Source of the DNA: Collimonas arenae
Lineage (GTDB): Bacteria; Pseudomonadota; Gammaproteobacteria; Burkholderiales; Burkholderiaceae_D
DNA: 64,000 bases
Assembly: GCF_000786695.1 (NCBI RefSeq)
Contig: NZ_CP009962.1
Location: 3,472,001-3,536,000, forward strand
Direction of reading: 5' to 3'
Shown: positions 1-64,000 of the stretch, piece after piece
Numbering within the stretch: position 1 is the stretch's first letter
Layout: every line of letters starts with the position of its first letter
Program-made: the position numbers and the translations under genes
The notes under the pieces: model-generated
What the model was told of the DNA's origin: nothing
Database searches by the model: none
The model's input: only the letters and a program-made list of their open reading frames with translations

Positions 1-2
1 CA

Positions 3-254
3 GCCTCAGAGGTGATTGCCGGCGTCGCGCTGGGCTTTCTCGTTTGCATCTCGTTCATCGTGCTCTCGCGGCGCCTTCAAGGTCCGCATTTAAGCGGCGC
101 CATCCTGCTTCTCGCCTTTGGCTTGCTATTTGCCGGCTTGTATGGCGAGCGATTGCCAACGCAGAACTGGATCAAGAATGTTGCGTTGACGCTGGCCGGA
201 CGCGAGCGCCCCTTTATACGCGAAGTCTGGCATCGCAACGCAGGGCAAAACTGA
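3..254 (+). CDS. PAP2-family phosphatase, C-terminal part (partial)
   Basis: The reading frame is already open at the window edge (Ala-Ser-Glu before the first GTG), so this is the tail of a longer protein. The fragment begins SEVIAGVALG, which matches the last conserved block of membrane PAP2 phosphatases (the histidine just before it would lie outside the window), and it continues with two hydrophobic segments and a short polar tail ending at TGA 252-254. Such enzymes dephosphorylate lipid phosphates in the inner membrane; the substrate cannot be told. Assignment rests on one motif plus the membrane pattern, so it is moderate. Confidence 0.6.
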   Translation, partial: ASEVIAGVALGFLVCISFIVLSRRLQGPHLSGAILLLAFGLLFAGLYGERLPTQNWIKNVALTLAGRERPFIREVWHRNAGQN

Positions 255-271
255 CAGATATTCCGGCGCTG

Positions 272-313
272 TTGATGCTTGATGCTTGATGCTTGATGCT
301 TGATGCTTGATGC
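272..313. repeat. Heptamer tandem repeat (6 x TTGATGC)
   Basis: Six perfect head-to-tail copies of the 7-mer TTGATGC lie just after the PAP2 stop codon and before the 3' end of the convergent porin gene. They are outside both genes. Perfect short tandem copies are prone to slippage, so copy number may vary between strains. Confidence 0.95.
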
Positions 314-352
314 AGAGATACACCTAAACCAAATTCCAACGGCGCCAAATTC

Positions 353-1720
353 CTAATACTCAGCGTGCAAACGCAAAGCGTAGAAAGATACCGGCCCCCG
401 ATCCTTGTTGTAGGCGGGATTGACGACGCGCTGATAGTCTGCGGACAATTTCAGGCAGCTGTTAAGCCGCATCGAATAATAGATCTCGGCAATTTTTTCC
501 CTGGCGTAGTTAAGTTGTCCATCACCGATCAGGAGTCCCGTGCCGCCTGCCGCAAAGTACTGGCGCGCGTCGCTGGAAAGCGCATTGACGACTCCAGCTA
601 CGCCAACCTTGTCATCAGGACGCCCCCAACGATTGCCTGCAAGAGAAAGGCCTGCGGCAACAGATCGGTTAATTTCGGTGAATTCGTAGGTCTCTTTGTG
701 GCCGCCATTTGCACTCGCACGCGCAAACACACCCAAATCGGAAGTCAGCTCCTGCTCAAAATTGAGAACAACGCCCGGATTGCTGCTATAGCGCCGAACC
801 TGCGATACGTCAGGTACGCCGCCCGTCAAATTTGCCAGTTGCAGCGCATTTTGATAGCTCGCCATGTCGCCCTGATTGATAAAAACCAGCAGCTTGAGTT
901 TGCCGGGATGCCCCTGCCATTGATGGCGCTCTTCAAGTTCGGTCATAAAGCTGCGTTGACGAAAATGTACGCCGCTCATCTTGGCGTTGGGCGTCTCCGA
1001 CAGCTGGAATACGCCTCCACGCAACGTCCAGCGGTCCTGGTTCCACTCGACAGCTGCGCCAACGGTAAACCCCCACGGATCAGCGGCATAGTCGAAACTA
1101 CCACCATCTATCAACGACCAATTCAAGAAATCGGAGCGCGGATCATGCGCATAGGAATTGGTGTCGAAAATATCCACGACCGAGAACTTGCCGACAGTGA
1201 GCGTGACGTTGTTGACTGGTTGCGATCCGGCCAGTTGACCGAGGGCCGACTCAAGCTGTTGCCGAGGCCCATCCAATCCAATGACCTGCCGCAGGAACAA
1301 GCGCGGCAGGCGTAGATATGGCGCATTGGCGCCGACCTTGTAGGCTTCACCGCTCGGATAGCCCGCCACACCCAAGGTGTTGCTTAAGCCAAATCCTTGA
1401 TCGATTTCGGGATTGATCCAAAGTTCAGCACCCTGCCAAAGACGGCGGCCGATCATGACCGACAGGTCGAACGTTTCGTTATTCTGGCCGTTGGAATCAA
1501 GGCTATTGGCCCCGCCATACGGCGCGGTGAAGCTGGGGTGCCACTGGTTGACGAAAGTCGCCTGCCCGTGAACGCTCCATGGCTCCGACGACGATTGGTC
1601 CTGCGGCACCGATATCGCCTGGCCAGTATCGTCAGCGCGCGCTTGTGGAGATATGGCAAGACACAGGCACAACGCAAACAAGGAAAGGAATACCGGATTG
1701 GTTTTTTTTCTTTGAAACAT
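353..1720 (-). CDS. Carbohydrate-selective porin, OprB family
   Basis: A 455-residue protein with an N-terminal signal peptide (hydrophobic core FLSLFALCLCLAI, cleavage after ARA near residue 29) and a beta-strand-rich body. The block GKFSVVDIFDTNSYAHDPR near residues 180-200 is typical of OprB-type porins, as are the alternating strands ending in an aromatic C-terminus (LHAEY). The family forms outer-membrane channels for sugars and related solutes. It stands alone, convergent to the PAP2 fragment. No strong ribosome site precedes the ATG, so the start is less certain than the family. Confidence 0.85.
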   Translation of the reverse strand: MFQRKKTNPVFLSLFALCLCLAISPQARADDTGQAISVPQDQSSSEPWSVHGQATFVNQWHPSFTAPYGGANSLDSNGQNNETFDLSVMIGRRLWQGAELWINPEIDQGFGLSNTLGVAGYPSGEAYKVGANAPYLRLPRLFLRQVIGLDGPRQQLESALGQLAGSQPVNNVTLTVGKFSVVDIFDTNSYAHDPRSDFLNWSLIDGGSFDYAADPWGFTVGAAVEWNQDRWTLRGGVFQLSETPNAKMSGVHFRQRSFMTELEERHQWQGHPGKLKLLVFINQGDMASYQNALQLANLTGGVPDVSQVRRYSSNPGVVLNFEQELTSDLGVFARASANGGHKETYEFTEINRSVAAGLSLAGNRWGRPDDKVGVAGVVNALSSDARQYFAAGGTGLLIGDGQLNYAREKIAEIYYSMRLNSCLKLSADYQRVVNPAYNKDRGPVSFYALRLHAEY

Positions 1721-2151
1721 AGGGGTGTCGGTTCAGACCTGCATAAATATACGGATTTCAGGCAATATCTTATCCGATGCCAGCACCACATCAGCATCGA
1801 ACATTCGTACTATCCGATATACAACGTATGCGGCATACGGCTTGACTTTTTATCCGTGTAGATACGCTCACGCCAGTCGACGCAAGACTATCCTCGCGGC
1901 GCGTAAAGAAAATCCGAGATATATGAGCCAGGGCCCTGGAAAAATGGTCTAGATGACAATCGGAAAATTACTGGGATCAAAGTAAAAATCTGTGTGCGTT
2001 CCGAGACATCTAACTGACTGCGAGATCGCGCCTGGCAGCCCTGCGAAAATTGAAATGATGCCTGCGAATCACGCATTTTAGATCTGAAGGGGAAATGCTT
2101 TCTTGCATTTATCTATTTTCATTTTTATCAAAAATGTATGTAGTCACGACG
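1721..2151. other. Gene-free stretch upstream of the porin
   Basis: About 430 bases lie between the porin start and the 3' end of the next minus-strand gene. It should hold the porin promoter. Short open frames here have neither ribosome sites nor recognisable products, and I see no clear repeat or hairpin. Confidence 0.5.
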
Positions 2152-2772
2152 CTAAAGCGAGCCGGATATCCAAGTCCTGATTTCATTAAGATTTCTTTGA
2201 GTCGTGTACTCGGCCGTTGCTATCCACGCTGCAGCTCCCTTGGCGATACGCGCAATGAAATCGCCTATTTGATTATACAAATCGACAAAGAATTGACTGA
2301 TTCGCTGCATGAAACCGAAGATATTTCCTTGCAATTCACAATGACTCGAACCAAGTTTATCGGCCATATGATAAAGCTGTTCAAGGTAACTTTCACAATC
2401 GTGTTTGGCCTGGTTCCGCATATGTTCCAGTGTCGCCCTGAAAGCACTTACTGCTGATGAAGTCATATGGGAATTCCGCAATGCCAATGTAGCCATTTCA
2501 ATTTTCAGCTGAATGACACTCACCTCTGCTCGCCCGAGATCTTTCGTGCATATTTCCAAAGGAATCAACAGGCTACAATCATTTACCGACGGCGGTGATT
2601 CGTCCAGTTGAACTGTATAGAAGAAAGGTGCCAGAGATGGCGATGGAATATAGCGCTGGCTTCCTTGCCGACCGATGGATGCCTTCGCATACGCGCAATG
2701 CTCTACCATGACCGCGTTAAAATTACGTACTTGCTTCGCTCCTCCGTCCGCACCACTGAACAAGCTCAGCAT
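2152..2772 (-). CDS. Hypothetical helical protein, possibly phasin-like
   Basis: A 206-residue protein. The longer frame opens with a TTG, but an internal ATG at 2772 is preceded by GGGAGG (2780-2785) at a 7-base spacing, so I take that start (N-terminus MLSLFSGADG). No signal peptide is seen. The C-terminal half (ATLEHMRNQAKHDCESYLEQ and onward) is predicted helical and amphipathic, which recalls phasins that coat polyhydroxybutyrate granules, but there is no diagnostic motif. Its codon use and AT content differ from the core genes, which suggests an accessory gene. Function is unknown. Confidence 0.5.
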   Translation of the reverse strand: MLSLFSGADGGAKQVRNFNAVMVEHCAYAKASIGRQGSQRYIPSPSLAPFFYTVQLDESPPSVNDCSLLIPLEICTKDLGRAEVSVIQLKIEMATLALRNSHMTSSAVSAFRATLEHMRNQAKHDCESYLEQLYHMADKLGSSHCELQGNIFGFMQRISQFFVDLYNQIGDFIARIAKGAAAWIATAEYTTQRNLNEIRTWISGSL

Positions 2773-3787
2773 ATGTATACCTCCCGGTACGTAGCGACTG
2801 GCCAAACTCATTAAATAGTAGGACGTATCCGGCAATACTTGTACTGTCAATTTTGTCAGAGCACATTCACTTGATGTGTCAGCGAAAACGTAATCAGTCT
2901 GAATAAACGAGAAGATATTGGTATAAATCTTTATCAATCAACTAGTTAAAGTCATAAAACGACGTAGGCTATCAAAATTGACTTCACCTTAGGACAAACC
3001 TAAATCACTCCTTTACCATTCTGCCTCCCTATTCCCCATTTCCACCTATCAGCATCCTTATTCCCGTCGGGTGACACGAAATGAATCGCAACAGTTTTAT
3101 AGCTTAGAGCTATTAAAACAAATATTGCCCGCAGGAAATTTATAGAGTACTCTTTAACAAGAGCAAATGTATCAAGTAACCATGGGTCGCAGTGGCCTTA
3201 CGGGGCCGGTATATGTTCGCCCGTTCCAACGGCATGCAGTGATATCACGCTGCAGACGAATACTTTCCGGCGAACTAACTCCCATATTTCTTTGTAAAAA
3301 TTGCTTCGGTCTCGATATTTTCTAAGGGCAATCGCAATGAACACTGAGTGCGAATGGCTCGTTCCGGCTGCAAACGAACCTGACAAAGAAACCAAGTCCG
3401 TGCTTGATGGCCGGACAATTCGGCATTCGCCATCGAGGAACGCCATGGCGACAGATTACTATTTCTCTCATTCCAGTCGACGCGACGCTGACCGTCGCTG
3501 AGGAATTACAGGCTGGATTTAGCCGATATGTGGATATATGGATATGAAAACACAGAAAAAATAGAACGGATTCAACCGGTCAGTGCTAAATGTGGAAACA
3601 ATTAAAAAATCTCTCTGTCATTAGAGCCAATAGCAAATTCAGAATTTGCCACGTCGACATAGGTATGTAATGAAATGGTCATACCAAGAAAATCGTGGTG
3701 GACATTTTTTTATTAAGAATTCGATTCGTCAAATTGCCCGCAATACCGTCGTATCGTCTTGAGAGCAACTTCGTAGCGAGAAAAACT
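2773..3787. other. AT-rich gene-poor stretch
   Basis: About one kilobase between the phasin-like gene and the start of the plus-strand binding protein. It is AT-rich, with many A/T runs. Overlapping short frames around 3200-3500 exist on both strands but none has a convincing ribosome site or family. The promoter of the sensory operon should be in the last 150 bases. Confidence 0.5.
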
Positions 3788-4942
3788 ATGCGAATGCATA
3801 TCTTGTCCGCGCTCTACGGTTGTGCACTGTTCGCCAGCCAAGCCGGCGCTGCAGATCCGGGGATCACCAACACCGAAATCCGTTTGGGGATGGTGAACGC
3901 CCAGTCTGGCGCCGCATCCGGCTTAGGTAAAGGCATGCGCATTGGTGCAGAAGTTGTCTTCAAGGAGATTAATGCTCACGGCGGGATACATGGGCGAAAA
4001 ATAAATCTTATTGTGGCTGACGATGCCTATGAGCCAGACAACGCGATCGACGCAACTCTCAAAATGATCGAAGAACAAAAGGTTTTTGCACTATTCGGCT
4101 ATGTCGGAACACCGACCGCTAATGCAGTCCTCCCCATCATCAAGGAAACGAATACGCCGTTGATTGGCGTGTTCAGTGGAGCAATGACCTTGCGTCGGCC
4201 TGTCGTCCCCGATGTCATCAATGTCCGCGCAAGCTATGACGACGAGTCGGAGATGCTGGTCGAGTACTTCATCAAAACTAAACAAGCCAAACGATTCGCG
4301 GTTTTCTACCAAGACGACGGTTTCGGCTTGGCTGTATTGTCGGGAACGACAAAAGCCCTGAAGCGCCGGAACATGGAAATAATAGCCAAAGGTACTTTTC
4401 AGCGAGGGACGACAGCGATCAATACTGGGCTGGCCGCCATCATTGACAGCAAACCTGACGCCGTCATCATGGTCGGTACGTATACATCTCTTGCAGCCTT
4501 TATCAAAAATGCGAAGGCGGAAGGATTGAAAGCCAGCCTCGCAACAGTATCGTTTGTTGGTACCGACAACCTGGTGAATTTGGTAGGACGTGATGGCGAT
4601 GGCGTTGTGATTTCTCAAGTTGTACCCTTCCCTGAAGACCGTAGCTTACCTATCGCCAATGAATGCGCTACCCTGCTTGAAAAATACGCTCCGGGCGAAC
4701 AACTGGGCTTTGTTAATTTCGAAGGCTGCATTACAGCCAAGACCATGGCAATTGCCATGGAAAGAGCCGGACCGGCTTTGACGCGCATCAATTTAATTCA
4801 GGCTTTCGAAACTATTAAGAAACTGGATATCGGAGGAATACAACTAAATCTTGGGACAGAAGATCACCAAGCATCCAGCGCAGTATTTCTTACTCAAATC
4901 GTTGATGGACATATTACCCAAATCAAGGCGGAAACCCGATAA
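3788..4942 (+). CDS. ABC-type periplasmic substrate-binding protein (Leu/Ile/Val-binding type)
   Basis: A 384-residue type I periplasmic binding protein (Peripla_BP_6-like). I choose the ATG at 3788 because it opens a normal signal peptide (MRMHILSALYGCALFASQAGA); an upstream frame adds 31 unlikely residues. The mature start ADPGITNTEIRLGMVNAQSG and the block GGIHGRKINLIVADDAYEP are typical of branched-chain amino-acid and amide binding proteins. No permease or ATPase gene follows. Instead a hybrid kinase begins 46 bases downstream, so it probably acts as a sensory ligand-binding partner, as TorT does for TorS, rather than in transport. The ligand is unknown. Confidence 0.85.
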   Translation: MRMHILSALYGCALFASQAGAADPGITNTEIRLGMVNAQSGAASGLGKGMRIGAEVVFKEINAHGGIHGRKINLIVADDAYEPDNAIDATLKMIEEQKVFALFGYVGTPTANAVLPIIKETNTPLIGVFSGAMTLRRPVVPDVINVRASYDDESEMLVEYFIKTKQAKRFAVFYQDDGFGLAVLSGTTKALKRRNMEIIAKGTFQRGTTAINTGLAAIIDSKPDAVIMVGTYTSLAAFIKNAKAEGLKASLATVSFVGTDNLVNLVGRDGDGVVISQVVPFPEDRSLPIANECATLLEKYAPGEQLGFVNFEGCITAKTMAIAMERAGPALTRINLIQAFETIKKLDIGGIQLNLGTEDHQASSAVFLTQIVDGHITQIKAETR

Positions 4943-4988
4943 GCGCAGCGGAATGTTGACGCGCGGCTGATCTGAATGGTGAGAAACG

Positions 4989-7900
4989 GTGAACATCAAG
5001 ACAAAACTGATTGGAAGTACCATTTTGCTGCTATTGGGTGTGCTGGCAATTGCTGCAACCGGTCTATTCGCCTTGGATGGCGTCGCCGTCAATGTTTACA
5101 GGCTTACCGACAAATCGGTACCTGCCCAGTTGAAGACGATAGAGCTGCAGCATGAAATCGAATCGCTATCCGGAAAATTTTCCAAACTTGGCTTAGCAAC
5201 AGACAGCAAACAGGCTGAACAACTTTCCGCAACGATCGACAAAGAAATCAAGTCAATCTCGGAAATTGAAAACGCGTTACACAATCAAGACCAGCAGAGA
5301 GATGCCGAGATCTTCTCTGAATTTCATGGTCGCATTGCGCAGGCTGTCGCAAAGAAACTGGAAGATATCGATCTCTATCGGATGGAAGCAACGAATATTC
5401 GCGAGATACTTGGGAAAATAGAAGAAGCCATTTCCAGTATCAATACGAGTATTGCCTTACTAGATACTCAGGCAATTGCATCGACCAAGGATGCGCAGCA
5501 AAGCGGCCGCAACTCAAACATTGCGATAAAACGGCTCTCTGATTTGCGATCCGACTTGAAGGATATCCTCATTGTCATCGGCGACGTTGAAGCCGTTAAA
5601 AGCCGCTATCATCTTACTCCCTTGAGAGAACGCCTGATAGCCGTCGCCGGCGCAATCAACAACACGCATGATCAAGAATTCGAAACGGAGCAAATAAATA
5701 CCGCCCGTCAGTCCTTGGATGATGTGATTAAACAGCTTGTCAGTGAACCAAATGGCCTGCTCTCGCTACGTGAACAGGTATTGAGCGGAAAGAAGAGCGA
5801 ATCGGAATATTTTCTTTTAAAAGCAAATATAGCCAAGACACTTGAGGCAATTAACGCCAGTTTGTCGGAAGCAATCGATCCGCTCGAAATGCGACTCTCC
5901 AAGAACCGAAAAAAACTTGTTTCTAGCAACAAGTTCATGACCGATGCCGCTGGCATCATGAATGCCGGCAACGCCGTCAACAACGACACCAAGTCTTTGA
6001 GCACCAACGCAGCTCTGGTCATGCTCGGAGAATCAGACGCCGAGATCGGCGCAATCGCCGCCAACACGCATCTCGCCAACAGCCGAATCAGAAATAATCT
6101 AGATGCAATGAGGCAACAGTTGACTGCAACAGGAAACGTTGCATTACTTTCCCGTATCGAAATCGCCATGACACTGTTCAATACGACGCAAGCTGCTATG
6201 GAAAGAGTCATCGCCGCCAAGCGGCGCGTTCTGTCAAGCGGAGCTGAACTCAATAAAATCATCGGTGAAGTACAGGTTGCCGAGAAAGAAAAAAACGCTT
6301 ACGGCGAACAGCAAGTAGCGCTTATCAGCAAACAACAACAAGAAACGGTATCCTCCGTACGGGACGCCGTGCGCAGCTCCCTGACCATCATCATTGTTGT
6401 ATCCCTAGTGCTGCTGGCGGCATGCATCGCCGCTAACATCGCCATCGGCCTCTCGATCACTCATCCGCTCTCGCAGCTATTCGGCACCATCGAGAAAATA
6501 CGCATAGGCGAAGATTTGTCCGTCAGAGTCAAAGAACACGGTTCGGATGAACTCGGCGTAATGATCAAAGCATTCAATAATATGCTGGAGCAATTGGAGC
6601 AACGCGACGCCCAGCTCAAGCTACTGAAAACGGCTGCAGAAGCTGCAAGCCGCACCAAATCCGAATTCCTGGCCAAGATGAGCCACGAGATCCGCACGCC
6701 GATGAATGGCGTGCTGGGCATGACCGAACTTCTATCGCGTACGGAATTGAACCCCAAGCAACAGCGCTTTGTCGACACAGTGTACCGCTCAGGTGAATCG
6801 CTGCTCACCATCATTGACGATATCCTGGATTTTTCCAAGATCGAAGCGGGCAAGCTTGCGCTGGAAGATATTGAATTCAATTTGCGCCAGACGATCGAAG
6901 ATGTCGTGACACTGCTTGCCGATGGCGTGCAACGCAAGGGACTCGAATTTATCTGTCATATAGAAGAGAGTCTGCCGCATACGGTACGGGGCGACCCGGT
7001 ACGACTACGACAAATACTGACGAATCTTCTCAACAACGCAATTAAATTCACCGAACGCGGAGAAATTTCGGTTGATGTGCGCTGTGACGACCAGGGCTTT
7101 ATCTGCGTGTCCGTTTCCGATACAGGCATAGGCATTGCTCCTGAAGCAGCCAAAGCCTTGTTTCAACCGTTTCGGCAAGCCGATAGCTCTACCTCTCGCA
7201 AATATGGCGGCACCGGACTTGGACTGGTTATTGTTAAACAGCTCACCGAGATGATGGGCGGAACCGTCGAGCTGACGAGTGTCCCAGGACAAGGATCGAC
7301 CTTCACCGCGAGAGTGCATTTGGAATGGATCGACGCAGGGGCTCCATCAATTGATGCGCAGATTCCGCTCGCCGGCTTGAATGTACTGATCGTTGATGAC
7401 AACGCGACCCACCGTAACATCTTGCTGCAGCATGTGATCGAATGGCAGATGAATACTGCCAGTGCCGCGAATGGCGTTGAAGCCATAGATCAGCTAAAAA
7501 CCATCAAGGATAGCGGCAAGAAATTCGACATAGCGATCATAGATGTGGGGATGCCGGTCATGGACGGCTTCGAACTTCTTCGGACAATCAAATCTGATTC
7601 ATCTCTGGCGGATCTAAAAATTGTCATGCTGACCTCGTCCGATACTGCCGATGATATGCGTCGCGCCCGCGATCTCGGGGCGCATGTTCTCCTGAGCAAA
7701 CCAATACGTACGGCGAATCTCCTTGCCGGTATTTCCGCAGCTTTCGATCTGCAGGAACAAGGTCCCATGCTGCCCCCTCCAGCATATCTGGAGTCGAAAT
7801 CACCTGTTGAGACAGGCCACGCAAAAAACGTGCAAGTTCTGCTAGCAGAAGACAACGCGGTAAATCAGGAAATCGCGTTGGCGATGCTGGAAGATACGGA

Positions 7901-8621
7901 GTATCAGGTGACCATCGCCGGAGACGGAAGCCAGGCATTGTCGCTACTTGCCGGCAAACAGTTTGACGTAGTGCTGATGGACTGCATGATGCCGGAAATG
8001 GATGGATTCGAAGCAACACGAACATTGCGGTTGCAAGAAGCAGAAATGCGACACACGCGCATGCCGGTCATAGCTCTTACCGCCAATGCCATTGGAGGCG
8101 ACAGAGAGCTCTGCCTGAATGCCGGGATGGATGACTATATCGCTAAACCGTTTTCCAGGAAACTGCTGCTGGAAACACTTTCGCGTTGGACCAAATCTAT
8201 AGGAACTCCACAAACTATGGCACAGGAAGGCATGGAAAACTTGTCCGCATCACCGCCCAATGACGATTTAGCCATTATCGATCCTGCCGCACTGCAAGCC
8301 TTGCGCGCATTGCAAAGACCGGGGCGACCCGACGTGCTGACCCGCATCATTGGCATGTTCGACAAAGATGGACCGCGTTTGCTCGCTGAAATGAACAATG
8401 CTGCCTGGAGCGGCCAAGCCGAAGCTCTACGGCACGCAGCACACACGTTGAAATCGACCAGTGCAAATGTTGGCGCGGTCGTCCTTTCAGCATGCTGCAA
8501 GGAAATTGAACAACATGCGCGTACCGCCAACGTGGATGCTGCAGCAGCGCTGCTCTCCACCGCCAACGAAGAATTTAATCGTGCCCTTGCAGCATTAACA
8601 TTGGAGAAGGTGACAGAATGA
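4989..8621 (+). CDS. Hybrid sensor histidine kinase (HK-REC-REC-HPt), TorS-like layout
   Basis: A 1210-residue protein from a GTG start. Order: TM1 (about 7-29), a large mostly helical periplasmic region (about 30-462), TM2 (463-489), HAMP, HisKA with phospho-acceptor H566 (KMSHEIRTP), an HATPase with intact GTGLGL box, receiver 1 (D852), receiver 2 (D998, VLMDCMMPE) and a C-terminal HPt (H1152 in [13 protein letters not shown]). All relay residues look intact. The long helical sensor domain and the adjacent binding-protein gene recall TorT-TorS. It overlaps the next gene by 4 bases (ATGA), so the response regulator is its likely output. Confidence 0.93.
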
Positions 8622-11137
8622 ACGCAACTCCCAAGGAAAACAAGACAGTATTAATTGTGGACGACGATGCGATGACTCGCGTGTTGGTAGTAGAAGCCCT
8701 TGAGCCGGAAGGCTTCGTGGTGGAAGAAGCGGACAGTGGCGCCAGAGGGATCGAAATGTTCCAGCAGATATGCCCGGATATCATCCTGCTGGACGTCAGC
8801 ATGCCGGGAATGGACGGCTTCGAGTGCTGCCGTCGCATACGCTCGTTACCCTATGGTGAACGCCTGCCAATTGTTGTGCTCACCGGCAACGACGACGACG
8901 ACTCTATCACGCGGGCATTTGAATCGGGGGCCACCGATTTTGCTTCCAAACCGATGCGCTGGAAGCTTCTCGGACACCGTGTGCGTTACCTGCTACGCGC
9001 GAGCGAAACTTTAGAGAGTCTGGCACGCAGCGAAGCCAGTCTCAAATACGCACAAGAACTGGCGCATGTCGGAAACTGGGAGTATCAGCCTGGCAACCCC
9101 GACGGCTACTGGTCACCCGAGGTTTATCGCATTCTTGGACTCGACGCAAAGAAGTCTCCCTCCAGCTTCGAGTCCTTGATGCAACGAGTTCCGGAGGATG
9201 ACCAGCCTCAGTTGCTGCAGTCGTTTATTAATCTGCGTACTGAGGGCACTAGCTACCAGATCGAACATCGCATTACACGTCCTGATGGCGCAGAGCAGAT
9301 TATTTTCCAACAGGCCGAAGCGGTACGCGAACAAGGGCGAACCCTGGCGTTGAGAGGTACTTTGCAGGACATCACTGAACGCAAGAAGAATGAAGCGAAG
9401 ATCGAATATCTGGTTAACCATGATGCACTTACCGATCTGCCCAATCGGAATTTACTGAGCGTACGCATGTCGCAGGCGATAGAACAGGCGCATCGCGGCG
9501 GCCAGCACATGGCCGTCATGGTTCTGGATCTGGATAGATTTAAATTCGTTAATGACAGTTTTGGCCATCATATCGGCGATTCCCTGCTCAAGGCAGTCGC
9601 GGCGAGGCTCAAGGCTGCCGTACGTGACGGTGATACGGTAGCACGACTGGGAGGAGATGAATTCGTCGTCATACTACCGGGGCTTACGGCTCCGGAAAAT
9701 GCAATGATTGTGGCCGCAAAGATTGTGACATCGTTTAACGAGATGTTCGCTTTGGGCGATCACGAATTGCACGTGACAACTAGTGTCGGCGTCAGTATCT
9801 ATCCTGAAGATGGCATCAATGGCGATACCTTGCTCAAGACCGCAGATGCCGCGCTGTATGCAGCCAAAGACAAAGGCAGGAACTGCGCTCACTGTTATAC
9901 GGCGGAAATGGGTGTCCAGATAGAAGAACAAGCCGATCTGGAAAAAGGCTTACACCAAGCTCTGCTGCGAAAGGAACTAGAGCTGCATTATCAGCCAAAA
10001 GTCAGTCTTAAGAGCGGCCAAGTCTACGGTGTGGAAGCATTAATTCGTTGGCGGCGGCCAGGCATCGGTTTAATCCCTCCAGACAGTTTTATTCCGCTGG
10101 CAGAGGAAACCGGGCTCATTATTCCGATCGGTGAATGGGTTCTGAGAAATGCCTGCGCCCAAGTGAAAGCCTGGCACATTGCCGGCTATAAGGATCTGAC
10201 CATAGCGGTCAATGTATCAGCGCTACAATTCCGGCAACAGAATATCCCGGAACTTGTGCGTAACGTTCTCGCTGACAGCAAGCTGGAACCCAAATATCTG
10301 GAGTTGGAGCTCACTGAAAGTGTGCTCATGCAAGATCCTGAAACGATAGCGCTGGCAATGCGAGAGCTGAAAGAAATCGGTGTGCGATTGTCCCTGGATG
10401 ATTTCGGTACCGGCTATTCCAGCCTTTCCTACCTCAAACAATTTCCCATTGATGTGGTTAAGATAGATCAATCCTTCATCCGCGACGTTACCAGCAGCAT
10501 CAACGGTGCATCGCTCACCAAATCTATCATTTCCATGGCGGAATCCTTGCATATGACGACGGTTGCCGAGGGCGTCGAGACAGAGGAGCAATTAGGGTTT
10601 TTGAATATAAACCGGTGTGACGCTATACAAGGCTACTACTTCAGCCGTCCGTTGCCTCTGAATGAAATGGTGAAATTGTTAGCCGAAAAAACGCATCTTC
10701 CATCTGATAGATGCCATAGCGAATCAGCCAAACGCACTGTGTTGTTGGTCGATGATGACAAAAAGACGTTGTCCGCTCTCAAACAGCTTCTGGGCCGAGA
10801 GGGGTACCATATATTGAGCACTACAAGCCAGCAAGAAGCACTGGAACTATTAACACTTCATCCTGTAGGAGTGGTAATTTGCGACGCCGGGATGCCGGAA
10901 ATACCGGGAACTGAGTTACTGCTACAGATCAAGAATCTATATCCGGAAATTGTCCGCCTTATGCTTTCCGATTACACCGAATTGCAAACGGTAACGGATG
11001 CCATCAATGAAGGAACCGTCCACAAATTTCTCAGCAAGCCCTGGGATGACGATCTGCTTCTGGCGCAGCTTGTCGAGTCGTTTCAACAGCACGAAGTGAA
11101 TGCGCAAACAACGCAAACACCGGATATCCGCGCATAA
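8618..11137 (+). CDS. Response regulator REC-PAS-GGDEF-EAL-REC (c-di-GMP turnover)
   Basis: An 839-residue soluble protein. Receiver 1 carries D59 (LLDVSMPGMDG). A PAS domain (about 145-265) follows, then GGDEF with intact GGDEF at 345-349 and EAL with the signature at 473-475 and the downstream DDFGTGYSS block. A second receiver closes the protein (D756, VVICDAGMPEIPG, followed by a proline-tryptophan KPW end as in RpfG-type receivers). Both a synthase and a phosphodiesterase motif look intact, so net activity cannot be predicted. Translationally coupled to the upstream kinase, which presumably phosphorylates one or both receivers. Two receivers on opposite ends of a GGDEF-EAL core is uncommon. 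Confidence 0.93.
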   Translation: MNATPKENKTVLIVDDDAMTRVLVVEALEPEGFVVEEADSGARGIEMFQQICPDIILLDVSMPGMDGFECCRRIRSLPYGERLPIVVLTGNDDDDSITRAFESGATDFASKPMRWKLLGHRVRYLLRASETLESLARSEASLKYAQELAHVGNWEYQPGNPDGYWSPEVYRILGLDAKKSPSSFESLMQRVPEDDQPQLLQSFINLRTEGTSYQIEHRITRPDGAEQIIFQQAEAVREQGRTLALRGTLQDITERKKNEAKIEYLVNHDALTDLPNRNLLSVRMSQAIEQAHRGGQHMAVMVLDLDRFKFVNDSFGHHIGDSLLKAVAARLKAAVRDGDTVARLGGDEFVVILPGLTAPENAMIVAAKIVTSFNEMFALGDHELHVTTSVGVSIYPEDGINGDTLLKTADAALYAAKDKGRNCAHCYTAEMGVQIEEQADLEKGLHQALLRKELELHYQPKVSLKSGQVYGVEALIRWRRPGIGLIPPDSFIPLAEETGLIIPIGEWVLRNACAQVKAWHIAGYKDLTIAVNVSALQFRQQNIPELVRNVLADSKLEPKYLELELTESVLMQDPETIALAMRELKEIGVRLSLDDFGTGYSSLSYLKQFPIDVVKIDQSFIRDVTSSINGASLTKSIISMAESLHMTTVAEGVETEEQLGFLNINRCDAIQGYYFSRPLPLNEMVKLLAEKTHLPSDRCHSESAKRTVLLVDDDKKTLSALKQLLGREGYHILSTTSQQEALELLTLHPVGVVICDAGMPEIPGTELLLQIKNLYPEIVRLMLSDYTELQTVTDAINEGTVHKFLSKPWDDDLLLAQLVESFQQHEVNAQTTQTPDIRA

Positions 11138-11202
11138 TCGATTTCAATAAATTCAAATCAATGAATAGCGCTACGGCTGACGTTTTCGGTCAACGCCGCG
11201 AT

Positions 11203-14200
11203 TCAATCGGCTTTCGAATCACGTTCCAGATACGAAAATCCCGGCATCCTGAGATATGCTTGTTCTTTGATGAAGTCGGCTACCTGCTCTGTCGGGATGG
11301 GCTGGCTAAAATAATAGCCTTGCATCATGTCACAAGAATGATCTCGCAAGAAATCAAGTTGAGACACATTTTCAACTCCCTCCGCCACCACCTCCAGGCG
11401 CAAGCTATGCGCTAACGCGATAATACTTTTGACAATAGCGGAATCATCAAGATCGTTGGGTACATCTTGGACGAAAGATTGGTCGATCTTGATAATATCG
11501 ACGTGAAAACGCTTCAGGTAAGCGAGAGAAGAGTAGCCCGTCCCGAAATCGTCAATAGTCAACCGCACCCCGAGATTGCGCAACTGATGCAGGGCATGCA
11601 AATTGTCTTCAGCATTTTCCATCAAAGTTCCCTCCGTGATCTCCAACTCGAGCAAGTGCGGAGACAATCCGGTTTCGGCCAAGACCCGTTCTATTTGAGC
11701 GACAAAATCGGCTTGCAACTGTCGAACGGAAAAATTAACAGCCATCCGCATGGCAGGCAAACCGGAATTTATCCAGCTTTGAAGTTGAGCACAAGCAGTA
11801 CGCATTACCCATTCACCAATGATGTTAATGAGATCGGTTTCCTCTGCAAGCGGAATGAATTCCTTGGGCTCCACCATGCCCCGAGTTGGATGACGCCAAC
11901 GCACCAGCGCTTCCATGCCGACAATCCGTCCTGTGTCGAATTGCACTTGCGGCTGATAGTAGACTTCCAGTTCTTTTCTATCGAGCGCCATGCGCAGATC
12001 GCTTTCCAGCCGCATGCGCTCTGACATCAAGCGTTCCATCGATGGTTCAAAAAACTTGAAACCAGAATTGGCTTTCTTGGCGCGATACATCGCAGTATCA
12101 GCATGCTGCAACAGCGTTCCCACATCAGTGCCGTCGGTTGGGTACAACGAAATGCCAATGCTGGCGCTGACAAAGATGCCATGACCTTCAATCAAAAACG
12201 GAGACGACAAGGAACGACAGATAGCCTGGGCGACTATGGTGGCGGTATCGGCACTGATCATGTCGACCAATACCACGGTGAATTCGTCCCCTCCCAAGCG
12301 GGCAACGCAGTCGACAGCCCTCACGCTGCGTCGAATCCGCCTCGCCACAGCCACCAGCAACTGGTCCCCTACATCGTGTCCGAGAGTGTCATTCACATAC
12401 TTGAAGCGATTCAGATCAAGGAACAGGACTGCCACTGCATTTTCTGCCTGCCCTGCATGCTCAATGCATTGCTTTAATTGTTCGAAAAACATAGCGCGAT
12501 TTGGAAGACCGGTCAGCGAATCCTTAAAAGCCAGGTCGCGCACACGCTTTTCCGCCCTGCTTGCTTCAATGATGCGTCTGACGCGCTGAGACAAGACAGT
12601 GAAGTGAATCGGCTTCGTGATGTAGTCGCTGGCGCCGGCTGTGAACGCGCGTTCCACCGAAATATTGTCATCCAGGCCAGTAATCATCAACACCGGAATA
12701 TTCCGGCCATTGGGAAGTTCATGTATGCGGGCGCAGGCGGTAAATCCATCCATTACCGGCATCACGGCATCCATCAAGATGACGTCCGGTTGCATGCGTT
12801 TGAGAATGTGCAAGGCTTGCCCTCCATTTTCAGCCTCAGCTACCCTAAAGCCATCTCTGAGCAGGGTATAACGCAATGCATTGCGAGTGCTGCGATCATC
12901 GTCCACCACCAGCACCAGAGCATTTCCTGTCACCGACACGACATTTTTCTGGCTTCCGATAAACGCCTCATTTCCCAGTAGCGTCACCACCTCGTCGAAC
13001 GCTGCATTCAGCTTTGGCAGCAGGGGACGAATTTCATCGATCTGCTGGTTAAGCGCAAGCTCCTCTACTTCCTTGGCGAATTGCGTTACATTAGTGGCGC
13101 CCAGATTGCCACTGCTGCCCTTGATTGTATGAGCCAAGGCCCGAGCGCATTCTGCATCCTTTTGGCTGACAGCATTTTCTAGCTGTTCCAGGTAGACAGG
13201 CGTATCCTCCAGATAAGGAGTGACTGCCTGTTGCAAGGATTCACCTAAAATGTCACGCAATTTATCAAATACGCTTCGGTCCAAAGCGACATCTTCGCTC
13301 TCGGTCTGGACCGATGCTGACAACGCTAGATGTTCATTTTCCGTGTGCGTGGAGTCATGCATGAGCCAGCGCTCCAGCTTGTACCGTAACTCGATCAAGG
13401 TGATCGGTTTTGCCAGATAATCGTCCATTCCGGCGGCCAGACATTTCTCTGCGTCGCCAGCCTGGGTATTGGCAGTCATAGCCACAATCGGCGTATGTCT
13501 CCCTTCTGCCTTTTCCAGATCGCGAATCCGCGCAGTGACTTCATAACCGTCCATCCCCGGCATGTTGCAATCCATGAGAATGAGATCGAACTTGTTACGT
13601 TGAATAATTTCTATCGCCCCCCAGCCATTGGCGGCAAACTCGCAATGACATCCACTCATGGCCAGCATGCCGGCAGCGACCATTTGATTGGTGCGATTAT
13701 CCTCGACCACTAACACCTGGTACTTTCCGGCAGCGGTCAAGTCGTCCCCTGATAATGAAGGCGCGGGAGCAGGAATCGTGTCTAACTCCTGACCGGACAT
13801 CAAATCCCGGATCCCGCTCAACAGCGCGCTCAAACGGATCGGCTTGCTCAGATAGACATCGGCTCCGAAGAACTTGACACTGTTCTGCAAGCCATAGCGA
13901 TCCAGAAGAAAGAAACGCGCTGTGGAAAGTCTCTGGTTGGACCGAATCTGTAGCGCCAGATCCACACCGTTGCCATCGGTCGTGCCACGATCCATGATGA
14001 TGATGGAATAAGGTATTTTCTGGGTCCGGCCAAGTTCTTCCAATGCCTCGCTACCGTTACTTACAACCTGGCAAAGCATCCCATAGCGAGCCAGGTTCTG
14101 TGCCAGGAAACTGCGTAAAACATTGCTCTCCTGGATCACGAGAACATGCATCCCGAGAAATACCTTATCAGGATGAACAACAGTTTGTATCTCGCTAGGC

Positions 14201-15690
14201 TGGCAACGGATCGTAAACCAGAATGTGGTTCCCTCCCCAGGCTGGCTGACGACGCCGATCTCCCCTCCCATCAATTCCACCAACTGTTTGCAAATCGCCA
14301 AACCAAGGCCGGTACCACCGTATTTACGAGCAGTAGTGCTGTCAGCCTGGGTAAACGATTCGAAGACATGCTGGACTGCATCCTGATTCATGCCGATGCC
14401 AGTGTCGCTGACCTCTATCCGCAAACTGAAGCAATCGTCGCTGTCTGTGGTACGCGATATATTCACCGCCACTTCGCCTTGTTCTGTGAATTTCAATGCA
14501 TTGCTGACCAAATTGATCAGCACTTGCCGCAAGCGCATTGAATCGCCTTTGATCCAGTCCGGGACATCTGAGGCAAGCAAATAACCGAATTCCAGTCCTT
14601 TCTGCTGCGCCTGTTTGGCGAGCAGTTCAAGGACTTCTTCAGTCAATTTCCCCAGATCAAAATCAATCTCCTCCAATACCAGCTTGTTGGCTTCCATTTT
14701 TGAAAAATCGAGTATGTCGTTGATCAAGTCAACAAGTGTGTGCGCTGAGTTCCAAGCAACCTCTACATATTCCAGTTGAGATTTTGTCAAACGCATCTCC
14801 TTGAGTATGTCCAGCATTCCCACCACGCCGTTCAGAGGAGTCCGTACTTCGTGGCTAACTGTTGCGGCAAATTTAGCTTTCATGAGTGCCGCGTACACGG
14901 CCTGGTCACGAGATTTTTTCAACTCTGCTTCTCGTTCCTCCAATACAGTCATCATTTTATTGAACGCATGTGCCATGTCGATGATGTCGCGCGGACCATC
15001 CAGACCGGCACGCATGCCCGACTCACCCGCTTCGGCGCGTCCCATCAGCTCAGACAAGGCATTCAGGGGCCGAATCAAATGGCGTGCCAGAAGACGCATG
15101 ATGCCCAGCAAGACGAGCGCGAACGAGAACGTAATAATCAGATTAACGACTAGCAAAGAAAGCACCAGGCGATTCATGGTCTCTTTGCCAAGAACAATAT
15201 GCACGTATCCGAGCAGCTGGACTTTGTTTTCCTGGAGTTCAAACGGTGACACTGCTTCACGGCCTTGATAGACCGGTGCGCCGAAACGCCATTCGTCGCC
15301 GGTTTCCTGTTCCAGGGTGGATTGCGTCATGCTGATATCCGGCCGTGGTACTTGAGATGACTTGATGTGCGCACCCTTCTTGGTTTGAGATAGCAGAATA
15401 TTGTGCGTGGCATCGGTAATATCGACCCGCAGAACGTCGGGAAACGCCAAGGAAGTGGCTACCTGATCGCGGACATTATCGGAGGAATGGTAAAGCAGAG
15501 CCAAAGTACTTTGACGCGCCAGGTTCTCTGCAATATGCAAGCCCTGCTCGATCAAGTAGCCTCGCATGCGTTGGCTGGTTTCCCATGAATTCATCAAGGA
15601 AGAGAACAAGGCTAGGCCAAGAATGGAAACAGTAACAATCGCCATCAGTTGTCGGCGAAATCCAGTGCGGTGCAAATATGATCGCAGCAT
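11203..15690 (-). CDS. Giant hybrid kinase fused to GGDEF-EAL (HK-REC-REC-HPt-REC-GGDEF-EAL)
   Basis: A 1495-residue membrane protein. TM1 (14-34) and TM2 (174-200) enclose a small CHASE8-like periplasmic domain, followed by HAMP, HisKA (H280, TVSHEVRTP), HATPase, receiver 1 (D567 kept but the N-terminal acidic pair replaced by QE, so it may be degenerate), receiver 2 (D707), HPt (H854, HTIKGSSGNLG), receiver 3 (D974), GGDEF (intact, about 1133-1137) and EAL (intact, about 1260). A whole phosphorelay ending in a c-di-GMP module is thus on one chain. It lies 103 bases after the binding-protein gene on the same strand and is convergent with the two-gene version to its left. Confidence 0.93.
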   Translation of the reverse strand: MLRSYLHRTGFRRQLMAIVTVSILGLALFSSLMNSWETSQRMRGYLIEQGLHIAENLARQSTLALLYHSSDNVRDQVATSLAFPDVLRVDITDATHNILLSQTKKGAHIKSSQVPRPDISMTQSTLEQETGDEWRFGAPVYQGREAVSPFELQENKVQLLGYVHIVLGKETMNRLVLSLLVVNLIITFSFALVLLGIMRLLARHLIRPLNALSELMGRAEAGESGMRAGLDGPRDIIDMAHAFNKMMTVLEEREAELKKSRDQAVYAALMKAKFAATVSHEVRTPLNGVVGMLDILKEMRLTKSQLEYVEVAWNSAHTLVDLINDILDFSKMEANKLVLEEIDFDLGKLTEEVLELLAKQAQQKGLEFGYLLASDVPDWIKGDSMRLRQVLINLVSNALKFTEQGEVAVNISRTTDSDDCFSLRIEVSDTGIGMNQDAVQHVFESFTQADSTTARKYGGTGLGLAICKQLVELMGGEIGVVSQPGEGTTFWFTIRCQPSEIQTVVHPDKVFLGMHVLVIQESNVLRSFLAQNLARYGMLCQVVSNGSEALEELGRTQKIPYSIIIMDRGTTDGNGVDLALQIRSNQRLSTARFFLLDRYGLQNSVKFFGADVYLSKPIRLSALLSGIRDLMSGQELDTIPAPAPSLSGDDLTAAGKYQVLVVEDNRTNQMVAAGMLAMSGCHCEFAANGWGAIEIIQRNKFDLILMDCNMPGMDGYEVTARIRDLEKAEGRHTPIVAMTANTQAGDAEKCLAAGMDDYLAKPITLIELRYKLERWLMHDSTHTENEHLALSASVQTESEDVALDRSVFDKLRDILGESLQQAVTPYLEDTPVYLEQLENAVSQKDAECARALAHTIKGSSGNLGATNVTQFAKEVEELALNQQIDEIRPLLPKLNAAFDEVVTLLGNEAFIGSQKNVVSVTGNALVLVVDDDRSTRNALRYTLLRDGFRVAEAENGGQALHILKRMQPDVILMDAVMPVMDGFTACARIHELPNGRNIPVLMITGLDDNISVERAFTAGASDYITKPIHFTVLSQRVRRIIEASRAEKRVRDLAFKDSLTGLPNRAMFFEQLKQCIEHAGQAENAVAVLFLDLNRFKYVNDTLGHDVGDQLLVAVARRIRRSVRAVDCVARLGGDEFTVVLVDMISADTATIVAQAICRSLSSPFLIEGHGIFVSASIGISLYPTDGTDVGTLLQHADTAMYRAKKANSGFKFFEPSMERLMSERMRLESDLRMALDRKELEVYYQPQVQFDTGRIVGMEALVRWRHPTRGMVEPKEFIPLAEETDLINIIGEWVMRTACAQLQSWINSGLPAMRMAVNFSVRQLQADFVAQIERVLAETGLSPHLLELEITEGTLMENAEDNLHALHQLRNLGVRLTIDDFGTGYSSLAYLKRFHVDIIKIDQSFVQDVPNDLDDSAIVKSIIALAHSLRLEVVAEGVENVSQLDFLRDHSCDMMQGYYFSQPIPTEQVADFIKEQAYLRMPGFSYLERDSKAD

Positions 15691-15793
15691 GATGTACTTA
15701 TCCGAATGAGTTGGTCAGGCCATGAACTAAAGATGGCGGCACAAACTCAGCCATTGGTCAAAAAAAATGGCTGCTCAACTGCTTTCTTTTGAT

Positions 15794-16852
15794 TCAAGGC
15801 TCCGGAAAAACGAAATCGAAACTCCGTTGCAGTTGATAATCTATATCCAATCCAATGTGACTGGCAGTACGCAAATTGACAGCTGTCAGTACCTCGCGCA
15901 ACGGCAATACGCCACGTTTTCGCGTTTCTCCTGCTATCACGCCAAGCGCGGAACTAGCTAGATCATGTCCCAATCCCAGGTTATCTGGATACAAGGCGAA
16001 TAAGGCACCCTTCTTGACGTGCAGGAAACTGCTTGAAAAAACCGGCACGCCACGACTCCAGGAGTCTTTCAACACCAAAGGCATAATCGTGTCTTCGTCC
16101 ACCGTCGTGGCATCCTGTGGCAGCCAGATTGCGTCTACCCGGCTGTCGGCTGAAGCGAAGGCGGCATCATAGAGCCGTGCCGCCGAAGCCAGATCGTGCG
16201 CTTCATGCGCCACCAGTTCCAAGCCTTGTGCCTTGGCTGCTTCACGCGCAATCTTGAGTAGCCATTCGTTATGTTGCGGGTCGTAGATGACAGTCACTCT
16301 TTTCGTACCAGGCAGCAGTTTTTTCAACAGCGCGAATAGCAGAGCCGGATCCGGTGTCAAACTGATGCCGGTCAGATTGCGGCTTTCGGTTTCAGGAATC
16401 GAAAGCACACCACCGACCACCACGACAGTATCGCTCTCCAATCCGGACGCTGCTTTCAATCCTTGGCGTCCGAGCGCAATCACCACCTTGGTGCCAAGGC
16501 GTTTCAACTGCGCGCTCAACTCCACCATATTGTTGTTCGATCCAATCGGATAAGTGTTTACCTGCGTTCTTGCTCTCTCTTGTATCCCCTCGATGATCTT
16601 GGCAAAGATACTGCGATACGGCTCACCGATATCAGGATACAAGACGGCAATCTGGCCTTTCCCTTCTTGTATCTCCAGTCGTTTCGCCATAGTTTCCGAA
16701 GCCGCCAGGACGAGCGTATTGTGTTCAAGGCGCAGGACATTCACGTCAACGCCGGTCCCTTGAGCCGCATGACCGGACGTCCCTGCCAGTAACCAGAACA
16801 AGCCGACCTCAATTCGCAACATCGCGGCATGTGAAATCCTCAGGGATAACAT
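15794..16852 (-). CDS. ABC-type substrate-binding protein, PF04392 (ABC_sub_bind) type
   Basis: About 352 residues. The frame is open further upstream, but that part overlaps the TonB receptor gene; a GTG-ATG pair at 16855/16852 starts 13 bases after the receptor stop and opens a plausible signal peptide (RIEVGLFWLLAGTSGHA). The body has the two-lobe pattern of ABC_sub_bind proteins (IAVLYPDIGEPYR, VVIALGRQGLKAA, VTVIYDPQHNEW, FSSSFLHVKKGALFALYPD). No ABC permease or ATPase is nearby. Its position between a TonB-dependent receptor and a hybrid kinase suggests it hands a ligand from the outer membrane to the kinase sensor. Confidence 0.85.
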   Translation of the reverse strand: MLSLRISHAAMLRIEVGLFWLLAGTSGHAAQGTGVDVNVLRLEHNTLVLAASETMAKRLEIQEGKGQIAVLYPDIGEPYRSIFAKIIEGIQERARTQVNTYPIGSNNNMVELSAQLKRLGTKVVIALGRQGLKAASGLESDTVVVVGGVLSIPETESRNLTGISLTPDPALLFALLKKLLPGTKRVTVIYDPQHNEWLLKIAREAAKAQGLELVAHEAHDLASAARLYDAAFASADSRVDAIWLPQDATTVDEDTIMPLVLKDSWSRGVPVFSSSFLHVKKGALFALYPDNLGLGHDLASSALGVIAGETRKRGVLPLREVLTAVNLRTASHIGLDIDYQLQRSFDFVFPEP

Positions 16853-16865
16853 CACCGTAGGCCGC

Positions 16866-18974
16866 CTAGAGCTTGTGCTGAAACTGCACATAGAAGGTGC
16901 GCCCCGGCAGCGGCAGATCAAAAGGGATGTTGCCCGGCGCAAAACTCGGATCCTTGGCATCCCGGTTGAACAGATTCAGCACCATTGCGGTGACGCTCCA
17001 ATTGCCGATCAGCTTCTCCTTCCGCAGGTTCAGGTCAACCGTCGTGTAGTCGGCAATCGGAGGACGGGTGTCTCCCGGTTGCCGTTTTCGATCAGCAACA
17101 TGGTTAATTGTCGTACCCAATCGCCACAGCGGCGCCAAACGCCAGTCTGCGCGGGCGAACAACCTTTGATGCGGCGCGAGGCCAGCATCCTGGCCGCTGC
17201 GCTGGTCGACGGAATGCTGCAATGAATAATTACCGGAAAGGCGCAAGCTACGCGTTGCATCCCAAATGGCTTCCAATTCAAGTCCACGTCCAGTCTGGTC
17301 TCCTGTATTTTGGGCGGTGGAGCCTGTTGACGGATCGGCATTCGGCACGAATTCAATCAGATTGTGCATGCGATAGTAGTACAGGCTCAAATTGGTTTGG
17401 AGCGATTGAGTGGGTTGCCATGCAAACGCCAGTTCGCGCGTATTGATCGTTTCCGGCTTTAGATTGGGATTGCCGATCGTAACCGGGTTGTTCATACTGT
17501 ACTGCTCGGTGAACGACGGTGCGCGAAACGCGCTTCCATACAAGGCTTTGACTGAAAAATTGTAGGCGACGTCCCAGACCAGCGCCACGCGCGGATTAGT
17601 CGTACTGCCGAAATCGGAGTAACGGTCCGTCCGTACGCCTGCGGTGAGAATCCAGTCTTTCGCCAATGTCCACTCATCCTGCGCAAAGACATAAGCGACG
17701 GTGCGCTTATGAGGAGTGAGGAACACAAAACTCGTGCCGCTGACATCTACCACGCTGCCTAGCGGAACAAATGAAGGGCCCACACCAGGAATATCGACGA
17801 TCTGGAAATTTTTTTTCTCATTGGTCTCGTACATATCCTCTATGTTGTAGCCGGCGCCGAGCCGGATCCGATGCCTGTCGAAGCCGGTATAAAAACCCGA
17901 CAAGCTGAATTGACTGTCGCGTTCGGCGTGTCCGGGATTACCGATGACGCCATTCGGGAACGCGCCGCCAAAAGCGCCTGGCGGAAAGAGCACTGTGTTG
18001 GGGTCCGCCTGTAAATCCTTGACATCGCGCAGTGACACTTGCGCCGTGACATCCCAATTGCGGGAAAATGCAGGGTTAGCGTAGCTGAGATCCGTATTCC
18101 AGCGTCGCCCCCTGACCCGGCCTTGCGGATCCAGTGCTTCCGCCAGTCCGACGCCAGTTCCCATCTCCCTGTCTTGATAACCGGCGCGCAATCGCCATAA
18201 GCCATAACTCAGGTCCACATTCATATCAAGCGTATTGCGCATCATGTTTTCCGGCCCGGGAGCAAGCGACGCATGCGTGCCGAAAATTTTATCCAGACCG
18301 GTTTGCGTGTCCGCATCCACTGTCTTAGTGGAGCCGCCTGTGTGACCAGCGGCCAGATAGAAAGCAACATCCACCGGCCCCATTTTCCCGCCATGCAAAA
18401 ACCAGGCGTCATGCGTATCCTGCGATCCAGCCCGTAACCCGTACTCAGTGCCATTGATATCGGCAGACGTCTTGGTAATGATATTGATGACCCCCGCAAA
18501 TGCATCCGCACCGTATAAAGCAGACCCAGGGCCACGAATGATCTCAATGCGCGCGATGTTTTCGAGCGGCATACCGCCCCACGCGAGACCCTGATTGCCA
18601 AGAAAGGCAGTGTTGATAGAGATGCCATTTACAAGCATCAAGGTATCTGAGTTGTATTTTGAGGTAATGCCGCGAAAGGAATATATCGGGTCGTTGTACA
18701 ACCCTGAAAAGGAAACATGCAAGCCTGGGACGCTTTCTAGCACTTGATCAAGCTGCGTCGCACCCATTGCCCGAATGTCTTCGGCAGTAATCACAGAGGC
18801 GACGGCTGGGGCGCGGGAAATTGTTTGCTGGCTGCCAGTAGCAATGCTGACGACCGCTTTGCTCCCATATGAGAGGGCTAGATCATCTTCTTCAGAATTT
18901 TGCTGGGCAGTAGCGACACCGGCGCTCAGCAGCAGGACCACAAACGGAACGCGAGATTGCCATTGTTTTCTCAT
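16866..18974 (-). CDS. TonB-dependent outer-membrane receptor
   Basis: A 702-residue receptor with a signal peptide (cleavage after ATA, about 23), a plug domain (VASVITAEDIRAMGATQLDQ, then IEIIRGPGSALYGADAFAGV) and a long barrel with the usual GSAFRAPSFTEQY and late NLKPE blocks. The barrel imports a ligand using TonB energy. It lacks an obvious N-terminal extension for sigma-factor signalling. Closely followed by the binding protein (13 bases) and preceded by the citrate-synthase-like pair (81 bases). Barrel features alone do not reveal the ligand. Confidence 0.93.
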   Translation of the reverse strand: MRKQWQSRVPFVVLLLSAGVATAQQNSEEDDLALSYGSKAVVSIATGSQQTISRAPAVASVITAEDIRAMGATQLDQVLESVPGLHVSFSGLYNDPIYSFRGITSKYNSDTLMLVNGISINTAFLGNQGLAWGGMPLENIARIEIIRGPGSALYGADAFAGVINIITKTSADINGTEYGLRAGSQDTHDAWFLHGGKMGPVDVAFYLAAGHTGGSTKTVDADTQTGLDKIFGTHASLAPGPENMMRNTLDMNVDLSYGLWRLRAGYQDREMGTGVGLAEALDPQGRVRGRRWNTDLSYANPAFSRNWDVTAQVSLRDVKDLQADPNTVLFPPGAFGGAFPNGVIGNPGHAERDSQFSLSGFYTGFDRHRIRLGAGYNIEDMYETNEKKNFQIVDIPGVGPSFVPLGSVVDVSGTSFVFLTPHKRTVAYVFAQDEWTLAKDWILTAGVRTDRYSDFGSTTNPRVALVWDVAYNFSVKALYGSAFRAPSFTEQYSMNNPVTIGNPNLKPETINTRELAFAWQPTQSLQTNLSLYYYRMHNLIEFVPNADPSTGSTAQNTGDQTGRGLELEAIWDATRSLRLSGNYSLQHSVDQRSGQDAGLAPHQRLFARADWRLAPLWRLGTTINHVADRKRQPGDTRPPIADYTTVDLNLRKEKLIGNWSVTAMVLNLFNRDAKDPSFAPGNIPFDLPLPGRTFYVQFQHKL

Positions 18975-19055
18975 TTTCGATCCATTTCATGTAATCAAAA
19001 TTCTGCTAAAAGATATATGCCCGATATCTGTCTTTTCCTATCACAAGCAAGCGCC

Positions 19056-19862
19056 CTATTCTTGCTGCCACCTGCGTCGCCCTGGCCCCTCATAACACAG
19101 CTGTGTGCATCGAAGCGGAAATGTCGCGCCCTCCGGGCGTTCGCTGGCCTCCATATAACAAGGAGGCATCCCGGCCATAAATGAAGGCTGCAGGAACAGG
19201 TAGCACTCCCGCGGAGAAAGTCCCATGTCCAAGGGAATCGCTACCACTACAGCTGCATAGTTGATGGGCAACTGCCGTCCCATCTGGAGCAAGCCTCGTT
19301 CAATATCGAAAGCCAATTGCAGATAGGGCCCTTGTTCAATCTGTTCACGGCCCATGTGAGCGAGAATGGCTGGAATGCGTTCATCCACCTGAAGCGTGGC
19401 AACCGGCCTGCCATATCCCAGAATGCGGCGATGCTGTTGCAGCTCCTGTGTCAATACTACTTGGAGGGCTTCCCCTGCTTGCGTTCGGTTGTAGGCGCGG
19501 ACCAGGAAATCCGCTGCGGCAATTTCAGGCTGCCAGCCATAGATGCTGGCCTCCGATACGGCAATTGCGGCCGCGATACCAAGGGCGCCAGTACTGCGGG
19601 CGCTGCCTGCCAAGGCGGCGACGCGGTTATTCCATAGCCTCGGATCTGGATAACTGGTGTAGGTCCAGAGGGCATGCAGAACACTTATCTGTTGTGGCGA
19701 AAAGCGGCGACCGGTAATGCCGAAAGTATAAAGTTCTATCCAATCCATATCTTTCAGGTCGGCATGCAAATCATGACCGCGAAACACCGCTCGCTGCCCT
19801 GGAAAACAGGCTCCCATGCGAGTACGTAACGGCCCCTCGTAATCTAACAAGGTATTTCTCAT
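19056..19862 (-). CDS. Citrate-synthase-fold protein, second of pair (catalytic residues apparently lost)
   Basis: A 268-residue protein whose N-terminal half is clearly of the citrate synthase/citryl-CoA lyase fold (TYTSYPDPRLWNNRVAALAG at 67-86, then AVSEASIYG). By eye, the three catalytic positions of citrate synthase are changed: the first His site reads IYG (Y108), the second reads GYGRP (R152) and the Asp site reads NYAA (A203). It overlaps the upstream paralogue by 4 bases, which suggests a heteromeric complex. I infer altered chemistry or a structural/binding role; the alignment was made without tools. Confidence 0.75.
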   Translation of the reverse strand: MRNTLLDYEGPLRTRMGACFPGQRAVFRGHDLHADLKDMDWIELYTFGITGRRFSPQQISVLHALWTYTSYPDPRLWNNRVAALAGSARSTGALGIAAAIAVSEASIYGWQPEIAAADFLVRAYNRTQAGEALQVVLTQELQQHRRILGYGRPVATLQVDERIPAILAHMGREQIEQGPYLQLAFDIERGLLQMGRQLPINYAAVVVAIPLDMGLSPRECYLFLQPSFMAGMPPCYMEASERPEGATFPLRCTQLCYEGPGRRRWQQE

Positions 19863-20680
19863 TTAGACTCTTTCTGACATGAAGGTCCTGGATCGTTTTC
19901 CAGATCCAGTTCAAAGAAAGGAAAAAGACGGAAACCTTGTTTTCCCTGTTCCAGAGCATGGGCAGCGGCGCCTGGCAAACGCAGCAGCAAGGTCAGCATC
20001 TCCCCCTCGTTGGGAGAAAAATCCAGATCGGCAAGTGCAGCTGCGGCAACACCGGTCATCGCCAGAGGAAAACCGGCCGCCGTTTCCAGCGCGGCCCTCT
20101 CCTGCTGAAGCCACGCCAGACATCCTGCGGGCAGGATGTCTGCGAGAAGCGAAAGAGTCCGCAACACAGGGGCCGCGCAATGTTTTCCATAGGGATCGAA
20201 GCCCGCCGGATGCTCTAGCTCCGGCCATACCTGCAAACGCGTGGGCGGCACCGGCGAAGCCAGACTGGAACACCAGTTTGCAAGCTCAGTTCCGTTATTT
20301 TCCCAAGCTCCTAAAGCCAGAAAAACTTCCCGTGCGCCGCCGTAGGAACCTGCGCCAACAGCCACCGCAGCCATGAGGACCGAGGCAGCAGTGGAGCCAC
20401 CGACTCCGGCCGCCATCGCTGCATGCACGGAGGGGTCACGCGGGCCTGGATTGGCCAGAGCCACAGCTAGGATCTCCAATGCCGCAATGGCGCCCGGCGT
20501 CGGCCGCTCGCCCTTGAAAAGGAGGTACATGTATTCGATATAACTAGCCTTGCCAAGCAAATCTCCGTAGACATCGTATCCTCTGCAATAGCAGGCGGCA
20601 GCCGCGAAAGGATTGTCGGCTTGTGGCTCTTCCTCCCAGATGCTGCTACGAATCGTGTTTGGATTTACGGCATGACTCAT
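19859..20680 (-). CDS. Citrate-synthase-fold protein, first of pair (citryl-CoA lyase-like)
   Basis: A 273-residue protein starting at ATG 20680, which has a GGGGGATGAG-type ribosome site; an upstream ATG at 20704 has none. The order of blocks follows citryl-CoA lyases: YCRGYDVYGDLLGKASYIEY, GVGGSTAASVLMAAVAVGAG, SYGGAR, LEHP, then AAAALADLDF and LLLRLPGAAAHALEQ. The first catalytic His is replaced by Tyr (Y113), the second His may be kept (H157), and the Asp position reads TG (T209). Sits 26 bases after the dehydrogenase and overlaps its partner. Substrate unknown. Confidence 0.75.
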   Translation of the reverse strand: MSHAVNPNTIRSSIWEEEPQADNPFAAAACYCRGYDVYGDLLGKASYIEYMYLLFKGERPTPGAIAALEILAVALANPGPRDPSVHAAMAAGVGGSTAASVLMAAVAVGAGSYGGAREVFLALGAWENNGTELANWCSSLASPVPPTRLQVWPELEHPAGFDPYGKHCAAPVLRTLSLLADILPAGCLAWLQQERAALETAAGFPLAMTGVAAAALADLDFSPNEGEMLTLLLRLPGAAAHALEQGKQGFRLFPFFELDLENDPGPSCQKESK

Positions 20681-20706
20681 CTCATCCCCCTGTTCAACGC
20701 GCACAA

Positions 20707-21456
20707 TTAAAGCAAGCTCATTCCACCATCGACGACAATCTCTTCTCCGACCACGTAAGCCGCATCGTCGGAGGCCAGGAACAAGGCGACCTTGGCGACC
20801 TCCTCCGGCATTCCGAAACGCTTGATCGGCGATTTGCGCTCCATCTCGCTTTTAATTGCCTGGACTGTCTCTGATGGCAGGCCGAAACGGTCGAACATGG
20901 GAGTCGCAATGGGTCCGGGGCTGATTGCATTGATCCTGATCCCGCGACCGATGAATTCCAGGCTTAATGACTGCACTAGCGAGCGCAAAGCGGCCTTGCT
21001 TGCACCGTAGACACTAAAATTTGGCGAGCCTAATTGGTTGGTGATGGATGTAGTGACAATAATCGATGCGCTGTCACCAAAGAGCGGAAGCGCTTTCTGG
21101 ATGGTGAAAAAAGCACCTTTGAAATTAATTCCTGCGATTTCATCGAATAACTCTTCGGAAACCGACTCTATCGAAGCCGCTGTGGCGACAGCAGCATTGA
21201 CGAACAATATATCCAGGCGTTCAAAATGCTTCTTTACTTGCTGCATGAGGGCATCTATTTCTACCAGATCAGCGGCATTGCTGCGAATGGCAACGGTTTC
21301 GCCACCCAGCTCTTTCCTTGCGCGTTCCAACGCATCCGGATCGCGCCCTGTAATCACCAGACGTGCGCCACGCTCCAGAAACAGTTTCGCAGTTGCAAGG
21401 CCAATTCCACTCGAACCGCCTGTGATGAGTACGTTTTTTCCTTCGAGTTTATTCAT
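20707..21456 (-). CDS. Short-chain dehydrogenase/reductase
   Basis: A 249-residue classical SDR. It has the nucleotide-binding TGGSSGIG (12-19), the NAA motif (87-89), catalytic N111, S137, Y150 and K154 (YGASK), and the PGPIATPM loop, ending in VDGGMSLL. All key residues are present, so it should be an active NAD(P)(H) oxidoreductase, probably reducing or oxidising a hydroxyketone or similar carbonyl. It starts 9 bases after the ThDP enzyme and precedes the citrate-synthase-like pair, so it probably acts on the product of the ThDP enzyme; that is inference. Confidence 0.93.
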   Translation of the reverse strand: MNKLEGKNVLITGGSSGIGLATAKLFLERGARLVITGRDPDALERARKELGGETVAIRSNAADLVEIDALMQQVKKHFERLDILFVNAAVATAASIESVSEELFDEIAGINFKGAFFTIQKALPLFGDSASIIVTTSITNQLGSPNFSVYGASKAALRSLVQSLSLEFIGRGIRINAISPGPIATPMFDRFGLPSETVQAIKSEMERKSPIKRFGMPEEVAKVALFLASDDAAYVVGEEIVVDGGMSLL

Positions 21457-21465
21457 TGCGATTCC

Positions 21466-23328
21466 TTATAAGCCGCCAGCCAAAACCCGCATGCGGACAT
21501 TCATCGGGGGCACTTCTTCGCGGTCGATCAGCACATCCAGCAGCGTCGGCCCCTTACGGGCGCACATGGCTGCGATATCCAACGTGCATAATTCCTCCGG
21601 TGTACGAATAGTGTGCGCCTGTGCACCCATGGCGCGCGCCATTGCAGCGAAATCGGTGAAAGGCAAATCACAGCCTATTTGTTCCGCCCGGGCAAGCCGC
21701 TGGCCATGCTTGACCATTCCCAAAGCCTGATCGTTGAGGACAACGAAAATGACGGTTTGCCGTTCAGCGACGGCTACCGAGATTTCCTGGCCGTTCATCA
21801 GAAAACTGCCGTCTCCGGTAATGCACACTACCGGCACGTTAGGATTACCTACGGCAGTGCCGATGGCGCCGCCAATGGCCCAACCCATCGGGGCAAAATT
21901 CATGATGACGCGTAGCCATCCAGCACTTGTCTTGCGCCGGCCAGCTGCGAACGCGCTGCCCCTCCCCTCTCGCCGCCTTTCGCCGACACGCCGATCTTTG
22001 CTGAGTTGCAGGTAATGAACGGCCCAAGCAACGCTATTGCCGGTATCTGCGAGAAAACGGGTGGTTGGCGGGAACAGCCGGCCTAGTTCACGCATCAGCC
22101 GTTGCGGAAGAATGGGCACGGCACTGCTCTCGTATTTATCGGGAGCGGCAAGCATTTCCCGTGGATTCCAATCGGCGCCGTGCTGCTTGCGAACAAAAGA
22201 GCGACGTTCTTGCTCGTAGTTTCCTGTCCGGCGAATGTCAAACATATGCTTGAGCAATCGCTCGAAAATCGACAGGATGCGCCCCCTCACGTGCAAGCGG
22301 GCCATCGGTGTATCCGTAAGATGCTCCTCCGAGTCGTCGATGTGCACGAGCCGGGCATTAAGCACGCTATCGCTCCAGCCGCCACTGTTCCATTCCCCCA
22401 TTCCCGTGCCGATAGCAATGATCAAATCTACCGATTTATCGCGCAACAGGGTTTCTGCCGAAGCATGACCGGCAAAGCCGAATACGCCGCGGAAAAGCGG
22501 ATGACGCGAGCTAACCAAGCCCTTGCCGTCAGGCGTAGTGATAACTGAAGCGCCGCTGAGGTCAGCGAACTCAAGGACGGAACCGATGGCTTCGCCACAG
22601 CCCGCACCAATCAGCAAAACAATATTTTTGGCGCTGAACAGCATCACATTCAGTGCTGCCAGCGCTTCGTCATCAACCGACGACGACGGTTGCAGAAGCG
22701 CCAACAGGCCATAGGAGGGGGTCAATTGCGTGTTGACGCTACGAAACACATCCACCGGTATGCTTAAATGTACCGGCCCCATTGGCGCCCTGACGGCTCG
22801 CTGCAGTGCAGTCATGAGTTTGTTCTCGAACTGCAGCGGATGGGACACCAATGAATTGTAGCGAGTGCAATGTTGCAGCATGCCTAGCGTATCGATTCCG
22901 GTACATGTGGATTCTTGCAGCGGATGTTTGCCGAAAGTAGGCAAGGCTGTCTGCGCCGTGATCACCAGCATTGGAATATTATTGTCGTAGGCGCAGGCGA
23001 CACCGGTGATCAAATTTGTGGCGCCAGGACCGGACGTGGCGCAGCAAACACCGATTTTTCCCGTTTCCCGCGCATAACCATCTGCCATAAATGCAGCTCC
23101 TGCTTCGTGCCGGGCCAAGACATGGCGTACACCACCCCTACGAGCACTTTTGGCAAGTGCATTGAAAAGAGGCTCAATGGCGCCTCCGGGAACGCCGAAA
23201 ACGCACGCAATTTCCATCTGCTCAAGATAGGTCACCAACAGATCCGCTATCTCCATTGGATGTTCAAGAATCAGCTTTGCATTGCGACTTGGCGCATCGT
23301 CGTAAGTCTGCAAATTTTCAATTCCCAT
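21466..23328 (-). CDS. ThDP-dependent enzyme, acetolactate synthase-like
   Basis: A 620-residue enzyme of the acetolactate synthase/benzoylformate decarboxylase superfamily. The N-terminal Pyr domain has the catalytic Glu (E75 in RHEAGAAFMADGYAR) and SGPGATN; the C-terminal PP domain has GDGS (505-508) with N532 for metal-ThDP binding, and ALGMVKHGQRL. A basic, arginine-rich insert at about 444-469 (RRVGERRREGRGS and onward) interrupts the start of the PP domain and is not usual in the family. ATG 23328 has a G-rich ribosome site. First gene of the four-gene operon; no IlvH-type regulatory subunit is nearby, so it is unlikely to be the housekeeping enzyme. Confidence 0.88.
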   Translation of the reverse strand: MGIENLQTYDDAPSRNAKLILEHPMEIADLLVTYLEQMEIACVFGVPGGAIEPLFNALAKSARRGGVRHVLARHEAGAAFMADGYARETGKIGVCCATSGPGATNLITGVACAYDNNIPMLVITAQTALPTFGKHPLQESTCTGIDTLGMLQHCTRYNSLVSHPLQFENKLMTALQRAVRAPMGPVHLSIPVDVFRSVNTQLTPSYGLLALLQPSSSVDDEALAALNVMLFSAKNIVLLIGAGCGEAIGSVLEFADLSGASVITTPDGKGLVSSRHPLFRGVFGFAGHASAETLLRDKSVDLIIAIGTGMGEWNSGGWSDSVLNARLVHIDDSEEHLTDTPMARLHVRGRILSIFERLLKHMFDIRRTGNYEQERRSFVRKQHGADWNPREMLAAPDKYESSAVPILPQRLMRELGRLFPPTTRFLADTGNSVAWAVHYLQLSKDRRVGERRREGRGSAFAAGRRKTSAGWLRVIMNFAPMGWAIGGAIGTAVGNPNVPVVCITGDGSFLMNGQEISVAVAERQTVIFVVLNDQALGMVKHGQRLARAEQIGCDLPFTDFAAMARAMGAQAHTIRTPEELCTLDIAAMCARKGPTLLDVLIDREEVPPMNVRMRVLAGGL

Positions 23329-23670
23329 GTCGGCCCCCCCTCTATGACAGGGAAATTGCGGTGATCCGTCGACGTATGGCGAGATCAGAGATAAGCCATT
23401 TCAGATGGCTTATTTATTTCCACATGGCAATTTATTGTAATCCTATCCAGATCAATCACCAAGCTCAATCATCAAATCACGCATCAAATTGGCAACAGGA
23501 TTGTAAGAAGAACAGCCTGCATCTGGTGTGCCCGAGGTGACGGCACACTCTGTCAAGTGGCGCTGCAGAATCGCCGTAACCCGCCTTGCGGTCCGTTTTA
23601 GTACTAGGAACCAAGTGCCTGAGCGGCGACCATGAACGGGCACGGTATTTAACTGAGGTGTTCTGGGCGT
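23329..23670. other. Promoter-bearing gap between the ThDP operon and a diguanylate cyclase gene
   Basis: About 340 bases with no credible gene. It contains the 23-base palindrome (23391-23413) and should carry the promoter of the seven-gene minus-strand run. The rest is AT-rich around 23400-23520 with no clear terminator for the upstream diguanylate cyclase. Confidence 0.5.
23391..23413. promoter_or_regulatory. Perfect 9+5+9 palindrome upstream of the ThDP operon (candidate operator)
   Basis: The arms ATAAGCCAT (23391-23399) and ATGGCTTAT (23405-23413) are perfect inverted copies around TTCAG. The centre is about 73 bases upstream of the ThDP gene start, where an operator or activator site would be expected. 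It could also fold in RNA, and the plus-strand side is followed by a T-rich run, but no plus-strand gene ends here. Confidence 0.5.
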
Positions 23671-25215
23671 TTATACATTACACACCTCGGGAAAAAAGCA
23701 GACACGGTCACGCCCTGTATTTTTTGCCACATAAAGGGATTTGTCAGCGTCGTCAATTAAACGAGCGGCCGTATCGTCTCGTCTAACCAGCGTACGTGCG
23801 CTCACTCCTGCGCTGATCGTTACAATGCCGGAGGTATTTTCGGCATGAGGAATCCTCAGGTTTCTCACCGCGAGACGGACACTTTCCGCTACTCTCATGG
23901 CCCCTTCAATATCACTATCAGGGAGAACAATAGCCATCTCTTCGCCGCCATAGCGTGCCGCCAGATCACGAATGCGCTTTTCAGAAATTTTGACCGCACC
24001 GGCGATTTTCCGCAGACAATCGTCTCCCGCCGGATGTCCATAAATATCGTTGTATCGCTTGAAATTATCAACGTCAATCATGACTACCGCCAATGATCCG
24101 GCATCATGCTTGGCTTTTCTCAATTCTTCTTCGATGACGATGTCAAACCGGCGACGATTCGCCAATCCGGTTAGGCCGTCCTGCAACGCCAATTTTTCTA
24201 GCGTCCGGTTCAATGTCTCCACTTTGTCGCGGGCATCCCTTGCTTCCACCTCGGCATCTACCCGCAGGCGAATTTGAGAAACAAGATGAAATCCGAGCCA
24301 ACCCAGGACGCAAATCAAAAGCAAGGTAATGGTCGTGTGGAGATAGGTATCCGTCTGCCATTCGGCGAGTATTTCACTCTTGGCCAATGAGGCCGTCACA
24401 AACATGGGATAACGCTTCAGATGGCGATAGGCGATCAGCCGTTCTATGCCGTCTTGGTTGGACAGTATCATGGCTGTCCCGCTATCATTTTTTGCGATGT
24501 AATCACGAAACAAATCACCATCCTTGATGCTTTTTCCAATGGATTTTTCCAGCGACGGCCGACGAATCAGCATCGTTCCATTGTCAAGACCAAGGATGGA
24601 GGCTCCCAGTTTTCCGATGTCGATACTGTCATAAAACTTCCGGAAATATTCGACGTCGATTGTGGCCAGCACAACCCCACCGAAGCTGCCATCGCCATGG
24701 TTTACTCTACGGCTCAATGTAAGAATCCATTTTCCGGTAGAACGGCTTTGGATCGGAGGTCCAACGTGGGCTGTGAGTTCGGTGTGGGTCCGATGATAGA
24801 CAAAGTATTCCCGGTCCGAATTATTTAAATTCTGGGCAACGACCTTTTGGGAATTTACAAGCCATTTCCCATTTTCGTCATACACAAAAATACCTTGCAG
24901 CTGCGGCGACTCGGTCACCCGATTCATCAGATATCGATGCAAACGATCCAATGCAGTGGCGCTCGTCCCATCCACCGACAACCGTTCAACAAGCCCAACC
25001 AATGCAGCATCTGCATCTTTGAACGTATCATCGGCATGCTGCGCCAGAGTCCGGGCTAGGTTCGACGTCGCCACCACCGATTCCCCCATTTGTATTTCAC
25101 GCGCATGCCAGCTCCGCCAGCCATCTATACTGATAAGTGACATACAAACCAGGACAACAAAGGCGCCAGCCAACAGCGTAACCGGCAGACGAGAAAGGCG
25201 GGGCAGCGATTTCAT
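23671..25215 (-). CDS. Membrane diguanylate cyclase with Cache sensor
   Basis: A 514-residue protein: TM1 (about 12-32), a dCache-like periplasmic domain (SDREYFVYHRTH, RRVNHGDGSFGGVVLATIDV), TM2 (about 293-313), a short coiled coil and a C-terminal GGDEF domain (DGLTGLANRRRFD). The active-site signature reads GGEEM rather than GGEEF, a change at the least critical position, so activity is likely. Cache domains usually bind small metabolites. Ribosome site AAGG lies 7 bases before the ATG. Stands alone, upstream of the ThDP operon on the same strand. Confidence 0.92.
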   Translation of the reverse strand: MKSLPRLSRLPVTLLAGAFVVLVCMSLISIDGWRSWHAREIQMGESVVATSNLARTLAQHADDTFKDADAALVGLVERLSVDGTSATALDRLHRYLMNRVTESPQLQGIFVYDENGKWLVNSQKVVAQNLNNSDREYFVYHRTHTELTAHVGPPIQSRSTGKWILTLSRRVNHGDGSFGGVVLATIDVEYFRKFYDSIDIGKLGASILGLDNGTMLIRRPSLEKSIGKSIKDGDLFRDYIAKNDSGTAMILSNQDGIERLIAYRHLKRYPMFVTASLAKSEILAEWQTDTYLHTTITLLLICVLGWLGFHLVSQIRLRVDAEVEARDARDKVETLNRTLEKLALQDGLTGLANRRRFDIVIEEELRKAKHDAGSLAVVMIDVDNFKRYNDIYGHPAGDDCLRKIAGAVKISEKRIRDLAARYGGEEMAIVLPDSDIEGAMRVAESVRLAVRNLRIPHAENTSGIVTISAGVSARTLVRRDDTAARLIDDADKSLYVAKNTGRDRVCFFPEVCNV

Positions 25216-25351
25216 TCGTTACCTTTAATGGTTATATGACGGGCCCTGGCCAACCTATATCAACACGGCAAACAAGTCTGATGTCAATGTCTGCCTGATG
25301 ATTCAAGCATCGCTTCGGATTGCATCGGCAATGTCCAGTGTGCATACTGCA

Positions 25352-25786
25352 TCATCGCATCGGTGTGTCGTCCGGTTTAGCATGAGCAGCGCCGGCTTGC
25401 GCATGGAGGTAGTGTTGCAACACCATGATTTCTCTGATGACTTTTTCTGGAAAGCCCTTTCGATTGCCTCTGTTATCCAATAGAAGCTGGTCTAGGAATT
25501 GTTCACACATAGTCGGCCTCGCCCAAATTGCCGCCAGTTCGTTGGTGACACGTGGAAAATATCTTGCCAGCTCCCACGGTTTGATATCCGCAGGAAGTTT
25601 TGCGTACCATTGATAAGTGCTTTCCAACAAATCTTGATCTTTGTGCGCCTGTGGCCGCCGCAAAAATTCCCAATCAGGAACATCTCTTCGCACTGCTTTA
25701 TCTTCTCCATCAAGAATAGCTTTCGCCTCGGTGAGCGGCACCTTCTCGAAAGGTATGGAATCGCTTTCCGTTACTTTTGAACTCAT
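25352..25786 (-). CDS. Conserved-looking hypothetical protein
   Basis: A 144-residue protein. ATG 25786 is chosen because GGAGG precedes it at a 5-base spacing (the frame's first ATG has no such site). No signal peptide or membrane segment. The sequence is rich in Trp, Pro and charged residues (PADIKPWELARYFPRVTN, FPEKVIREIMVLQHYL) and looks globular. It follows the GspE-type ATPase by 66 bases on the same strand, so it may be co-expressed. I do not recognise a family. Confidence 0.6.
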   Translation of the reverse strand: MSSKVTESDSIPFEKVPLTEAKAILDGEDKAVRRDVPDWEFLRRPQAHKDQDLLESTYQWYAKLPADIKPWELARYFPRVTNELAAIWARPTMCEQFLDQLLLDNRGNRKGFPEKVIREIMVLQHYLHAQAGAAHAKPDDTPMR

Positions 25787-25852
25787 TGCATCCTCCATCG
25801 AAAATTCACATCGGCTTTAACCCAGCACTGATTTTCTGCACGTGCTGACGTC

Positions 25853-28237
25853 TCAAACCGCCTTGATTTGCTCCCAATCGGTATGTCCTTGGAATATCTT
25901 TTCAATCCCATCTTGCCTGAGCGTGCGCATGCCTTCTGAAATGGCAACGCGCAATATCTCTGGAACATTGGCGCTCGCATGAATCTTCCGTTTAATTGCT
26001 GCCGTATTCAAAAGCAATTCATAGACGCCAACCCTGCCCTTATATCCGCTGTTGTCACATGCCTTGCATCCCACGGCCTGAAACAGGTGGAATACACCAT
26101 CTGTGTCAGCGTATCGGGTACGCCATCCCGCTAGCACATCGTTTTGATCGAGCTCAGTCTCAAAACAATATTCATGCAGCAGCATTTCAAGCTCATCCTC
26201 GGCAACGTCGTATTGTCGGCGACATGCCGGGCAGAGACGGCGCGCCAGTCTTTGCCCAACCACGCCTAGCAAAGCATCGGCAAAATTGAAAGGATCAAGG
26301 CCTAAATCCAGCAGCCGGACTACGCTCTCAACAGCGCTGTTGGTATGCATCGTCGAAAACACCAAGTGCCCGGTAAGCGACGCTTCTATGACGGTTTTTG
26401 CAGTTTCAGGATCCCGGGTTTCACCAACCATAATGACATCGGGATCGGCGCGCAGAAAACTGCGCAGTACTGCAGCGAACGTCCAATCTATCTTTGCTTG
26501 TACCTGTACCTGTCGCAAACCTTCCTGGGTAATCTCGATAGGATCCTCAACGGTCCATATCTTGCGATCCGGTGTATTGATGGAATTCAGCAGTGCATGA
26601 AGAGTGGTTGTTTTTCCTGATCCTGTCGGACCGCAAACAAACAAAAGTCCGTGCGGCTTGACGACGAGTTTTTGCAACCCGTCCAATACATAGGGCGTCA
26701 GCCCCAATTTGTCTAACGACGTGGCCTTGGGCGCCGCAAGTATACGCATCACGACGTCTTCCAGGCCATCGGTGGTCGGCATGGTGACGACGCGCAGTTC
26801 TATTTTTGCGGGACCGAACGCTTCGAAATTCAGCTTGCCGTCCTGGGACCGCCTCTTTTCCGAAATATCCAGGCGGCTCATGATCTTCAGGCGGGAAATC
26901 ATTGCTTTACGAAAATTGGCCGGCACATCGGAGTAATGTGTCATTACGCCGTCTTTTCGGAATCGTATGCGGGTAGACTTGCTCCCCTTCATCGACTCGA
27001 TATGAATATCGGATGCACCTTGTTCGAAAGCATCCATAATGATCTTGTTAACCAAGCGAACCAACGTATTGTCTGATTCTGCGACAATTTCACCGGCCCC
27101 TGCGCTTGAAGCATCGCCATCATCCTCATCCAGACCCGACACCATTTCTGCAATGTTCTCGCGCTCCGCTTCGCCATAAAACTGTTTGATCATGCTCGAC
27201 AGTTCTTCCGAAGAAGTCATTACAGGATCAATTTTCAGTCGCGTAGCAAATGCAAGCGCGTGCAATGCCTCCGATTCGAGCGGGTTTTCCATTGCCACCA
27301 CCATGCGTAACTCATTTTTGTAGAGTGGCATGACGCTGTATTTTTGAATTATGTGCGCAGGCAGGGTCTTGATAAGATTTGGGTCGACTTGAAACTGGAG
27401 CAAGCTCACAAACGGGATCCCGAGCTTTTGCACCAGCATTCTTTTAATTACTTCGTTTGTAACGACACCCATATCGACCAAGATGATGCCTAAATGCTTT
27501 TTGCGATCCTTTGCCTGGATTCGCAACGCATCATCCAATTGTTCTTGCGTGATGAGATTTTCATCTAGCAGCGCCTCGCCAATTCTTAGTTGAGGTCTTC
27601 TTCGTTGGTTTTCCAAGGCCGCTTCGACTTGCTCCTGCGTCACCAATTGCTGTTGCAGAAGATAATCGCCTAGCCGTTGAGAACGTAACTGTTCTTGTTT
27701 TTCCAGCCCCGCCTTAATTTCGGCCGGCTCAACAATTCGCTCATCCACCAGCATCTTTCCGAGCGGATCGCCAATCTGATGCCGATCAATCGCCGTAGCC
27801 GGGATGAACGAACGCAAGACAGAATTACCATGTTGAGGCGTAAACAAAAATAAGCCGGCATCGTCATAAACAAAACCTAATACTTCGGAAATCTGGTGAC
27901 CACCTCCTTTAAAGTGAACAACAGATTTTTTTTTCGCAGATGCCGGTGCGATTTCTGCACTTGGCAGATTGGCGGGAAGTTCAAGATGCTGCAACTCGAT
28001 CGGGCGAGTCAAACTTACAGTCTTCAAACTGGAAAAATTGACATTGACTGGCGCTTGTGCGCGATCAGGAAGAAAAATCAGCATCAATGCGCCGAGATCG
28101 AAACCAATCAGGCTGCCTCCCTGGCGCCTTCCTTCCAGCGTAGAGATAAAACATGGCTCGGTACCGTCATCAGACGGCACAGCCTGTTTTTTCACGACAA
28201 AATGCGGTGGTACTGGCCATTCGAATTCAGTCTTCAT
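25853..28237 (-). CDS. GspE/PilB-type secretion ATPase with four MshEN-like repeats
   Basis: A 794-residue ATPase. Residues 1-150 form an unrecognised N-terminal domain. Four 24-residue motifs begin at exactly 158, 188, 218 and 248 (30-residue period), each of the form xLGxxLLxxxxxxxxxLxxxLxxQ, close to the MshEN c-di-GMP-binding motif. The motor domain has Walker A GPTGSGKT (536-543), Walker B-type DPDVIMVGETRD, and a CxxC...CxxC zinc site (CPAC, CKAC). Assembles or retracts pili or drives type II secretion. No pilin or inner-membrane platform gene is nearby. The surrounding c-di-GMP enzymes make regulation by this nucleotide attractive but unproven. Confidence 0.9.
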   Translation of the reverse strand: MKTEFEWPVPPHFVVKKQAVPSDDGTEPCFISTLEGRRQGGSLIGFDLGALMLIFLPDRAQAPVNVNFSSLKTVSLTRPIELQHLELPANLPSAEIAPASAKKKSVVHFKGGGHQISEVLGFVYDDAGLFLFTPQHGNSVLRSFIPATAIDRHQIGDPLGKMLVDERIVEPAEIKAGLEKQEQLRSQRLGDYLLQQQLVTQEQVEAALENQRRRPQLRIGEALLDENLITQEQLDDALRIQAKDRKKHLGIILVDMGVVTNEVIKRMLVQKLGIPFVSLLQFQVDPNLIKTLPAHIIQKYSVMPLYKNELRMVVAMENPLESEALHALAFATRLKIDPVMTSSEELSSMIKQFYGEAERENIAEMVSGLDEDDGDASSAGAGEIVAESDNTLVRLVNKIIMDAFEQGASDIHIESMKGSKSTRIRFRKDGVMTHYSDVPANFRKAMISRLKIMSRLDISEKRRSQDGKLNFEAFGPAKIELRVVTMPTTDGLEDVVMRILAAPKATSLDKLGLTPYVLDGLQKLVVKPHGLLFVCGPTGSGKTTTLHALLNSINTPDRKIWTVEDPIEITQEGLRQVQVQAKIDWTFAAVLRSFLRADPDVIMVGETRDPETAKTVIEASLTGHLVFSTMHTNSAVESVVRLLDLGLDPFNFADALLGVVGQRLARRLCPACRRQYDVAEDELEMLLHEYCFETELDQNDVLAGWRTRYADTDGVFHLFQAVGCKACDNSGYKGRVGVYELLLNTAAIKRKIHASANVPEILRVAISEGMRTLRQDGIEKIFQGHTDWEQIKAV

Positions 28238-28507
28238 GGCATTCGCCCTTAGACAATATGAAAATCGAGCTGCTCCGTTACCGGCCCAAACGGCCTACAG
28301 TGTTGCAAACACTGCTACAAGCCATTTCAACCATGAACAATTTGGCAATTCACTTGACAGTGACGTTGCAATTAAGAATAGCGCAAATATTTCCTCCGTG
28401 CAATATTAATCGGCGATTCATCAATCGCATTTGGACATTGCAATGAGCGGTAATCTCACAGCACCCGGAAATACCGCTCACCACGCGCGCGTCAGGTGCA
28501 GTAAGAT

Positions 28508-28756
28508 TTAGTCAACTATTCCAAGCTGCTTTTGCAATACTTTGTTTGTCAAAATATCTGCTAAATGAAGTTCTCGCCTTTTCGCGTGATACAAGTGCTT
28601 ATAGCACCGACCAGTCGGGGAATGCGCCGGATTGTGGACGATGCGAACCTCCGAGATGACACCCGCGTCGTCCAACCATTCGACCATTCCATGCGAGTAT
28701 TCCTCTATTGGATTTTTGCATTCATCGCACAACAACGGGTACCTCACAAATTTCAT
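28508..28756 (-). CDS. Small hypothetical protein with CxxC motif
   Basis: An 82-residue protein; ATG 28756 has a GGAGAG ribosome site 4-5 bases upstream, better than the earlier ATG of the frame. It begins MKFVRYPLLCDECKNPIEE, so a CxxC pair may bind zinc with later Cys/His (HNPAHSPTGRCYKHLYH). It resembles small zinc-ribbon accessory proteins but has no recognised family. Lies between the diguanylate cyclase and the secretion ATPase on the same strand. Confidence 0.6.
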   Translation of the reverse strand: MKFVRYPLLCDECKNPIEEYSHGMVEWLDDAGVISEVRIVHNPAHSPTGRCYKHLYHAKRRELHLADILTNKVLQKQLGIVD

Positions 28757-28841
28757 CGTCTCTCCAGAGTAGCGCGTATCACGCAGATTCGTGGCGGCCA
28801 AATCGGACCGTTTTGATGCAAACCAGTACTACAACGCCTCT

Positions 28842-30761
28842 TCAGCATTCAATTCCGTGCTCACTAAATTGTTCGCCATAAAATCGAAATTGTCCCTTGC
28901 CCGCGGCTTTAGCAGAATACATGGCGATATCCGCGTTTTTGAGAAGCGTTGCTGAATCGTTGCCGTCGCGCGGAAATAAACTTATCCCGATAGAGGTACC
29001 GACCGAGACGACCTTTTTGTGTTCTGTAATTTCAAACGGCAGGGAAAATTTCCGGTTGATGCGAGCAGCCACTTGAGCCACTTCTTCCTGGCTTGAGACT
29101 GAATCAAGTAATAGCGTGAATTCGTCGCCACCCAAGCGGACCACCCTGTCCACTGGCCTCAATACGGACTGTAATCGCAGTGCGGCTTCCTGTAGCAACT
29201 CATCCCCGGCATCGTGACCCAACGTATCATTGATAATTTTAAAGTTATCCAGGTCAATGAAAAGAATAGCAAACATTCCATTGCGATTTCTAATCTGGTT
29301 TAACGCATTGGGCAGAAATTTCATTAACCAGTGACGATTGGGGAGCGCTGTCAGGGCTTCTATATTCGCCATCTTCAAAAGCGCTTGCTCGTGAGATTTT
29401 GTTTCGGAAATATCTCTTATCGTCATCGCCAACCCATGCCCGGAGCGGACGAGTCGCCGGGACATCCAGATAGTATGCTGCGGATTATTATGGAAAGGCT
29501 TGAATTCATCTTCATAAAAGCCAACCTCCATCGCCCTGCGGAAAATGGCGAGTACACGCTGCGCAACCGCCCCTGAATAAAGGTCGGAAAATTTTTTCCC
29601 AACGAGTTCGTCCTTTGCATAGCCAACAAGGCTTGCGCCTTGGTCATTGCAGTCCTTGATCACGAAGTCAACCACATTATGTTGTTGATCGTAGAGAGCC
29701 CGCACCATGTAAAAACCCTCATGAGCGCCATCAATGGCTAGCTGATAGGTATTTTTTACTTCATTGACTTGAAATTTTCGCCAAGCCAATCGCGACAAAA
29801 AGGATATGCCAACCGCAGCTAGGAGAAGCAAAAGCAAACTCCCCGCAATCGCAATGTTGCGATAATTATCCGCAGTAGATTGATATGCGGCAAACGCAGC
29901 TGCGTCGGATAAGCCGACGAAAGAAACAAGCGGATAGCCGGGCAGCTTTTGCCAAGCAATGATGCGCGACTCGCCGTCGATAAACTTATCCCCCGGCATG
30001 CGCTTGACACCACCACCGGATTCAAATATTTGGGGGGAGCGAAATATCGAAGGCAATGACCGAATGCGGTCACCCATTTTGGCTGCCAATACATCGCCGT
30101 CCATATCTTTAATAGCCAGACTGTCACTCGTGCCCAGGCTCGATGCATCGGTGAACGCTGCAAGAAAGGCTGGTTCGACGCCAACAACGACTATGCCGTC
30201 AAATGTGCCATCTGCTTTTGCCAGTCGTCTCGTAAAACGAATCACTTTTCTCCCGGAGCGCCCTCCTGTACCCGGTTTTTCAATACGCAGATGATTATCT
30301 AGATTCAACTGCTGGAATATGAAATAGTCCCTATCAACGATATTGGGAGCATTAGCCATATCCAGGGTGCTGGTCACGATCGTTCCGTGGCTATCCACAA
30401 TAGAGGCGTAAATTTGCGCGGACCGCGGGTATAGGCCCTGCCGCAATTGGTCCTCCAACTTTAACGCCCCATGGAACGTCTGCCAGTCGTATTGAAGATT
30501 GCGCGTTATCTGATCGATTTGATCAATTGAGCGCGAAAGTTGTTCGGTATAGGCCTTTGATAGCTGAGCCGCTTTCGTGAATGTATTCTTTTCAATTTCA
30601 GCCCTATCGCTTTGAATTTTTGCCAGCGACACCCCCCAGACCAAAACCCCCAATAACATACAGGCGAATAGCCATGCCAGAAGTATACCCACGCTGCCTC
30701 GGAGAAATTCAAGTCGTTGAATTTCACTATTAAGACGCCTAGCTAAACTGCCAGCAGTCAT
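28842..30761 (-). CDS. Membrane diguanylate cyclase, Cache-PAS-GGDEF
   Basis: A 639-residue protein: TM1 (about 23-45), a periplasmic Cache-like domain (VDRDYFIFQQLN, RFTRRLAKADGTFDGIVVVG), TM2 (about 308-328), a PAS domain (about 345-465, ending MTIRDISETK) and a C-terminal GGDEF with the intact motif (VVRLGGDEFTLLL). It should make c-di-GMP in response to an external and an internal cue. The ATG has a poor ribosome site. Together with its neighbours it adds to the local density of c-di-GMP genes. Confidence 0.92.
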   Translation of the reverse strand: MTAGSLARRLNSEIQRLEFLRGSVGILLAWLFACMLLGVLVWGVSLAKIQSDRAEIEKNTFTKAAQLSKAYTEQLSRSIDQIDQITRNLQYDWQTFHGALKLEDQLRQGLYPRSAQIYASIVDSHGTIVTSTLDMANAPNIVDRDYFIFQQLNLDNHLRIEKPGTGGRSGRKVIRFTRRLAKADGTFDGIVVVGVEPAFLAAFTDASSLGTSDSLAIKDMDGDVLAAKMGDRIRSLPSIFRSPQIFESGGGVKRMPGDKFIDGESRIIAWQKLPGYPLVSFVGLSDAAAFAAYQSTADNYRNIAIAGSLLLLLLAAVGISFLSRLAWRKFQVNEVKNTYQLAIDGAHEGFYMVRALYDQQHNVVDFVIKDCNDQGASLVGYAKDELVGKKFSDLYSGAVAQRVLAIFRRAMEVGFYEDEFKPFHNNPQHTIWMSRRLVRSGHGLAMTIRDISETKSHEQALLKMANIEALTALPNRHWLMKFLPNALNQIRNRNGMFAILFIDLDNFKIINDTLGHDAGDELLQEAALRLQSVLRPVDRVVRLGGDEFTLLLDSVSSQEEVAQVAARINRKFSLPFEITEHKKVVSVGTSIGISLFPRDGNDSATLLKNADIAMYSAKAAGKGQFRFYGEQFSEHGIEC

Positions 30762-31225
30762 AGATCAATATCCGTTTTATAGGGCTATTGTAGAAAAGCG
30801 CAGCAGACGACATCTATACTTGATGTGACGCGGCCTACAAAGCTTCGCACACTAACTGGAAATGTATATGGAACGCTTTGTCATGATTTGCAATATAACA
30901 AATCAATTTCCGCATGACAATCTATACTCACGGAGTAGAGGACAAACAACGAACTGATGACGACACTCATTGATTGCACTTTCGATGCGCTATAAGGCTT
31001 GTCACAAATTTGGTCAGGTCAAATCGTCAAATAAGTGCTCATCAGAAGTGAGAGGTTCAACACCAAGATATATTGGGTTGATACCATCGCCCTCGCAATG
31101 AACGCACAACGGATGCGCACGCAGGTAGTAGCCGCGCGATTAGCTCCATGCGCTCGTATAGCAACTTAAAATTAGATAGTCCCGGGACTCTTAATAACAT
31201 TTTGTCCGTTCAATAAAAAATCACC
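30762..31225. other. Gene-free stretch upstream of a cyclase gene
   Basis: About 460 bases, AT-rich, between the diguanylate cyclase start and the small mobile element. It should contain the cyclase promoter. No gene, tRNA or obvious hairpin seen. Confidence 0.5.
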
Positions 31226-31230
31226 TATTT

Positions 31231-31433
31231 GGCTAATGCCGTTCAGTTAAGACTGAACGACATTTTTATTTATGGCAAGTTACCGGCATCCATGAAGCAT
31301 TTGCGAGAAAGAGTGGTTACCCTCCTGAATGGAGAACGGCCCGGTCATCAGTTCGACCGGGCCGTCAAGGGCAGACCAAAGAAATATGCCGTTCAGGTAA
31401 CAAAGAAAAATCCTTAACTGAACGGCATTAGCC
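31231..31433. mobile_element. MITE-like element with 21-bp terminal inverted repeats and 5-bp target duplication
   Basis: The ends (31231-31251 and 31413-31433) are perfect 21-base inverted repeats beginning GGCTAATGCCGTTCAGTT, and TATTT is duplicated directly at 31226-31230 and 31434-31438. The 203-base interior carries a frame (31274-31417) whose product ends KHLRERVV...RPGHQFDRAVKGRPKKYAV, resembling the C-terminal tail of IS4-type transposases. It is therefore a non-autonomous remnant of such an element. The left repeat also holds an internal GTTCAGTT/AAGACTGAAC palindrome. Confidence 0.8.
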
Positions 31434-31559
31434 TATTTGGCGGCTTTTTCTACTCTTAAACAAATTTCTTGTGCGGTTTTGACTGCGTCTAAAACACGCA
31501 CTTCGGCCTGCTCTCCTTTGGACGGCAACAAAAACCTCGTTGGAGAAGCGCATTTCAGT

Positions 31560-32042
31560 TTACATTTTTTCCGGCATTGCTGAAGAATGGTGGCTTGTAA
31601 TGAGCCATTGCTTGCCGTCCCATCGATACGTATATGTGTAGCGCGCATGAACTACCACACCCGTCCTTCGGAAGGTGAAAGTATATAAACCAGCGTCAAC
31701 TGCAGAATTACATCCGAGCTCTATAAAACGGAAGTCGATTTTTCCTGACGGTTGGCCCTCAAGAAAGTGTTGGAAATAGTCTTCCTTCTCGGCTGGCGTA
31801 AGTCGCGGCTTATTTGAGAGAGTCGGCAATAGAATTGAACGCGTTGCGTAGTTGGCGACAACCTTGTCGGGGTCGCCGGTTTGTAAAGACTGATTCCACC
31901 GATCAAAGAGCGCAGCAATTTCCGACTCCGAAATTACCTTACACCTCGCCACCCCAGAAACATCTGACGTTTCAGGGTAGGTTCCATTTATGGCGCAGCC
32001 GCTGACCGCAGAAATCAAAATTAATGCAGCAAAAAACTTCAT
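31560..32042 (-). CDS. Lipoprotein with NTF2-like (SgcJ/EcaC type) domain
   Basis: A 160-residue protein with a lipoprotein signal peptide (lipobox VSGC, Cys at about 16). The rest fits the SgcJ/EcaC or CaMKII-association NTF2-like fold: EIAALFDRWNQSLQTGDPDKVVANYA, then RLTPAEKEDYFQHFL and a closing YRWDGKQWLITSHHSSAMPE. These domains often bind small molecules or act as scaffolds; a reaction cannot be assigned. It stands alone next to the MITE-like element, whose right end lies 126 bases past its stop. Confidence 0.8.
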   Translation of the reverse strand: MKFFAALILISAVSGCAINGTYPETSDVSGVARCKVISESEIAALFDRWNQSLQTGDPDKVVANYATRSILLPTLSNKPRLTPAEKEDYFQHFLEGQPSGKIDFRFIELGCNSAVDAGLYTFTFRRTGVVVHARYTYTYRWDGKQWLITSHHSSAMPEKM

Positions 32043-32797
32043 CGGAATTCCTTTGATAGTCCTGTGGGTTGCGCGTTATTCCTGTGCTACTCGCAGGTAG
32101 TTCTAAGCAATTGAAATATGCCTGTCACTTGGAATTCTGGGGACACCCACTCATTGCGCGGAATATACACCAATAATTACCACATAGAAACTATCAAATT
32201 TTATAGGTACAGATACCTGCGGGCTGCCTCAATCCACGTGCGCAATAAGAGTCCTCAATCGAACAGCAATTTCAACCTGCGCTCTGTGGTCGATATTCTT
32301 GAGGCTGCCAATAATTTTTGGCTTGTAATCGTAAAAAATACTCTTCCGGATCTTGAGTTCTTCATGACTAGCTCTCCATCAGCTCGGTCACTAAGCTGAC
32401 ATTGGGATACTTGGAAGGGGTAAGGTCACTCTCTATCGATACATGGCATCGGCAATAAGTAACTTAATATTTCAAACATTTGTTTCAATCGGAGATTGAC
32501 GAAAGAATGACTTAACGGCAGCTATTTGACATATATTTTCTACAAAAATAACAAAATCCGGCATTGTTATCGGTGCTTAAAAATAACTCAACCATATAGG
32601 CTTCATTATTATTCGCCCTATCAAGTTCATGTTTACATTACCTTTGCGAACCCTCCACTGGATACCAATTCTAAGGTAACAATGATTTACATTTGTTGCC
32701 AACTTGAAAATATTTCTCTTGACCATGTAACTCAATGTAACTACATTCCTCTTCAGCAATATCTATTCTCAATGTCCCACCACAATACGAAGCCTTT
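32043..32797. other. AT-rich gene-free stretch before the secretin
   Basis: About 750 bases, strongly AT-rich, between the divergent lipoprotein and secretin genes. Short frames on both strands lack ribosome sites and look random. The promoters of both flanking genes should lie here. AT richness and the nearby MITE are consistent with an acquired region. Confidence 0.5.
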
Positions 32798-35032
32798 ATG
32801 CCAAAACCTATGTTTCGCGCCGCTTTTATTGTTATCTTGCTGGTCTGTACGACTAGAGTACAACCAGTGTTTGGAGTGCCAACTAAAGTTAATTTGACCG
32901 ATGGCACAGCAGACCAGGCAACGATGAGTTTTGTGGGTGCAGACATTGAGTCTGTCATCAAGGCAATTGGGCAGTACACCAATACGACCTTCATCATAGA
33001 TCCGCGCGTCAAAGGGACCATCAATCTGGTATCGGAAATGCCAATTGGAAAAAATCAGGCTTTTGATTTACTGGCATCAACCCTTAGATTGCAGGGCTAT
33101 ACGGTAGTGCGTGGTGATGGTTTCGTAAAGGTAGTGCCTGAAGCAGATGCCAAACTCCAGGTCGCGTCGACCCGCGAAACAAGCGTCAGGGGAGACCAGA
33201 TTGCAACACAGATTTTTACGCTGAACTACGAATCTGCCGCAAATATTTTACCCGTTCTGAGGCCGTTGATTTCGCCAAACAATACAATCAACGCCAACCC
33301 TGGCAACAACACCTTGGTGGTGACCGATTACGCGGAAAATCTGCGGCGTCTGGGAAAAATGATTGCAGCGCTCGACGTTCCAGCAGCTAGCGATATGGAT
33401 ATAGTACCAATACGCTATGCTATTGCCAGCGACGTCGCTGTACTGCTCAGTAAAATGCTGGATTCGGGAGGCACGACTGGTACCAATCCCAGCGATAGTA
33501 CTCGCACTATGATTCTGGCCGATCCACGCACCAATTCGCTGCTCATTCGGGCACCGTCCATAGGGCGTGCCAACTTGGCCAAATCATTGATCGCAAAGCT
33601 TGACCAAGCAACTACCAGCGCAGGAAATATCCACGTAGTTTACTTAAAGAATGCCGATGCCGTTAATCTGGCAAAAACCTTACGCTCCATCACATCCTTT
33701 GACACTTCGACACTAACATCAGAGTCGTCTGGACGCGCTAGCTCGGGAAAAATGCTGCAAAGCTCGAGCACTGGAAATTCAGGAGGTATGTCGCAGACTT
33801 CAGGTGCAGGAGCTTCAGATGCTACAGCTTCAAATTCCGCGCCTTCCGAGAAGTCATTGTCGTCAAGCGGAGGAAGCGCAGCAGGCTTTATTCAGGCAGA
33901 TCGCACCACCAATACCTTGATCATTACGGCGAGCGATCCAGTCTATCGCAACCTTCGCAGCGTGATTGATCAGCTCGATACACAAATTGCTCAAGTTCAT
34001 GTTGAAGCGCTGATAGTTGCAGTAACGGACTCTGCTGCAAGTGAAATCGGTGTGCAATGGGCAGCCCTGAGCGGAGACAAGAATAGCTCTTACCGCAGAT
34101 TTGCTGGCACCGGATTTACTGGCAACCAAACAGGAGTCAATCCCACCAATCCGAGTGCGAACTTACTCAGCGCAGGAATTGCTAGTGCTTTTAAGAACAA
34201 TTCGGGCACCCCAACAACTATCGGTGGCGGCATGCAAATTGGCATAATTCGCCAGATTGCCGGTCAAATAGGTCTTGGCGCACTAGCCAGCGCTCTAAAC
34301 GGTACTAATGGCGGCAATGTATTATCACTTCCCAGTTTAACTGTGGAAGACAATCATGAAGCGAAGATGCTAGACGGAAAAAACGTCCCCGTTACATCTG
34401 GCTCGCAGCTTCAAGTTGGAAACGCCAACAGCGTTCCATTCAATACAGTCGATCGAAAGGATGTCGGCACCGCATTGAAAATAACACCGCATATTTTATC
34501 GGGTGGCACTATGCGCCTGGAAATTGCGCAAGAAGTTTCATCAGTTGACAGTGTTTCCGCAGCTGCAACACAAAATTTAGGCCCCACCTTCACTACTCGC
34601 TCCATGAATACAACCGTTGTGGTTAACGACGGCGATATTGTCGCACTGGGCGGCTTGATTCAAGACAATCACCAAAGCAACGTTCAAAAAGTACCATGGC
34701 TGGGAGATATCCCGCTTATCGGCAATTTCTTCAAATATCAATCTGCCTCTCGCGACAAAACTACGTTGATGATATTCCTCCGTCCCTCCATTATTCGTTC
34801 GCAGCAAGATAACGACGCTGTGGTAGCAAGCCGTTACGACTATCTCCGAACCGCTCAGATCAAAGTGCAGCCGGATAAAAGCATATTGACCGACTTCGGC
34901 TCCTCAGTTCTGCCACGCTTGGAAGATGGTGGGCCATTTATCGATTTACGCAAATCTCTCAACAGTAAAGAGACGCCATCTAGCTCAACAGTTGCTCCCA
35001 CACAGGATCTACTGAACAATAAATTGGAATGA
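32798..35032 (+). CDS. gspD: Type II secretion secretin GspD
   Basis: A 744-residue secretin with a signal peptide (cleavage near residue 25-28), an N0 domain and repeated N-domains (VVYLKNADAVNLAKTLRSI; TNTLIITASDPVYRNLRSVIDQL), and a C-terminal secretin channel (VPVTSGSQLQVGN; VVNDGDIVALGGLIQDN; PWLGDIPLIGNFFKY). A Ser/Gly/Ala-rich stretch (about 305-365) sits in the N3 domain, a known variable site. The other gsp genes are not here; the nearest motor is the GspE-like ATPase 4.5 kb away on the other strand. No good ribosome site precedes the ATG. Confidence 0.92.
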   Translation: MPKPMFRAAFIVILLVCTTRVQPVFGVPTKVNLTDGTADQATMSFVGADIESVIKAIGQYTNTTFIIDPRVKGTINLVSEMPIGKNQAFDLLASTLRLQGYTVVRGDGFVKVVPEADAKLQVASTRETSVRGDQIATQIFTLNYESAANILPVLRPLISPNNTINANPGNNTLVVTDYAENLRRLGKMIAALDVPAASDMDIVPIRYAIASDVAVLLSKMLDSGGTTGTNPSDSTRTMILADPRTNSLLIRAPSIGRANLAKSLIAKLDQATTSAGNIHVVYLKNADAVNLAKTLRSITSFDTSTLTSESSGRASSGKMLQSSSTGNSGGMSQTSGAGASDATASNSAPSEKSLSSSGGSAAGFIQADRTTNTLIITASDPVYRNLRSVIDQLDTQIAQVHVEALIVAVTDSAASEIGVQWAALSGDKNSSYRRFAGTGFTGNQTGVNPTNPSANLLSAGIASAFKNNSGTPTTIGGGMQIGIIRQIAGQIGLGALASALNGTNGGNVLSLPSLTVEDNHEAKMLDGKNVPVTSGSQLQVGNANSVPFNTVDRKDVGTALKITPHILSGGTMRLEIAQEVSSVDSVSAAATQNLGPTFTTRSMNTTVVVNDGDIVALGGLIQDNHQSNVQKVPWLGDIPLIGNFFKYQSASRDKTTLMIFLRPSIIRSQQDNDAVVASRYDYLRTAQIKVQPDKSILTDFGSSVLPRLEDGGPFIDLRKSLNSKETPSSSTVAPTQDLLNNKLE

Positions 35033-35134
35033 GCATGTGCTGTTGATTCGTGCTCTTATACGTGCTGCGACGAGCTCACCTCCCGTTTCAAGACGCTCGT
35101 CATAGCTACTTCGGCATTCTGGCTAAAGCGAATA

Positions 35135-36042
35135 TCAACACTCTCGTCCGCGCTCTTCATCCACCTGGCGTTGGCGCTCCTGAACGCGCTGCATGGCGCC
35201 GGCGAACCGCTCTTCCAGCGCTTCCCGGGTGTAGCTCTTCTCTACAGCGTCGGCCAGCTTGTCTTTATACAGGCCAAAGTGACGGGCCAGCTTATCCAGG
35301 GCATCCGTTTGATTGTGCATCTGGATTTCGAGTCCGTCCTTGGTCTGTTTCACACCGGCATACAGCGGCAGGCTCTCACGGCCTAGCTTGCGGGTGTCAG
35401 TAAAAAATGGGCGCCCAACTCCCTCGCCCCAGCACTCCGGACAATCTGGATGCGGATCACGGTTACCATGGAAGCCAAGGCCGCCCTTATCGTCCCAGTC
35501 CAGCTCAGGGAGTTCATCCAGCGCGCGCTTGGCGTTGCTATCGACGAGCGCTTGCTTCGCATCCCCATCTCCGCCGGCGTGAACTGATAACGATGCCCCT
35601 CACCCCAGCAATAACGACAGTTCACTCGCCAGTATTGCGTCAAGCTGTTCGGATTAGCCTGAGAAATCTCCACCCACCGAGAAATCACCATGTCGCCGTC
35701 GAAAATACCCTGCTCGATGCGATCGCTCATTACCGCATCGACGGCTTGCTTGATACTAAGTTTTGCTAAGTGCTGTGCGACTTGCTCATTAGCCGTCTTT
35801 ACCGAATAGCCAGCCCGGATTGCGGCCTGAGTCCCGTTCATGTCTTTGGTGTATTCGACGACGAACAACTTTACCTTGGGAGGCAGATCAAAGCCGTTGA
35901 CGATCTCCTGCGCACGGCGGAGGCGCGCTTGTGCAGAACTGTCATCAGCTAAGACCTCAGGCGCGGCATCTTTCGCCGGATCCTTTGCCCCCTTCTTGGT
36001 TGCCTTGCGCGCCGGGGTTCCGGACTTAGTTACCTTAGTCAT
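35135..36042 (-). pseudogene. Phage terminase small subunit, frameshifted
   Basis: The N-terminal part (36042 to about 35570) has Terminase_2 features (LPPKVKLFVVEYTKDMNGTQ, AAIRAGYSVKTANEQVAQHL). The frame then shifts by one near 35561-35570, in a GGGGATG stretch; in the other frame the protein continues through PDCPECWGEGVG and YAGVKQTKDGLEIQ to the end at 35135. Rejoined, it would be about 300 residues, usual for this phage protein, which selects DNA for packaging. No large terminase subunit is seen nearby, so the gene is a relic. Confidence 0.8.
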
Positions 36043-36796
36043 TCACACTTTCTACGCCTGCACGATCAACTCAGCCAACTTGGCAAGTCCTTTTGGCAAA
36101 ATGCGCACGTGCTCCATATCAAAAAAATCCTTGAGTCGCCATTAGAGTGCATAAAAACCGCCTCCCTTTGCAGGTTTTCCACTTTCTGATGTAGCTTCCG
36201 ACTTCCTGACAGGGGCTTTTACAGACATTGCCCTCTACGCTACCGGAATGTTAATCAAACCTGTCCAATTCAAACCAGCCAAACGTGCCACCGAGCGCAC
36301 TAGGCATAGCAGCTGATGATCCCGCCGCTTTGCGCGACGACTACAAGAAGGAACAGGAGGCGCTGACGGTATACCTGCCGCCGGCATGTTGTTACGGCAG
36401 CGTCGGCATCCTCTGAAGCCGCTTCACGCGGCTTTTTTACGTCCCGACATTGTTGCCTTGCGATGAAAAAAGCTGTCGGCTAGGACCTGCGCGTCGAGTA
36501 ACAGCAGCGCATTGCTGCGCCGCCTAAGAACGGAGCATGCGACTTTCCGCGTCCGATCAAACTCGGCGCGCGCCCCGCACAGGGCTTCAAGTCCTTCCGC
36601 TGCGCAAGCATTCTTATCTCCTGTATTGAGAAGTGCCCCTTTAGGGCTGTCAAATTTCACAGCTATTAATCACAATGTGTGGATACTAAGATGTTCTAGC
36701 GTCGTTTCGGAACCATTGATGGTCCTGGCCAGGCCGAAAATAAGTTCAAGGAAACAACGGGCGCGAAACTATTAACCACTTGAAAAGGAGTTGAAA
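36043..36796. other. Degraded phage-island stretch without a credible gene
   Basis: About 750 bases between the terminase relic and the lectin gene. A plus-strand open frame without a start (about 36253-36416, ending ACCYGSVGIL) runs straight into a terminator at 36416-36436 and may be the tail of a lost gene. A minus-strand frame at 36424-36660 reads through the same terminator and is probably not real. Confidence 0.5.
36416..36436 (+). terminator. Rho-independent terminator
   Basis: GCCGC, TTCAC loop, GCGGC then TTTTTT on the plus strand. It follows the stop of a truncated plus-strand open frame, so it probably ended a phage gene that has been lost. Confidence 0.8.
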
Positions 36797-37255
36797 ATGT
36801 CTGAGAAATTCATTCAATGGCAGGCGAACACCCTTCTTGGCATGGGAGTGGCGGATCAAATCGACGGCGCGGCACTGGGACTTTATCCTCTCGCAGGATC
36901 TGGGGCAAATTTGGTATGGAACATCGATCTCAGCAAGAACGTAATCCTCCTCGAGGCCGGCGGACAAACATTGGCGGTTGACTTCAAAGATGGGCGAGTT
37001 TCCGCCGAGGTGCCGATTGTTCTCTCAATCTACAATGGGACGCCAACGAAATCACAGCAATGGAGCTTTACTGCGCGGAAGGGCTACATCACGTCGTTGG
37101 CGAACACTTCTCTGGTCATCGATGACAAAGTCAGGGGCACCAACCCCGGCAATCCGCTCTGGGCTTATGGCTTCAATGGCTCTGTCGCGCAGCAATGGAA
37201 ACCCCAAGATCCGTATGCGTTTCTCGCATCCACAGGATCATTAGGTTTTCAGTAA
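36797..37255 (+). CDS. Ricin B-type beta-trefoil lectin domain protein
   Basis: A 152-residue protein; ATG 36797 is preceded by AGGAG at a 6-base spacing. The sequence holds repeated QxW-type motifs (SQQWSFTARKGYI, AQQWKPQDPY) and GNPLWAYGFNG, as in ricin-B lectin repeats. No signal peptide. It is the only gene in the phage island that looks intact, with its own ribosome site and a hairpin after the stop. Such lectins bind carbohydrates and occur as defence, anti-nematode or anti-fungal proteins; the role here is unknown. Confidence 0.75.
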   Translation: MSEKFIQWQANTLLGMGVADQIDGAALGLYPLAGSGANLVWNIDLSKNVILLEAGGQTLAVDFKDGRVSAEVPIVLSIYNGTPTKSQQWSFTARKGYITSLANTSLVIDDKVRGTNPGNPLWAYGFNGSVAQQWKPQDPYAFLASTGSLGFQ

Positions 37256-37265
37256 CCTGAATTCA

Positions 37266-37304
37266 AATTAGAAGTGCAACTTTGTAAAAATTGCACTTCT
37301 AATT
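37266..37304 (+). terminator. Hairpin after the lectin gene (14-bp perfect stem)
   Basis: Arms 37266-37279 (AATTAGAAGTGCAA) and 37291-37304 are perfect inverted copies around an 11-base loop, starting 10 bases after the lectin stop. There is no T-run after it on either side, so it may act as a transcript-end hairpin rather than a classical terminator. Confidence 0.6.
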
Positions 37305-37361
37305 AAAAACATAAGGCCTTAACTGCAAATTCTGCTCATGCCACTAACCACAGAACACTTC

Positions 37362-37661
37362 CTAAATCCCATCCGTTCGCAATCTCCCCAAGCTGGCGGC
37401 CAGTCGTAGTCTTACGGTTTTCCAGTTGCTCAACGAAAGGATGCGCTGCTATTGCGCTCCAGCCAAGTCGCTTTGCGCCTTGAGCAACTCCGGAATATTA
37501 CCCACGTCGGCCTTATAGCGCCCGTTTGCCACCTCGAAGGATTGCCGAGCGCTGCGCAACAGGATGTCGGTACTTTTCAGGTTCTCCACTTCGGTACGCA
37601 GCGCCTGGTTACTTTTCCAGACTTCCAGCATGACCTGCTGTTCAACGTTCGCCAGTTCGGC
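37362..37661 (-). pseudogene. TolC-family outer-membrane efflux protein, fragment
   Basis: About 100 codons matching the end of TolC/OMF channel proteins: VEQQVMLEVWKSNQALRTEV, then SARQSFEVANGRYKADVGN and IPELLKAQSDLAGAQ, an in-frame TAG (37449-37451), then QRILSLSNWKTVRLRLAASL in the same frame. The upstream side is cut by a TAA (37662-37664). No partner efflux genes are near. It is a degraded piece of chromosomal cargo inside the phage island. Confidence 0.8.
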
Positions 37662-37712
37662 TTACAGCCATATCTGATCCTGACACTATATCAGTGTACC
37701 TACCAGCCCCTT

Positions 37713-38402
37713 TTATGCATCGCCTTCTTTCGTAAATAATGGATAGCTACCATCGTCCGTTGCCGCTTTCGCGCGGAAATCTGCAATCATTGATCGACGT
37801 TCTACAAACTGCTTTGCCTTACACGCCCCGTCGCCGGCGGCGCCCATCGCACTCTCCAGGATCGAACCTGCCAGGACATCATTCTGGAATACCTCGTTCT
37901 TGCGGCATACCTTGTCGTACGCTTCCTGCAGCAGGCTGATTCGCTGAGTTAGACTCTCCAGGTGCGAACGTAATGGCGCCACCTCCCCGGCATTCTTGAG
38001 CAAGACAGTGACCATTGCGGCGACGTTTTGCTCGACGGTTCCCTGCACCGACCGCAGCACCGCCACCTGTTCAGCTGTGCGCGGATCTCGCTCAGGTTCA
38101 TTGGAAAGCCCGAGGAGGTAATCAGTACTCACCCCATAGGCAATTGCCGCACGCACTATGAATTCCCTGGACACACTAGCCTGGCCGGCTTCAATCTTGT
38201 ATAACTGCGATGAATTGCTATAACCCAAAGTCGTTGCCGCATCACGCTGGTCCAAGCGATTGAGCTTCCTGGCTAGAATGAGACGACGACATATTTCTTC
38301 TCCTCGATCATTGGCTTGACCGGCAGCACCAGGCCGCCTGTCAGCCGACGCCGAAAACGCCGCAATGTCATTAACGTATCCCATCATGTCCTCTGCCTTC
38401 AT
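37713..38402 (-). CDS. Phage-type HTH (XRE-like) DNA-binding protein
   Basis: A 229-residue protein with a Cro/C1-like helix-turn-helix at about 37-95 (LILARKLNRLDQRDAATTLG, SQLYKIEAGQASVSREFI) and a helical C-terminal half with heptad-like leucines. Several ATGs are close together at the start (38402, 38387, 38384), so the exact N-terminus is open. Likely a phage or satellite regulator left in the island. It follows the next minus-strand gene with a short gap. Confidence 0.75.
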   Translation of the reverse strand: MKAEDMMGYVNDIAAFSASADRRPGAAGQANDRGEEICRRLILARKLNRLDQRDAATTLGYSNSSQLYKIEAGQASVSREFIVRAAIAYGVSTDYLLGLSNEPERDPRTAEQVAVLRSVQGTVEQNVAAMVTVLLKNAGEVAPLRSHLESLTQRISLLQEAYDKVCRKNEVFQNDVLAGSILESAMGAAGDGACKAKQFVERRSMIADFRAKAATDDGSYPLFTKEGDA

Positions 38403-38420
38403 TTTGCTTTGCCAATCCGT

Positions 38421-38822
38421 TCATACGCCCAACTCCTGACACTGTGCAGCTACCACAGCAACTGCCGCGCTAAATACGTTGACGGGGATATGACCGAGCA
38501 TTTCGTCCAATCCACCGGCGGCACAGCGAAGCGATGCAATCTCATCTGCCGACAAGCCAACCTTGCCTACCCGATCGAAGCGGTCGCAAATAGCAAGCAT
38601 CGTGTTGTTGGCTCTCTCCAGCGACTCACCGCGGGTGTCAGTGTTTCCCATGGCCAGCAGCATCTTCGATAGCTGGTTGTAGGCATCCGGGCTCGGCTCA
38701 ACAATCAGCAGCTCAATCGCCAGTCTCAATTCGAGCGCAAAATCGTTGCGCGTGCACCTCATCATCGGAACGAATGCTCCTCTCGGCCTATATGCCTTGC
38801 GCGGGCCCTTTGTAGCTGCCAT
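38421..38822 (-). CDS. Hypothetical phage-type protein
   Basis: A 133-residue protein starting at ATG 38822 with GGAGGG 9 bases upstream; its start overlaps the RusA stop (TAATG). It is helix-rich and basic at the N-terminus (KGPRKAYRPRG). No recognised family. Position between RusA and the HTH gene points to a phage replication/recombination segment. Confidence 0.6.
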   Translation of the reverse strand: MAATKGPRKAYRPRGAFVPMMRCTRNDFALELRLAIELLIVEPSPDAYNQLSKMLLAMGNTDTRGESLERANNTMLAICDRFDRVGKVGLSADEIASLRCAAGGLDEMLGHIPVNVFSAAVAVVAAQCQELGV

Positions 38823-39237
38823 TACAGATTGCCCTCCGCGACACCAACAGCAACTACCGCACATGCACGTTCGGCGTAATGCTTACTCGCTACCAGGCGC
38901 ACTACCTGCGAGTCGTCATCCCACACAATCTCGTTGCAAGCATCCTTGATCCCCTTCACCACGTTAGCTTGCTGGTTGGCCGTAAATCGCCAGCAATAGC
39001 ACGCGCTCGCTTGATCTTGGAAAAACTGACCGGGATTTGCATGTACAAGGTAACGCACAACTCCAGAGGACCCAACAACGGACTGGCGCCAAGCATTGCC
39101 GCCTTGGCTGCCCAGCTCACCTGCTGCTCGTAGGACACTGTCTTCGCCGGGCCGTACGTCCAGACTGCCCTTCCCACTCTGGCGAAACGCGGACGCCCTT
39201 TCGCTACCGGCTGACCGTCCACAACGAAATTGTTCAT
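38822..39237 (-). pseudogene. RusA-type Holliday-junction resolvase, inactivated by a deletion
   Basis: Starting at 39237, the N-terminal part matches RusA (VDGQPVAKGRPRF, YEQQVSWAAKAA). At about 38966 the frame breaks: the expected Lys-Pro-Asp-x-Asp-Asn motif, which holds the catalytic aspartates, is missing about 10 bases, and the C-terminal half (NVVKGIKDACNEIVWDDDSQ, VVRLVASKHYAERA) is in another frame. The product would be truncated and inactive. Phage RusA resolves recombination intermediates. Confidence 0.8.
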
Positions 39238-39253
39238 TGCCGCGCGCTCAATG

Positions 39254-39655
39254 CAGGCCAATCTCACAAATCGTGCTATGGAAGCATTGAAGCGCCAAAA
39301 AGCGTGGACATTTTCAGTTACAAGCGGACGAGTATTTCACAATCCAAATACGAAGCGCCCTTGGGCCAAGGAGCAGAATATCCGAGAGGGTTATTGGAAT
39401 CCGACCTTGAAATTACTAGGCATTCGATATCGACGCCCATATTGCACCAGAGCGACCTATGCAACTATCGGCTTGATGGCAGGAGCGCGGCCAGCGTACA
39501 TGGCGGCACAGCTTGGGCACGGACTAGATGTTTTTTATCGGGACTATGCGAAGTGGATTAACGACCAAGATAACGAACGGGAGATGGTCAAAATCGAAGC
39601 ACAAATTAACGAAAATATCCCTGAGCTATCCCTGAGAATTTCGAAACCGGCTTAA
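39254..39655 (+). pseudogene. Tyrosine-recombinase (phage integrase), C-terminal fragment
   Basis: The frame holds the C-terminal catalytic domain of a phage-type integrase (RVFHNPNTKRPWAKEQNI; TRATYATIGLMAGARPAYMA; QLGHGLDVFYRDYAKWI). The N-terminal arm-binding and core-binding domains are absent, and the usual TRHTYAT reads TRATYAT. It ends 24 bases before the 3' end of tRNA-Val, the usual place for an integrase at its attachment site. This fixes the island as a prophage or integrative-element remnant. Confidence 0.8.
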
Positions 39656-39679
39656 CATCTTGATTTAAAACAGAAAATT

Positions 39680-39754
39680 TGGTGGGAAGTACAAGTTTCG
39701 AACTTGTGACCTATCGCGTGTGAGGCGATCGCTCTACCCCTGAGCTAACCTCCC
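39680..39754 (-). tRNA. tRNA-Val (anticodon CAC)
   Basis: A 75-base cloverleaf on the minus strand: acceptor GGGAGGT pairs with ACTTCCC (one G-U), the anticodon stem ATCGC/GCGAT carries the loop CTCACAC with anticodon CAC, the T-loop is GTTCGAA, and CCA is encoded. The integrase relic lies next to its 3' end, which makes this the likely integration site of the island. Confidence 0.93.
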
Positions 39755-39766
39755 GGAGAGAGCGAC

Positions 39767-39794
39767 ATTATGCCACAAACTTTCCAGAAAACAA
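39767..39794 (-). promoter_or_regulatory. Promoter of tRNA-Val
   Basis: On the minus strand CATAAT (-10, 39767-39772) lies 12 bases before the tRNA 5' end and TTGTTT (-35, 39789-39794) is 16 bases further upstream. The fit to the sigma-70 consensus is moderate. Confidence 0.55.
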
Positions 39795-39848
39795 AGCGGG
39801 CGCCGGGAGGATTGTGAACAGCCGATCCCCGCGCCTGTGTCATCAGAT

Positions 39849-42116
39849 TTACTGGCGCTTGGCTTCCAGCACCCCTTTCACCTCGCGGATCACCGTCAAG
39901 GCCTTTTGTAGTTGGGCGGTGGAGGCGATTTCGGCCGTGAACGCCATCCGGGCATGCGCCTTGGCGCTCTGGGTGCTGACGCCGATGACATTGATCTTCT
40001 CGCGCAGAAACACTTCCGAGATGTCCCGCAGCAAACCCTGGCGGTCGCTGGCCAGCACGAAGATATCTACCGGGTAGACGGTTTCCGCCTCTTGTGCGCC
40101 CCAAGTTGTCTGAATCACCCGCTCGGGCGCCTTGATACGCATCTCAGCGAAGTTTTTGCAGTTTTCGCGATGGATCGATACACCCTTGCCGCGCGTGATG
40201 AAGCCGACCACAGGATCGGGTGGCGCCGGCTTGCAGCACTTGGCCAACTGCGTCATCAGGCCGTCGGTGCCTACCACCAGCACACCGGATTTACCGCCAT
40301 GGACCACGCTGGAGGCGCGGCTTTTACGAGTAATCGCAGCTTCCTCGAATTCGCTGGAGTTTTCTAGCGGCTTGACGCCAGGATCATCATGCAGCGCCTG
40401 TTCAACGTGGCGCAGGCTGAATTCATCCTTGCCGAGCGCCAGCAACAGGTCTTCCAGTTTGGCGAATTCCAGCTTGCGCGCCAATTCTTCCAGATTGACC
40501 GCAGTCTTGCCTTCGCGCTGCAAGGTCTTGTCCAGCAAGCTACGGCCTGTGGCCAGGGTCTCTTGTTGTTCGATTGCGTTAAACCAGGCGCGCACCTTGG
40601 AACGTGTGCGGGCACTGGCGGCGTAGCCCGGCGTCAGCCAATCGCGCGAAGGACCGGAACCGCCGGGAGCATTTTTAGCGGTGATGATTTCTACCGTCTG
40701 GCCATTCTTCAGCGGCGTATTCAGTGGCACCATGCTGCCATCCACGCGCGCCCCACGGCAACGGTGGCCGACGTCGGTGTGAAGGTAGTAGGCGAAATCG
40801 ATAGGCGTGGCGCCGCTCGGCAATTCGATCACGCGCGCTTGCGGCGTCAATACGTAGATATGATCGTTGAGGGTGGCTTGCTTGAGTTTTTCCAGCCACT
40901 CGCGACGGCTGTCTTCATGCTCGACCACCGCATCCACCACTTCGTTCTTCCAGGCTAGCAGCTGCCGCAACCACGCAATTTTCTCGTCGTATTTTTGCGC
41001 CGAAAAATTGGAGCTGCCGGATTCTTTGTAGCGCCAGTGCGCCGCCACGCCGTATTCGGCAAAATGGTGCATTTCATTGGTGCGAATCTGCACTTCGAGA
41101 GCGCGGTCATCGTCGGCCAGCACCACCGTGTGCAGCGACTGATAGCCGTTCTGCTTCGGCCGTGAAATATAATCGTCGAACTCTTTCGGGATCGGCACCC
41201 AGATGTTATGGACGATGCCGAGCACCGTATAGCAGGTCTTGACGTCGTCGACGATCACACGGAATGCACGGACGTCGTACAGCTCGGAAAAATCAAGATC
41301 CTTGCCTTGCATCTTGTTCCAGATGCTGAAAATGTGCTTGGGCCGCCCTGAGACTTCAGCCTTGATGTCAGCCGCCGCCAGTTCGCTGCGCAAGCGCGTG
41401 ATGGCCGCATCCACAAAACCCTCGCGCTCGATGCGTCGCTCTTCCAGCATCTTGGCGATGCGCTTGTAGGTGACCGGATCGATAAAGCGAAATGACAGGT
41501 CTTCCAGTTCCCACTTGAGCTGCCAGATCCCGAGCCGGTTGGCCAGCGGCGCATAGAGATCGAGCGTCTCGCGCGCGTATTGACTGGTGCGCTCGTTTTC
41601 GATCTTGTGCTCGGCAAAATAGCGCAATGCGGTGACCCGCGAGGCCAGCCGCACCAGCACCACGCGCATGTCAGTGGCCATCGCCAGCAGCATCTTGCGT
41701 AAGGTTTCGACCTGGCTTGCGGCCTGCTGCGCGGCGTTCTTGCCACGCATGACTTCTTGTGGCAAGCCGAAGGTAAAGCCGTGCAGGCGCATCAGTTGCC
41801 GGATGCCGCCGACCAGATCTGAAATCTCCTTGCCGAAGCGCTGTTCGATGGTATCGGCATAGCTGGCGTCAAGCAGCGGCAGTTCAAACAGCAGAGCCGC
41901 GATGCGGGTCTCTACATCGGTATCGAGCAAAGCCAGGATGCTGGCCACTCCCTGAGAAAAATCGAGCGCGCTCTGGCCGGTGGTGATGACATTGTCAGCA
42001 TACAGCGGTTCGACGAATGCCAGCGCATCGAGTACGCGCGCGCTATCCGCATCGCTCAGGCCGGCGGTGCATAACTGGATTTGCGTAGCGCGTTGTGTTG
42101 CAGTGAGCGAAACCAT
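39849..42116 (-). CDS. relA: (p)ppGpp synthetase RelA
   Basis: A 755-residue Rel protein. The N-terminal hydrolase domain lacks the HD motif (AALLFELPLLD), and the synthetase has the charge-reversed EFDD signature with YQSLHT (EFDDYISRPKQNGYQSLHT), which marks the monofunctional synthetase RelA rather than SpoT. A TGS domain (HIYVLTPQARVIELPSGATP) and a C-terminal ACT/RIS region follow. The ATG at 42116 starts 10 bases after the RidA stop (42127). Makes the stringent-response alarmone at stalled ribosomes. Confidence 0.93.
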   Translation of the reverse strand: MVSLTATQRATQIQLCTAGLSDADSARVLDALAFVEPLYADNVITTGQSALDFSQGVASILALLDTDVETRIAALLFELPLLDASYADTIEQRFGKEISDLVGGIRQLMRLHGFTFGLPQEVMRGKNAAQQAASQVETLRKMLLAMATDMRVVLVRLASRVTALRYFAEHKIENERTSQYARETLDLYAPLANRLGIWQLKWELEDLSFRFIDPVTYKRIAKMLEERRIEREGFVDAAITRLRSELAAADIKAEVSGRPKHIFSIWNKMQGKDLDFSELYDVRAFRVIVDDVKTCYTVLGIVHNIWVPIPKEFDDYISRPKQNGYQSLHTVVLADDDRALEVQIRTNEMHHFAEYGVAAHWRYKESGSSNFSAQKYDEKIAWLRQLLAWKNEVVDAVVEHEDSRREWLEKLKQATLNDHIYVLTPQARVIELPSGATPIDFAYYLHTDVGHRCRGARVDGSMVPLNTPLKNGQTVEIITAKNAPGGSGPSRDWLTPGYAASARTRSKVRAWFNAIEQQETLATGRSLLDKTLQREGKTAVNLEELARKLEFAKLEDLLLALGKDEFSLRHVEQALHDDPGVKPLENSSEFEEAAITRKSRASSVVHGGKSGVLVVGTDGLMTQLAKCCKPAPPDPVVGFITRGKGVSIHRENCKNFAEMRIKAPERVIQTTWGAQEAETVYPVDIFVLASDRQGLLRDISEVFLREKINVIGVSTQSAKAHARMAFTAEIASTAQLQKALTVIREVKGVLEAKRQ

Positions 42117-42126
42117 GCTGACATCT

Positions 42127-42477
42127 TTATTTTTGTGCTGCAACCACGATAATTTCTATCAAAATTTCCGGACGTGCGAGTTTGGCCTCTACCGTCGCGC
42201 GCGGCGGCGCACTGCTGGTGGAGACCCATTCGTCCCAGATCAGGTTCATGCCATCGAAATCCTTGACGTCGGCCAGGTAGATCTGACACGACAAGATGTG
42301 ATGCTTGTCGCTGCCCGCTTCAGCCAGCAAACGGTCGATATGACTGAGCGTTTCACGTGTCTGGCCCTCGATGTTCTGGGTGGTGTCCTCGGCCAGCTGG
42401 CCAGCCAGGTACACGGTACCGTTATTGATGGCGGCTTCCGAAAGTCTCTTGCCGACGTGCAGGCGCTGGATAGTCAT
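42127..42477 (-). CDS. RidA-family protein
   Basis: A 116-residue protein of the RidA/YjgF/YER057c/UK114 family (TVYLAGQLAEDTTQNIEGQT; APPRATVEAKLARPEILIEI, with the conserved arginine in PPRATVE). The family removes reactive enamine/imine intermediates. ATG 42477 has AGGAGA at 6 bases. It overlaps the relA translation unit closely, so the two may be co-transcribed. Confidence 0.9.
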   Translation of the reverse strand: MTIQRLHVGKRLSEAAINNGTVYLAGQLAEDTTQNIEGQTRETLSHIDRLLAEAGSDKHHILSCQIYLADVKDFDGMNLIWDEWVSTSSAPPRATVEAKLARPEILIEIIVVAAQK

Positions 42478-42510
42478 GATGCGTCTCCTATAAATGCAAT
42501 GAACAACAAA

Positions 42511-43377
42511 TCAGCCGATCAGGAAATCGCTGACAATTTCAATCTGGTCGGTATGCAGTAGCGTTGGAGCATGGCCGACGCCGGCCAGTTCCACCAGCTT
42601 GGCTTTCGGCCCGGATTGCGTCATCAGTTGCGCGGTCTCGACAGACAGCAAATCGGACTGCTCACCGCGCACCAGCAATGTCGGGCAAGTAATCGCCTTA
42701 TAGGCATTCCACAGCAGCGTTTCCGCCAACTTGAATGCTTCCGGGTTGGTCGACTTGAACGGCTCAGCCAGCTTCAAATCGTAATGGCGTATCCATTCGC
42801 CTTGCGCGTTCTGGCGCAGAACATCGGCCGCCAGCTTGCGCCACTCGGCGTCCGTATGCGGACCGAAAGAAGCAGAGATAGAGCGAATATAGGCTGCGGC
42901 CTCATCAAAGGTAGCGAAGCGCATGTCGGCGCCGATATATTCGCCGATACGCCCCATCGCATCCGGATTCAGGCTGGGACCGACATCGTTCAAGACCAGT
43001 TTGCGTATTGGATTTTCCGGAAGCGAAGCCAGGCCGATACCGATCAGGCCGCCCATCGAAGTGCCGACCAGGTCGACGGTTTCGGCGTTGAGACGCGCCA
43101 ACAGAGTAACCACATCGTTCAGGTATTGCGGCAGTACATAGTATTGCGGATCGCGCAGCCAGCCTGAGCGACCGCGGCCCACGATGTCCGGACACACTAC
43201 CCGATAGGTGTCGCAGACGGCACGCGCCAGCTGGTCAAAATCGTCCGATACGCGGGTCACGCCATGCAGGCACAGCAACACATTCGGATTGTGCGGATCG
43301 CCCCATTCCTGATAGGCCATTTTATGCAGGCCGGAGGGAGAAATACATTGAACAGACTTGTGCGTGGCGATGGTCAT
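42511..43377 (-). CDS. Alpha/beta hydrolase
   Basis: A 288-residue alpha/beta-hydrolase fold protein. Nucleophile elbow GTSMGG, oxyanion HGV near 38-40, and a catalytic His in ELAGVGHAPTL near the end. The acid is probably the Asp in RGEQSDLL. The substrate is unknown. Starts after an ACGGGG-type ribosome site and is 33 bases upstream of the RidA gene, on the same strand. Confidence 0.9.
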   Translation of the reverse strand: MTIATHKSVQCISPSGLHKMAYQEWGDPHNPNVLLCLHGVTRVSDDFDQLARAVCDTYRVVCPDIVGRGRSGWLRDPQYYVLPQYLNDVVTLLARLNAETVDLVGTSMGGLIGIGLASLPENPIRKLVLNDVGPSLNPDAMGRIGEYIGADMRFATFDEAAAYIRSISASFGPHTDAEWRKLAADVLRQNAQGEWIRHYDLKLAEPFKSTNPEAFKLAETLLWNAYKAITCPTLLVRGEQSDLLSVETAQLMTQSGPKAKLVELAGVGHAPTLLHTDQIEIVSDFLIG

Positions 43378-43533
43378 TCGAACCCCGTTTCGGTTAAAGC
43401 TTGCTGGGCGACGGCAAACTTGCGCTCCGGGCTAGCCGGGCAGCGCATTTTGCTTTGCGGATATGCAACATCTTATCGCATATGACCCCACCCTTGCACC
43501 TTACCTGAAAGATTAGGGCTGATGTACGTGCAC

Positions 43534-43573
43534 GAAAAGAAAAACGGCGTCTGACACCAAGTGTCAAACGCCG
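43534..43573 (-). terminator. Rho-independent terminator after the CoA-transferase genes
   Basis: A hairpin with arms CGGCGTCTGACAC (43545-43557) and GTGTCAAACGCCG (43561-43573, one mismatch), loop CAA, followed on the minus strand by a T-run (43534-43544, TTTTTCTTTTC). It ends transcription just after the scoB stop. Confidence 0.85.
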
Positions 43574-43610
43574 CTTTTATCCGGAAAGAATCCGGCTGCT
43601 TATTCCCGTC

Positions 43611-44264
43611 TCAGTGCAGTGCGCTCAGATCCAGCTCAGCACCGGTTTGCGCAACAATGTCTTCCCGGCTCACGTCCGGCGCCAGTTCGATCACCTTCAA
43701 GCCTTGCGCCGTCACGTCCATCACACCCAGATCGGTAATGATGCGGTTCACCACGCCGACGCCGGTCAGCGGCAGGTTGCAAGCGTCGAGAATCTTGTGC
43801 GAAGTCGAGCCGTCCTTGGCCTTGGCCACATGCTCCATCAGCACCACTACCCGGCCCACGCCGGCCACCAGGTCCATCGCTCCGCCCATGCCTTTGACCA
43901 GCTTGCCAGGAATCATCCAGTTGGCCAGGTCGCCATTTTTGGAAACCTGCATCGCGCCGAGAATGGCGATGTTGATTTTACCGCCGCGTATCATCGCGAA
44001 TGAATCGGCAGAGCTGAAATATGCCGATCCCGGCAGCGACGTCACAGTCTGCTTGCCGGCGTTGATCAGGTCGGCGTCGACTGCGTCTTCGGTCGGGAAC
44101 GGACCAATGCCGAGCAAGCCGTTTTCCGATTGCAGCCAGACTTCGATTTCTTTCGGTACATGATTGGCAACCAGCGTCGGCAAACCAATGCCGAGGTTGA
44201 CGTAGAAACCATCTTGCAATTCTTGCGCCGCGCGCGCGGCCATTTCGTCACGTGTCCATGCCAT
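43611..44264 (-). CDS. scoB: 3-oxoacid CoA-transferase subunit B
   Basis: A 217-residue beta subunit with the catalytic glutamate in SENGLLGIG and the [15 protein letters not shown] block. With subunit A it transfers CoA between succinyl-CoA and 3-oxoacids such as acetoacetate. ATG 44264 has AGGAGA at 6 bases. Sits directly after subunit A and before a strong terminator. Confidence 0.92.
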
Positions 44265-44285
44265 TTTGTTCTCCTGGTCTACGTT

Positions 44286-44987
44286 TTATTGTGCTGGACG
44301 AACAGTGCGCTGTTCGATCCGCTTTTCCGGCGTCGCATTGACTACGATGCGATGCACAAATATGCCTGGCGTGTGGACCTGGTCCGGATCGATCTCGCCG
44401 ACTTCCACCAGATGCTCCACCTCGACCACGGTGATCTTGCCGGCCATGGCGACATTCGGATTGAAATTGCGGGCAGTCTTGTTGAACACCAGATTGCCGC
44501 TGCGATCAGCCTTGTAGGCTTTAACCAGAGAAACATCAGCTACCAGCGAACGCTCCATCACATATTTGGCGCCGTCGAATTCACGTATTTCCTTGCCTTC
44601 GGCGACCAGGGTGCCGACACCGGTTTTAGTAAAAAATGCGGGGATGCCGGCACCGCCTGCGCGCAATTTCTCCGCCAGGGTGCCTTGCGGCGTAAATTCC
44701 AGCTCAAGTTCGCCGGCCAGGTATTGGCGCTCGAATTCCTTGTTCTCTCCAACATAAGAGGCGATCATTTTCTTGATTTGACGGGTGGTCAGCAATTGTC
44801 CGAGGCCGAAGCCGTCGACGCCGGCATTGTTGGAAATCGCGGTCAGTTGTTTCACGCCTGAATTGCGCAACGCCAGGATCAGTGCTTCGGGGATACCGCA
44901 CAGTCCGAAGCCGCCTACGGCGATGGTCTGGCCATCTTTGACTATGCCGGCCAACGCGCTTGCCGCGTCAGGATAAACTTTGTTCAT
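44286..44987 (-). CDS. scoA: 3-oxoacid CoA-transferase subunit A
   Basis: A 233-residue alpha subunit with VGGFGLCGIPEALILAL, GRQY-type LTAISNNAGVDGFGL and the closing FDGAKYVMERSL block. I start it at ATG 44987 because AGGAGG precedes it at 6 bases; the frame's first ATG is 33 bases further up. Its divergent neighbour is a PAS-LuxR regulator that may control this pair. Confidence 0.92.
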   Translation of the reverse strand: MNKVYPDAASALAGIVKDGQTIAVGGFGLCGIPEALILALRNSGVKQLTAISNNAGVDGFGLGQLLTTRQIKKMIASYVGENKEFERQYLAGELELEFTPQGTLAEKLRAGGAGIPAFFTKTGVGTLVAEGKEIREFDGAKYVMERSLVADVSLVKAYKADRSGNLVFNKTARNFNPNVAMAGKITVVEVEHLVEVGEIDPDQVHTPGIFVHRIVVNATPEKRIEQRTVRPAQ

Positions 44988-45048
44988 GCCATGCCTCCTG
45001 TTTGTGTAAACTCTAGCCATTATTGCTTTGCTCTTGGTCTGTTAGCAT

Positions 45049-45669
45049 ATGACGAAGCAATGCTTCCAACAATACCGTAAAACTACGAATTCTTATCTTT
45101 TGTCTAATTCCGCTATTGATTATCAGACTATCTTTGCCCATGCGCCGATAGGGATGTGCGTTTCCGAACGCCGCATCATGCAAGTGTGCAACCTGGCGCT
45201 GACGCGGATGTTCGGCTACCAGCCGGAGGAATTGAACGGCCAGTCGTTCCAGCTACTGTACCCGACCCAGGATGAGTTTGAACGCACCGGAGCGCGCATC
45301 GTTCCGATCATGAACGCAAAAGGCATCTATTCGGATGAGCGCATCATGCGGCGCGCCAGCGGCGAGTTGTTCTGGTGCCATGTCACCGGCCACGCGCTGG
45401 TGCCGGAAGATACCCATGCAGCCGGTATCTGGACCTTTGAAGACTTGAGTGAAAAGCGCCGCGCCTCGGCAGTGTTGTCGCCGCGCGAGCGCGAAATTGC
45501 TGCGCTGCTGGTGGAAGGGAAAACCAGCAAGCTGATCGGCAAGCAGATCGGTCTGAGCCCACGCACAGTGGAAATGCACAGGGCGAATCTGATGAAGAAA
45601 TTTGAAGCGTCGACTTCCAGCGAACTGGTGCACCGCCTGCTTGGCATTACGCAGGCGGAACGATTTTAA
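45049..45669 (+). CDS. LuxR-family regulator with PAS domain
   Basis: A 206-residue protein with a PAS domain (about 22-135, IFAHAPIGMCVSERRIMQ; MFGYQPEELNGQSFQLLYPT) and a C-terminal LuxR/FixJ-type HTH (LSPREREIAALLVEGKTSK; LSPRTVEMHRANLMKKF). No receiver or autoinducer domain, so the PAS domain is the likely sensor. Divergent from the CoA-transferase genes with a 61-base gap, so it probably regulates them and itself. Confidence 0.88.
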   Translation: MTKQCFQQYRKTTNSYLLSNSAIDYQTIFAHAPIGMCVSERRIMQVCNLALTRMFGYQPEELNGQSFQLLYPTQDEFERTGARIVPIMNAKGIYSDERIMRRASGELFWCHVTGHALVPEDTHAAGIWTFEDLSEKRRASAVLSPREREIAALLVEGKTSKLIGKQIGLSPRTVEMHRANLMKKFEASTSSELVHRLLGITQAERF

Positions 45670-45672
45670 GGT

Positions 45673-46092
45673 CTAGACGGACAATACAGGATTAGTCAGC
45701 AATTGGCGCAGGTCGTCCGGCAAGGGCATCGATTTTTCCGCGTCGAAATCGACCCAGACAATCTTCGCAGTACCTTCGGCGAACACCACATCCGGCATAT
45801 CGGCGCGGCGGATTTCGTAGCTGGCTTCGAAACTGGAGCGGCCGATGGCGCCGATGTAGGATTTGACTTCGACTTCACAAGGATATTTCAATTGACGCAA
45901 GAAGCTGCATTGCGCGTTGACCAACACCGGACCGTGGCGCGAGTCGAAATCACTGCCGAGCTGCTGCAGCCATTCGATCCGCGCCTGCTCCATATAACGG
46001 AAGTAAATCGTGTTGTTGACGTGACCGAGTGCATCCATATCGCCCCAGCGCATGGCGATACGGGTGGTGTGGACGTGTTTTTTGGTTTCCAT
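45673..46092 (-). CDS. Acyl-CoA thioesterase, 4-hydroxybenzoyl-CoA type (YbgC-like)
   Basis: A 139-residue hotdog-fold thioesterase. The catalytic motif appears as WGDMDALGHVNNTIYFRYME, with the conserved Asp near residue 18. It hydrolyses acyl-CoA or aromatic thioesters; the exact substrate is unknown. Convergent to the LuxR gene, whose stop is 3 bases away. Confidence 0.9.
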   Translation of the reverse strand: METKKHVHTTRIAMRWGDMDALGHVNNTIYFRYMEQARIEWLQQLGSDFDSRHGPVLVNAQCSFLRQLKYPCEVEVKSYIGAIGRSSFEASYEIRRADMPDVVFAEGTAKIVWVDFDAEKSMPLPDDLRQLLTNPVLSV

Positions 46093-46223
46093 GGTTCTAA
46101 CTTTCCTGAATACTGTGCCGTATCGTCGGATACCATGCGAGGAACCCTACTAAGCACCGACGAAACCTAGCATTCTGCCGCAAAATCCCCGACAATTAGC
46201 ACATCCGTTCGAAAATTAAATCG

Positions 46224-46322
46224 GGACTTACGCAAAATGTCGCCAGCTAGGTATGCTGACGAAGATAGTACGAAGGTACTGCCAGACGGCATAACGCCGC
46301 TGGCGGGATTTTGCGTAAGTCC
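46224..46322. repeat. Small inverted-repeat element
   Basis: Perfect 15-base arms GGACTTACGCAAAAT (46224-46238) and the inverse (46308-46322); with two mismatches the similarity extends to 24 bases. The 99-base unit lies in the gap before the ETF-QO gene. It has a short inner AGTAC/GTACT palindrome. No clear target duplication, so a MITE is only one option. Confidence 0.7.
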
Positions 46323-46343
46323 TCCATTATAGGCAAAGAGACA

Positions 46344-48035
46344 ATGACTCCAACCCCAGGGCAAAACCAGCAGAACCTCCTCGAGCAATACGGTCCACGC
46401 GAAGCGATGGAATACGATGTCGTTGTCGTCGGCGGCGGTCCGGCTGGCTTGGCGGCGGCAATCCGCCTGAAACAGCAGGCCGCGGAACAAGGACGTGAAG
46501 TATCCGTCTGCGTACTGGAAAAAGGCAGCGAAATCGGCGCCCACATCCTGTCCGGTGCTGTGATGGACCCGCAAGCCCTGACCGAACTGCTGCCAAACTG
46601 GAAAGAACTGGGTGCGCCGCTGACCACCGAGGTCAGCGAAGACCGCTTCCTGTTCCTAACTGAGAACAAGGCCTACAAGACACCTAACTGGCTGTTACCG
46701 GCCTGCTTCCAGAATCATGGCAATTACGTCATCTCGCTAGCCAATGTAGTGCGCTGGATGGGCCAGCAGGCAGAGACCCTGGGCGTGGAGATCTTTCCCG
46801 GCTTTCCGGCCGCTGAAGTCCTGTACAACGAAGACGGTTCGGTCAAGGGCGTCGCCACCGGCAACATGGGCGTGGATCGCCACGGCCAACCAACCGACGC
46901 TTTTCAGCTCGGCATGGAACTGCGCGCAAAATACACCTTGTTTGCGGAAGGCGCGCGCGGCCATCTGGGCAAGCAGCTGATGGCGAAATTCGACCTCAAT
47001 AAAGGCAAGGACCCGCAGACCTACGCCATCGGCATCAAGGAATTGTGGGAAATCGATCCAAAGCTGCACCAGCCGGGCCTGGTGGTCCATACGGCCGGCT
47101 GGCCGCTGGATACCCAGACCTACGGCGGCTCTTTCCTTTACCACCTGGAAAACAACCAGGTAGCGGTCGGTTATGTGGTTGGCCTGGCTTATGAGAATCC
47201 CTATCTGTCGCCTTATGAAGAATTCCAGCGCTACAAGACGCATCCGGAAATCAGCAAGTTTTTCCAGGGCGGCAAGCGGATTTCCTACGGCGCCCGCGCA
47301 ATTACCGCCGGCGGCCTGCAATCGCTGCCCAAGCTGACCTTCCCGGGCGGCGCTTTGATCGGTTGTGACGCCGGCTTCCTCAACGCTAGCCGCATCAAGG
47401 GCAGCCATGCGGCGATCAAGACCGGCATGCTGGCGGCAAACGCAGCTTTCGAAGCGCTGGGCAACAACCGCCAGTTTGACGAACTGACCGCTTACAGCCA
47501 GGCGTTCGAACAATCCTGGTTACGCGAAGAACTGCACAAGGCGCGCAATTTCAAACCTTGGATGAGCAAGGGCCTGTATCTCGGCACCTTGATGGTCGGT
47601 ATCGATCAGGTTGTATTCGGCGGCAAAGCGCCGTGGACCTTGCGCCACACGCATGCCGATCACGAATGCCTGAAGCCGGCCGCCAATTATTCGCCGATAA
47701 AATATCCAAAGCCGGATGGCAAGCTGACCTTCGACCGCCTGTCGTCGGTATTCATTTCCAACACCAACCACGCTGAAGACCAGCCGATCCACCTGACCTT
47801 GAAGGATCCCACAGTGCCGGTGAACGTCAACCTGCGCGACTATGCGGGTCCGGAAACACGTTACTGCCCTGCCGGCGTCTATGAATTCGTTACTAACGAC
47901 GACAATACCGAGCGCCTGCAAATCAATGCGCAAAACTGTGTGCACTGCAAAACCTGCGACATCAAGGATCCGACGCAGAATATCGTGTGGGTGACGCCGG
48001 AAGGCGGCGGCGGGCCGAACTATCCAAACATGTAA
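46344..48035 (+). CDS. Electron-transfer flavoprotein-ubiquinone oxidoreductase
   Basis: A 563-residue enzyme. FAD-binding GGGPAGLAA near the N-terminus, the typical body with a membrane-associated ubiquinone site, and a C-terminal 4Fe-4S domain (NAQNCVHCKTCDIKDPTQNI, plus an upstream CPAG). Passes electrons from ETF to ubiquinone during fatty-acid and amino-acid oxidation. ATG 46344 is chosen as upstream frame residues overlap the repeat element. A terminator follows. Confidence 0.95.
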   Translation: MTPTPGQNQQNLLEQYGPREAMEYDVVVVGGGPAGLAAAIRLKQQAAEQGREVSVCVLEKGSEIGAHILSGAVMDPQALTELLPNWKELGAPLTTEVSEDRFLFLTENKAYKTPNWLLPACFQNHGNYVISLANVVRWMGQQAETLGVEIFPGFPAAEVLYNEDGSVKGVATGNMGVDRHGQPTDAFQLGMELRAKYTLFAEGARGHLGKQLMAKFDLNKGKDPQTYAIGIKELWEIDPKLHQPGLVVHTAGWPLDTQTYGGSFLYHLENNQVAVGYVVGLAYENPYLSPYEEFQRYKTHPEISKFFQGGKRISYGARAITAGGLQSLPKLTFPGGALIGCDAGFLNASRIKGSHAAIKTGMLAANAAFEALGNNRQFDELTAYSQAFEQSWLREELHKARNFKPWMSKGLYLGTLMVGIDQVVFGGKAPWTLRHTHADHECLKPAANYSPIKYPKPDGKLTFDRLSSVFISNTNHAEDQPIHLTLKDPTVPVNVNLRDYAGPETRYCPAGVYEFVTNDDNTERLQINAQNCVHCKTCDIKDPTQNIVWVTPEGGGGPNYPNM

Positions 48036-48044
48036 TATCATCTT

Positions 48045-48069
48045 AAAGGCTGCGGTTGCAGCCTTTTTA
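48045..48069 (+). terminator. Rho-independent terminator after ETF-QO
   Basis: AAAGGCTGC, GGTT loop, GCAGCCTTTTT on the plus strand, 10 bases after the ETF-QO stop. It separates the gene from the metallophosphoesterase that starts at 48080. Confidence 0.9.
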
Positions 48070-48079
48070 TATTCACCCA

Positions 48080-48931
48080 ATGACAATCTGGCGCGGAAAG
48101 CACAATTACCCGGCACGCAGGCGAAGCGAACGCATCCTTGATGCGTTGCTGCTCGGCGGCATCTTCGCCAAGTGGAGCTATCGCCTTGGCTTGCATGGCA
48201 GCTTAAGCGTCTCGCACTACGCCATCGAATTATCGCCGGAAAAAAAACTGGCGTCCCCGTTGCGTATAGCATTTGCGTCCGACTTCCACGCCGGCCCGAC
48301 TACGCATCCCCAAATATTTGAAGAGCTTTTCGACGAAATCGACCGTCAACAACCTGACGTCCTGCTGCTTGGCGGGGATTTTGTTTCGGCTCACGCGCAC
48401 TACGCCGAAATACTCAAGGATGGACTAGCGGGCATCCAACCTCGATTCGGAAAATATGCCGTGATGGGAAATCATGACTTATGGGTGGACGATACGGAAT
48501 TATGCGGCATCTTGCACGAAGCCGGAGTGAATGTCCTGGTCAACCAGAATCGTCCGCTGCCAGCGCCTTATGAAGCCGTCTCGATTTGCGGCCTGGACGA
48601 TCCCTGGACCGGGGCCCCGGATATAGATCAAACCGTCGCCGATGCCGGGGCCATACGCATACTGCTGATGCACGCACCCGATGGCTTGCTGCTGCTGGAT
48701 GGGCAGCACTTTGACCTCAGCGTAGCGGGACATACGCATGGCGGCCAGATCGCCTTGCCGAACGGCAGGCCGATCATCGTACCGTCAGGCCCGATGTGCC
48801 GAAAATATCATTTTGGCAGGTATGAAACGGAACTCAACGGTAGCCTGATCGTGAGCCGCGGAGTCGGATGCAGCAGCTTGCCAATCCGGCTCAATGCCGA
48901 TCCGGAGCTGGTGATCTGTACAATGTACTAA
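48080..48931 (+). CDS. Metallophosphoesterase, YkuE/YaeI type
   Basis: A 283-residue protein with all metal-binding motifs of calcineurin-like phosphoesterases: SDFHAG, GGDFVS, MGNHDLW, MHAPD and AGHTHGGQ. An N-terminal hydrophobic stretch (LLLGGIFAKWSYRLG) may anchor it to the membrane, as in YkuE/YaeI. ATG 48080 lies just after the ETF-QO terminator; an earlier TTG in the hairpin is unlikely. Its end overlaps the converging Nudix gene by 4 bases. Confidence 0.9.
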   Translation: MTIWRGKHNYPARRRSERILDALLLGGIFAKWSYRLGLHGSLSVSHYAIELSPEKKLASPLRIAFASDFHAGPTTHPQIFEELFDEIDRQQPDVLLLGGDFVSAHAHYAEILKDGLAGIQPRFGKYAVMGNHDLWVDDTELCGILHEAGVNVLVNQNRPLPAPYEAVSICGLDDPWTGAPDIDQTVADAGAIRILLMHAPDGLLLLDGQHFDLSVAGHTHGGQIALPNGRPIIVPSGPMCRKYHFGRYETELNGSLIVSRGVGCSSLPIRLNADPELVICTMY

Positions 48932-49485
48932 GGCAGCTTCCAGTTTCCTGCGATAATTTTTTCAAGCCAGAAAGTACCGATGACGGTTTTAACGTCAGTG
49001 ACCTTCCCTTCCTTTATCCAGCTCAGCATGTCTGTGAGCGGCGCCTTGAATACATCAAGGAATTCGCCGTCATCGAGCTTGCGCTCACCCGCAACCAGAC
49101 CGCGCGCCAGGAACAGTTCCAGATGCTCGTCGGAATAGGCGATCGCATTGTGGATAGTGCAGACGTGTTGCCACTCCGTGGCGGTATAGCCCGTCTCTTC
49201 CAACAACTCGCGCTTGGCGCAACTCAGGTGATCTTCGCCTTCATCAATTTTTCCTGCGGGATACTCAATGAAGACTCGTTCCAACGGATAGCGGTATTGC
49301 CGCTCTAGCAATACCGTGCCATCCTCAAACAACGGCAAGATCACGACAGCGCCGGGATGCTTGATGTACTCACGCGTGGTGGCTTTGCCGTCTGGCAGTT
49401 CGACCTTGTCGCGTTGCACTTTGAGAAAATGACCATCATAAGCTACGGCAGTTGCGATCCGGGTTTCTTTGAGGTGACTATCCAT
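48928..49485 (-). CDS. Nudix hydrolase, ADP-ribose pyrophosphatase-like
   Basis: A 185-residue protein with an intact Nudix box (GKIDEGEDHLSCAKRELLEE then TG, fitting Gx5Ex7REUXEEXGU) and the preceding VVILPLFEDGTVLLERQYRY typical of ADP-ribose/nucleoside-diphosphate-sugar pyrophosphatases. The substrate is not certain. Located after the nuo operon and DUF2818 gene on the same strand. Confidence 0.9.
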   Translation of the reverse strand: MDSHLKETRIATAVAYDGHFLKVQRDKVELPDGKATTREYIKHPGAVVILPLFEDGTVLLERQYRYPLERVFIEYPAGKIDEGEDHLSCAKRELLEETGYTATEWQHVCTIHNAIAYSDEHLELFLARGLVAGERKLDDGEFLDVFKAPLTDMLSWIKEGKVTDVKTVIGTFWLEKIIAGNWKLP

Positions 49486-49631
49486 GCGAACGCTCCAGCG
49501 AAATAGTGGAAAGTGAAAGATGCTGATTAGAGGGAATTGTAATGCCTGGATGCGCAGACTGCGCTGCGTGCTGGACTGGAAGACGCTGGCAAGGGACTAG
49601 TACAGCCTCCCCCTGTTCAAACCGCATAGTT

Positions 49632-49952
49632 TCAGCGGTGTTTCTTCAGGTAGCGTAATACGTAACCAGGATAGGCCAGCACCAGGAACATGCAACCGGT
49701 CACGGCATAAAACTCCCAGCCTTGCGTAAAGGTATTTCCGATATTTGCTTCCAGCACATAGGCAAACAGGCCGACCAACGCATACAGTGCCAGCAACTCA
49801 AGCAAACGCACCCAAATCGGCTTTACCGCAGCCTCACCCTGACCGCCAGACTTGAGCGGAACCAGCGCGAACAAGCGTTCATTAAAGAACGGCAGGTTCG
49901 CTGCCAGCAGTGCAAGCAGGATGACGAACAGGCTGGAGAGAGAAACGTTCAC
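49632..49952 (-). CDS. DUF2818-family membrane protein
   Basis: A 106-residue protein with three hydrophobic segments and a basic tail (YVLRYLKKHR). The GTG at 49952 is the likely start, 17 bases after the nuoN stop; the longer frame runs into nuoN. This family follows nuoN in betaproteobacteria and is taken to help Complex I, but its function is unknown. Confidence 0.8.
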   Translation of the reverse strand: MNVSLSSLFVILLALLAANLPFFNERLFALVPLKSGGQGEAAVKPIWVRLLELLALYALVGLFAYVLEANIGNTFTQGWEFYAVTGCMFLVLAYPGYVLRYLKKHR

Positions 49953-49969
49953 GTTGTGATTTTGCCAGA

Positions 49970-51475
49970 TCAGGAAGTAACTCTGGCGATGAAGCCGGCC
50001 AGCGTACGCACGATGGCCAGATTGCTCGCATCCATCAGCAAACCAGGCCACAGGCCCAACACCAATACCGCCAAGCCATTCAGGCTCAGCAATACACGGA
50101 CGTCAGCGTGGGCGACGATAGGAGCGCGGTCTTGCGGCTCATCGAAATACATCATTTTGATGACGCGCAGATAGTAGAAAGCGCCAATCAGCGAGAACAG
50201 CACCGCAACCACAGCCAACCAGATCTGGTGCGTACCGATCACTGCCTGCAATACCGACAGCTTGGCGTAGAAGCCCATCAGCGGCGGAATCCCTGCCAAC
50301 GAGAGCATCAACACCAGCATCACGCCGGCGAACCAAGGGCTACGTTGATTCAAGCCTTTGAAGTCATCCATGCTTTCAGCCTCAAAACCGGCGCGCGACA
50401 GCAGCATGATGACGCCGAAAGTGCCGAGCGTAGTCATGACATAAGTGATCGCATAGAACAGGGCTGAGCTGTATGCGTTGGAAGACGAGAATAGATTGTT
50501 GTCGACCACGCCGCTCAACAAGCCGAGCAACATGAAACCCATATGTGAAATGGTCGAGTATGCCAGCATGCGCTTGATATTAGTCTGTGCAATCGCAGTG
50601 ATGTTACCGATCGCCATAGACAACACCGCCAGCACGGTCAGCATCTGCTGCCAGTCGACCGCCAGCGGCAACAGTGCCTCCACCAGCAAACGGAAACAGA
50701 TTGCAAAAGCCGCCAGCTTAGGAGCGCCACCCAGCAACAAGGTAACTGCAGTCGGCGCACCTTGATATACGTCTGGCACCCACATATGGAACGGTACTGC
50801 GCCCAGCTTGAACGCCAGGCCGGCAACCACGAATACCACGCCGAATACCAGCACGGTATGGTTGATGCCGCCGGAATCCGCGGCGCGAGCCACTTCAACC
50901 AGGTCGAGCGAACCAGTGGCGCCATACAACATCGACATACCGTACAAGAGGAAACCGGAAGCCATCGCGCCCAGCACGAAATATTTCATCGCCGCTTCAG
51001 TTGCTGAAGTGTTTTCACGACGCAAAGCGACCATCGCGTACAGCGACAGGGACATCAGCTCCAGGCCAAGGTAGATGCTGAGGAAATTGCTGCCGGAAAT
51101 CATTACCATCTGTCCCAGCAACGTGAACAAGGCCAAGGGATAAAACTCACCGCCCAGATGACCACCAACCATGTCGCGCTCACTCACATAACGGCGCGAA
51201 TACACCAGGGTCATCGCCACCGCTACATAAGAAACCAGCTTCAACAGGCAACTCAGCGGGTCGGAGACAAACATGTTGTAGAAGGTATAAACCGTCTCCC
51301 CGCTTTCAAATGCACCCAGCGTCAATACAAAACACACCGCCAGCACGGCCAGCGTCAGGTAATAGGTGATATGGCGCTTGGCATCCGAAACGAACATATC
51401 GATCAGCAGTACGACAGAGGTCGCAATCAGCAGAAAGATTTCCGGATAAACAGGGATCAGATTCATGTTATTCAT
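49970..51475 (-). CDS. nuoN: NADH-quinone oxidoreductase subunit N
   Basis: A 501-residue antiporter-like membrane subunit with about 14 hydrophobic segments ([40 protein letters not shown] with the conserved Lys). Part of the proton-pumping membrane arm of Complex I. Separated from nuoM by 128 bases that hold a hairpin repeat (51516-51600). Two ATGs (51475 and 51466) are possible. Confidence 0.95.
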
Positions 51476-51515
51476 TTATTTGCCGCTTATTTTTGTACAC
51501 TGTACTTCTTAGTCA

Positions 51516-51600
51516 GTTGAGGACAGAGTCGCCCGGACAGGGTAACTTGTCGCCTTTTGGCGCCACGTAAAACCTGCGCTGGCCACCTCTGCCCCGCAAC
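51516..51600. repeat. Nuo intergenic hairpin repeat, copy A
   Basis: The ends GTTGAGGACAGAGT and CCTCTGCCCCGCAAC are inverted copies. It lies right after the nuoM stop. Shares ends and interior words with copies at 56382-56441 and 60551-60620. Confidence 0.75.
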
Positions 51601-51603
51601 TCA

Positions 51604-53091
51604 TCAATTTAACTTGGTGATCGCGACATGCTTCAGCAGGTCCGCCACCGATACCTGCATGGCATCGGTGAATGGCGCCGGATACAGGCCCATCGCGATA
51701 ACGGCAATCGCCAGCACACCCAGCATGGCGAACTCACGCTTGTTCAGGTCCAGCATTTCTTTCACGTGCGAATTGGTTACAGCGCCGAACACCACCCGCT
51801 TGACCAGCCACAGCGAATACGCTGCGCCGAGAATCAGTGCAGTCGCCGCCAGCAGGCCAATCCAGAAATTGAATTTGACCGCCCCCAGAATCACCATGAA
51901 TTCACCGACGAAACCGGACGTGCCTGGCAAGCCGGAGTTGGCCAGCGAGAACAGCACAAACAAGGCAGCGAAACGCGGCATCACGTTCACGACACCACCG
52001 TAGGCCGAGATTTCACGGGTATGCATGCGGTCATACAACACGCCGATACACAGGAACATCGCGCCGGACACAAAGCCGTGCGAAATCATTTGCACGATAC
52101 CGCCCTGCAAACCGATGTCATTGAAAATAAAGAAACCGAGCGTAACGAAACCCATGTGCGCAATCGACGAATAGGCAATCAGCTTCTTCATGTCCTTTTG
52201 CACCAGCGCTACCAGACCGATATAAATGACGGCAATCAGCGACAAGGTGATCATGAAACCTGCCAGATAGTGGCTGGCGTCAGGTGTAATCGGCAGCGAA
52301 AAACGCAGGAAGCCGTAACCGCCCAACTTCAGCATGATGGCCGCCAACACTACTGAGCCGCCGGTTGGCGCTTCAACGTGAGCGTCAGGCAACCAGGTAT
52401 GTACCGGCCACATCGGCACCTTGACCGCAAAGGCAATCAGGAAAGCCAGGAAGATCAAAATCTGTTCCGACATATCCAGCGGCAGCTGATGCCAGGTCAG
52501 GATTTCGAAAGTGCCGGAATGGAAATACAGGTACAGCAATGCGACCAGCATCAGCAGCGAACCCATCAGCGTGTACAGGAAGAACTTGATCGCCGCATAC
52601 ACCCGGTTGGTACCACCCCAGACACCGACGATGATGAACATCGGGATCAGCGTGGCTTCGAAGAATACATAGAACAGCATCCCGTCCAGCGCGCAGAAGA
52701 CACCGATCATCAGGCCCGACAAGATCAGGAAAGCGCCCATGTATTGCGCGACTTTCTTCTCGATCACTTGCCATGCAGAAATCACCACCAGCACCGTGAT
52801 AAATGCGGTCAGCGGAATGAACCACAACGAAATGCCGTCGATACCGAGGAAATAATTGATGTTGAAGCGGTCGATCCACACCGACTTTTCAACAAACTGC
52901 ATACCTTGGAGGCCGTTGTCGAACTGACGCACGATCGGCAAAGTCACGACAAAACTGACCGCTGCGCCTAGCAGCGAAAGCCAGCGCACCAGGGTTGGAT
53001 TATCGTCGCGACCTACGGCCAGGACGAGGATACCGAACGCGACCGGACACCAGATCGCGAGGCTGAGAAGAGGGAAAGTTGACTGCATCAT
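51604..53091 (-). CDS. nuoM: NADH-quinone oxidoreductase subunit M
   Basis: A 495-residue antiporter-like subunit of the Complex I membrane arm (GIDGISLWFIPLTAFITVLV; LPDAHVEAPTGGSVVLAA; KKLIAYSSIAHMGFVTLG). About 14 membrane segments. Lies between nuoL (56-base gap) and nuoN. Confidence 0.95.
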   Translation of the reverse strand: MMQSTFPLLSLAIWCPVAFGILVLAVGRDDNPTLVRWLSLLGAAVSFVVTLPIVRQFDNGLQGMQFVEKSVWIDRFNINYFLGIDGISLWFIPLTAFITVLVVISAWQVIEKKVAQYMGAFLILSGLMIGVFCALDGMLFYVFFEATLIPMFIIVGVWGGTNRVYAAIKFFLYTLMGSLLMLVALLYLYFHSGTFEILTWHQLPLDMSEQILIFLAFLIAFAVKVPMWPVHTWLPDAHVEAPTGGSVVLAAIMLKLGGYGFLRFSLPITPDASHYLAGFMITLSLIAVIYIGLVALVQKDMKKLIAYSSIAHMGFVTLGFFIFNDIGLQGGIVQMISHGFVSGAMFLCIGVLYDRMHTREISAYGGVVNVMPRFAALFVLFSLANSGLPGTSGFVGEFMVILGAVKFNFWIGLLAATALILGAAYSLWLVKRVVFGAVTNSHVKEMLDLNKREFAMLGVLAIAVIAMGLYPAPFTDAMQVSVADLLKHVAITKLN

Positions 53092-53147
53092 ATTTATTAT
53101 TTATCTACCTTGCTGAGTTTGCTGAGAGTTGACTAAGCTCGCCCAGC

Positions 53148-55238
53148 TTATTTGGCAAACGGAAACGGCATGAACCAAACCAGGAAACCCAGCACGCCGA
53201 TAATCATCACGAATGCATAGTGATAGATATAGCCGGATTGCCAGAGACGGGTAATTTTCGAAAACCAGTTGACGGCCTTGGCGCTGCCGTTGACGATCAG
53301 GCCATCGATCAGGCCACGGTCGCCGGCATTCCACAAGCCACGACCCAGCATGCGGGCGCCGCCGGCGAAGACCACGTCGTTGAACTTGTCCATATAGTAT
53401 TTATTGTCGAGCAGCGTGAAGATCGGGCCACACTTCTGCTTGATCGCCGCAGGCAAGCGCGGATTGACCATATAGCAATAGTAAGCTGCTGCCACGCCGG
53501 CAATCGCCAGCCACAACGGCGCTGAACTGAATGCGTGCGCCACCATGCCAACCGGACCGTGGAAATCGGTGCGCAACTCTTCCATTGCATGATGCGCTTC
53601 GTTGACGAAAATTACGTCCTTGAAAAAGCTGCCGAACAGCATCGGCTCGATCGCAAAGAAACCGATGACGGCGGATGGAATCGCCAGCAAGATCAGCGGC
53701 AATGTCACAACCCAAGGCGACTCATGCGGCTTCTGGCCTGGCGCCAGGCCATGATGTTCGTGCTCTTCCTCTGCATCGTCGTGATGCGCGTCATGGGCAT
53801 CGTGGGCATCGCTCACTGCGTGCGCCGGAGCGTGGTGACCATGATCGTCATGTGCCTTGCCGAAGCGCTCTTCGCCATGGAACACCATGAAGTACATGCG
53901 GAACGAATAGAAGGCAGTCACGAATACGCTGGCCAGCACGGCGAAATAAGCAAAGCCCGAACCGAACAGGGTCGATGCGTGCGCCGCTTCGATAATGCTG
54001 TCTTTTGAATAGAAACCTGAGAAGAACGGCGTACCGATCAGCGCCAGTGATCCGATCAGCGATGTAATCCAGGTAATCGGCATGTATTTACGCAAGCCAC
54101 CCATGTTGCGCATGTCTTGATCGTGGTGCAAACCGATAATCACCGAGCCGGCGCCAAGGAATAACAAAGCCTTGAAGAAAGCGTGCGTCATCAAGTGAAA
54201 CACTGCCACAGAGTAAGCCGATGCACCCAGCGCCACAGTCATGTAGCCAAGCTGCGACAAGGTCGAGTACGCCACGACGCGTTTGATGTCGGTCTGGATA
54301 ACACCGAGGAAACCCATGAACAGCGCAGTAATCGAACCGATGATCAGGATGAACGACAAGGCGGTATCCGATAGTTCGAACAGCGGCGACATGCGGGTCA
54401 CCATGAAGATACCGGCAGTTACCATGGTCGCCGCGTGGATCAGCGCGGAAATCGGCGTCGGGCCTTCCATTGAATCAGGCAGCCAGACGTGCAACGGAAA
54501 CTGTGCGGATTTACCCATGGCGCCGATGAACAGGCAGATACAGGCAACCGTCAACAACATCCAGTTGCTTCCCGGCAGAGTCATTTGCGCCAGCAGGCCC
54601 TTTTGCGCGAACACTTCGGTGTAGTTCATCGAACCGGAATACGCCAGCAGCAAACCGATGCCGAGAATAAAGCCAAAGTCGCCGACACGATTGACCAGGA
54701 AGGCTTTCATGTTGGCGAAAATCGCCGTCGGACGGGTATACCAGAAACCGATCAGCAGGTACGACACGAGGCCCACTGCTTCCCAACCGAAGAACAGCTG
54801 CAGGAAGTTGTTGCTCATGACCAGCATCAGCATCGAGAACGTGAACAGCGAAATGTAGGAGAAGAAGCGGTTATAGCCTTCGTCGTCTTTCATGTAGCCG
54901 ATGGTGTAGATATGCACCATGAGCGAAACAAAGGTTACCACGCACATCATCATCGCCGTCAGGCTGTCGACCAGGAAACCGACTTCCAGCTTGACGCCAC
55001 CGACCGTCATCCAGGTGTACAAGGTACCGTTGAATGTGGCGCCATCGATTACCTGCAGCAAGGTCTGCACGGAAATGATCAAGGCGATCAGCACGCCCAA
55101 GATCGTGACCGTATGCGAGGTCTTGCGACCGACCAGATTACCGAAGAATTTGGTACCGAATAAGCCCGCGATCGCAGCACCAGCCAGGGGTGCCAACGGT
55201 ACGGCAAGAAGTAATTGTGGGTTAAGTTGCCCCGCCAT
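53148..55238 (-). CDS. nuoL: NADH-quinone oxidoreductase subunit L
   Basis: A 696-residue membrane subunit with the long C-terminal lateral helix typical of NuoL, plus QFPLHVWLPDSMEGPTPISA and DIKRVVAYSTLSQLGYMTVA. A histidine/aspartate-rich loop at about 475-510 (HDDHGHHAPAHAVSDAHDAH and onward) stands out and could bind metal ions. Transports protons in Complex I. Confidence 0.95.
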   Translation of the reverse strand: MAGQLNPQLLLAVPLAPLAGAAIAGLFGTKFFGNLVGRKTSHTVTILGVLIALIISVQTLLQVIDGATFNGTLYTWMTVGGVKLEVGFLVDSLTAMMMCVVTFVSLMVHIYTIGYMKDDEGYNRFFSYISLFTFSMLMLVMSNNFLQLFFGWEAVGLVSYLLIGFWYTRPTAIFANMKAFLVNRVGDFGFILGIGLLLAYSGSMNYTEVFAQKGLLAQMTLPGSNWMLLTVACICLFIGAMGKSAQFPLHVWLPDSMEGPTPISALIHAATMVTAGIFMVTRMSPLFELSDTALSFILIIGSITALFMGFLGVIQTDIKRVVAYSTLSQLGYMTVALGASAYSVAVFHLMTHAFFKALLFLGAGSVIIGLHHDQDMRNMGGLRKYMPITWITSLIGSLALIGTPFFSGFYSKDSIIEAAHASTLFGSGFAYFAVLASVFVTAFYSFRMYFMVFHGEERFGKAHDDHGHHAPAHAVSDAHDAHDAHHDDAEEEHEHHGLAPGQKPHESPWVVTLPLILLAIPSAVIGFFAIEPMLFGSFFKDVIFVNEAHHAMEELRTDFHGPVGMVAHAFSSAPLWLAIAGVAAAYYCYMVNPRLPAAIKQKCGPIFTLLDNKYYMDKFNDVVFAGGARMLGRGLWNAGDRGLIDGLIVNGSAKAVNWFSKITRLWQSGYIYHYAFVMIIGVLGFLVWFMPFPFAK

Positions 55239-55320
55239 GATGAACCTTATCTTTATTCGTTATTTGTTGTCTGCGTATTCCATGCCCCGTCAGCAACGGC
55301 TACCGGGACAAACCTCGTCA

Positions 55321-55629
55321 TCAGCCTTTGAGGCTGTCCAGATCTTCCACATTGATGGTGTCCAGATTACGGAACAACGCCACCAGGATGGCCAAACCAA
55401 TTGCCGATTCTGCGGCCGCTACCGTGAGGATAAAGAAAACGAAAATCTGCCCTGCCGCATCGCCGAGGTAATACGAGAAGGCGATGAAATTCATGTTCAC
55501 CGCCAGCAGCATCAATTCGATTGCCATCAGCAATACGATGAGGTTCTTGCGGTTGAGGAAAATGCCGACGATCCCGATCGAGAACAGGATCGCACCAAGG
55601 ATCAGATAGTGAGCGAGCGAAAGTACCAT
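55321..55629 (-). CDS. nuoK: NADH-quinone oxidoreductase subunit K
   Basis: A 102-residue membrane protein with three helices and the conserved glutamates ([38 protein letters not shown]). A small but essential proton-path subunit of Complex I. 12 bases after nuoJ, 82 bases before nuoL. Confidence 0.95.
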
Positions 55630-55641
55630 GTTGCGTCCTTG

Positions 55642-56322
55642 TTATTTTTGTGGCGCCGCCGGTGCAGGCGGAGTTGCTGGTGGAGTGGCAGGCGCGGCAA
55701 CAGGTACTGCCGGCGCAATTGGATCGACCTTATCTTCCGACTTCATCTTGACGATGCGTACCCGGTCGGTGCTCTTGACCTTGACCGCAGCAGCCGGCGA
55801 GAAATACTTGCTGTCTTTACGACGGCGCAAGGTCAGTGCAACCGCTGCCACAATCGCCACCAGCAAGATCACGGCGGCAATTTCGAAGGCGAATACGTAC
55901 TCGGTATAGATCAGCTTGCCCAGCTCTTTGGTATTGCCGATGTTGGCCGAGATGGCTGGCACATCGGCATCGCTGCCCTGGAAACCGTGGAATATGACCC
56001 CGGCCATTTCCAGGACGATGATGGTGCCGACTGTGGCCCCAAGCGGAAAATAACCCCAGAATCCCTCACGCATTTTTTCGAGGTTAATATCCAGCATCAT
56101 CACCACAAACAAGAACAGCACCATCACCGCACCGACGTACACCAGCACCAGCACGATCGACAGGAACTCAGCCTTGAGCAGCATCCAGATACCGGCCGCC
56201 GAGAAGAACGACAACACCAGGAACAGCGCGGAATGCACTGGATTACGGGCGGTGATAACGCGCAGCGAGGCCAATACCAGCACCACGGAGAACGCGTAAA
56301 ACAAGAAGGTCTTAAATTCCAT
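55642..56322 (-). CDS. nuoJ: NADH-quinone oxidoreductase subunit J
   Basis: A 226-residue membrane subunit with five helices and FLVLSFFSAAGIWMLLKAEF. It ends in a long Pro/Ala-rich tail (VPVAAPATPPATPPAPAAPQ and one more Lys) that goes beyond the usual NuoJ length and is probably cytoplasmic. Works in the membrane arm of Complex I. Confidence 0.94.
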   Translation of the reverse strand: MEFKTFLFYAFSVVLVLASLRVITARNPVHSALFLVLSFFSAAGIWMLLKAEFLSIVLVLVYVGAVMVLFLFVVMMLDINLEKMREGFWGYFPLGATVGTIIVLEMAGVIFHGFQGSDADVPAISANIGNTKELGKLIYTEYVFAFEIAAVILLVAIVAAVALTLRRRKDSKYFSPAAAVKVKSTDRVRIVKMKSEDKVDPIAPAVPVAAPATPPATPPAPAAPQK

Positions 56323-56381
56323 AATGGCCCAAAAAGTCGGCTAAAGAAGCTTCACTAATCGCTACAAGCTAGCGTTAGTTG

Positions 56382-56441
56382 GTTGGAGGCCGGGTAATTC
56401 GCCACGCGATTTTCTGCTGGCGATGTAACCCGGTCCCGCAA
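56382..56441. repeat. Nuo intergenic hairpin repeat, copy C
   Basis: GTTGGAGGCCGGGTAATTC and CCCGGTCCCGCAA form inverted ends. Compared with copy B the arm bases differ, but pairing is kept (GGGT with ACCC instead of AGAGT with CTCT-type bases). Located between nuoI and nuoJ. Confidence 0.65.
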
Positions 56442-56493
56442 ATAATTCAATTTTTCACAACCACAGCACAATAAGAACGCGCTGTAAGACAGA

Positions 56494-56982
56494 TTAACGG
56501 TATGCAGCGTCCGCGGCGCGCGCCGCGGCGATTTCAGGTTCGTAACGATCACCCACCGCCAACAACATTTCCTTGGTGTAGTACAGATCGCCACGCTTTT
56601 CACCGTGATATTCCAGAATGTGGGTCTCGACGATCGAATCGACCGGGCAAGACTCTTCGCAGAAACCGCAGAAAATGCATTTGGTCAGATCGATATCGTA
56701 GCGCGTGGTACGGCGAGAGCCGTCTGCACGCTGTTCCGATTCAATCGTGATCGCCATTGCCGGGCAAACTGCCTCACACAGTTTGCAAGCGATGCAGCGC
56801 TCTTCTCCGTTCGGATAGCGGCGCAACGCGTGCAGACCGCGAAAACGCGGCGACTGCGGCGTCTTCTCTTCCGGGAACAGCACCGTAATCTTGCGTGCGA
56901 ACAGGTAGCGGCCGGTGAGGCGCAATCCCTTGATCAGCTCCAGCAGCATCAAACTGCCGAAAAAATCCTTGATGGCTTCCAT
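56494..56982 (-). CDS. nuoI: NADH-quinone oxidoreductase subunit I
   Basis: A 162-residue iron-sulfur subunit with two 4Fe-4S motifs ([16 protein letters not shown] and [16 protein letters not shown]), which carry N6a and N6b. Passes electrons towards quinone in the peripheral arm. Between nuoH (17-base gap) and nuoJ (171-base gap with a hairpin repeat). Confidence 0.96.
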
Positions 56983-56999
56983 TTACTCTATACCTTCCA

Positions 57000-58070
57000 T
57001 TACTTCCAGATATTCCATGGACTTTGAATCCAGGCTGCGACAATCACCAGATAGACGAGAATCAGGGGGATGAATACTTTCCAGCCCAGGCGCATGATCT
57101 GGTCATAGCGATAGCGCGGGAACGAGGCACGTACCCAGATAAACACAGACAACATGAAGAAGGTCTTCAAACCGAGCCAGATCCAGCCTGGTATCCAGTC
57201 CAGGAACGCAGCAGGCGAAGCCCAGCCGCCCATGAACAGCAGAGCTGTCAGGATCGACACCAGAATCATGTTGGCGTATTCAGCCAGGAAAAACATTGCG
57301 AACGACATGCCCGAGTATTCGATCATGTGACCGGCTACGATTTCCGATTCGCCTTCAACCACGTCAAACGGATGACGGTTGGTTTCGGCGATGCCGGAAA
57401 TGAAATAAATCAGGAACACAGGGAACAAGGACAGCCAGTTCCAGGACAGGAAGCCGACGCCGTGATCGTAGAAATAGCCCTTGCTCTGCGCCATCACGAT
57501 ATCAGTCAAGTTCAGGCTGCCCGATACCATCAGTACGATGACCAGGGCAAAGCCCATCGAAATTTCGTAGGACACCATCTGCGCCGAAGCGCGCATCGCA
57601 CCCAGGAAAGCGTACTTGGAGTTGGATGCCCAGCCGGCGATGATCACGCCGTAGACTTCCATCGAGGTAATCGCCATCACGAACAGCAGACCGGCGTTGA
57701 CGTTAGCCAGCACGGTCTCAGGACCGAAGGGCACCACAGCCCAGGCCGCCAAGGCTGGCATGATGGTCATGATCGGTGCGATGAAGAACAATACCCGGTT
57801 GGCGCGCGCCGGCACCGTGACTTCTTTCAGCAACAGCTTGACGGCGTCGGCGATCGGCTGCAGCAAGCCTGCGAAACCGACCCGGTTAGGACCGACGCGG
57901 ATATGCATCCAGCCAATCAGTTTGCGCTCCCAATAAGTCATGTAGGCTACGCACAGCAGCAACGGCACGACCACGACGATGATCTTGATCAGGTTCCAGA
58001 TCAGCGGCCAGATAACGCCGAACCAGCCGGCGCCGGTTGCATTGATGGTGGCGATGAAATGATCCATCAT
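57000..58070 (-). CDS. nuoH: NADH-quinone oxidoreductase subunit H
   Basis: A 356-residue membrane subunit at the quinone site, with [18 protein letters not shown] near the N-terminus, the [20 protein letters not shown] loop and [13 protein letters not shown]. Eight helices. Overlaps nuoG by 4 bases (ATGA), so they are translationally coupled. Confidence 0.96.
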
Positions 58071-60409
58071 GCTTTCTCCACTACGATAGAACCGAACATC
58101 GCACCCAAGGCTGCGGTCGAGGCATGCGAAGCGGCTACCCGCACCACATTTTCCGGCAAGGAGGCATCAATCGCCGCCAGCAGCGAAGCTACGCCCTGCC
58201 CTTGTTTTACTGTCACGCGGTCTCCACCGGCAACACCCAGTTTTGCTGCCAGCGCTGCCGGCAACCACGCTTGCGGCGCTTGGCCGTCAACGGTTTCCTG
58301 CAGCGATGCGGCGCGGCGTACGACGGCGTCGCCAAAATAGATCGGCACATCGGCAATACGCTCGAGTGCGCCATTCGCAGTTTGTGCGCCAGCTTGCGGT
58401 TGCAGGTCGCAGGCATTGTTCAGGCGCGCCGCCAAGTTGGCTGCAGCGACTTCACCGGTACCCAGCACTTCGTCGCGAATCGCTTCCGAAGTGTCATAGT
58501 CAAAGCCTGCCAAGCCCAGCAAGTTACCCAACACGCGCAACACCTTCCAGGCCGGACGAGCGTCGCCCATAGGCCGAACGGTACCGTTGAAACTTTGAGC
58601 GCGGCCTTCACAGTTGACGAAAGTACCGGAAGTTTCCGTGAACGGCGCGATCGGCAACAAGACGTCTGCATAGTCGGCACCATGCTTGTAAGCCGACATT
58701 GCGACAACCATTTCAGCCTGCTTCAGCGCAGCGACAGCCACCTGCGGGTCGAAGCTGTCCAGTTCAGGCTCAGCATTCAACAAGACATAGGCTTTATGAG
58801 GTTGCGCGAAAATTTGTTGCGCATTACGACCCTTGCCAGCAGCTGGCAAGGCATTCGCCCAATAGCCGCCGACAGTGTTACCAGCCTCGGTCATATAGCC
58901 GAACTTGGCATCAGTCTGTTGTGCAATCCATTGCGCAACCGCATGCAGTTGCGAGGCTTGTGGATGCTGCGCTGCTGCATTACCCAGCATGACTGCTTTC
59001 GCATCGCCCGACAACAGGCTGGCGGCAGTTTGCTTGGCTTCGGCTGAAGGCTCGACATTGTCGAACCCGGCAGGAACAGCAACACTCTTGGCTTGCGCCA
59101 CAGCGACTGCGACCTGGCTCAACGCCGACAACCAAGCCGACGGCGCCGCGATAATCTTGTTAGCGACCGGCATCAGCAGGTCGTCGTCGGTTGCGTGCAG
59201 GATACTCAGCTTGGCGCCGCGCTTGACGCTCAGGCGCAAGCGCGCCGACAGCAAAGGATGATCCTTGCGCAGGAACGAACCGATCATGAAAACGCGATTC
59301 AATTGCGCGAATTCGTTGATCGACATGCCCAGCCATGGCGTGACCTTGCCGTCGAGGGCGAAGTCGGATTGGCGCAGACGGAAATCGATATTTTCCGAAC
59401 CCATGCCACGTACTACTTTTTGCAGCAGCGACAATTCTTCCAGGGTCGAATATGGCGTGCCGACAGCAGCAATCGCATCGGCGCCGTGCTCGTGGCGAAT
59501 GTTACGCAGACCGTGCGCGACATATTCCAGCGCAGTTTGCCATTCGACTTCTTGCCACTTGCCGTCTTGCTTCAGCATCGGCTTGGTCAGACGCTCGGCG
59601 CTGTTCAAGCCTTCATAGGCGAAACGGTCCTTGTCCGATATCCAGCATTCATTGACGTCGTTGTTTTCCAGCGGCAGTACGCGCATCACCTTGCCGGACT
59701 TGACCTGCACCACCAGATTGGCGCCCAGGCCATCATGCGGGCTGACCGATTTGCGACGCGACAATTCCCAGGTACGGGCGCTGTAACGGAAAGGCTTGGA
59801 AGTCAATGCACCGACCGGACACAGATCGATCATGTTGCCGGACAATTCCGAGTTGACGGTCTTGCCGACAAAGGTAGTAATCTCGGAATGCTCGCCGCGG
59901 CCAACCATGCCGAACTCCATCACGCCGGCGATTTCCTGGCCGAAACGGACGCAGCGCGTGCATTGGATGCAACGGCTCATTTCCTGCATGGAGATCAGCG
60001 GACCGGCGTCTTTCGGCGCCACGACACGCTTCTCTTCTTCGTAGCGGGAAGACGATTTGCCGTAGCCGACCGCCAGATCCTGCAACTGGCATTCGCCGCC
60101 CTGATCGCAGATCGGGCAATCCAGCGGATGATTGATCAGCAGGAATTCCATCACGCTCTTCTGCGCGGTCGTCGCCTTGTCGCTGGCGGTGCGCACGATC
60201 ATGCCGGCGGTCACCGGCGTGGCGCAGGCTGGCAGGGCCTTAGGGGCTTTTTCCACCTCGACCAGGCACATGCGGCAGTTAGCCGCGATGGAGAGTTTTT
60301 TGTGATAGCAAAAATGGGGAATGTAAGTACCAATCTTGTTGGCAGCATCCATTACCATGCTGCCCTCTTGGACTTCCACTTTCTTGCCGTCTATTTCGAT
60401 TTCAACCAT
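58067..60409 (-). CDS. nuoG: NADH-quinone oxidoreductase subunit G
   Basis: A 780-residue subunit with an N-terminal 2Fe-2S ([15 protein letters not shown]) and 4Fe-4S cluster ligands ([28 protein letters not shown]), then a molybdopterin-oxidoreductase-type body without cofactor residues. Carries electrons from NuoEF towards NuoI. Separated from nuoF by 211 bases holding a hairpin repeat; followed by nuoH with overlap. Confidence 0.96.
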
Positions 60410-60550
60410 GGCTTTTGCTTTTCTTGCCTAAGTGTTCTTGCTTAGAGTATTTGCTGATGCCGTCATCGACCATCATTCATGATCATTTGAAAACAGAGCA
60501 ATTCGTCGCGCTACTGCTGTTCTTTGCAACTCAACCGTTTTATCTGATTA

Positions 60551-60620
60551 GTTGAGGACAGAGTAATTAGCCACGCTACGGTGGCTCTTAAAGCCAACGC
60601 AGGCCGCCTCTGTCCCGCAA
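60551..60620. repeat. Nuo intergenic hairpin repeat, copy B
   Basis: Ends GTTGAGGACAGAGT and CCTCTGTCCCGCAA are inverted copies, with an inner GCCACGC...GTGGC word. It starts right at the nuoF stop (60621). Same family as copies A and C. Confidence 0.75.
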
Positions 60621-61916
60621 TTATTGATAACTTGGCACCAAGCAATGCTTATGCTCGATGTGATATTCAAATTCTTCGCGATAATTCTTGAGGAAACCAC
60701 GCACCGGCATCGCTGCCGCATCACCGAGCGCACAGATGGTGCGCCCCATGATGTTGCCGGCAACCGTATCCAGCAGGTCCATGTCCTCCGGACGGCCATG
60801 GCCGGTTTCGATGCGGTGAACCAGGCGGTACAGCCAGCCCGTGCCTTCGCGGCATGGCGTGCACTGGCCGCACGACTCTTCAAAATAGAAGTACGACAGG
60901 CGCAACAGCGATTTGACCATGCAGCGCGTTTCGTCCATCACGATCACGGCGCCTGAACCGAGCATCGAGCCGGCCTTGGCGATCGAATCGTAATCGAGAT
61001 CGGTATCCATCATGACGTCGCCCTTGATCACCGGAGCGGATGAACCGCCAGGGATCACTGCCTTGATCTTCTTGCCGCCGCGCATGCCACCGGCCAGTTC
61101 CATCAGCGTCGAAAACGGAGTGCCCAGCGGCACTTCGTAATTACCCGGCTTTTCAACGTCGCCGGAAATCGAGAAAATCTTGGTGCCGCCGTTATTCGGT
61201 TTGCCCAGCGCCGCATAGGCTTCGCCGCCCATGTTCAGCAGGAACGGCACCGCAGCGAAAGTCTCGGTATTGTTGATCGTGGTCGGTTTGCCGTACAAGC
61301 CAAAGCTGGCAGGGAAAGGCGGCTTGAAGCGCGGCTGTCCCTTCTTGCCTTCGAGCGATTCCAGCAAGGCGGTTTCTTCGCCACAGATGTAAGCGCCGTA
61401 GCCGTGGAACGCGTGCAACTGGAAATTGAATTCGCTGCCGAAAATCTTGTCGCCCAGGGCACCTGCGGCCCGAGCTTCTTCCAGCGCCTCTTCAAAGCGC
61501 TCATAGCCGGACCAGATTTCGCCGTGAATATAGTTGTAGCCGACCGTGATGCCCATGGCGTAAGCGCCGATGGCCATGCCTTCGATCAGCGAATGCGGAT
61601 TGTAGCGAATGATGTCGCGGTCTTTGAATGTGCCCGGCTCGCCTTCGTCGGTATTGCAGACCAAGTACTTCTGGCCCGGGAACTGGCGTGGCATGAAGCT
61701 CCACTTCAGGCCGGTCGGGAAACCCGCGCCGCCACGGCCGCGCAGCGAACCGGCTTTCAGTTCTGCGATGACTTGTTCCGGCGTGATTTTTTCAGACAGG
61801 ATACGCTTGAGGGCGGTATAGCCGCCACGCTTGACGTAATCGGCGAAGTGCCAGTTGTTGCCGTCCAGATTAGCCAGGATCAGCGGATTGATATGACGAT
61901 TGTGCAAGCTGGTCAT
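60621..61916 (-). CDS. nuoF: NADH-quinone oxidoreductase subunit F
   Basis: A 431-residue subunit that binds NADH and FMN ([34 protein letters not shown]) and a 4Fe-4S cluster ([11 protein letters not shown]). First electron acceptor of Complex I. Overlaps nuoE by 4 bases. Confidence 0.96.
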
Positions 61917-62392
61917 TTCTTGAGTTCCTCTAGCAAGCCGTCAATCTTTTCGTTCGACATCCAGCTACACATGCGTTTGTTATTCACCAGCAGCACCGGC
62001 GCATCGCCGCAAGCGCCCATGCATTCGCCTTCAACGAGCGTAAACTGGCCATCGGCCGTGGTCTCGCGGAAACCGATGCCGAGCTTGTGCTTCAAATGCT
62101 CCGCAGCCCGCTCGCCGCCGGACAGCTGGCAAGGCAGGTTGGTGCAGATGCTGATCTTGTGCTTGCCGACCGGCTTGGTGTTGTACATATTGTAAAAGGT
62201 CGCGACTTCCTGCACCGCGATCGCCGGCATGTCCAGATAGTCTGCGACATCCTGCATGGTTTCCGGCGCCAGCCAGCCCTTTTCGTCTTGCGCAATCGCC
62301 AGTGCGGCCATCACCGCCGACTGTTTCTGGTCGGCGGGGAATTTCGCTACTTCGCGATCGATCTTTTTGTATGTATCTTGACTTAACAACAT
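61913..62392 (-). CDS. nuoE: NADH-quinone oxidoreductase subunit E
   Basis: A 159-residue 2Fe-2S subunit (thioredoxin-like fold) with cysteines in CTNLPC and [11 protein letters not shown]. Works with NuoF in the NADH-dehydrogenase module. Between nuoD (77-base gap) and nuoF (4-base overlap). Confidence 0.96.
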
Positions 62393-62469
62393 GTGTTGGC
62401 CATTCGTGCGCGATGCTTTGCGCGATAGTTAATTGGTAACAGCAGACTTAGCAGGCTTACTTGATGCAC

Positions 62470-63723
62470 TTAACGGTCGATTTCACCGAAAACGATATCT
62501 TGCGTACCGATGATGGTAACGGCATCGGCGATCATGTGGCCCTTGGCCATTTCGTTCAAACCTTGCAGATGCGGGAAGCCAGGTGCGCGGATCTTCAAAC
62601 GGTACGGCTTGTTGGCGCCATCCGAGACGATGTACACGCCGAATTCGCCCTTCGGATGCTCCACCGCGGCATACGCTTCGCCCGGCGGCACATGGAAACC
62701 TTCGGTGAAGAGCTTGAAGTGGTGAATCAGCTCTTCCATGTTGGATTTCATGTCGACCCGCGACGATGGCGCAACCTTGTGGTTGGTGGTCATCACCGGA
62801 CCGTTGTTGTTGCGCAGCCATTCTACGCATTGCTTGATGATCCGGTTGGACTGGCGCATTTCTTCCACGCGCACCAGATAACGGTCATAGCAATCGCCGT
62901 TCTTGCCGACCGGGATGTCGAAGTCGAGCAAGTCGTACACTTCGTACGGCTGCTTCTTGCGCAAATCCCACTCGACGCCGGAACCACGCAACATGGCGCC
63001 GGTAAAGCCCATCGCCTTGGCGCGCTCCGGCGAGACCACGCCGATGCCGACCAGGCGCTGTTTCCAGATACGGTTGTCAGTCAGCAGGGTTTCGTATTCA
63101 TCCACGTATTTCGGGAAGCGCACGGTGAAGTCTTCGATGAAGTCCAGCAGGGAGCCCTGACGGTTTTCATTGAGGGCGCTGATCGCCTTGGCGTTACGCA
63201 CCAGCGATGCCTTGTGTTGCGGCATTGTGTCCGGCAGGTCGCGATAAACGCCGCCCGGACGATAGTAAGCCGCATGCATACGCGCGCCGGAAACGGCTTC
63301 GTAGCAATCCATCAGATCTTCACGTTCGCGGAATGCATACAGCAAGACCGCCATCGCGCCGACGTCCAGCGCATGCGCACCAATCCACATCAAATGGTTC
63401 AGCAGGCGCGTGATTTCGTCGAACATGACGCGGATGTACTGGGCGCGCAACGGCACTTCCAGGCCAAGCAGGCGCTCAATCGCCATCACATAGCCGTGTT
63501 CATTACACATCATCGACACATAGTCGAGACGGTCCATGTACGGTACGGATTGCAGATAGGTTTTTTGTTCCGCCAACTTCTCGGTGCCGCGATGCAGCAG
63601 GCCGATATGTGGGTCGGCGCGCTGGATGACTTCGCCGTCCAGCTCCAGCACCAGGCGCAAAACGCCGTGCGCGGCCGGATGCTGCGGGCCGAAGTTCAGC
63701 GTGTAGTTCTTAATCTCTGCCAT
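62470..63723 (-). CDS. nuoD: NADH-quinone oxidoreductase subunit D
   Basis: A 417-residue 49-kDa-type subunit with [29 protein letters not shown] and [14 protein letters not shown], which form the quinone-binding pocket. Overlaps the nuoC stop (TAATG), so the two are coupled. Complete. Confidence 0.96.
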
Positions 63724-64000
63724 TATTTGATCCCGTAATGTTCTTCACGAATCACCCGCGGCGTGATTTCGCGCGGATCGATCGTTACGGGTTGATAAAT
63801 TACGCGCTTCTGCTCGGCGTCGTAGCGCATCTCGACATAACCCGAAACCGGGAAGTCCTTGCGGAACGGATGGCCGATAAAGCCATAGTCGGTCAGGATG
63901 CGGCGCAAGTCGTTGTGGCCTTCGAACAGGATGCCGAAGAAGTCGAATGCTTCGCGCTCGTACCAGTTGGCCGATGCCCAGATATCAGTCAGCGAGGCCA
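63723..64000 (-). CDS. nuoC: NADH-quinone oxidoreductase subunit C, 3' part (runs past window end)
   Basis: The visible end has [17 protein letters not shown], then [22 protein letters not shown], the conserved 30-kDa subunit signature, and a tail with REEHYGIK. The gene starts beyond base 64000. Joins NuoD in the quinone module; its stop overlaps the nuoD start. Confidence 0.95.

Follow-up and report, generated by a model that had tools for sequence, protein, structure and literature searches.

The seven genes listed in Table 1 probably form one dedicated module that makes, recaptures and senses a single small molecule, with c-di-GMP as the output. They lie in the Collimonas arenae genome (NZ_CP009962.1, assembly GCF_000786695.1, positions 3,472,001 to 3,536,000), and the whole stretch of 64,000 nucleotides that was analysed is referred to here as the window. 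In the proposed system, the ThDP-dependent enzyme would join or decarboxylate 2-oxo acids, as its family suggests, to give a hydroxyketone-like skeleton, and a pair of citrate-synthase-fold proteins (CS1 and CS2), probably acting as one heteromeric complex, would convert this skeleton onward without ordinary citrate-synthase catalysis, with an SDR providing an optional reductase step. The product would then exit the cell, be returned to the periplasm through the TonB receptor (TBDR) and be bound by the PF04392 binding protein (BP). The loaded BP would act on the hybrid kinase at its sCache_4 domain, and a phosphorelay would set the GGDEF–EAL output and thereby c-di-GMP.

The kit recurs across many bacteria that are only distantly related and may be a means of chemical communication that has escaped recognition; in the open-access literature searched (most subscription journals and bioRxiv lie outside that scope), none of the papers listed deals with the gene set, judged by title and the beginning of the abstract. 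More tentatively, we see a real possibility that it represents a widespread kind of autoinducer system in Gram-negative bacteria that has so far gone unrecognised, in which a ThDP enzyme and a pseudo-citrate-synthase pair make the signal, a TBDR recaptures it and a PF04392/sCache_4 route leads to c-di-GMP. The synthase and the receptor set would be exchanged jointly around a constant CS1/CS2 pair, lineages would have private variants and some genomes would be receivers only. If true, this would add a class of signal whose biosynthesis follows a new logic and whose uptake is energised, and would tie that signal directly to the biofilm messenger c-di-GMP in environmental hosts such as Gallionella, Sideroxydans, Dechloromonas, Geobacter and Collimonas; the gene set would narrow the hunt for the molecule to a small number of mutants, proteins and extracts.

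Gene arrangement and linkage across genomes

All seven genes of the minus-strand run that the first-pass annotation had placed at 11203-23328 were found there, and the enzyme, receptor, binding-protein and kinase families named from the sequence were matched by Pfam (three TPP domains, SDR, TonB plug and barrel, PF04392 and the kinase domains). The BP was read from the start at 16852; its longest open reading frame begins at 16960. The intergenic gaps given earlier (9, 26, -4, 81, 13 and 103 bases) are right provided that CS1 begins at its ATG, a site that is the earliest possible start in three of five same-genus relatives, and the four-base overlap of CS1 and CS2 is kept in 66 of 76 adjacent pairs. 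The absence of a clear terminator between the genes was also reproduced: a consensus scan of the same strand gave none in any gap, and terminator-like sites within 9000-25000 numbered eight, fewer than the 16.9 in shuffled sequences. An inverted repeat at about 15748-15773, identified by eye, lies inside the 103-base gap without a T run after it and was not seen by eye in the other five same-genus copies.

Table 1. Genes of the proposed module and their positions in the window.
Feature	Position	Strand	Basis
ThDP-dependent enzyme (acetolactate-synthase fold), proposed product-defining synthase	21466-23328	-	Pfam TPP_enzyme N/M/C
SDR, optional tailoring reductase	20707-21456	-	adh_short_C2
CS1, citrate-synthase/citryl-CoA-lyase-fold protein	19859-20680 (ATG) or to 20704 (GTG)	-	Predicted fold
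CS2, second citrate-synthase-fold protein	19056-19862	-	Predicted fold
TonB-dependent outer-membrane receptor (TBDR)	16866-18974	-	Pfam plug + barrel
PF04392 periplasmic binding protein (BP)	15794-16852	-	PF04392 match
Hybrid sensor kinase	11203-15690	-	Pfam; domain order from own profiles

As the search for a conserved gene order proposed earlier revealed, the order ThDP–SDR–CS1–CS2–TBDR–BP–sensor is identical in all five other same-genus copies, and three genomes from other genera share the run ThDP–CS1–CS2–TBDR–BP, two of them with the sensor as well. Further loci were chosen by CS2 alone (the best 80 of 211 relatives); 49 of the 80 were long, that is, at least 18.5 kb, and the 31 shorter ones were left out of the counts based on 49. 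Biosynthetic genes without the receptor and kinase in most relatives had been set beforehand as the refuting case, and the opposite was found: TBDR, BP and a related sensor stand beside ThDP–CS1–CS2 in 42 of the 49 long loci, or in 39 with strict scores (L085, L107 and L113, counted among the 42, have only a weak sensor-domain score of 45-56 bits). Across all 80 loci, ThDP was present in 74, CS1 in 80, TBDR in 72, BP in 63 and the sensor in 59, with all three receptor parts together in 58; six loci, four of them from the same genus, are listed under G handles as well as within L051-L130.

In 15 of the 58 loci the BP and sensor are encoded on one strand and the TBDR (the leftmost per locus) on the other, and the link therefore outlasts rearrangement. 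Incomplete sets occur as well: seven of the 49 long loci are without BP and sensor, two of these also without TBDR; a BP locus, L147, has ThDP without the CS pair; L140 and L141 have the CS pair, TBDR and GGDEF–EAL without ThDP and BP; and in the 12 kb L081, the fourth Desulfuromonad locus, TBDR and BP were not found. Fifteen neighbour families were present in at least four loci each, and no recurrent permease was among them; nor was a recurrent exporter family seen among the neighbour families at module loci. Representatives of eight families were checked (six housekeeping or unrelated enzymes and two without a Pfam match), and the remaining seven were judged by eye. Sulfotransferase, APS kinase or P450 genes lie within or near some module copies. 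A clean empty site was not found, and two module-less same-genus genomes align only at a pilB-like neighbour and one other stretch.

Among 369 genomes of the class taken in a single draw, source genome included, CS2 was present in 43, BP (at least 200 bits) in 44 and both in 37, compared with 5.1 expected, kinship uncorrected. The 200-bit threshold was set after the scores had been seen (lowest kept 200.8, next genome 147.6); a looser BP set (58 genomes, E of 1e-15) placed BP in 38 of the 43 CS2 genomes. The exceptions are six CS2 genomes without BP and seven BP genomes without CS2. Where both were present, they lay on one contig in 29 of the 37 genomes and within 8 kb in 28. A survey of 15 genomes of the genus found CS1 and a high-scoring BP both present in six and both absent in nine. 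Of 15 genomes in which the CS2 match was remote or partial (below 200 bits), 12 also had BP, and in 11 fetched stretches of this remote subset TBDR was near CS2 in all 11, ThDP in five (several stretches stop at a contig end) and BP in nine, a non-independent count in that nine of the 11 were fetched for a known same-contig BP. The linkage of enzymes and receptor parts exceeds chance, and on the locus linkage and genome co-occurrence we reject two unrelated operons lying side by side by chance. Synthase and dedicated receptor are inherited together, as expected of an autoinducer (kinship uncorrected).

Divergence was followed in chosen groups (16 beta, two gamma, three Geobacter-type, 11 remote-subfamily and eight receiver-only loci). 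In the three Geobacter-type loci CS1/CS2 are 54-57% identical, compared with 32-33% for ThDP, 32-33% for TBDR and 23-25% for BP, as if synthase and receptors had changed together, a pattern suggested by the sequences of this one lineage; without these loci, TBDR distances track those of CS1 and CS2 (0.69 and 0.66) at least as well as those of ThDP (0.61). The locus could also comprise two adjoining units with unrelated ligands, held together by chance or shared regulation, as the existence of receptor sets without the CS pair (seven BP-only genomes; L049) would allow. However, the co-occurrence in 37 of 43 genomes, the linkage through rearrangement and the joint divergence in one lineage make such an arrangement very improbable.

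The enzymes

BbmA and CsmA (PDB 8x3x and 8x3z) are the nearest solved relatives of the window ThDP enzyme. The closest, BbmA, fits it at 280 bits, less well than it fits the Geobacter-type ThDP partner in L113, with which it aligns over its full length (479 bits); no account of the BbmA/CsmA reaction was found in the open-access literature, most subscription journals and bioRxiv again being outside the scope. The cofactor motif GDG-x(24-28)-N is present in 72 of 73 long ThDP relatives, and a strict ThDP-glutamate pattern matched 53 of the 73. The window enzyme is under the cut-off for all NCBIfam models listed (25 of the 57 matched), and ordinary acetolactate synthesis was rejected on the missed cut-off of the curated acetolactate synthase model, TIGR00118, the best of the 57 (300.7 bits, cut-off 538.35). 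An SDR match occurs anywhere in 24 of the 49 long loci and between ThDP and CS1 in 20, and the SDR is an optional member of the module.

Neither CS1 nor CS2 has a Pfam match at an E of 0.001, and both match citryl-CoA lyase models below the cut-off. The claim that they are two citrate-synthase-fold proteins held when their predicted structures were compared with known folds: the best match of the CS1 model (pLDDT 84) is clearly the citryl-CoA lyase 6hxp (TM 0.64/0.69), and that of the CS2 model (pLDDT 79) is, less surely, the same fold, with an E of 1.3e-6 but an rmsd of 14; CS2 as a single sequence gave no match against the PDB. The positions of the site residues were taken from profile alignments to 6hxp, the Asp and GYGH His of which we take to be catalytic in citryl-CoA lyase. 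The GYGH-type His (His165) is present in 48 of 50 CS1 rows, whereas CS2 has Arg152 at this position in all 50, and in both proteins an Asp is found at the 6hxp Asp column in none of 50 rows. Since CS1 and CS2 lack the catalytic Asp of 6hxp, ordinary citrate chemistry is unlikely, and to judge from these alignments neither protein is likely to be a citrate-type enzyme of the usual kind. Standard citrate or citryl-CoA reactions were rejected as a candidate function on the site residues. The first-pass idea that the locus makes, recaptures and senses its own molecule fits the pattern across genomes (42 of 49 loci; BP in 37 of 43 CS2 genomes), but had to be amended in that the SDR is optional and the CS1/CS2 pair probably not of the ordinary citrate type.

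The kinship of the CS pair with citryl-CoA lyase also bears on the direction of the pathway. Citryl-CoA lyase relatives and some ThDP enzymes run in the degrading direction, and linkage alone does not separate substrate from product, so that the enzymes might use up an external compound detected by the receptor and sensor. Such a sensing-and-consumption locus appears unlikely, however: no recurrent permease for transfer from periplasm to cytoplasm accompanies it (eight of 15 families checked, seven by eye), and the sulfotransferase, APS kinase and P450 genes at some copies look like tailoring functions.

Receptor, binding protein and sensor kinase

The BP matches PF04392 with 51.5 bits, above the gathering score, and a TBDR match lies near CS2 in 47 of the 49 long loci. 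Pfam and our own profiles give the window kinase the order sCache_4–HAMP–HisKA–HATPase–REC–REC–Hpt–REC–GGDEF–EAL, with sCache_4 (34.5 bits), GGDEF (164.5 bits) and EAL (260.4 bits) above and HAMP (23.1 bits, cut-off 25) slightly under the gathering cut-off; the motifs HEVRTP, GGDEF, EAL and DDFG are present. A sensor sharing this input domain, as called by a profile grown from the window sensor, is near CS2 in 42 of the 49 long loci. In the sensors of seven relatives the sCache_4 score was above the gathering score in L107 (22.7 versus 22.1) and slightly below it in three (20.3-20.9), with no match in L087, L089 and L113; the sensor input gave one weak match (E 0.22) to solved structures. GGDEF and EAL lie within the sensor open reading frame in 49 of 59 sensors, and the EAL motif position reads EVL in 12 of 50.

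TonB receptors are typical of metallophore uptake, hemin, siderophore and B12 receptor models are among the NCBIfam matches listed for the TBDR (25 of 31, all below the cut-off), and the names of many hosts (Gallionella, Sideroxydans, Ferrigenium, Geobacter) mark them as iron bacteria. The enzymes might accordingly make a metal-binding metabolite that is re-imported as a complex, with the BP and sensor reporting the metal-loaded form and metal supply as the main role. We consider this improbable, to about the same degree as consumption, as no recurrent permease family was seen near the module in the neighbour survey (eight of 15 families checked, seven by eye), most loci have a c-di-GMP output and the Fur-box match upstream of ThDP is at background level: the best match is 10/19 in the window and 10-12 in the other five copies, compared with 9-14 in 500 random window stretches.

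Comparison with known signalling systems

The first-pass annotation had likened the logic to LuxP/LuxQ and CqsA/CqsS with different parts, and the parts do differ: the BP is of the PF04392 family, the input is sCache_4 and no aminotransferase-type Pfam match was found. In LuxS/LuxP–LuxQ (AI-2, Vibrio) a periplasmic BP reports a self-made molecule to a hybrid kinase, as proposed here, whereas the window has a PF04392 BP, an sCache_4 input, an in-chain c-di-GMP output, another synthase and an additional TBDR, and its kinase scores 375 bits against the LuxQ NCBIfam model (cut-off 1200). The DSF system (RpfF/RpfC/RpfG) likewise combines a self-made signal, a hybrid kinase and a change in c-di-GMP, but has another synthase, neither TBDR nor BP, and an HD-GYP output. 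Several pairs are known in which a loaded BP switches a sensor kinase; one of them, BctC–BctE, is to our knowledge without a linked synthase, unlike the window module. BctC–BctE is a BP/sensor-kinase pair in which the loaded BP switches the kinase, as proposed for the window, and BctC reports imported citrate (PMC9602780).

In CqsA/CqsS and LqsA/LqsS, which use alpha-hydroxyketones, the synthase adjoins the sensor kinase, as it does here. CqsA and LqsA are PLP enzymes and their sensors bind the ligand directly, with no TBDR or BP; the window differs, and no aminotransferase-type Pfam family, as would mark a PLP synthase, was found among its seven proteins. A hydroxyketone-like product is plausible for the window module too.

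Arrangement and conservation of the seven genes

The minus strand carries all seven genes of the module in the order ThDP enzyme, SDR, two citrate-synthase-fold proteins (CS1 and CS2), TonB receptor (TBDR), PF04392 binding protein (BP) and hybrid-kinase sensor, and the first-pass annotation was right in describing them as a same-strand run. Its gap sizes are correct provided that CS1 begins at the ATG at 20680, and a site scan found no terminator-like site in any module gap on this strand. Pfam recognizes the ThDP enzyme, SDR, TBDR and BP, and assigns sCache_4, HisKA, HATPase, three receivers, Hpt, GGDEF and EAL to the sensor, with a HAMP domain scoring just under the cut-off. CS1 and CS2 have no Pfam match and match citryl-CoA lyase models weakly. 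The predicted structures of both are nearest to the solved citryl-CoA lyase 6hxp (CS1, TM 0.64/0.69; CS2, E 1.3e-6, r.m.s.d. 14), the r.m.s.d. of CS2 indicating that its likeness is one of general fold only.

The gene order, for which a conservation search had been proposed, is identical in all five other copies within the genus Collimonas, where CS1 and a high-scoring BP are jointly present in six of 15 genomes and jointly absent in nine. Across the six same-genus copies, including that of the window, the CS2–receptor gap is 78–106 bases and the BP–kinase gap is 88–136 bases. The core without the SDR (ThDP–CS1–CS2–TBDR–BP) recurs in three genomes of other genera, with the sensor directly next to the module in two; in the third (locus L048) no sensor lies within the fetched stretch, a sulfotransferase and an APS kinase sit between CS2 and the receptor, a P450 follows BP, and a second TBDR–BP–kinase set (L049) is found elsewhere in the genome. 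Sulfotransferase, APS kinase and P450 genes at some copies hint at sulfated or oxidized product variants. One same-genus genome, G001, measures 1.7 Mb at 99% completeness, compared with 4.5–5.9 Mb for genomes of that genus.

Linkage of the putative production and reception genes

A rival reading takes the seven genes as unrelated neighbours, on which loci chosen by CS2 alone bear directly. A species-genome scan gave 211 CS2 relatives; the best 80 of these, retained as loci, belong by title mostly to Betaproteobacteria, with smaller shares from Gammaproteobacteria and from relatives of Geobacter, plus a handful of odd bins. When searched with profiles grown from the window's own proteins, the 49 loci of at least 18.5 kb contained ThDP (49), CS1 (49), TBDR (47), BP (42), sensor (42), SDR (24) and sulfotransferase (four); TBDR, BP and sensor were all present in 42, and 39 loci were complete under strict scores. 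In 15 of 58 cases the receptor is encoded on one strand and BP and sensor on the other, so the link is more than an unbroken ancestral operon. Where CS1 and CS2 are adjacent, 66 of 76 pairs overlap by precisely 4 bases, a sign that the two may be coupled and form a heteromer.

A single draw of 369 genomes from the class, the window's own included, yielded CS2 in 43 and a BP scoring at least 200 bits in 44; they occur together in 37 genomes, where 5.1 would be expected (p 2e-37 by a hypergeometric test that makes no correction for kinship). In 29 of these 37 the pair shares a contig, within 8 kb start to start in 28. The exceptions are six CS2 genomes without BP and seven BP genomes without CS2. 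Three of the former were fetched: L140 and L141 encode a GGDEF-EAL protein alongside TBDR and the CS pair but have neither ThDP nor BP, and L149 has ThDP–CS1–CS2 without TBDR or BP. All seven of the latter were fetched, three on short contigs (8.1, 7.9 and 18.7 kb); L147 combines TBDR, BP and sensor with a ThDP enzyme and lacks the CS pair. Receiver sets without CS1/CS2 are possible candidate listeners. The remote CS2 subfamily (matches under 200 bits, 24–30% identical to the window CS2) is accompanied by TBDR in all 11 fetched stretches and by BP in nine, but nine stretches were fetched because BP was already known there; CS1 is present in nine and ThDP in five, several stretches ending with the contig. 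In three, a response-regulator gene of its own encodes the GGDEF-EAL part.

Linkage and co-occurrence thus strongly support the reading of the seven genes as what would be a single unit that makes, recaptures and senses a molecule, as the first-pass annotation had proposed, whereas the nature of the molecule and of the response is what we infer. Two further rivals are a metallophore product and the consumption of an external compound; no permease family among those checked recurs in at least four loci and no Fur box stands above background upstream of the ThDP gene, which makes a plain nutrient role less likely. A self-made signal with a dedicated sensor is of an already known kind; no description of this set of parts was found in the open-access literature searched.

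Features of the window and of related loci
Feature	Location	Strand	Content
Second binding-protein/c-di-GMP system	window 3695-11137	+	Peripla_BP_6 protein, hybrid kinase, REC-PAS-GGDEF-EAL regulator
Three further c-di-GMP-related genes	window 23671-30761	-	dCache-GGDEF; pilB-like ATPase with MshEN domain; dCache-PAS-GGDEF
Possible tailoring genes in or near module	L048 7682-9648 and 13604-14830; L059, L070, L092, L095, L096, L103, L126		sulfotransferases, APS kinase or P450 in some copies
Receiver sets without CS1/CS2	L049 5643-11427; L143; L147		TBDR, PF04392 protein, sensor
Additional CS pair	L058 9135-13636		in tandem
Additional ThDP-CS1-CS2	L130 7341-14585		in tandem

Enzymes and the part that may set the ligand

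The window ThDP enzyme contains the cofactor motif and matches ScyA-type models below their cut-off. Among solved structures it is closest to BbmA and CsmA (8x3x, 8x3z), the former matched over its whole length by the ThDP enzyme of L113; no account of what BbmA catalyses was found in the open-access literature searched. CS1 and CS2 have no Asp at the position corresponding to that of the 6hxp LNVDG stretch, and where 6hxp has the GYGH His, CS2 has an invariant Arg; these Asp and His residues we take to be catalytic. In CS1 the His is kept in 48 of 50 rows. From family chemistry, our guess would be a hydroxyketone-like product from 2-oxo acids. Among PDB entries, 3lft and 3lkv are PF04392 relatives. 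Proteins of this type can bind aromatic amino acids.

Read boldly, the sequence distances would have the ThDP enzyme determine the product, with receptor, BP and sensor following it. In the Geobacter-type loci L085, L107 and L113 (class Desulfuromonadia, the class being checked for Pelotalea), CS1 and CS2 are 54–57% identical to the window copies, the betaproteobacterial medians being 60% (CS1) and 57% (CS2) over 16 chosen loci, whereas ThDP (32–33%), TBDR (32–33%) and BP (23–25%) are all remote, as is the sensor input of L107 (median identity with the others 19%). Across 51 complete loci, the ThDP distances show correlations of 0.76, 0.78 and 0.69 with those of TBDR, BP and sensor, and lower ones with those of CS1 and CS2 (0.32 and 0.39). 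Without L107 and L113 the former values shrink to 0.61, 0.58 and 0.55, compared with 0.46 and 0.56 for CS1 and CS2, and TBDR tracks CS1 and CS2 (0.69 and 0.66) more than ThDP (0.61); the contrast therefore rests on one lineage. A fourth Desulfuromonad locus, L081, has no TBDR or BP within 12 kb.

Sensor output and neighbouring c-di-GMP genes

The window sensor retains the kinase His box, GGDEF, EAL and DDFG motifs, with which it may make or break c-di-GMP. GGDEF-EAL occurs in 49 of 59 sensors, 18 without a kinase and 31 through a kinase relay. In the 50 GGDEF-EAL sensors compared, DDFG is present in all, the window's included, and a literal GGDEF in 44, while EAL reads EVL in 12. The input of relatives' sensors appears sCache_4-like by sequence: in seven, one scores above the Pfam cut-off, three score just below and three give no hit.

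The pilB-like protein, which carries an MshE-related c-di-GMP-binding motif (78.7 bits, cut-off 38), is a candidate effector only. Its gene sits 2.5 kb beyond the ThDP gene in the window and at a distance of 0.4 to 15 kb in the five remaining Collimonas that carry the module, and is also found in two Collimonas without the module. The second binding-protein system stands tail to tail with the module, and close relatives of its Peripla_BP_6 protein, scoring at least 597 bits, are present in four of the 15 Collimonas genomes, all module-bearing.
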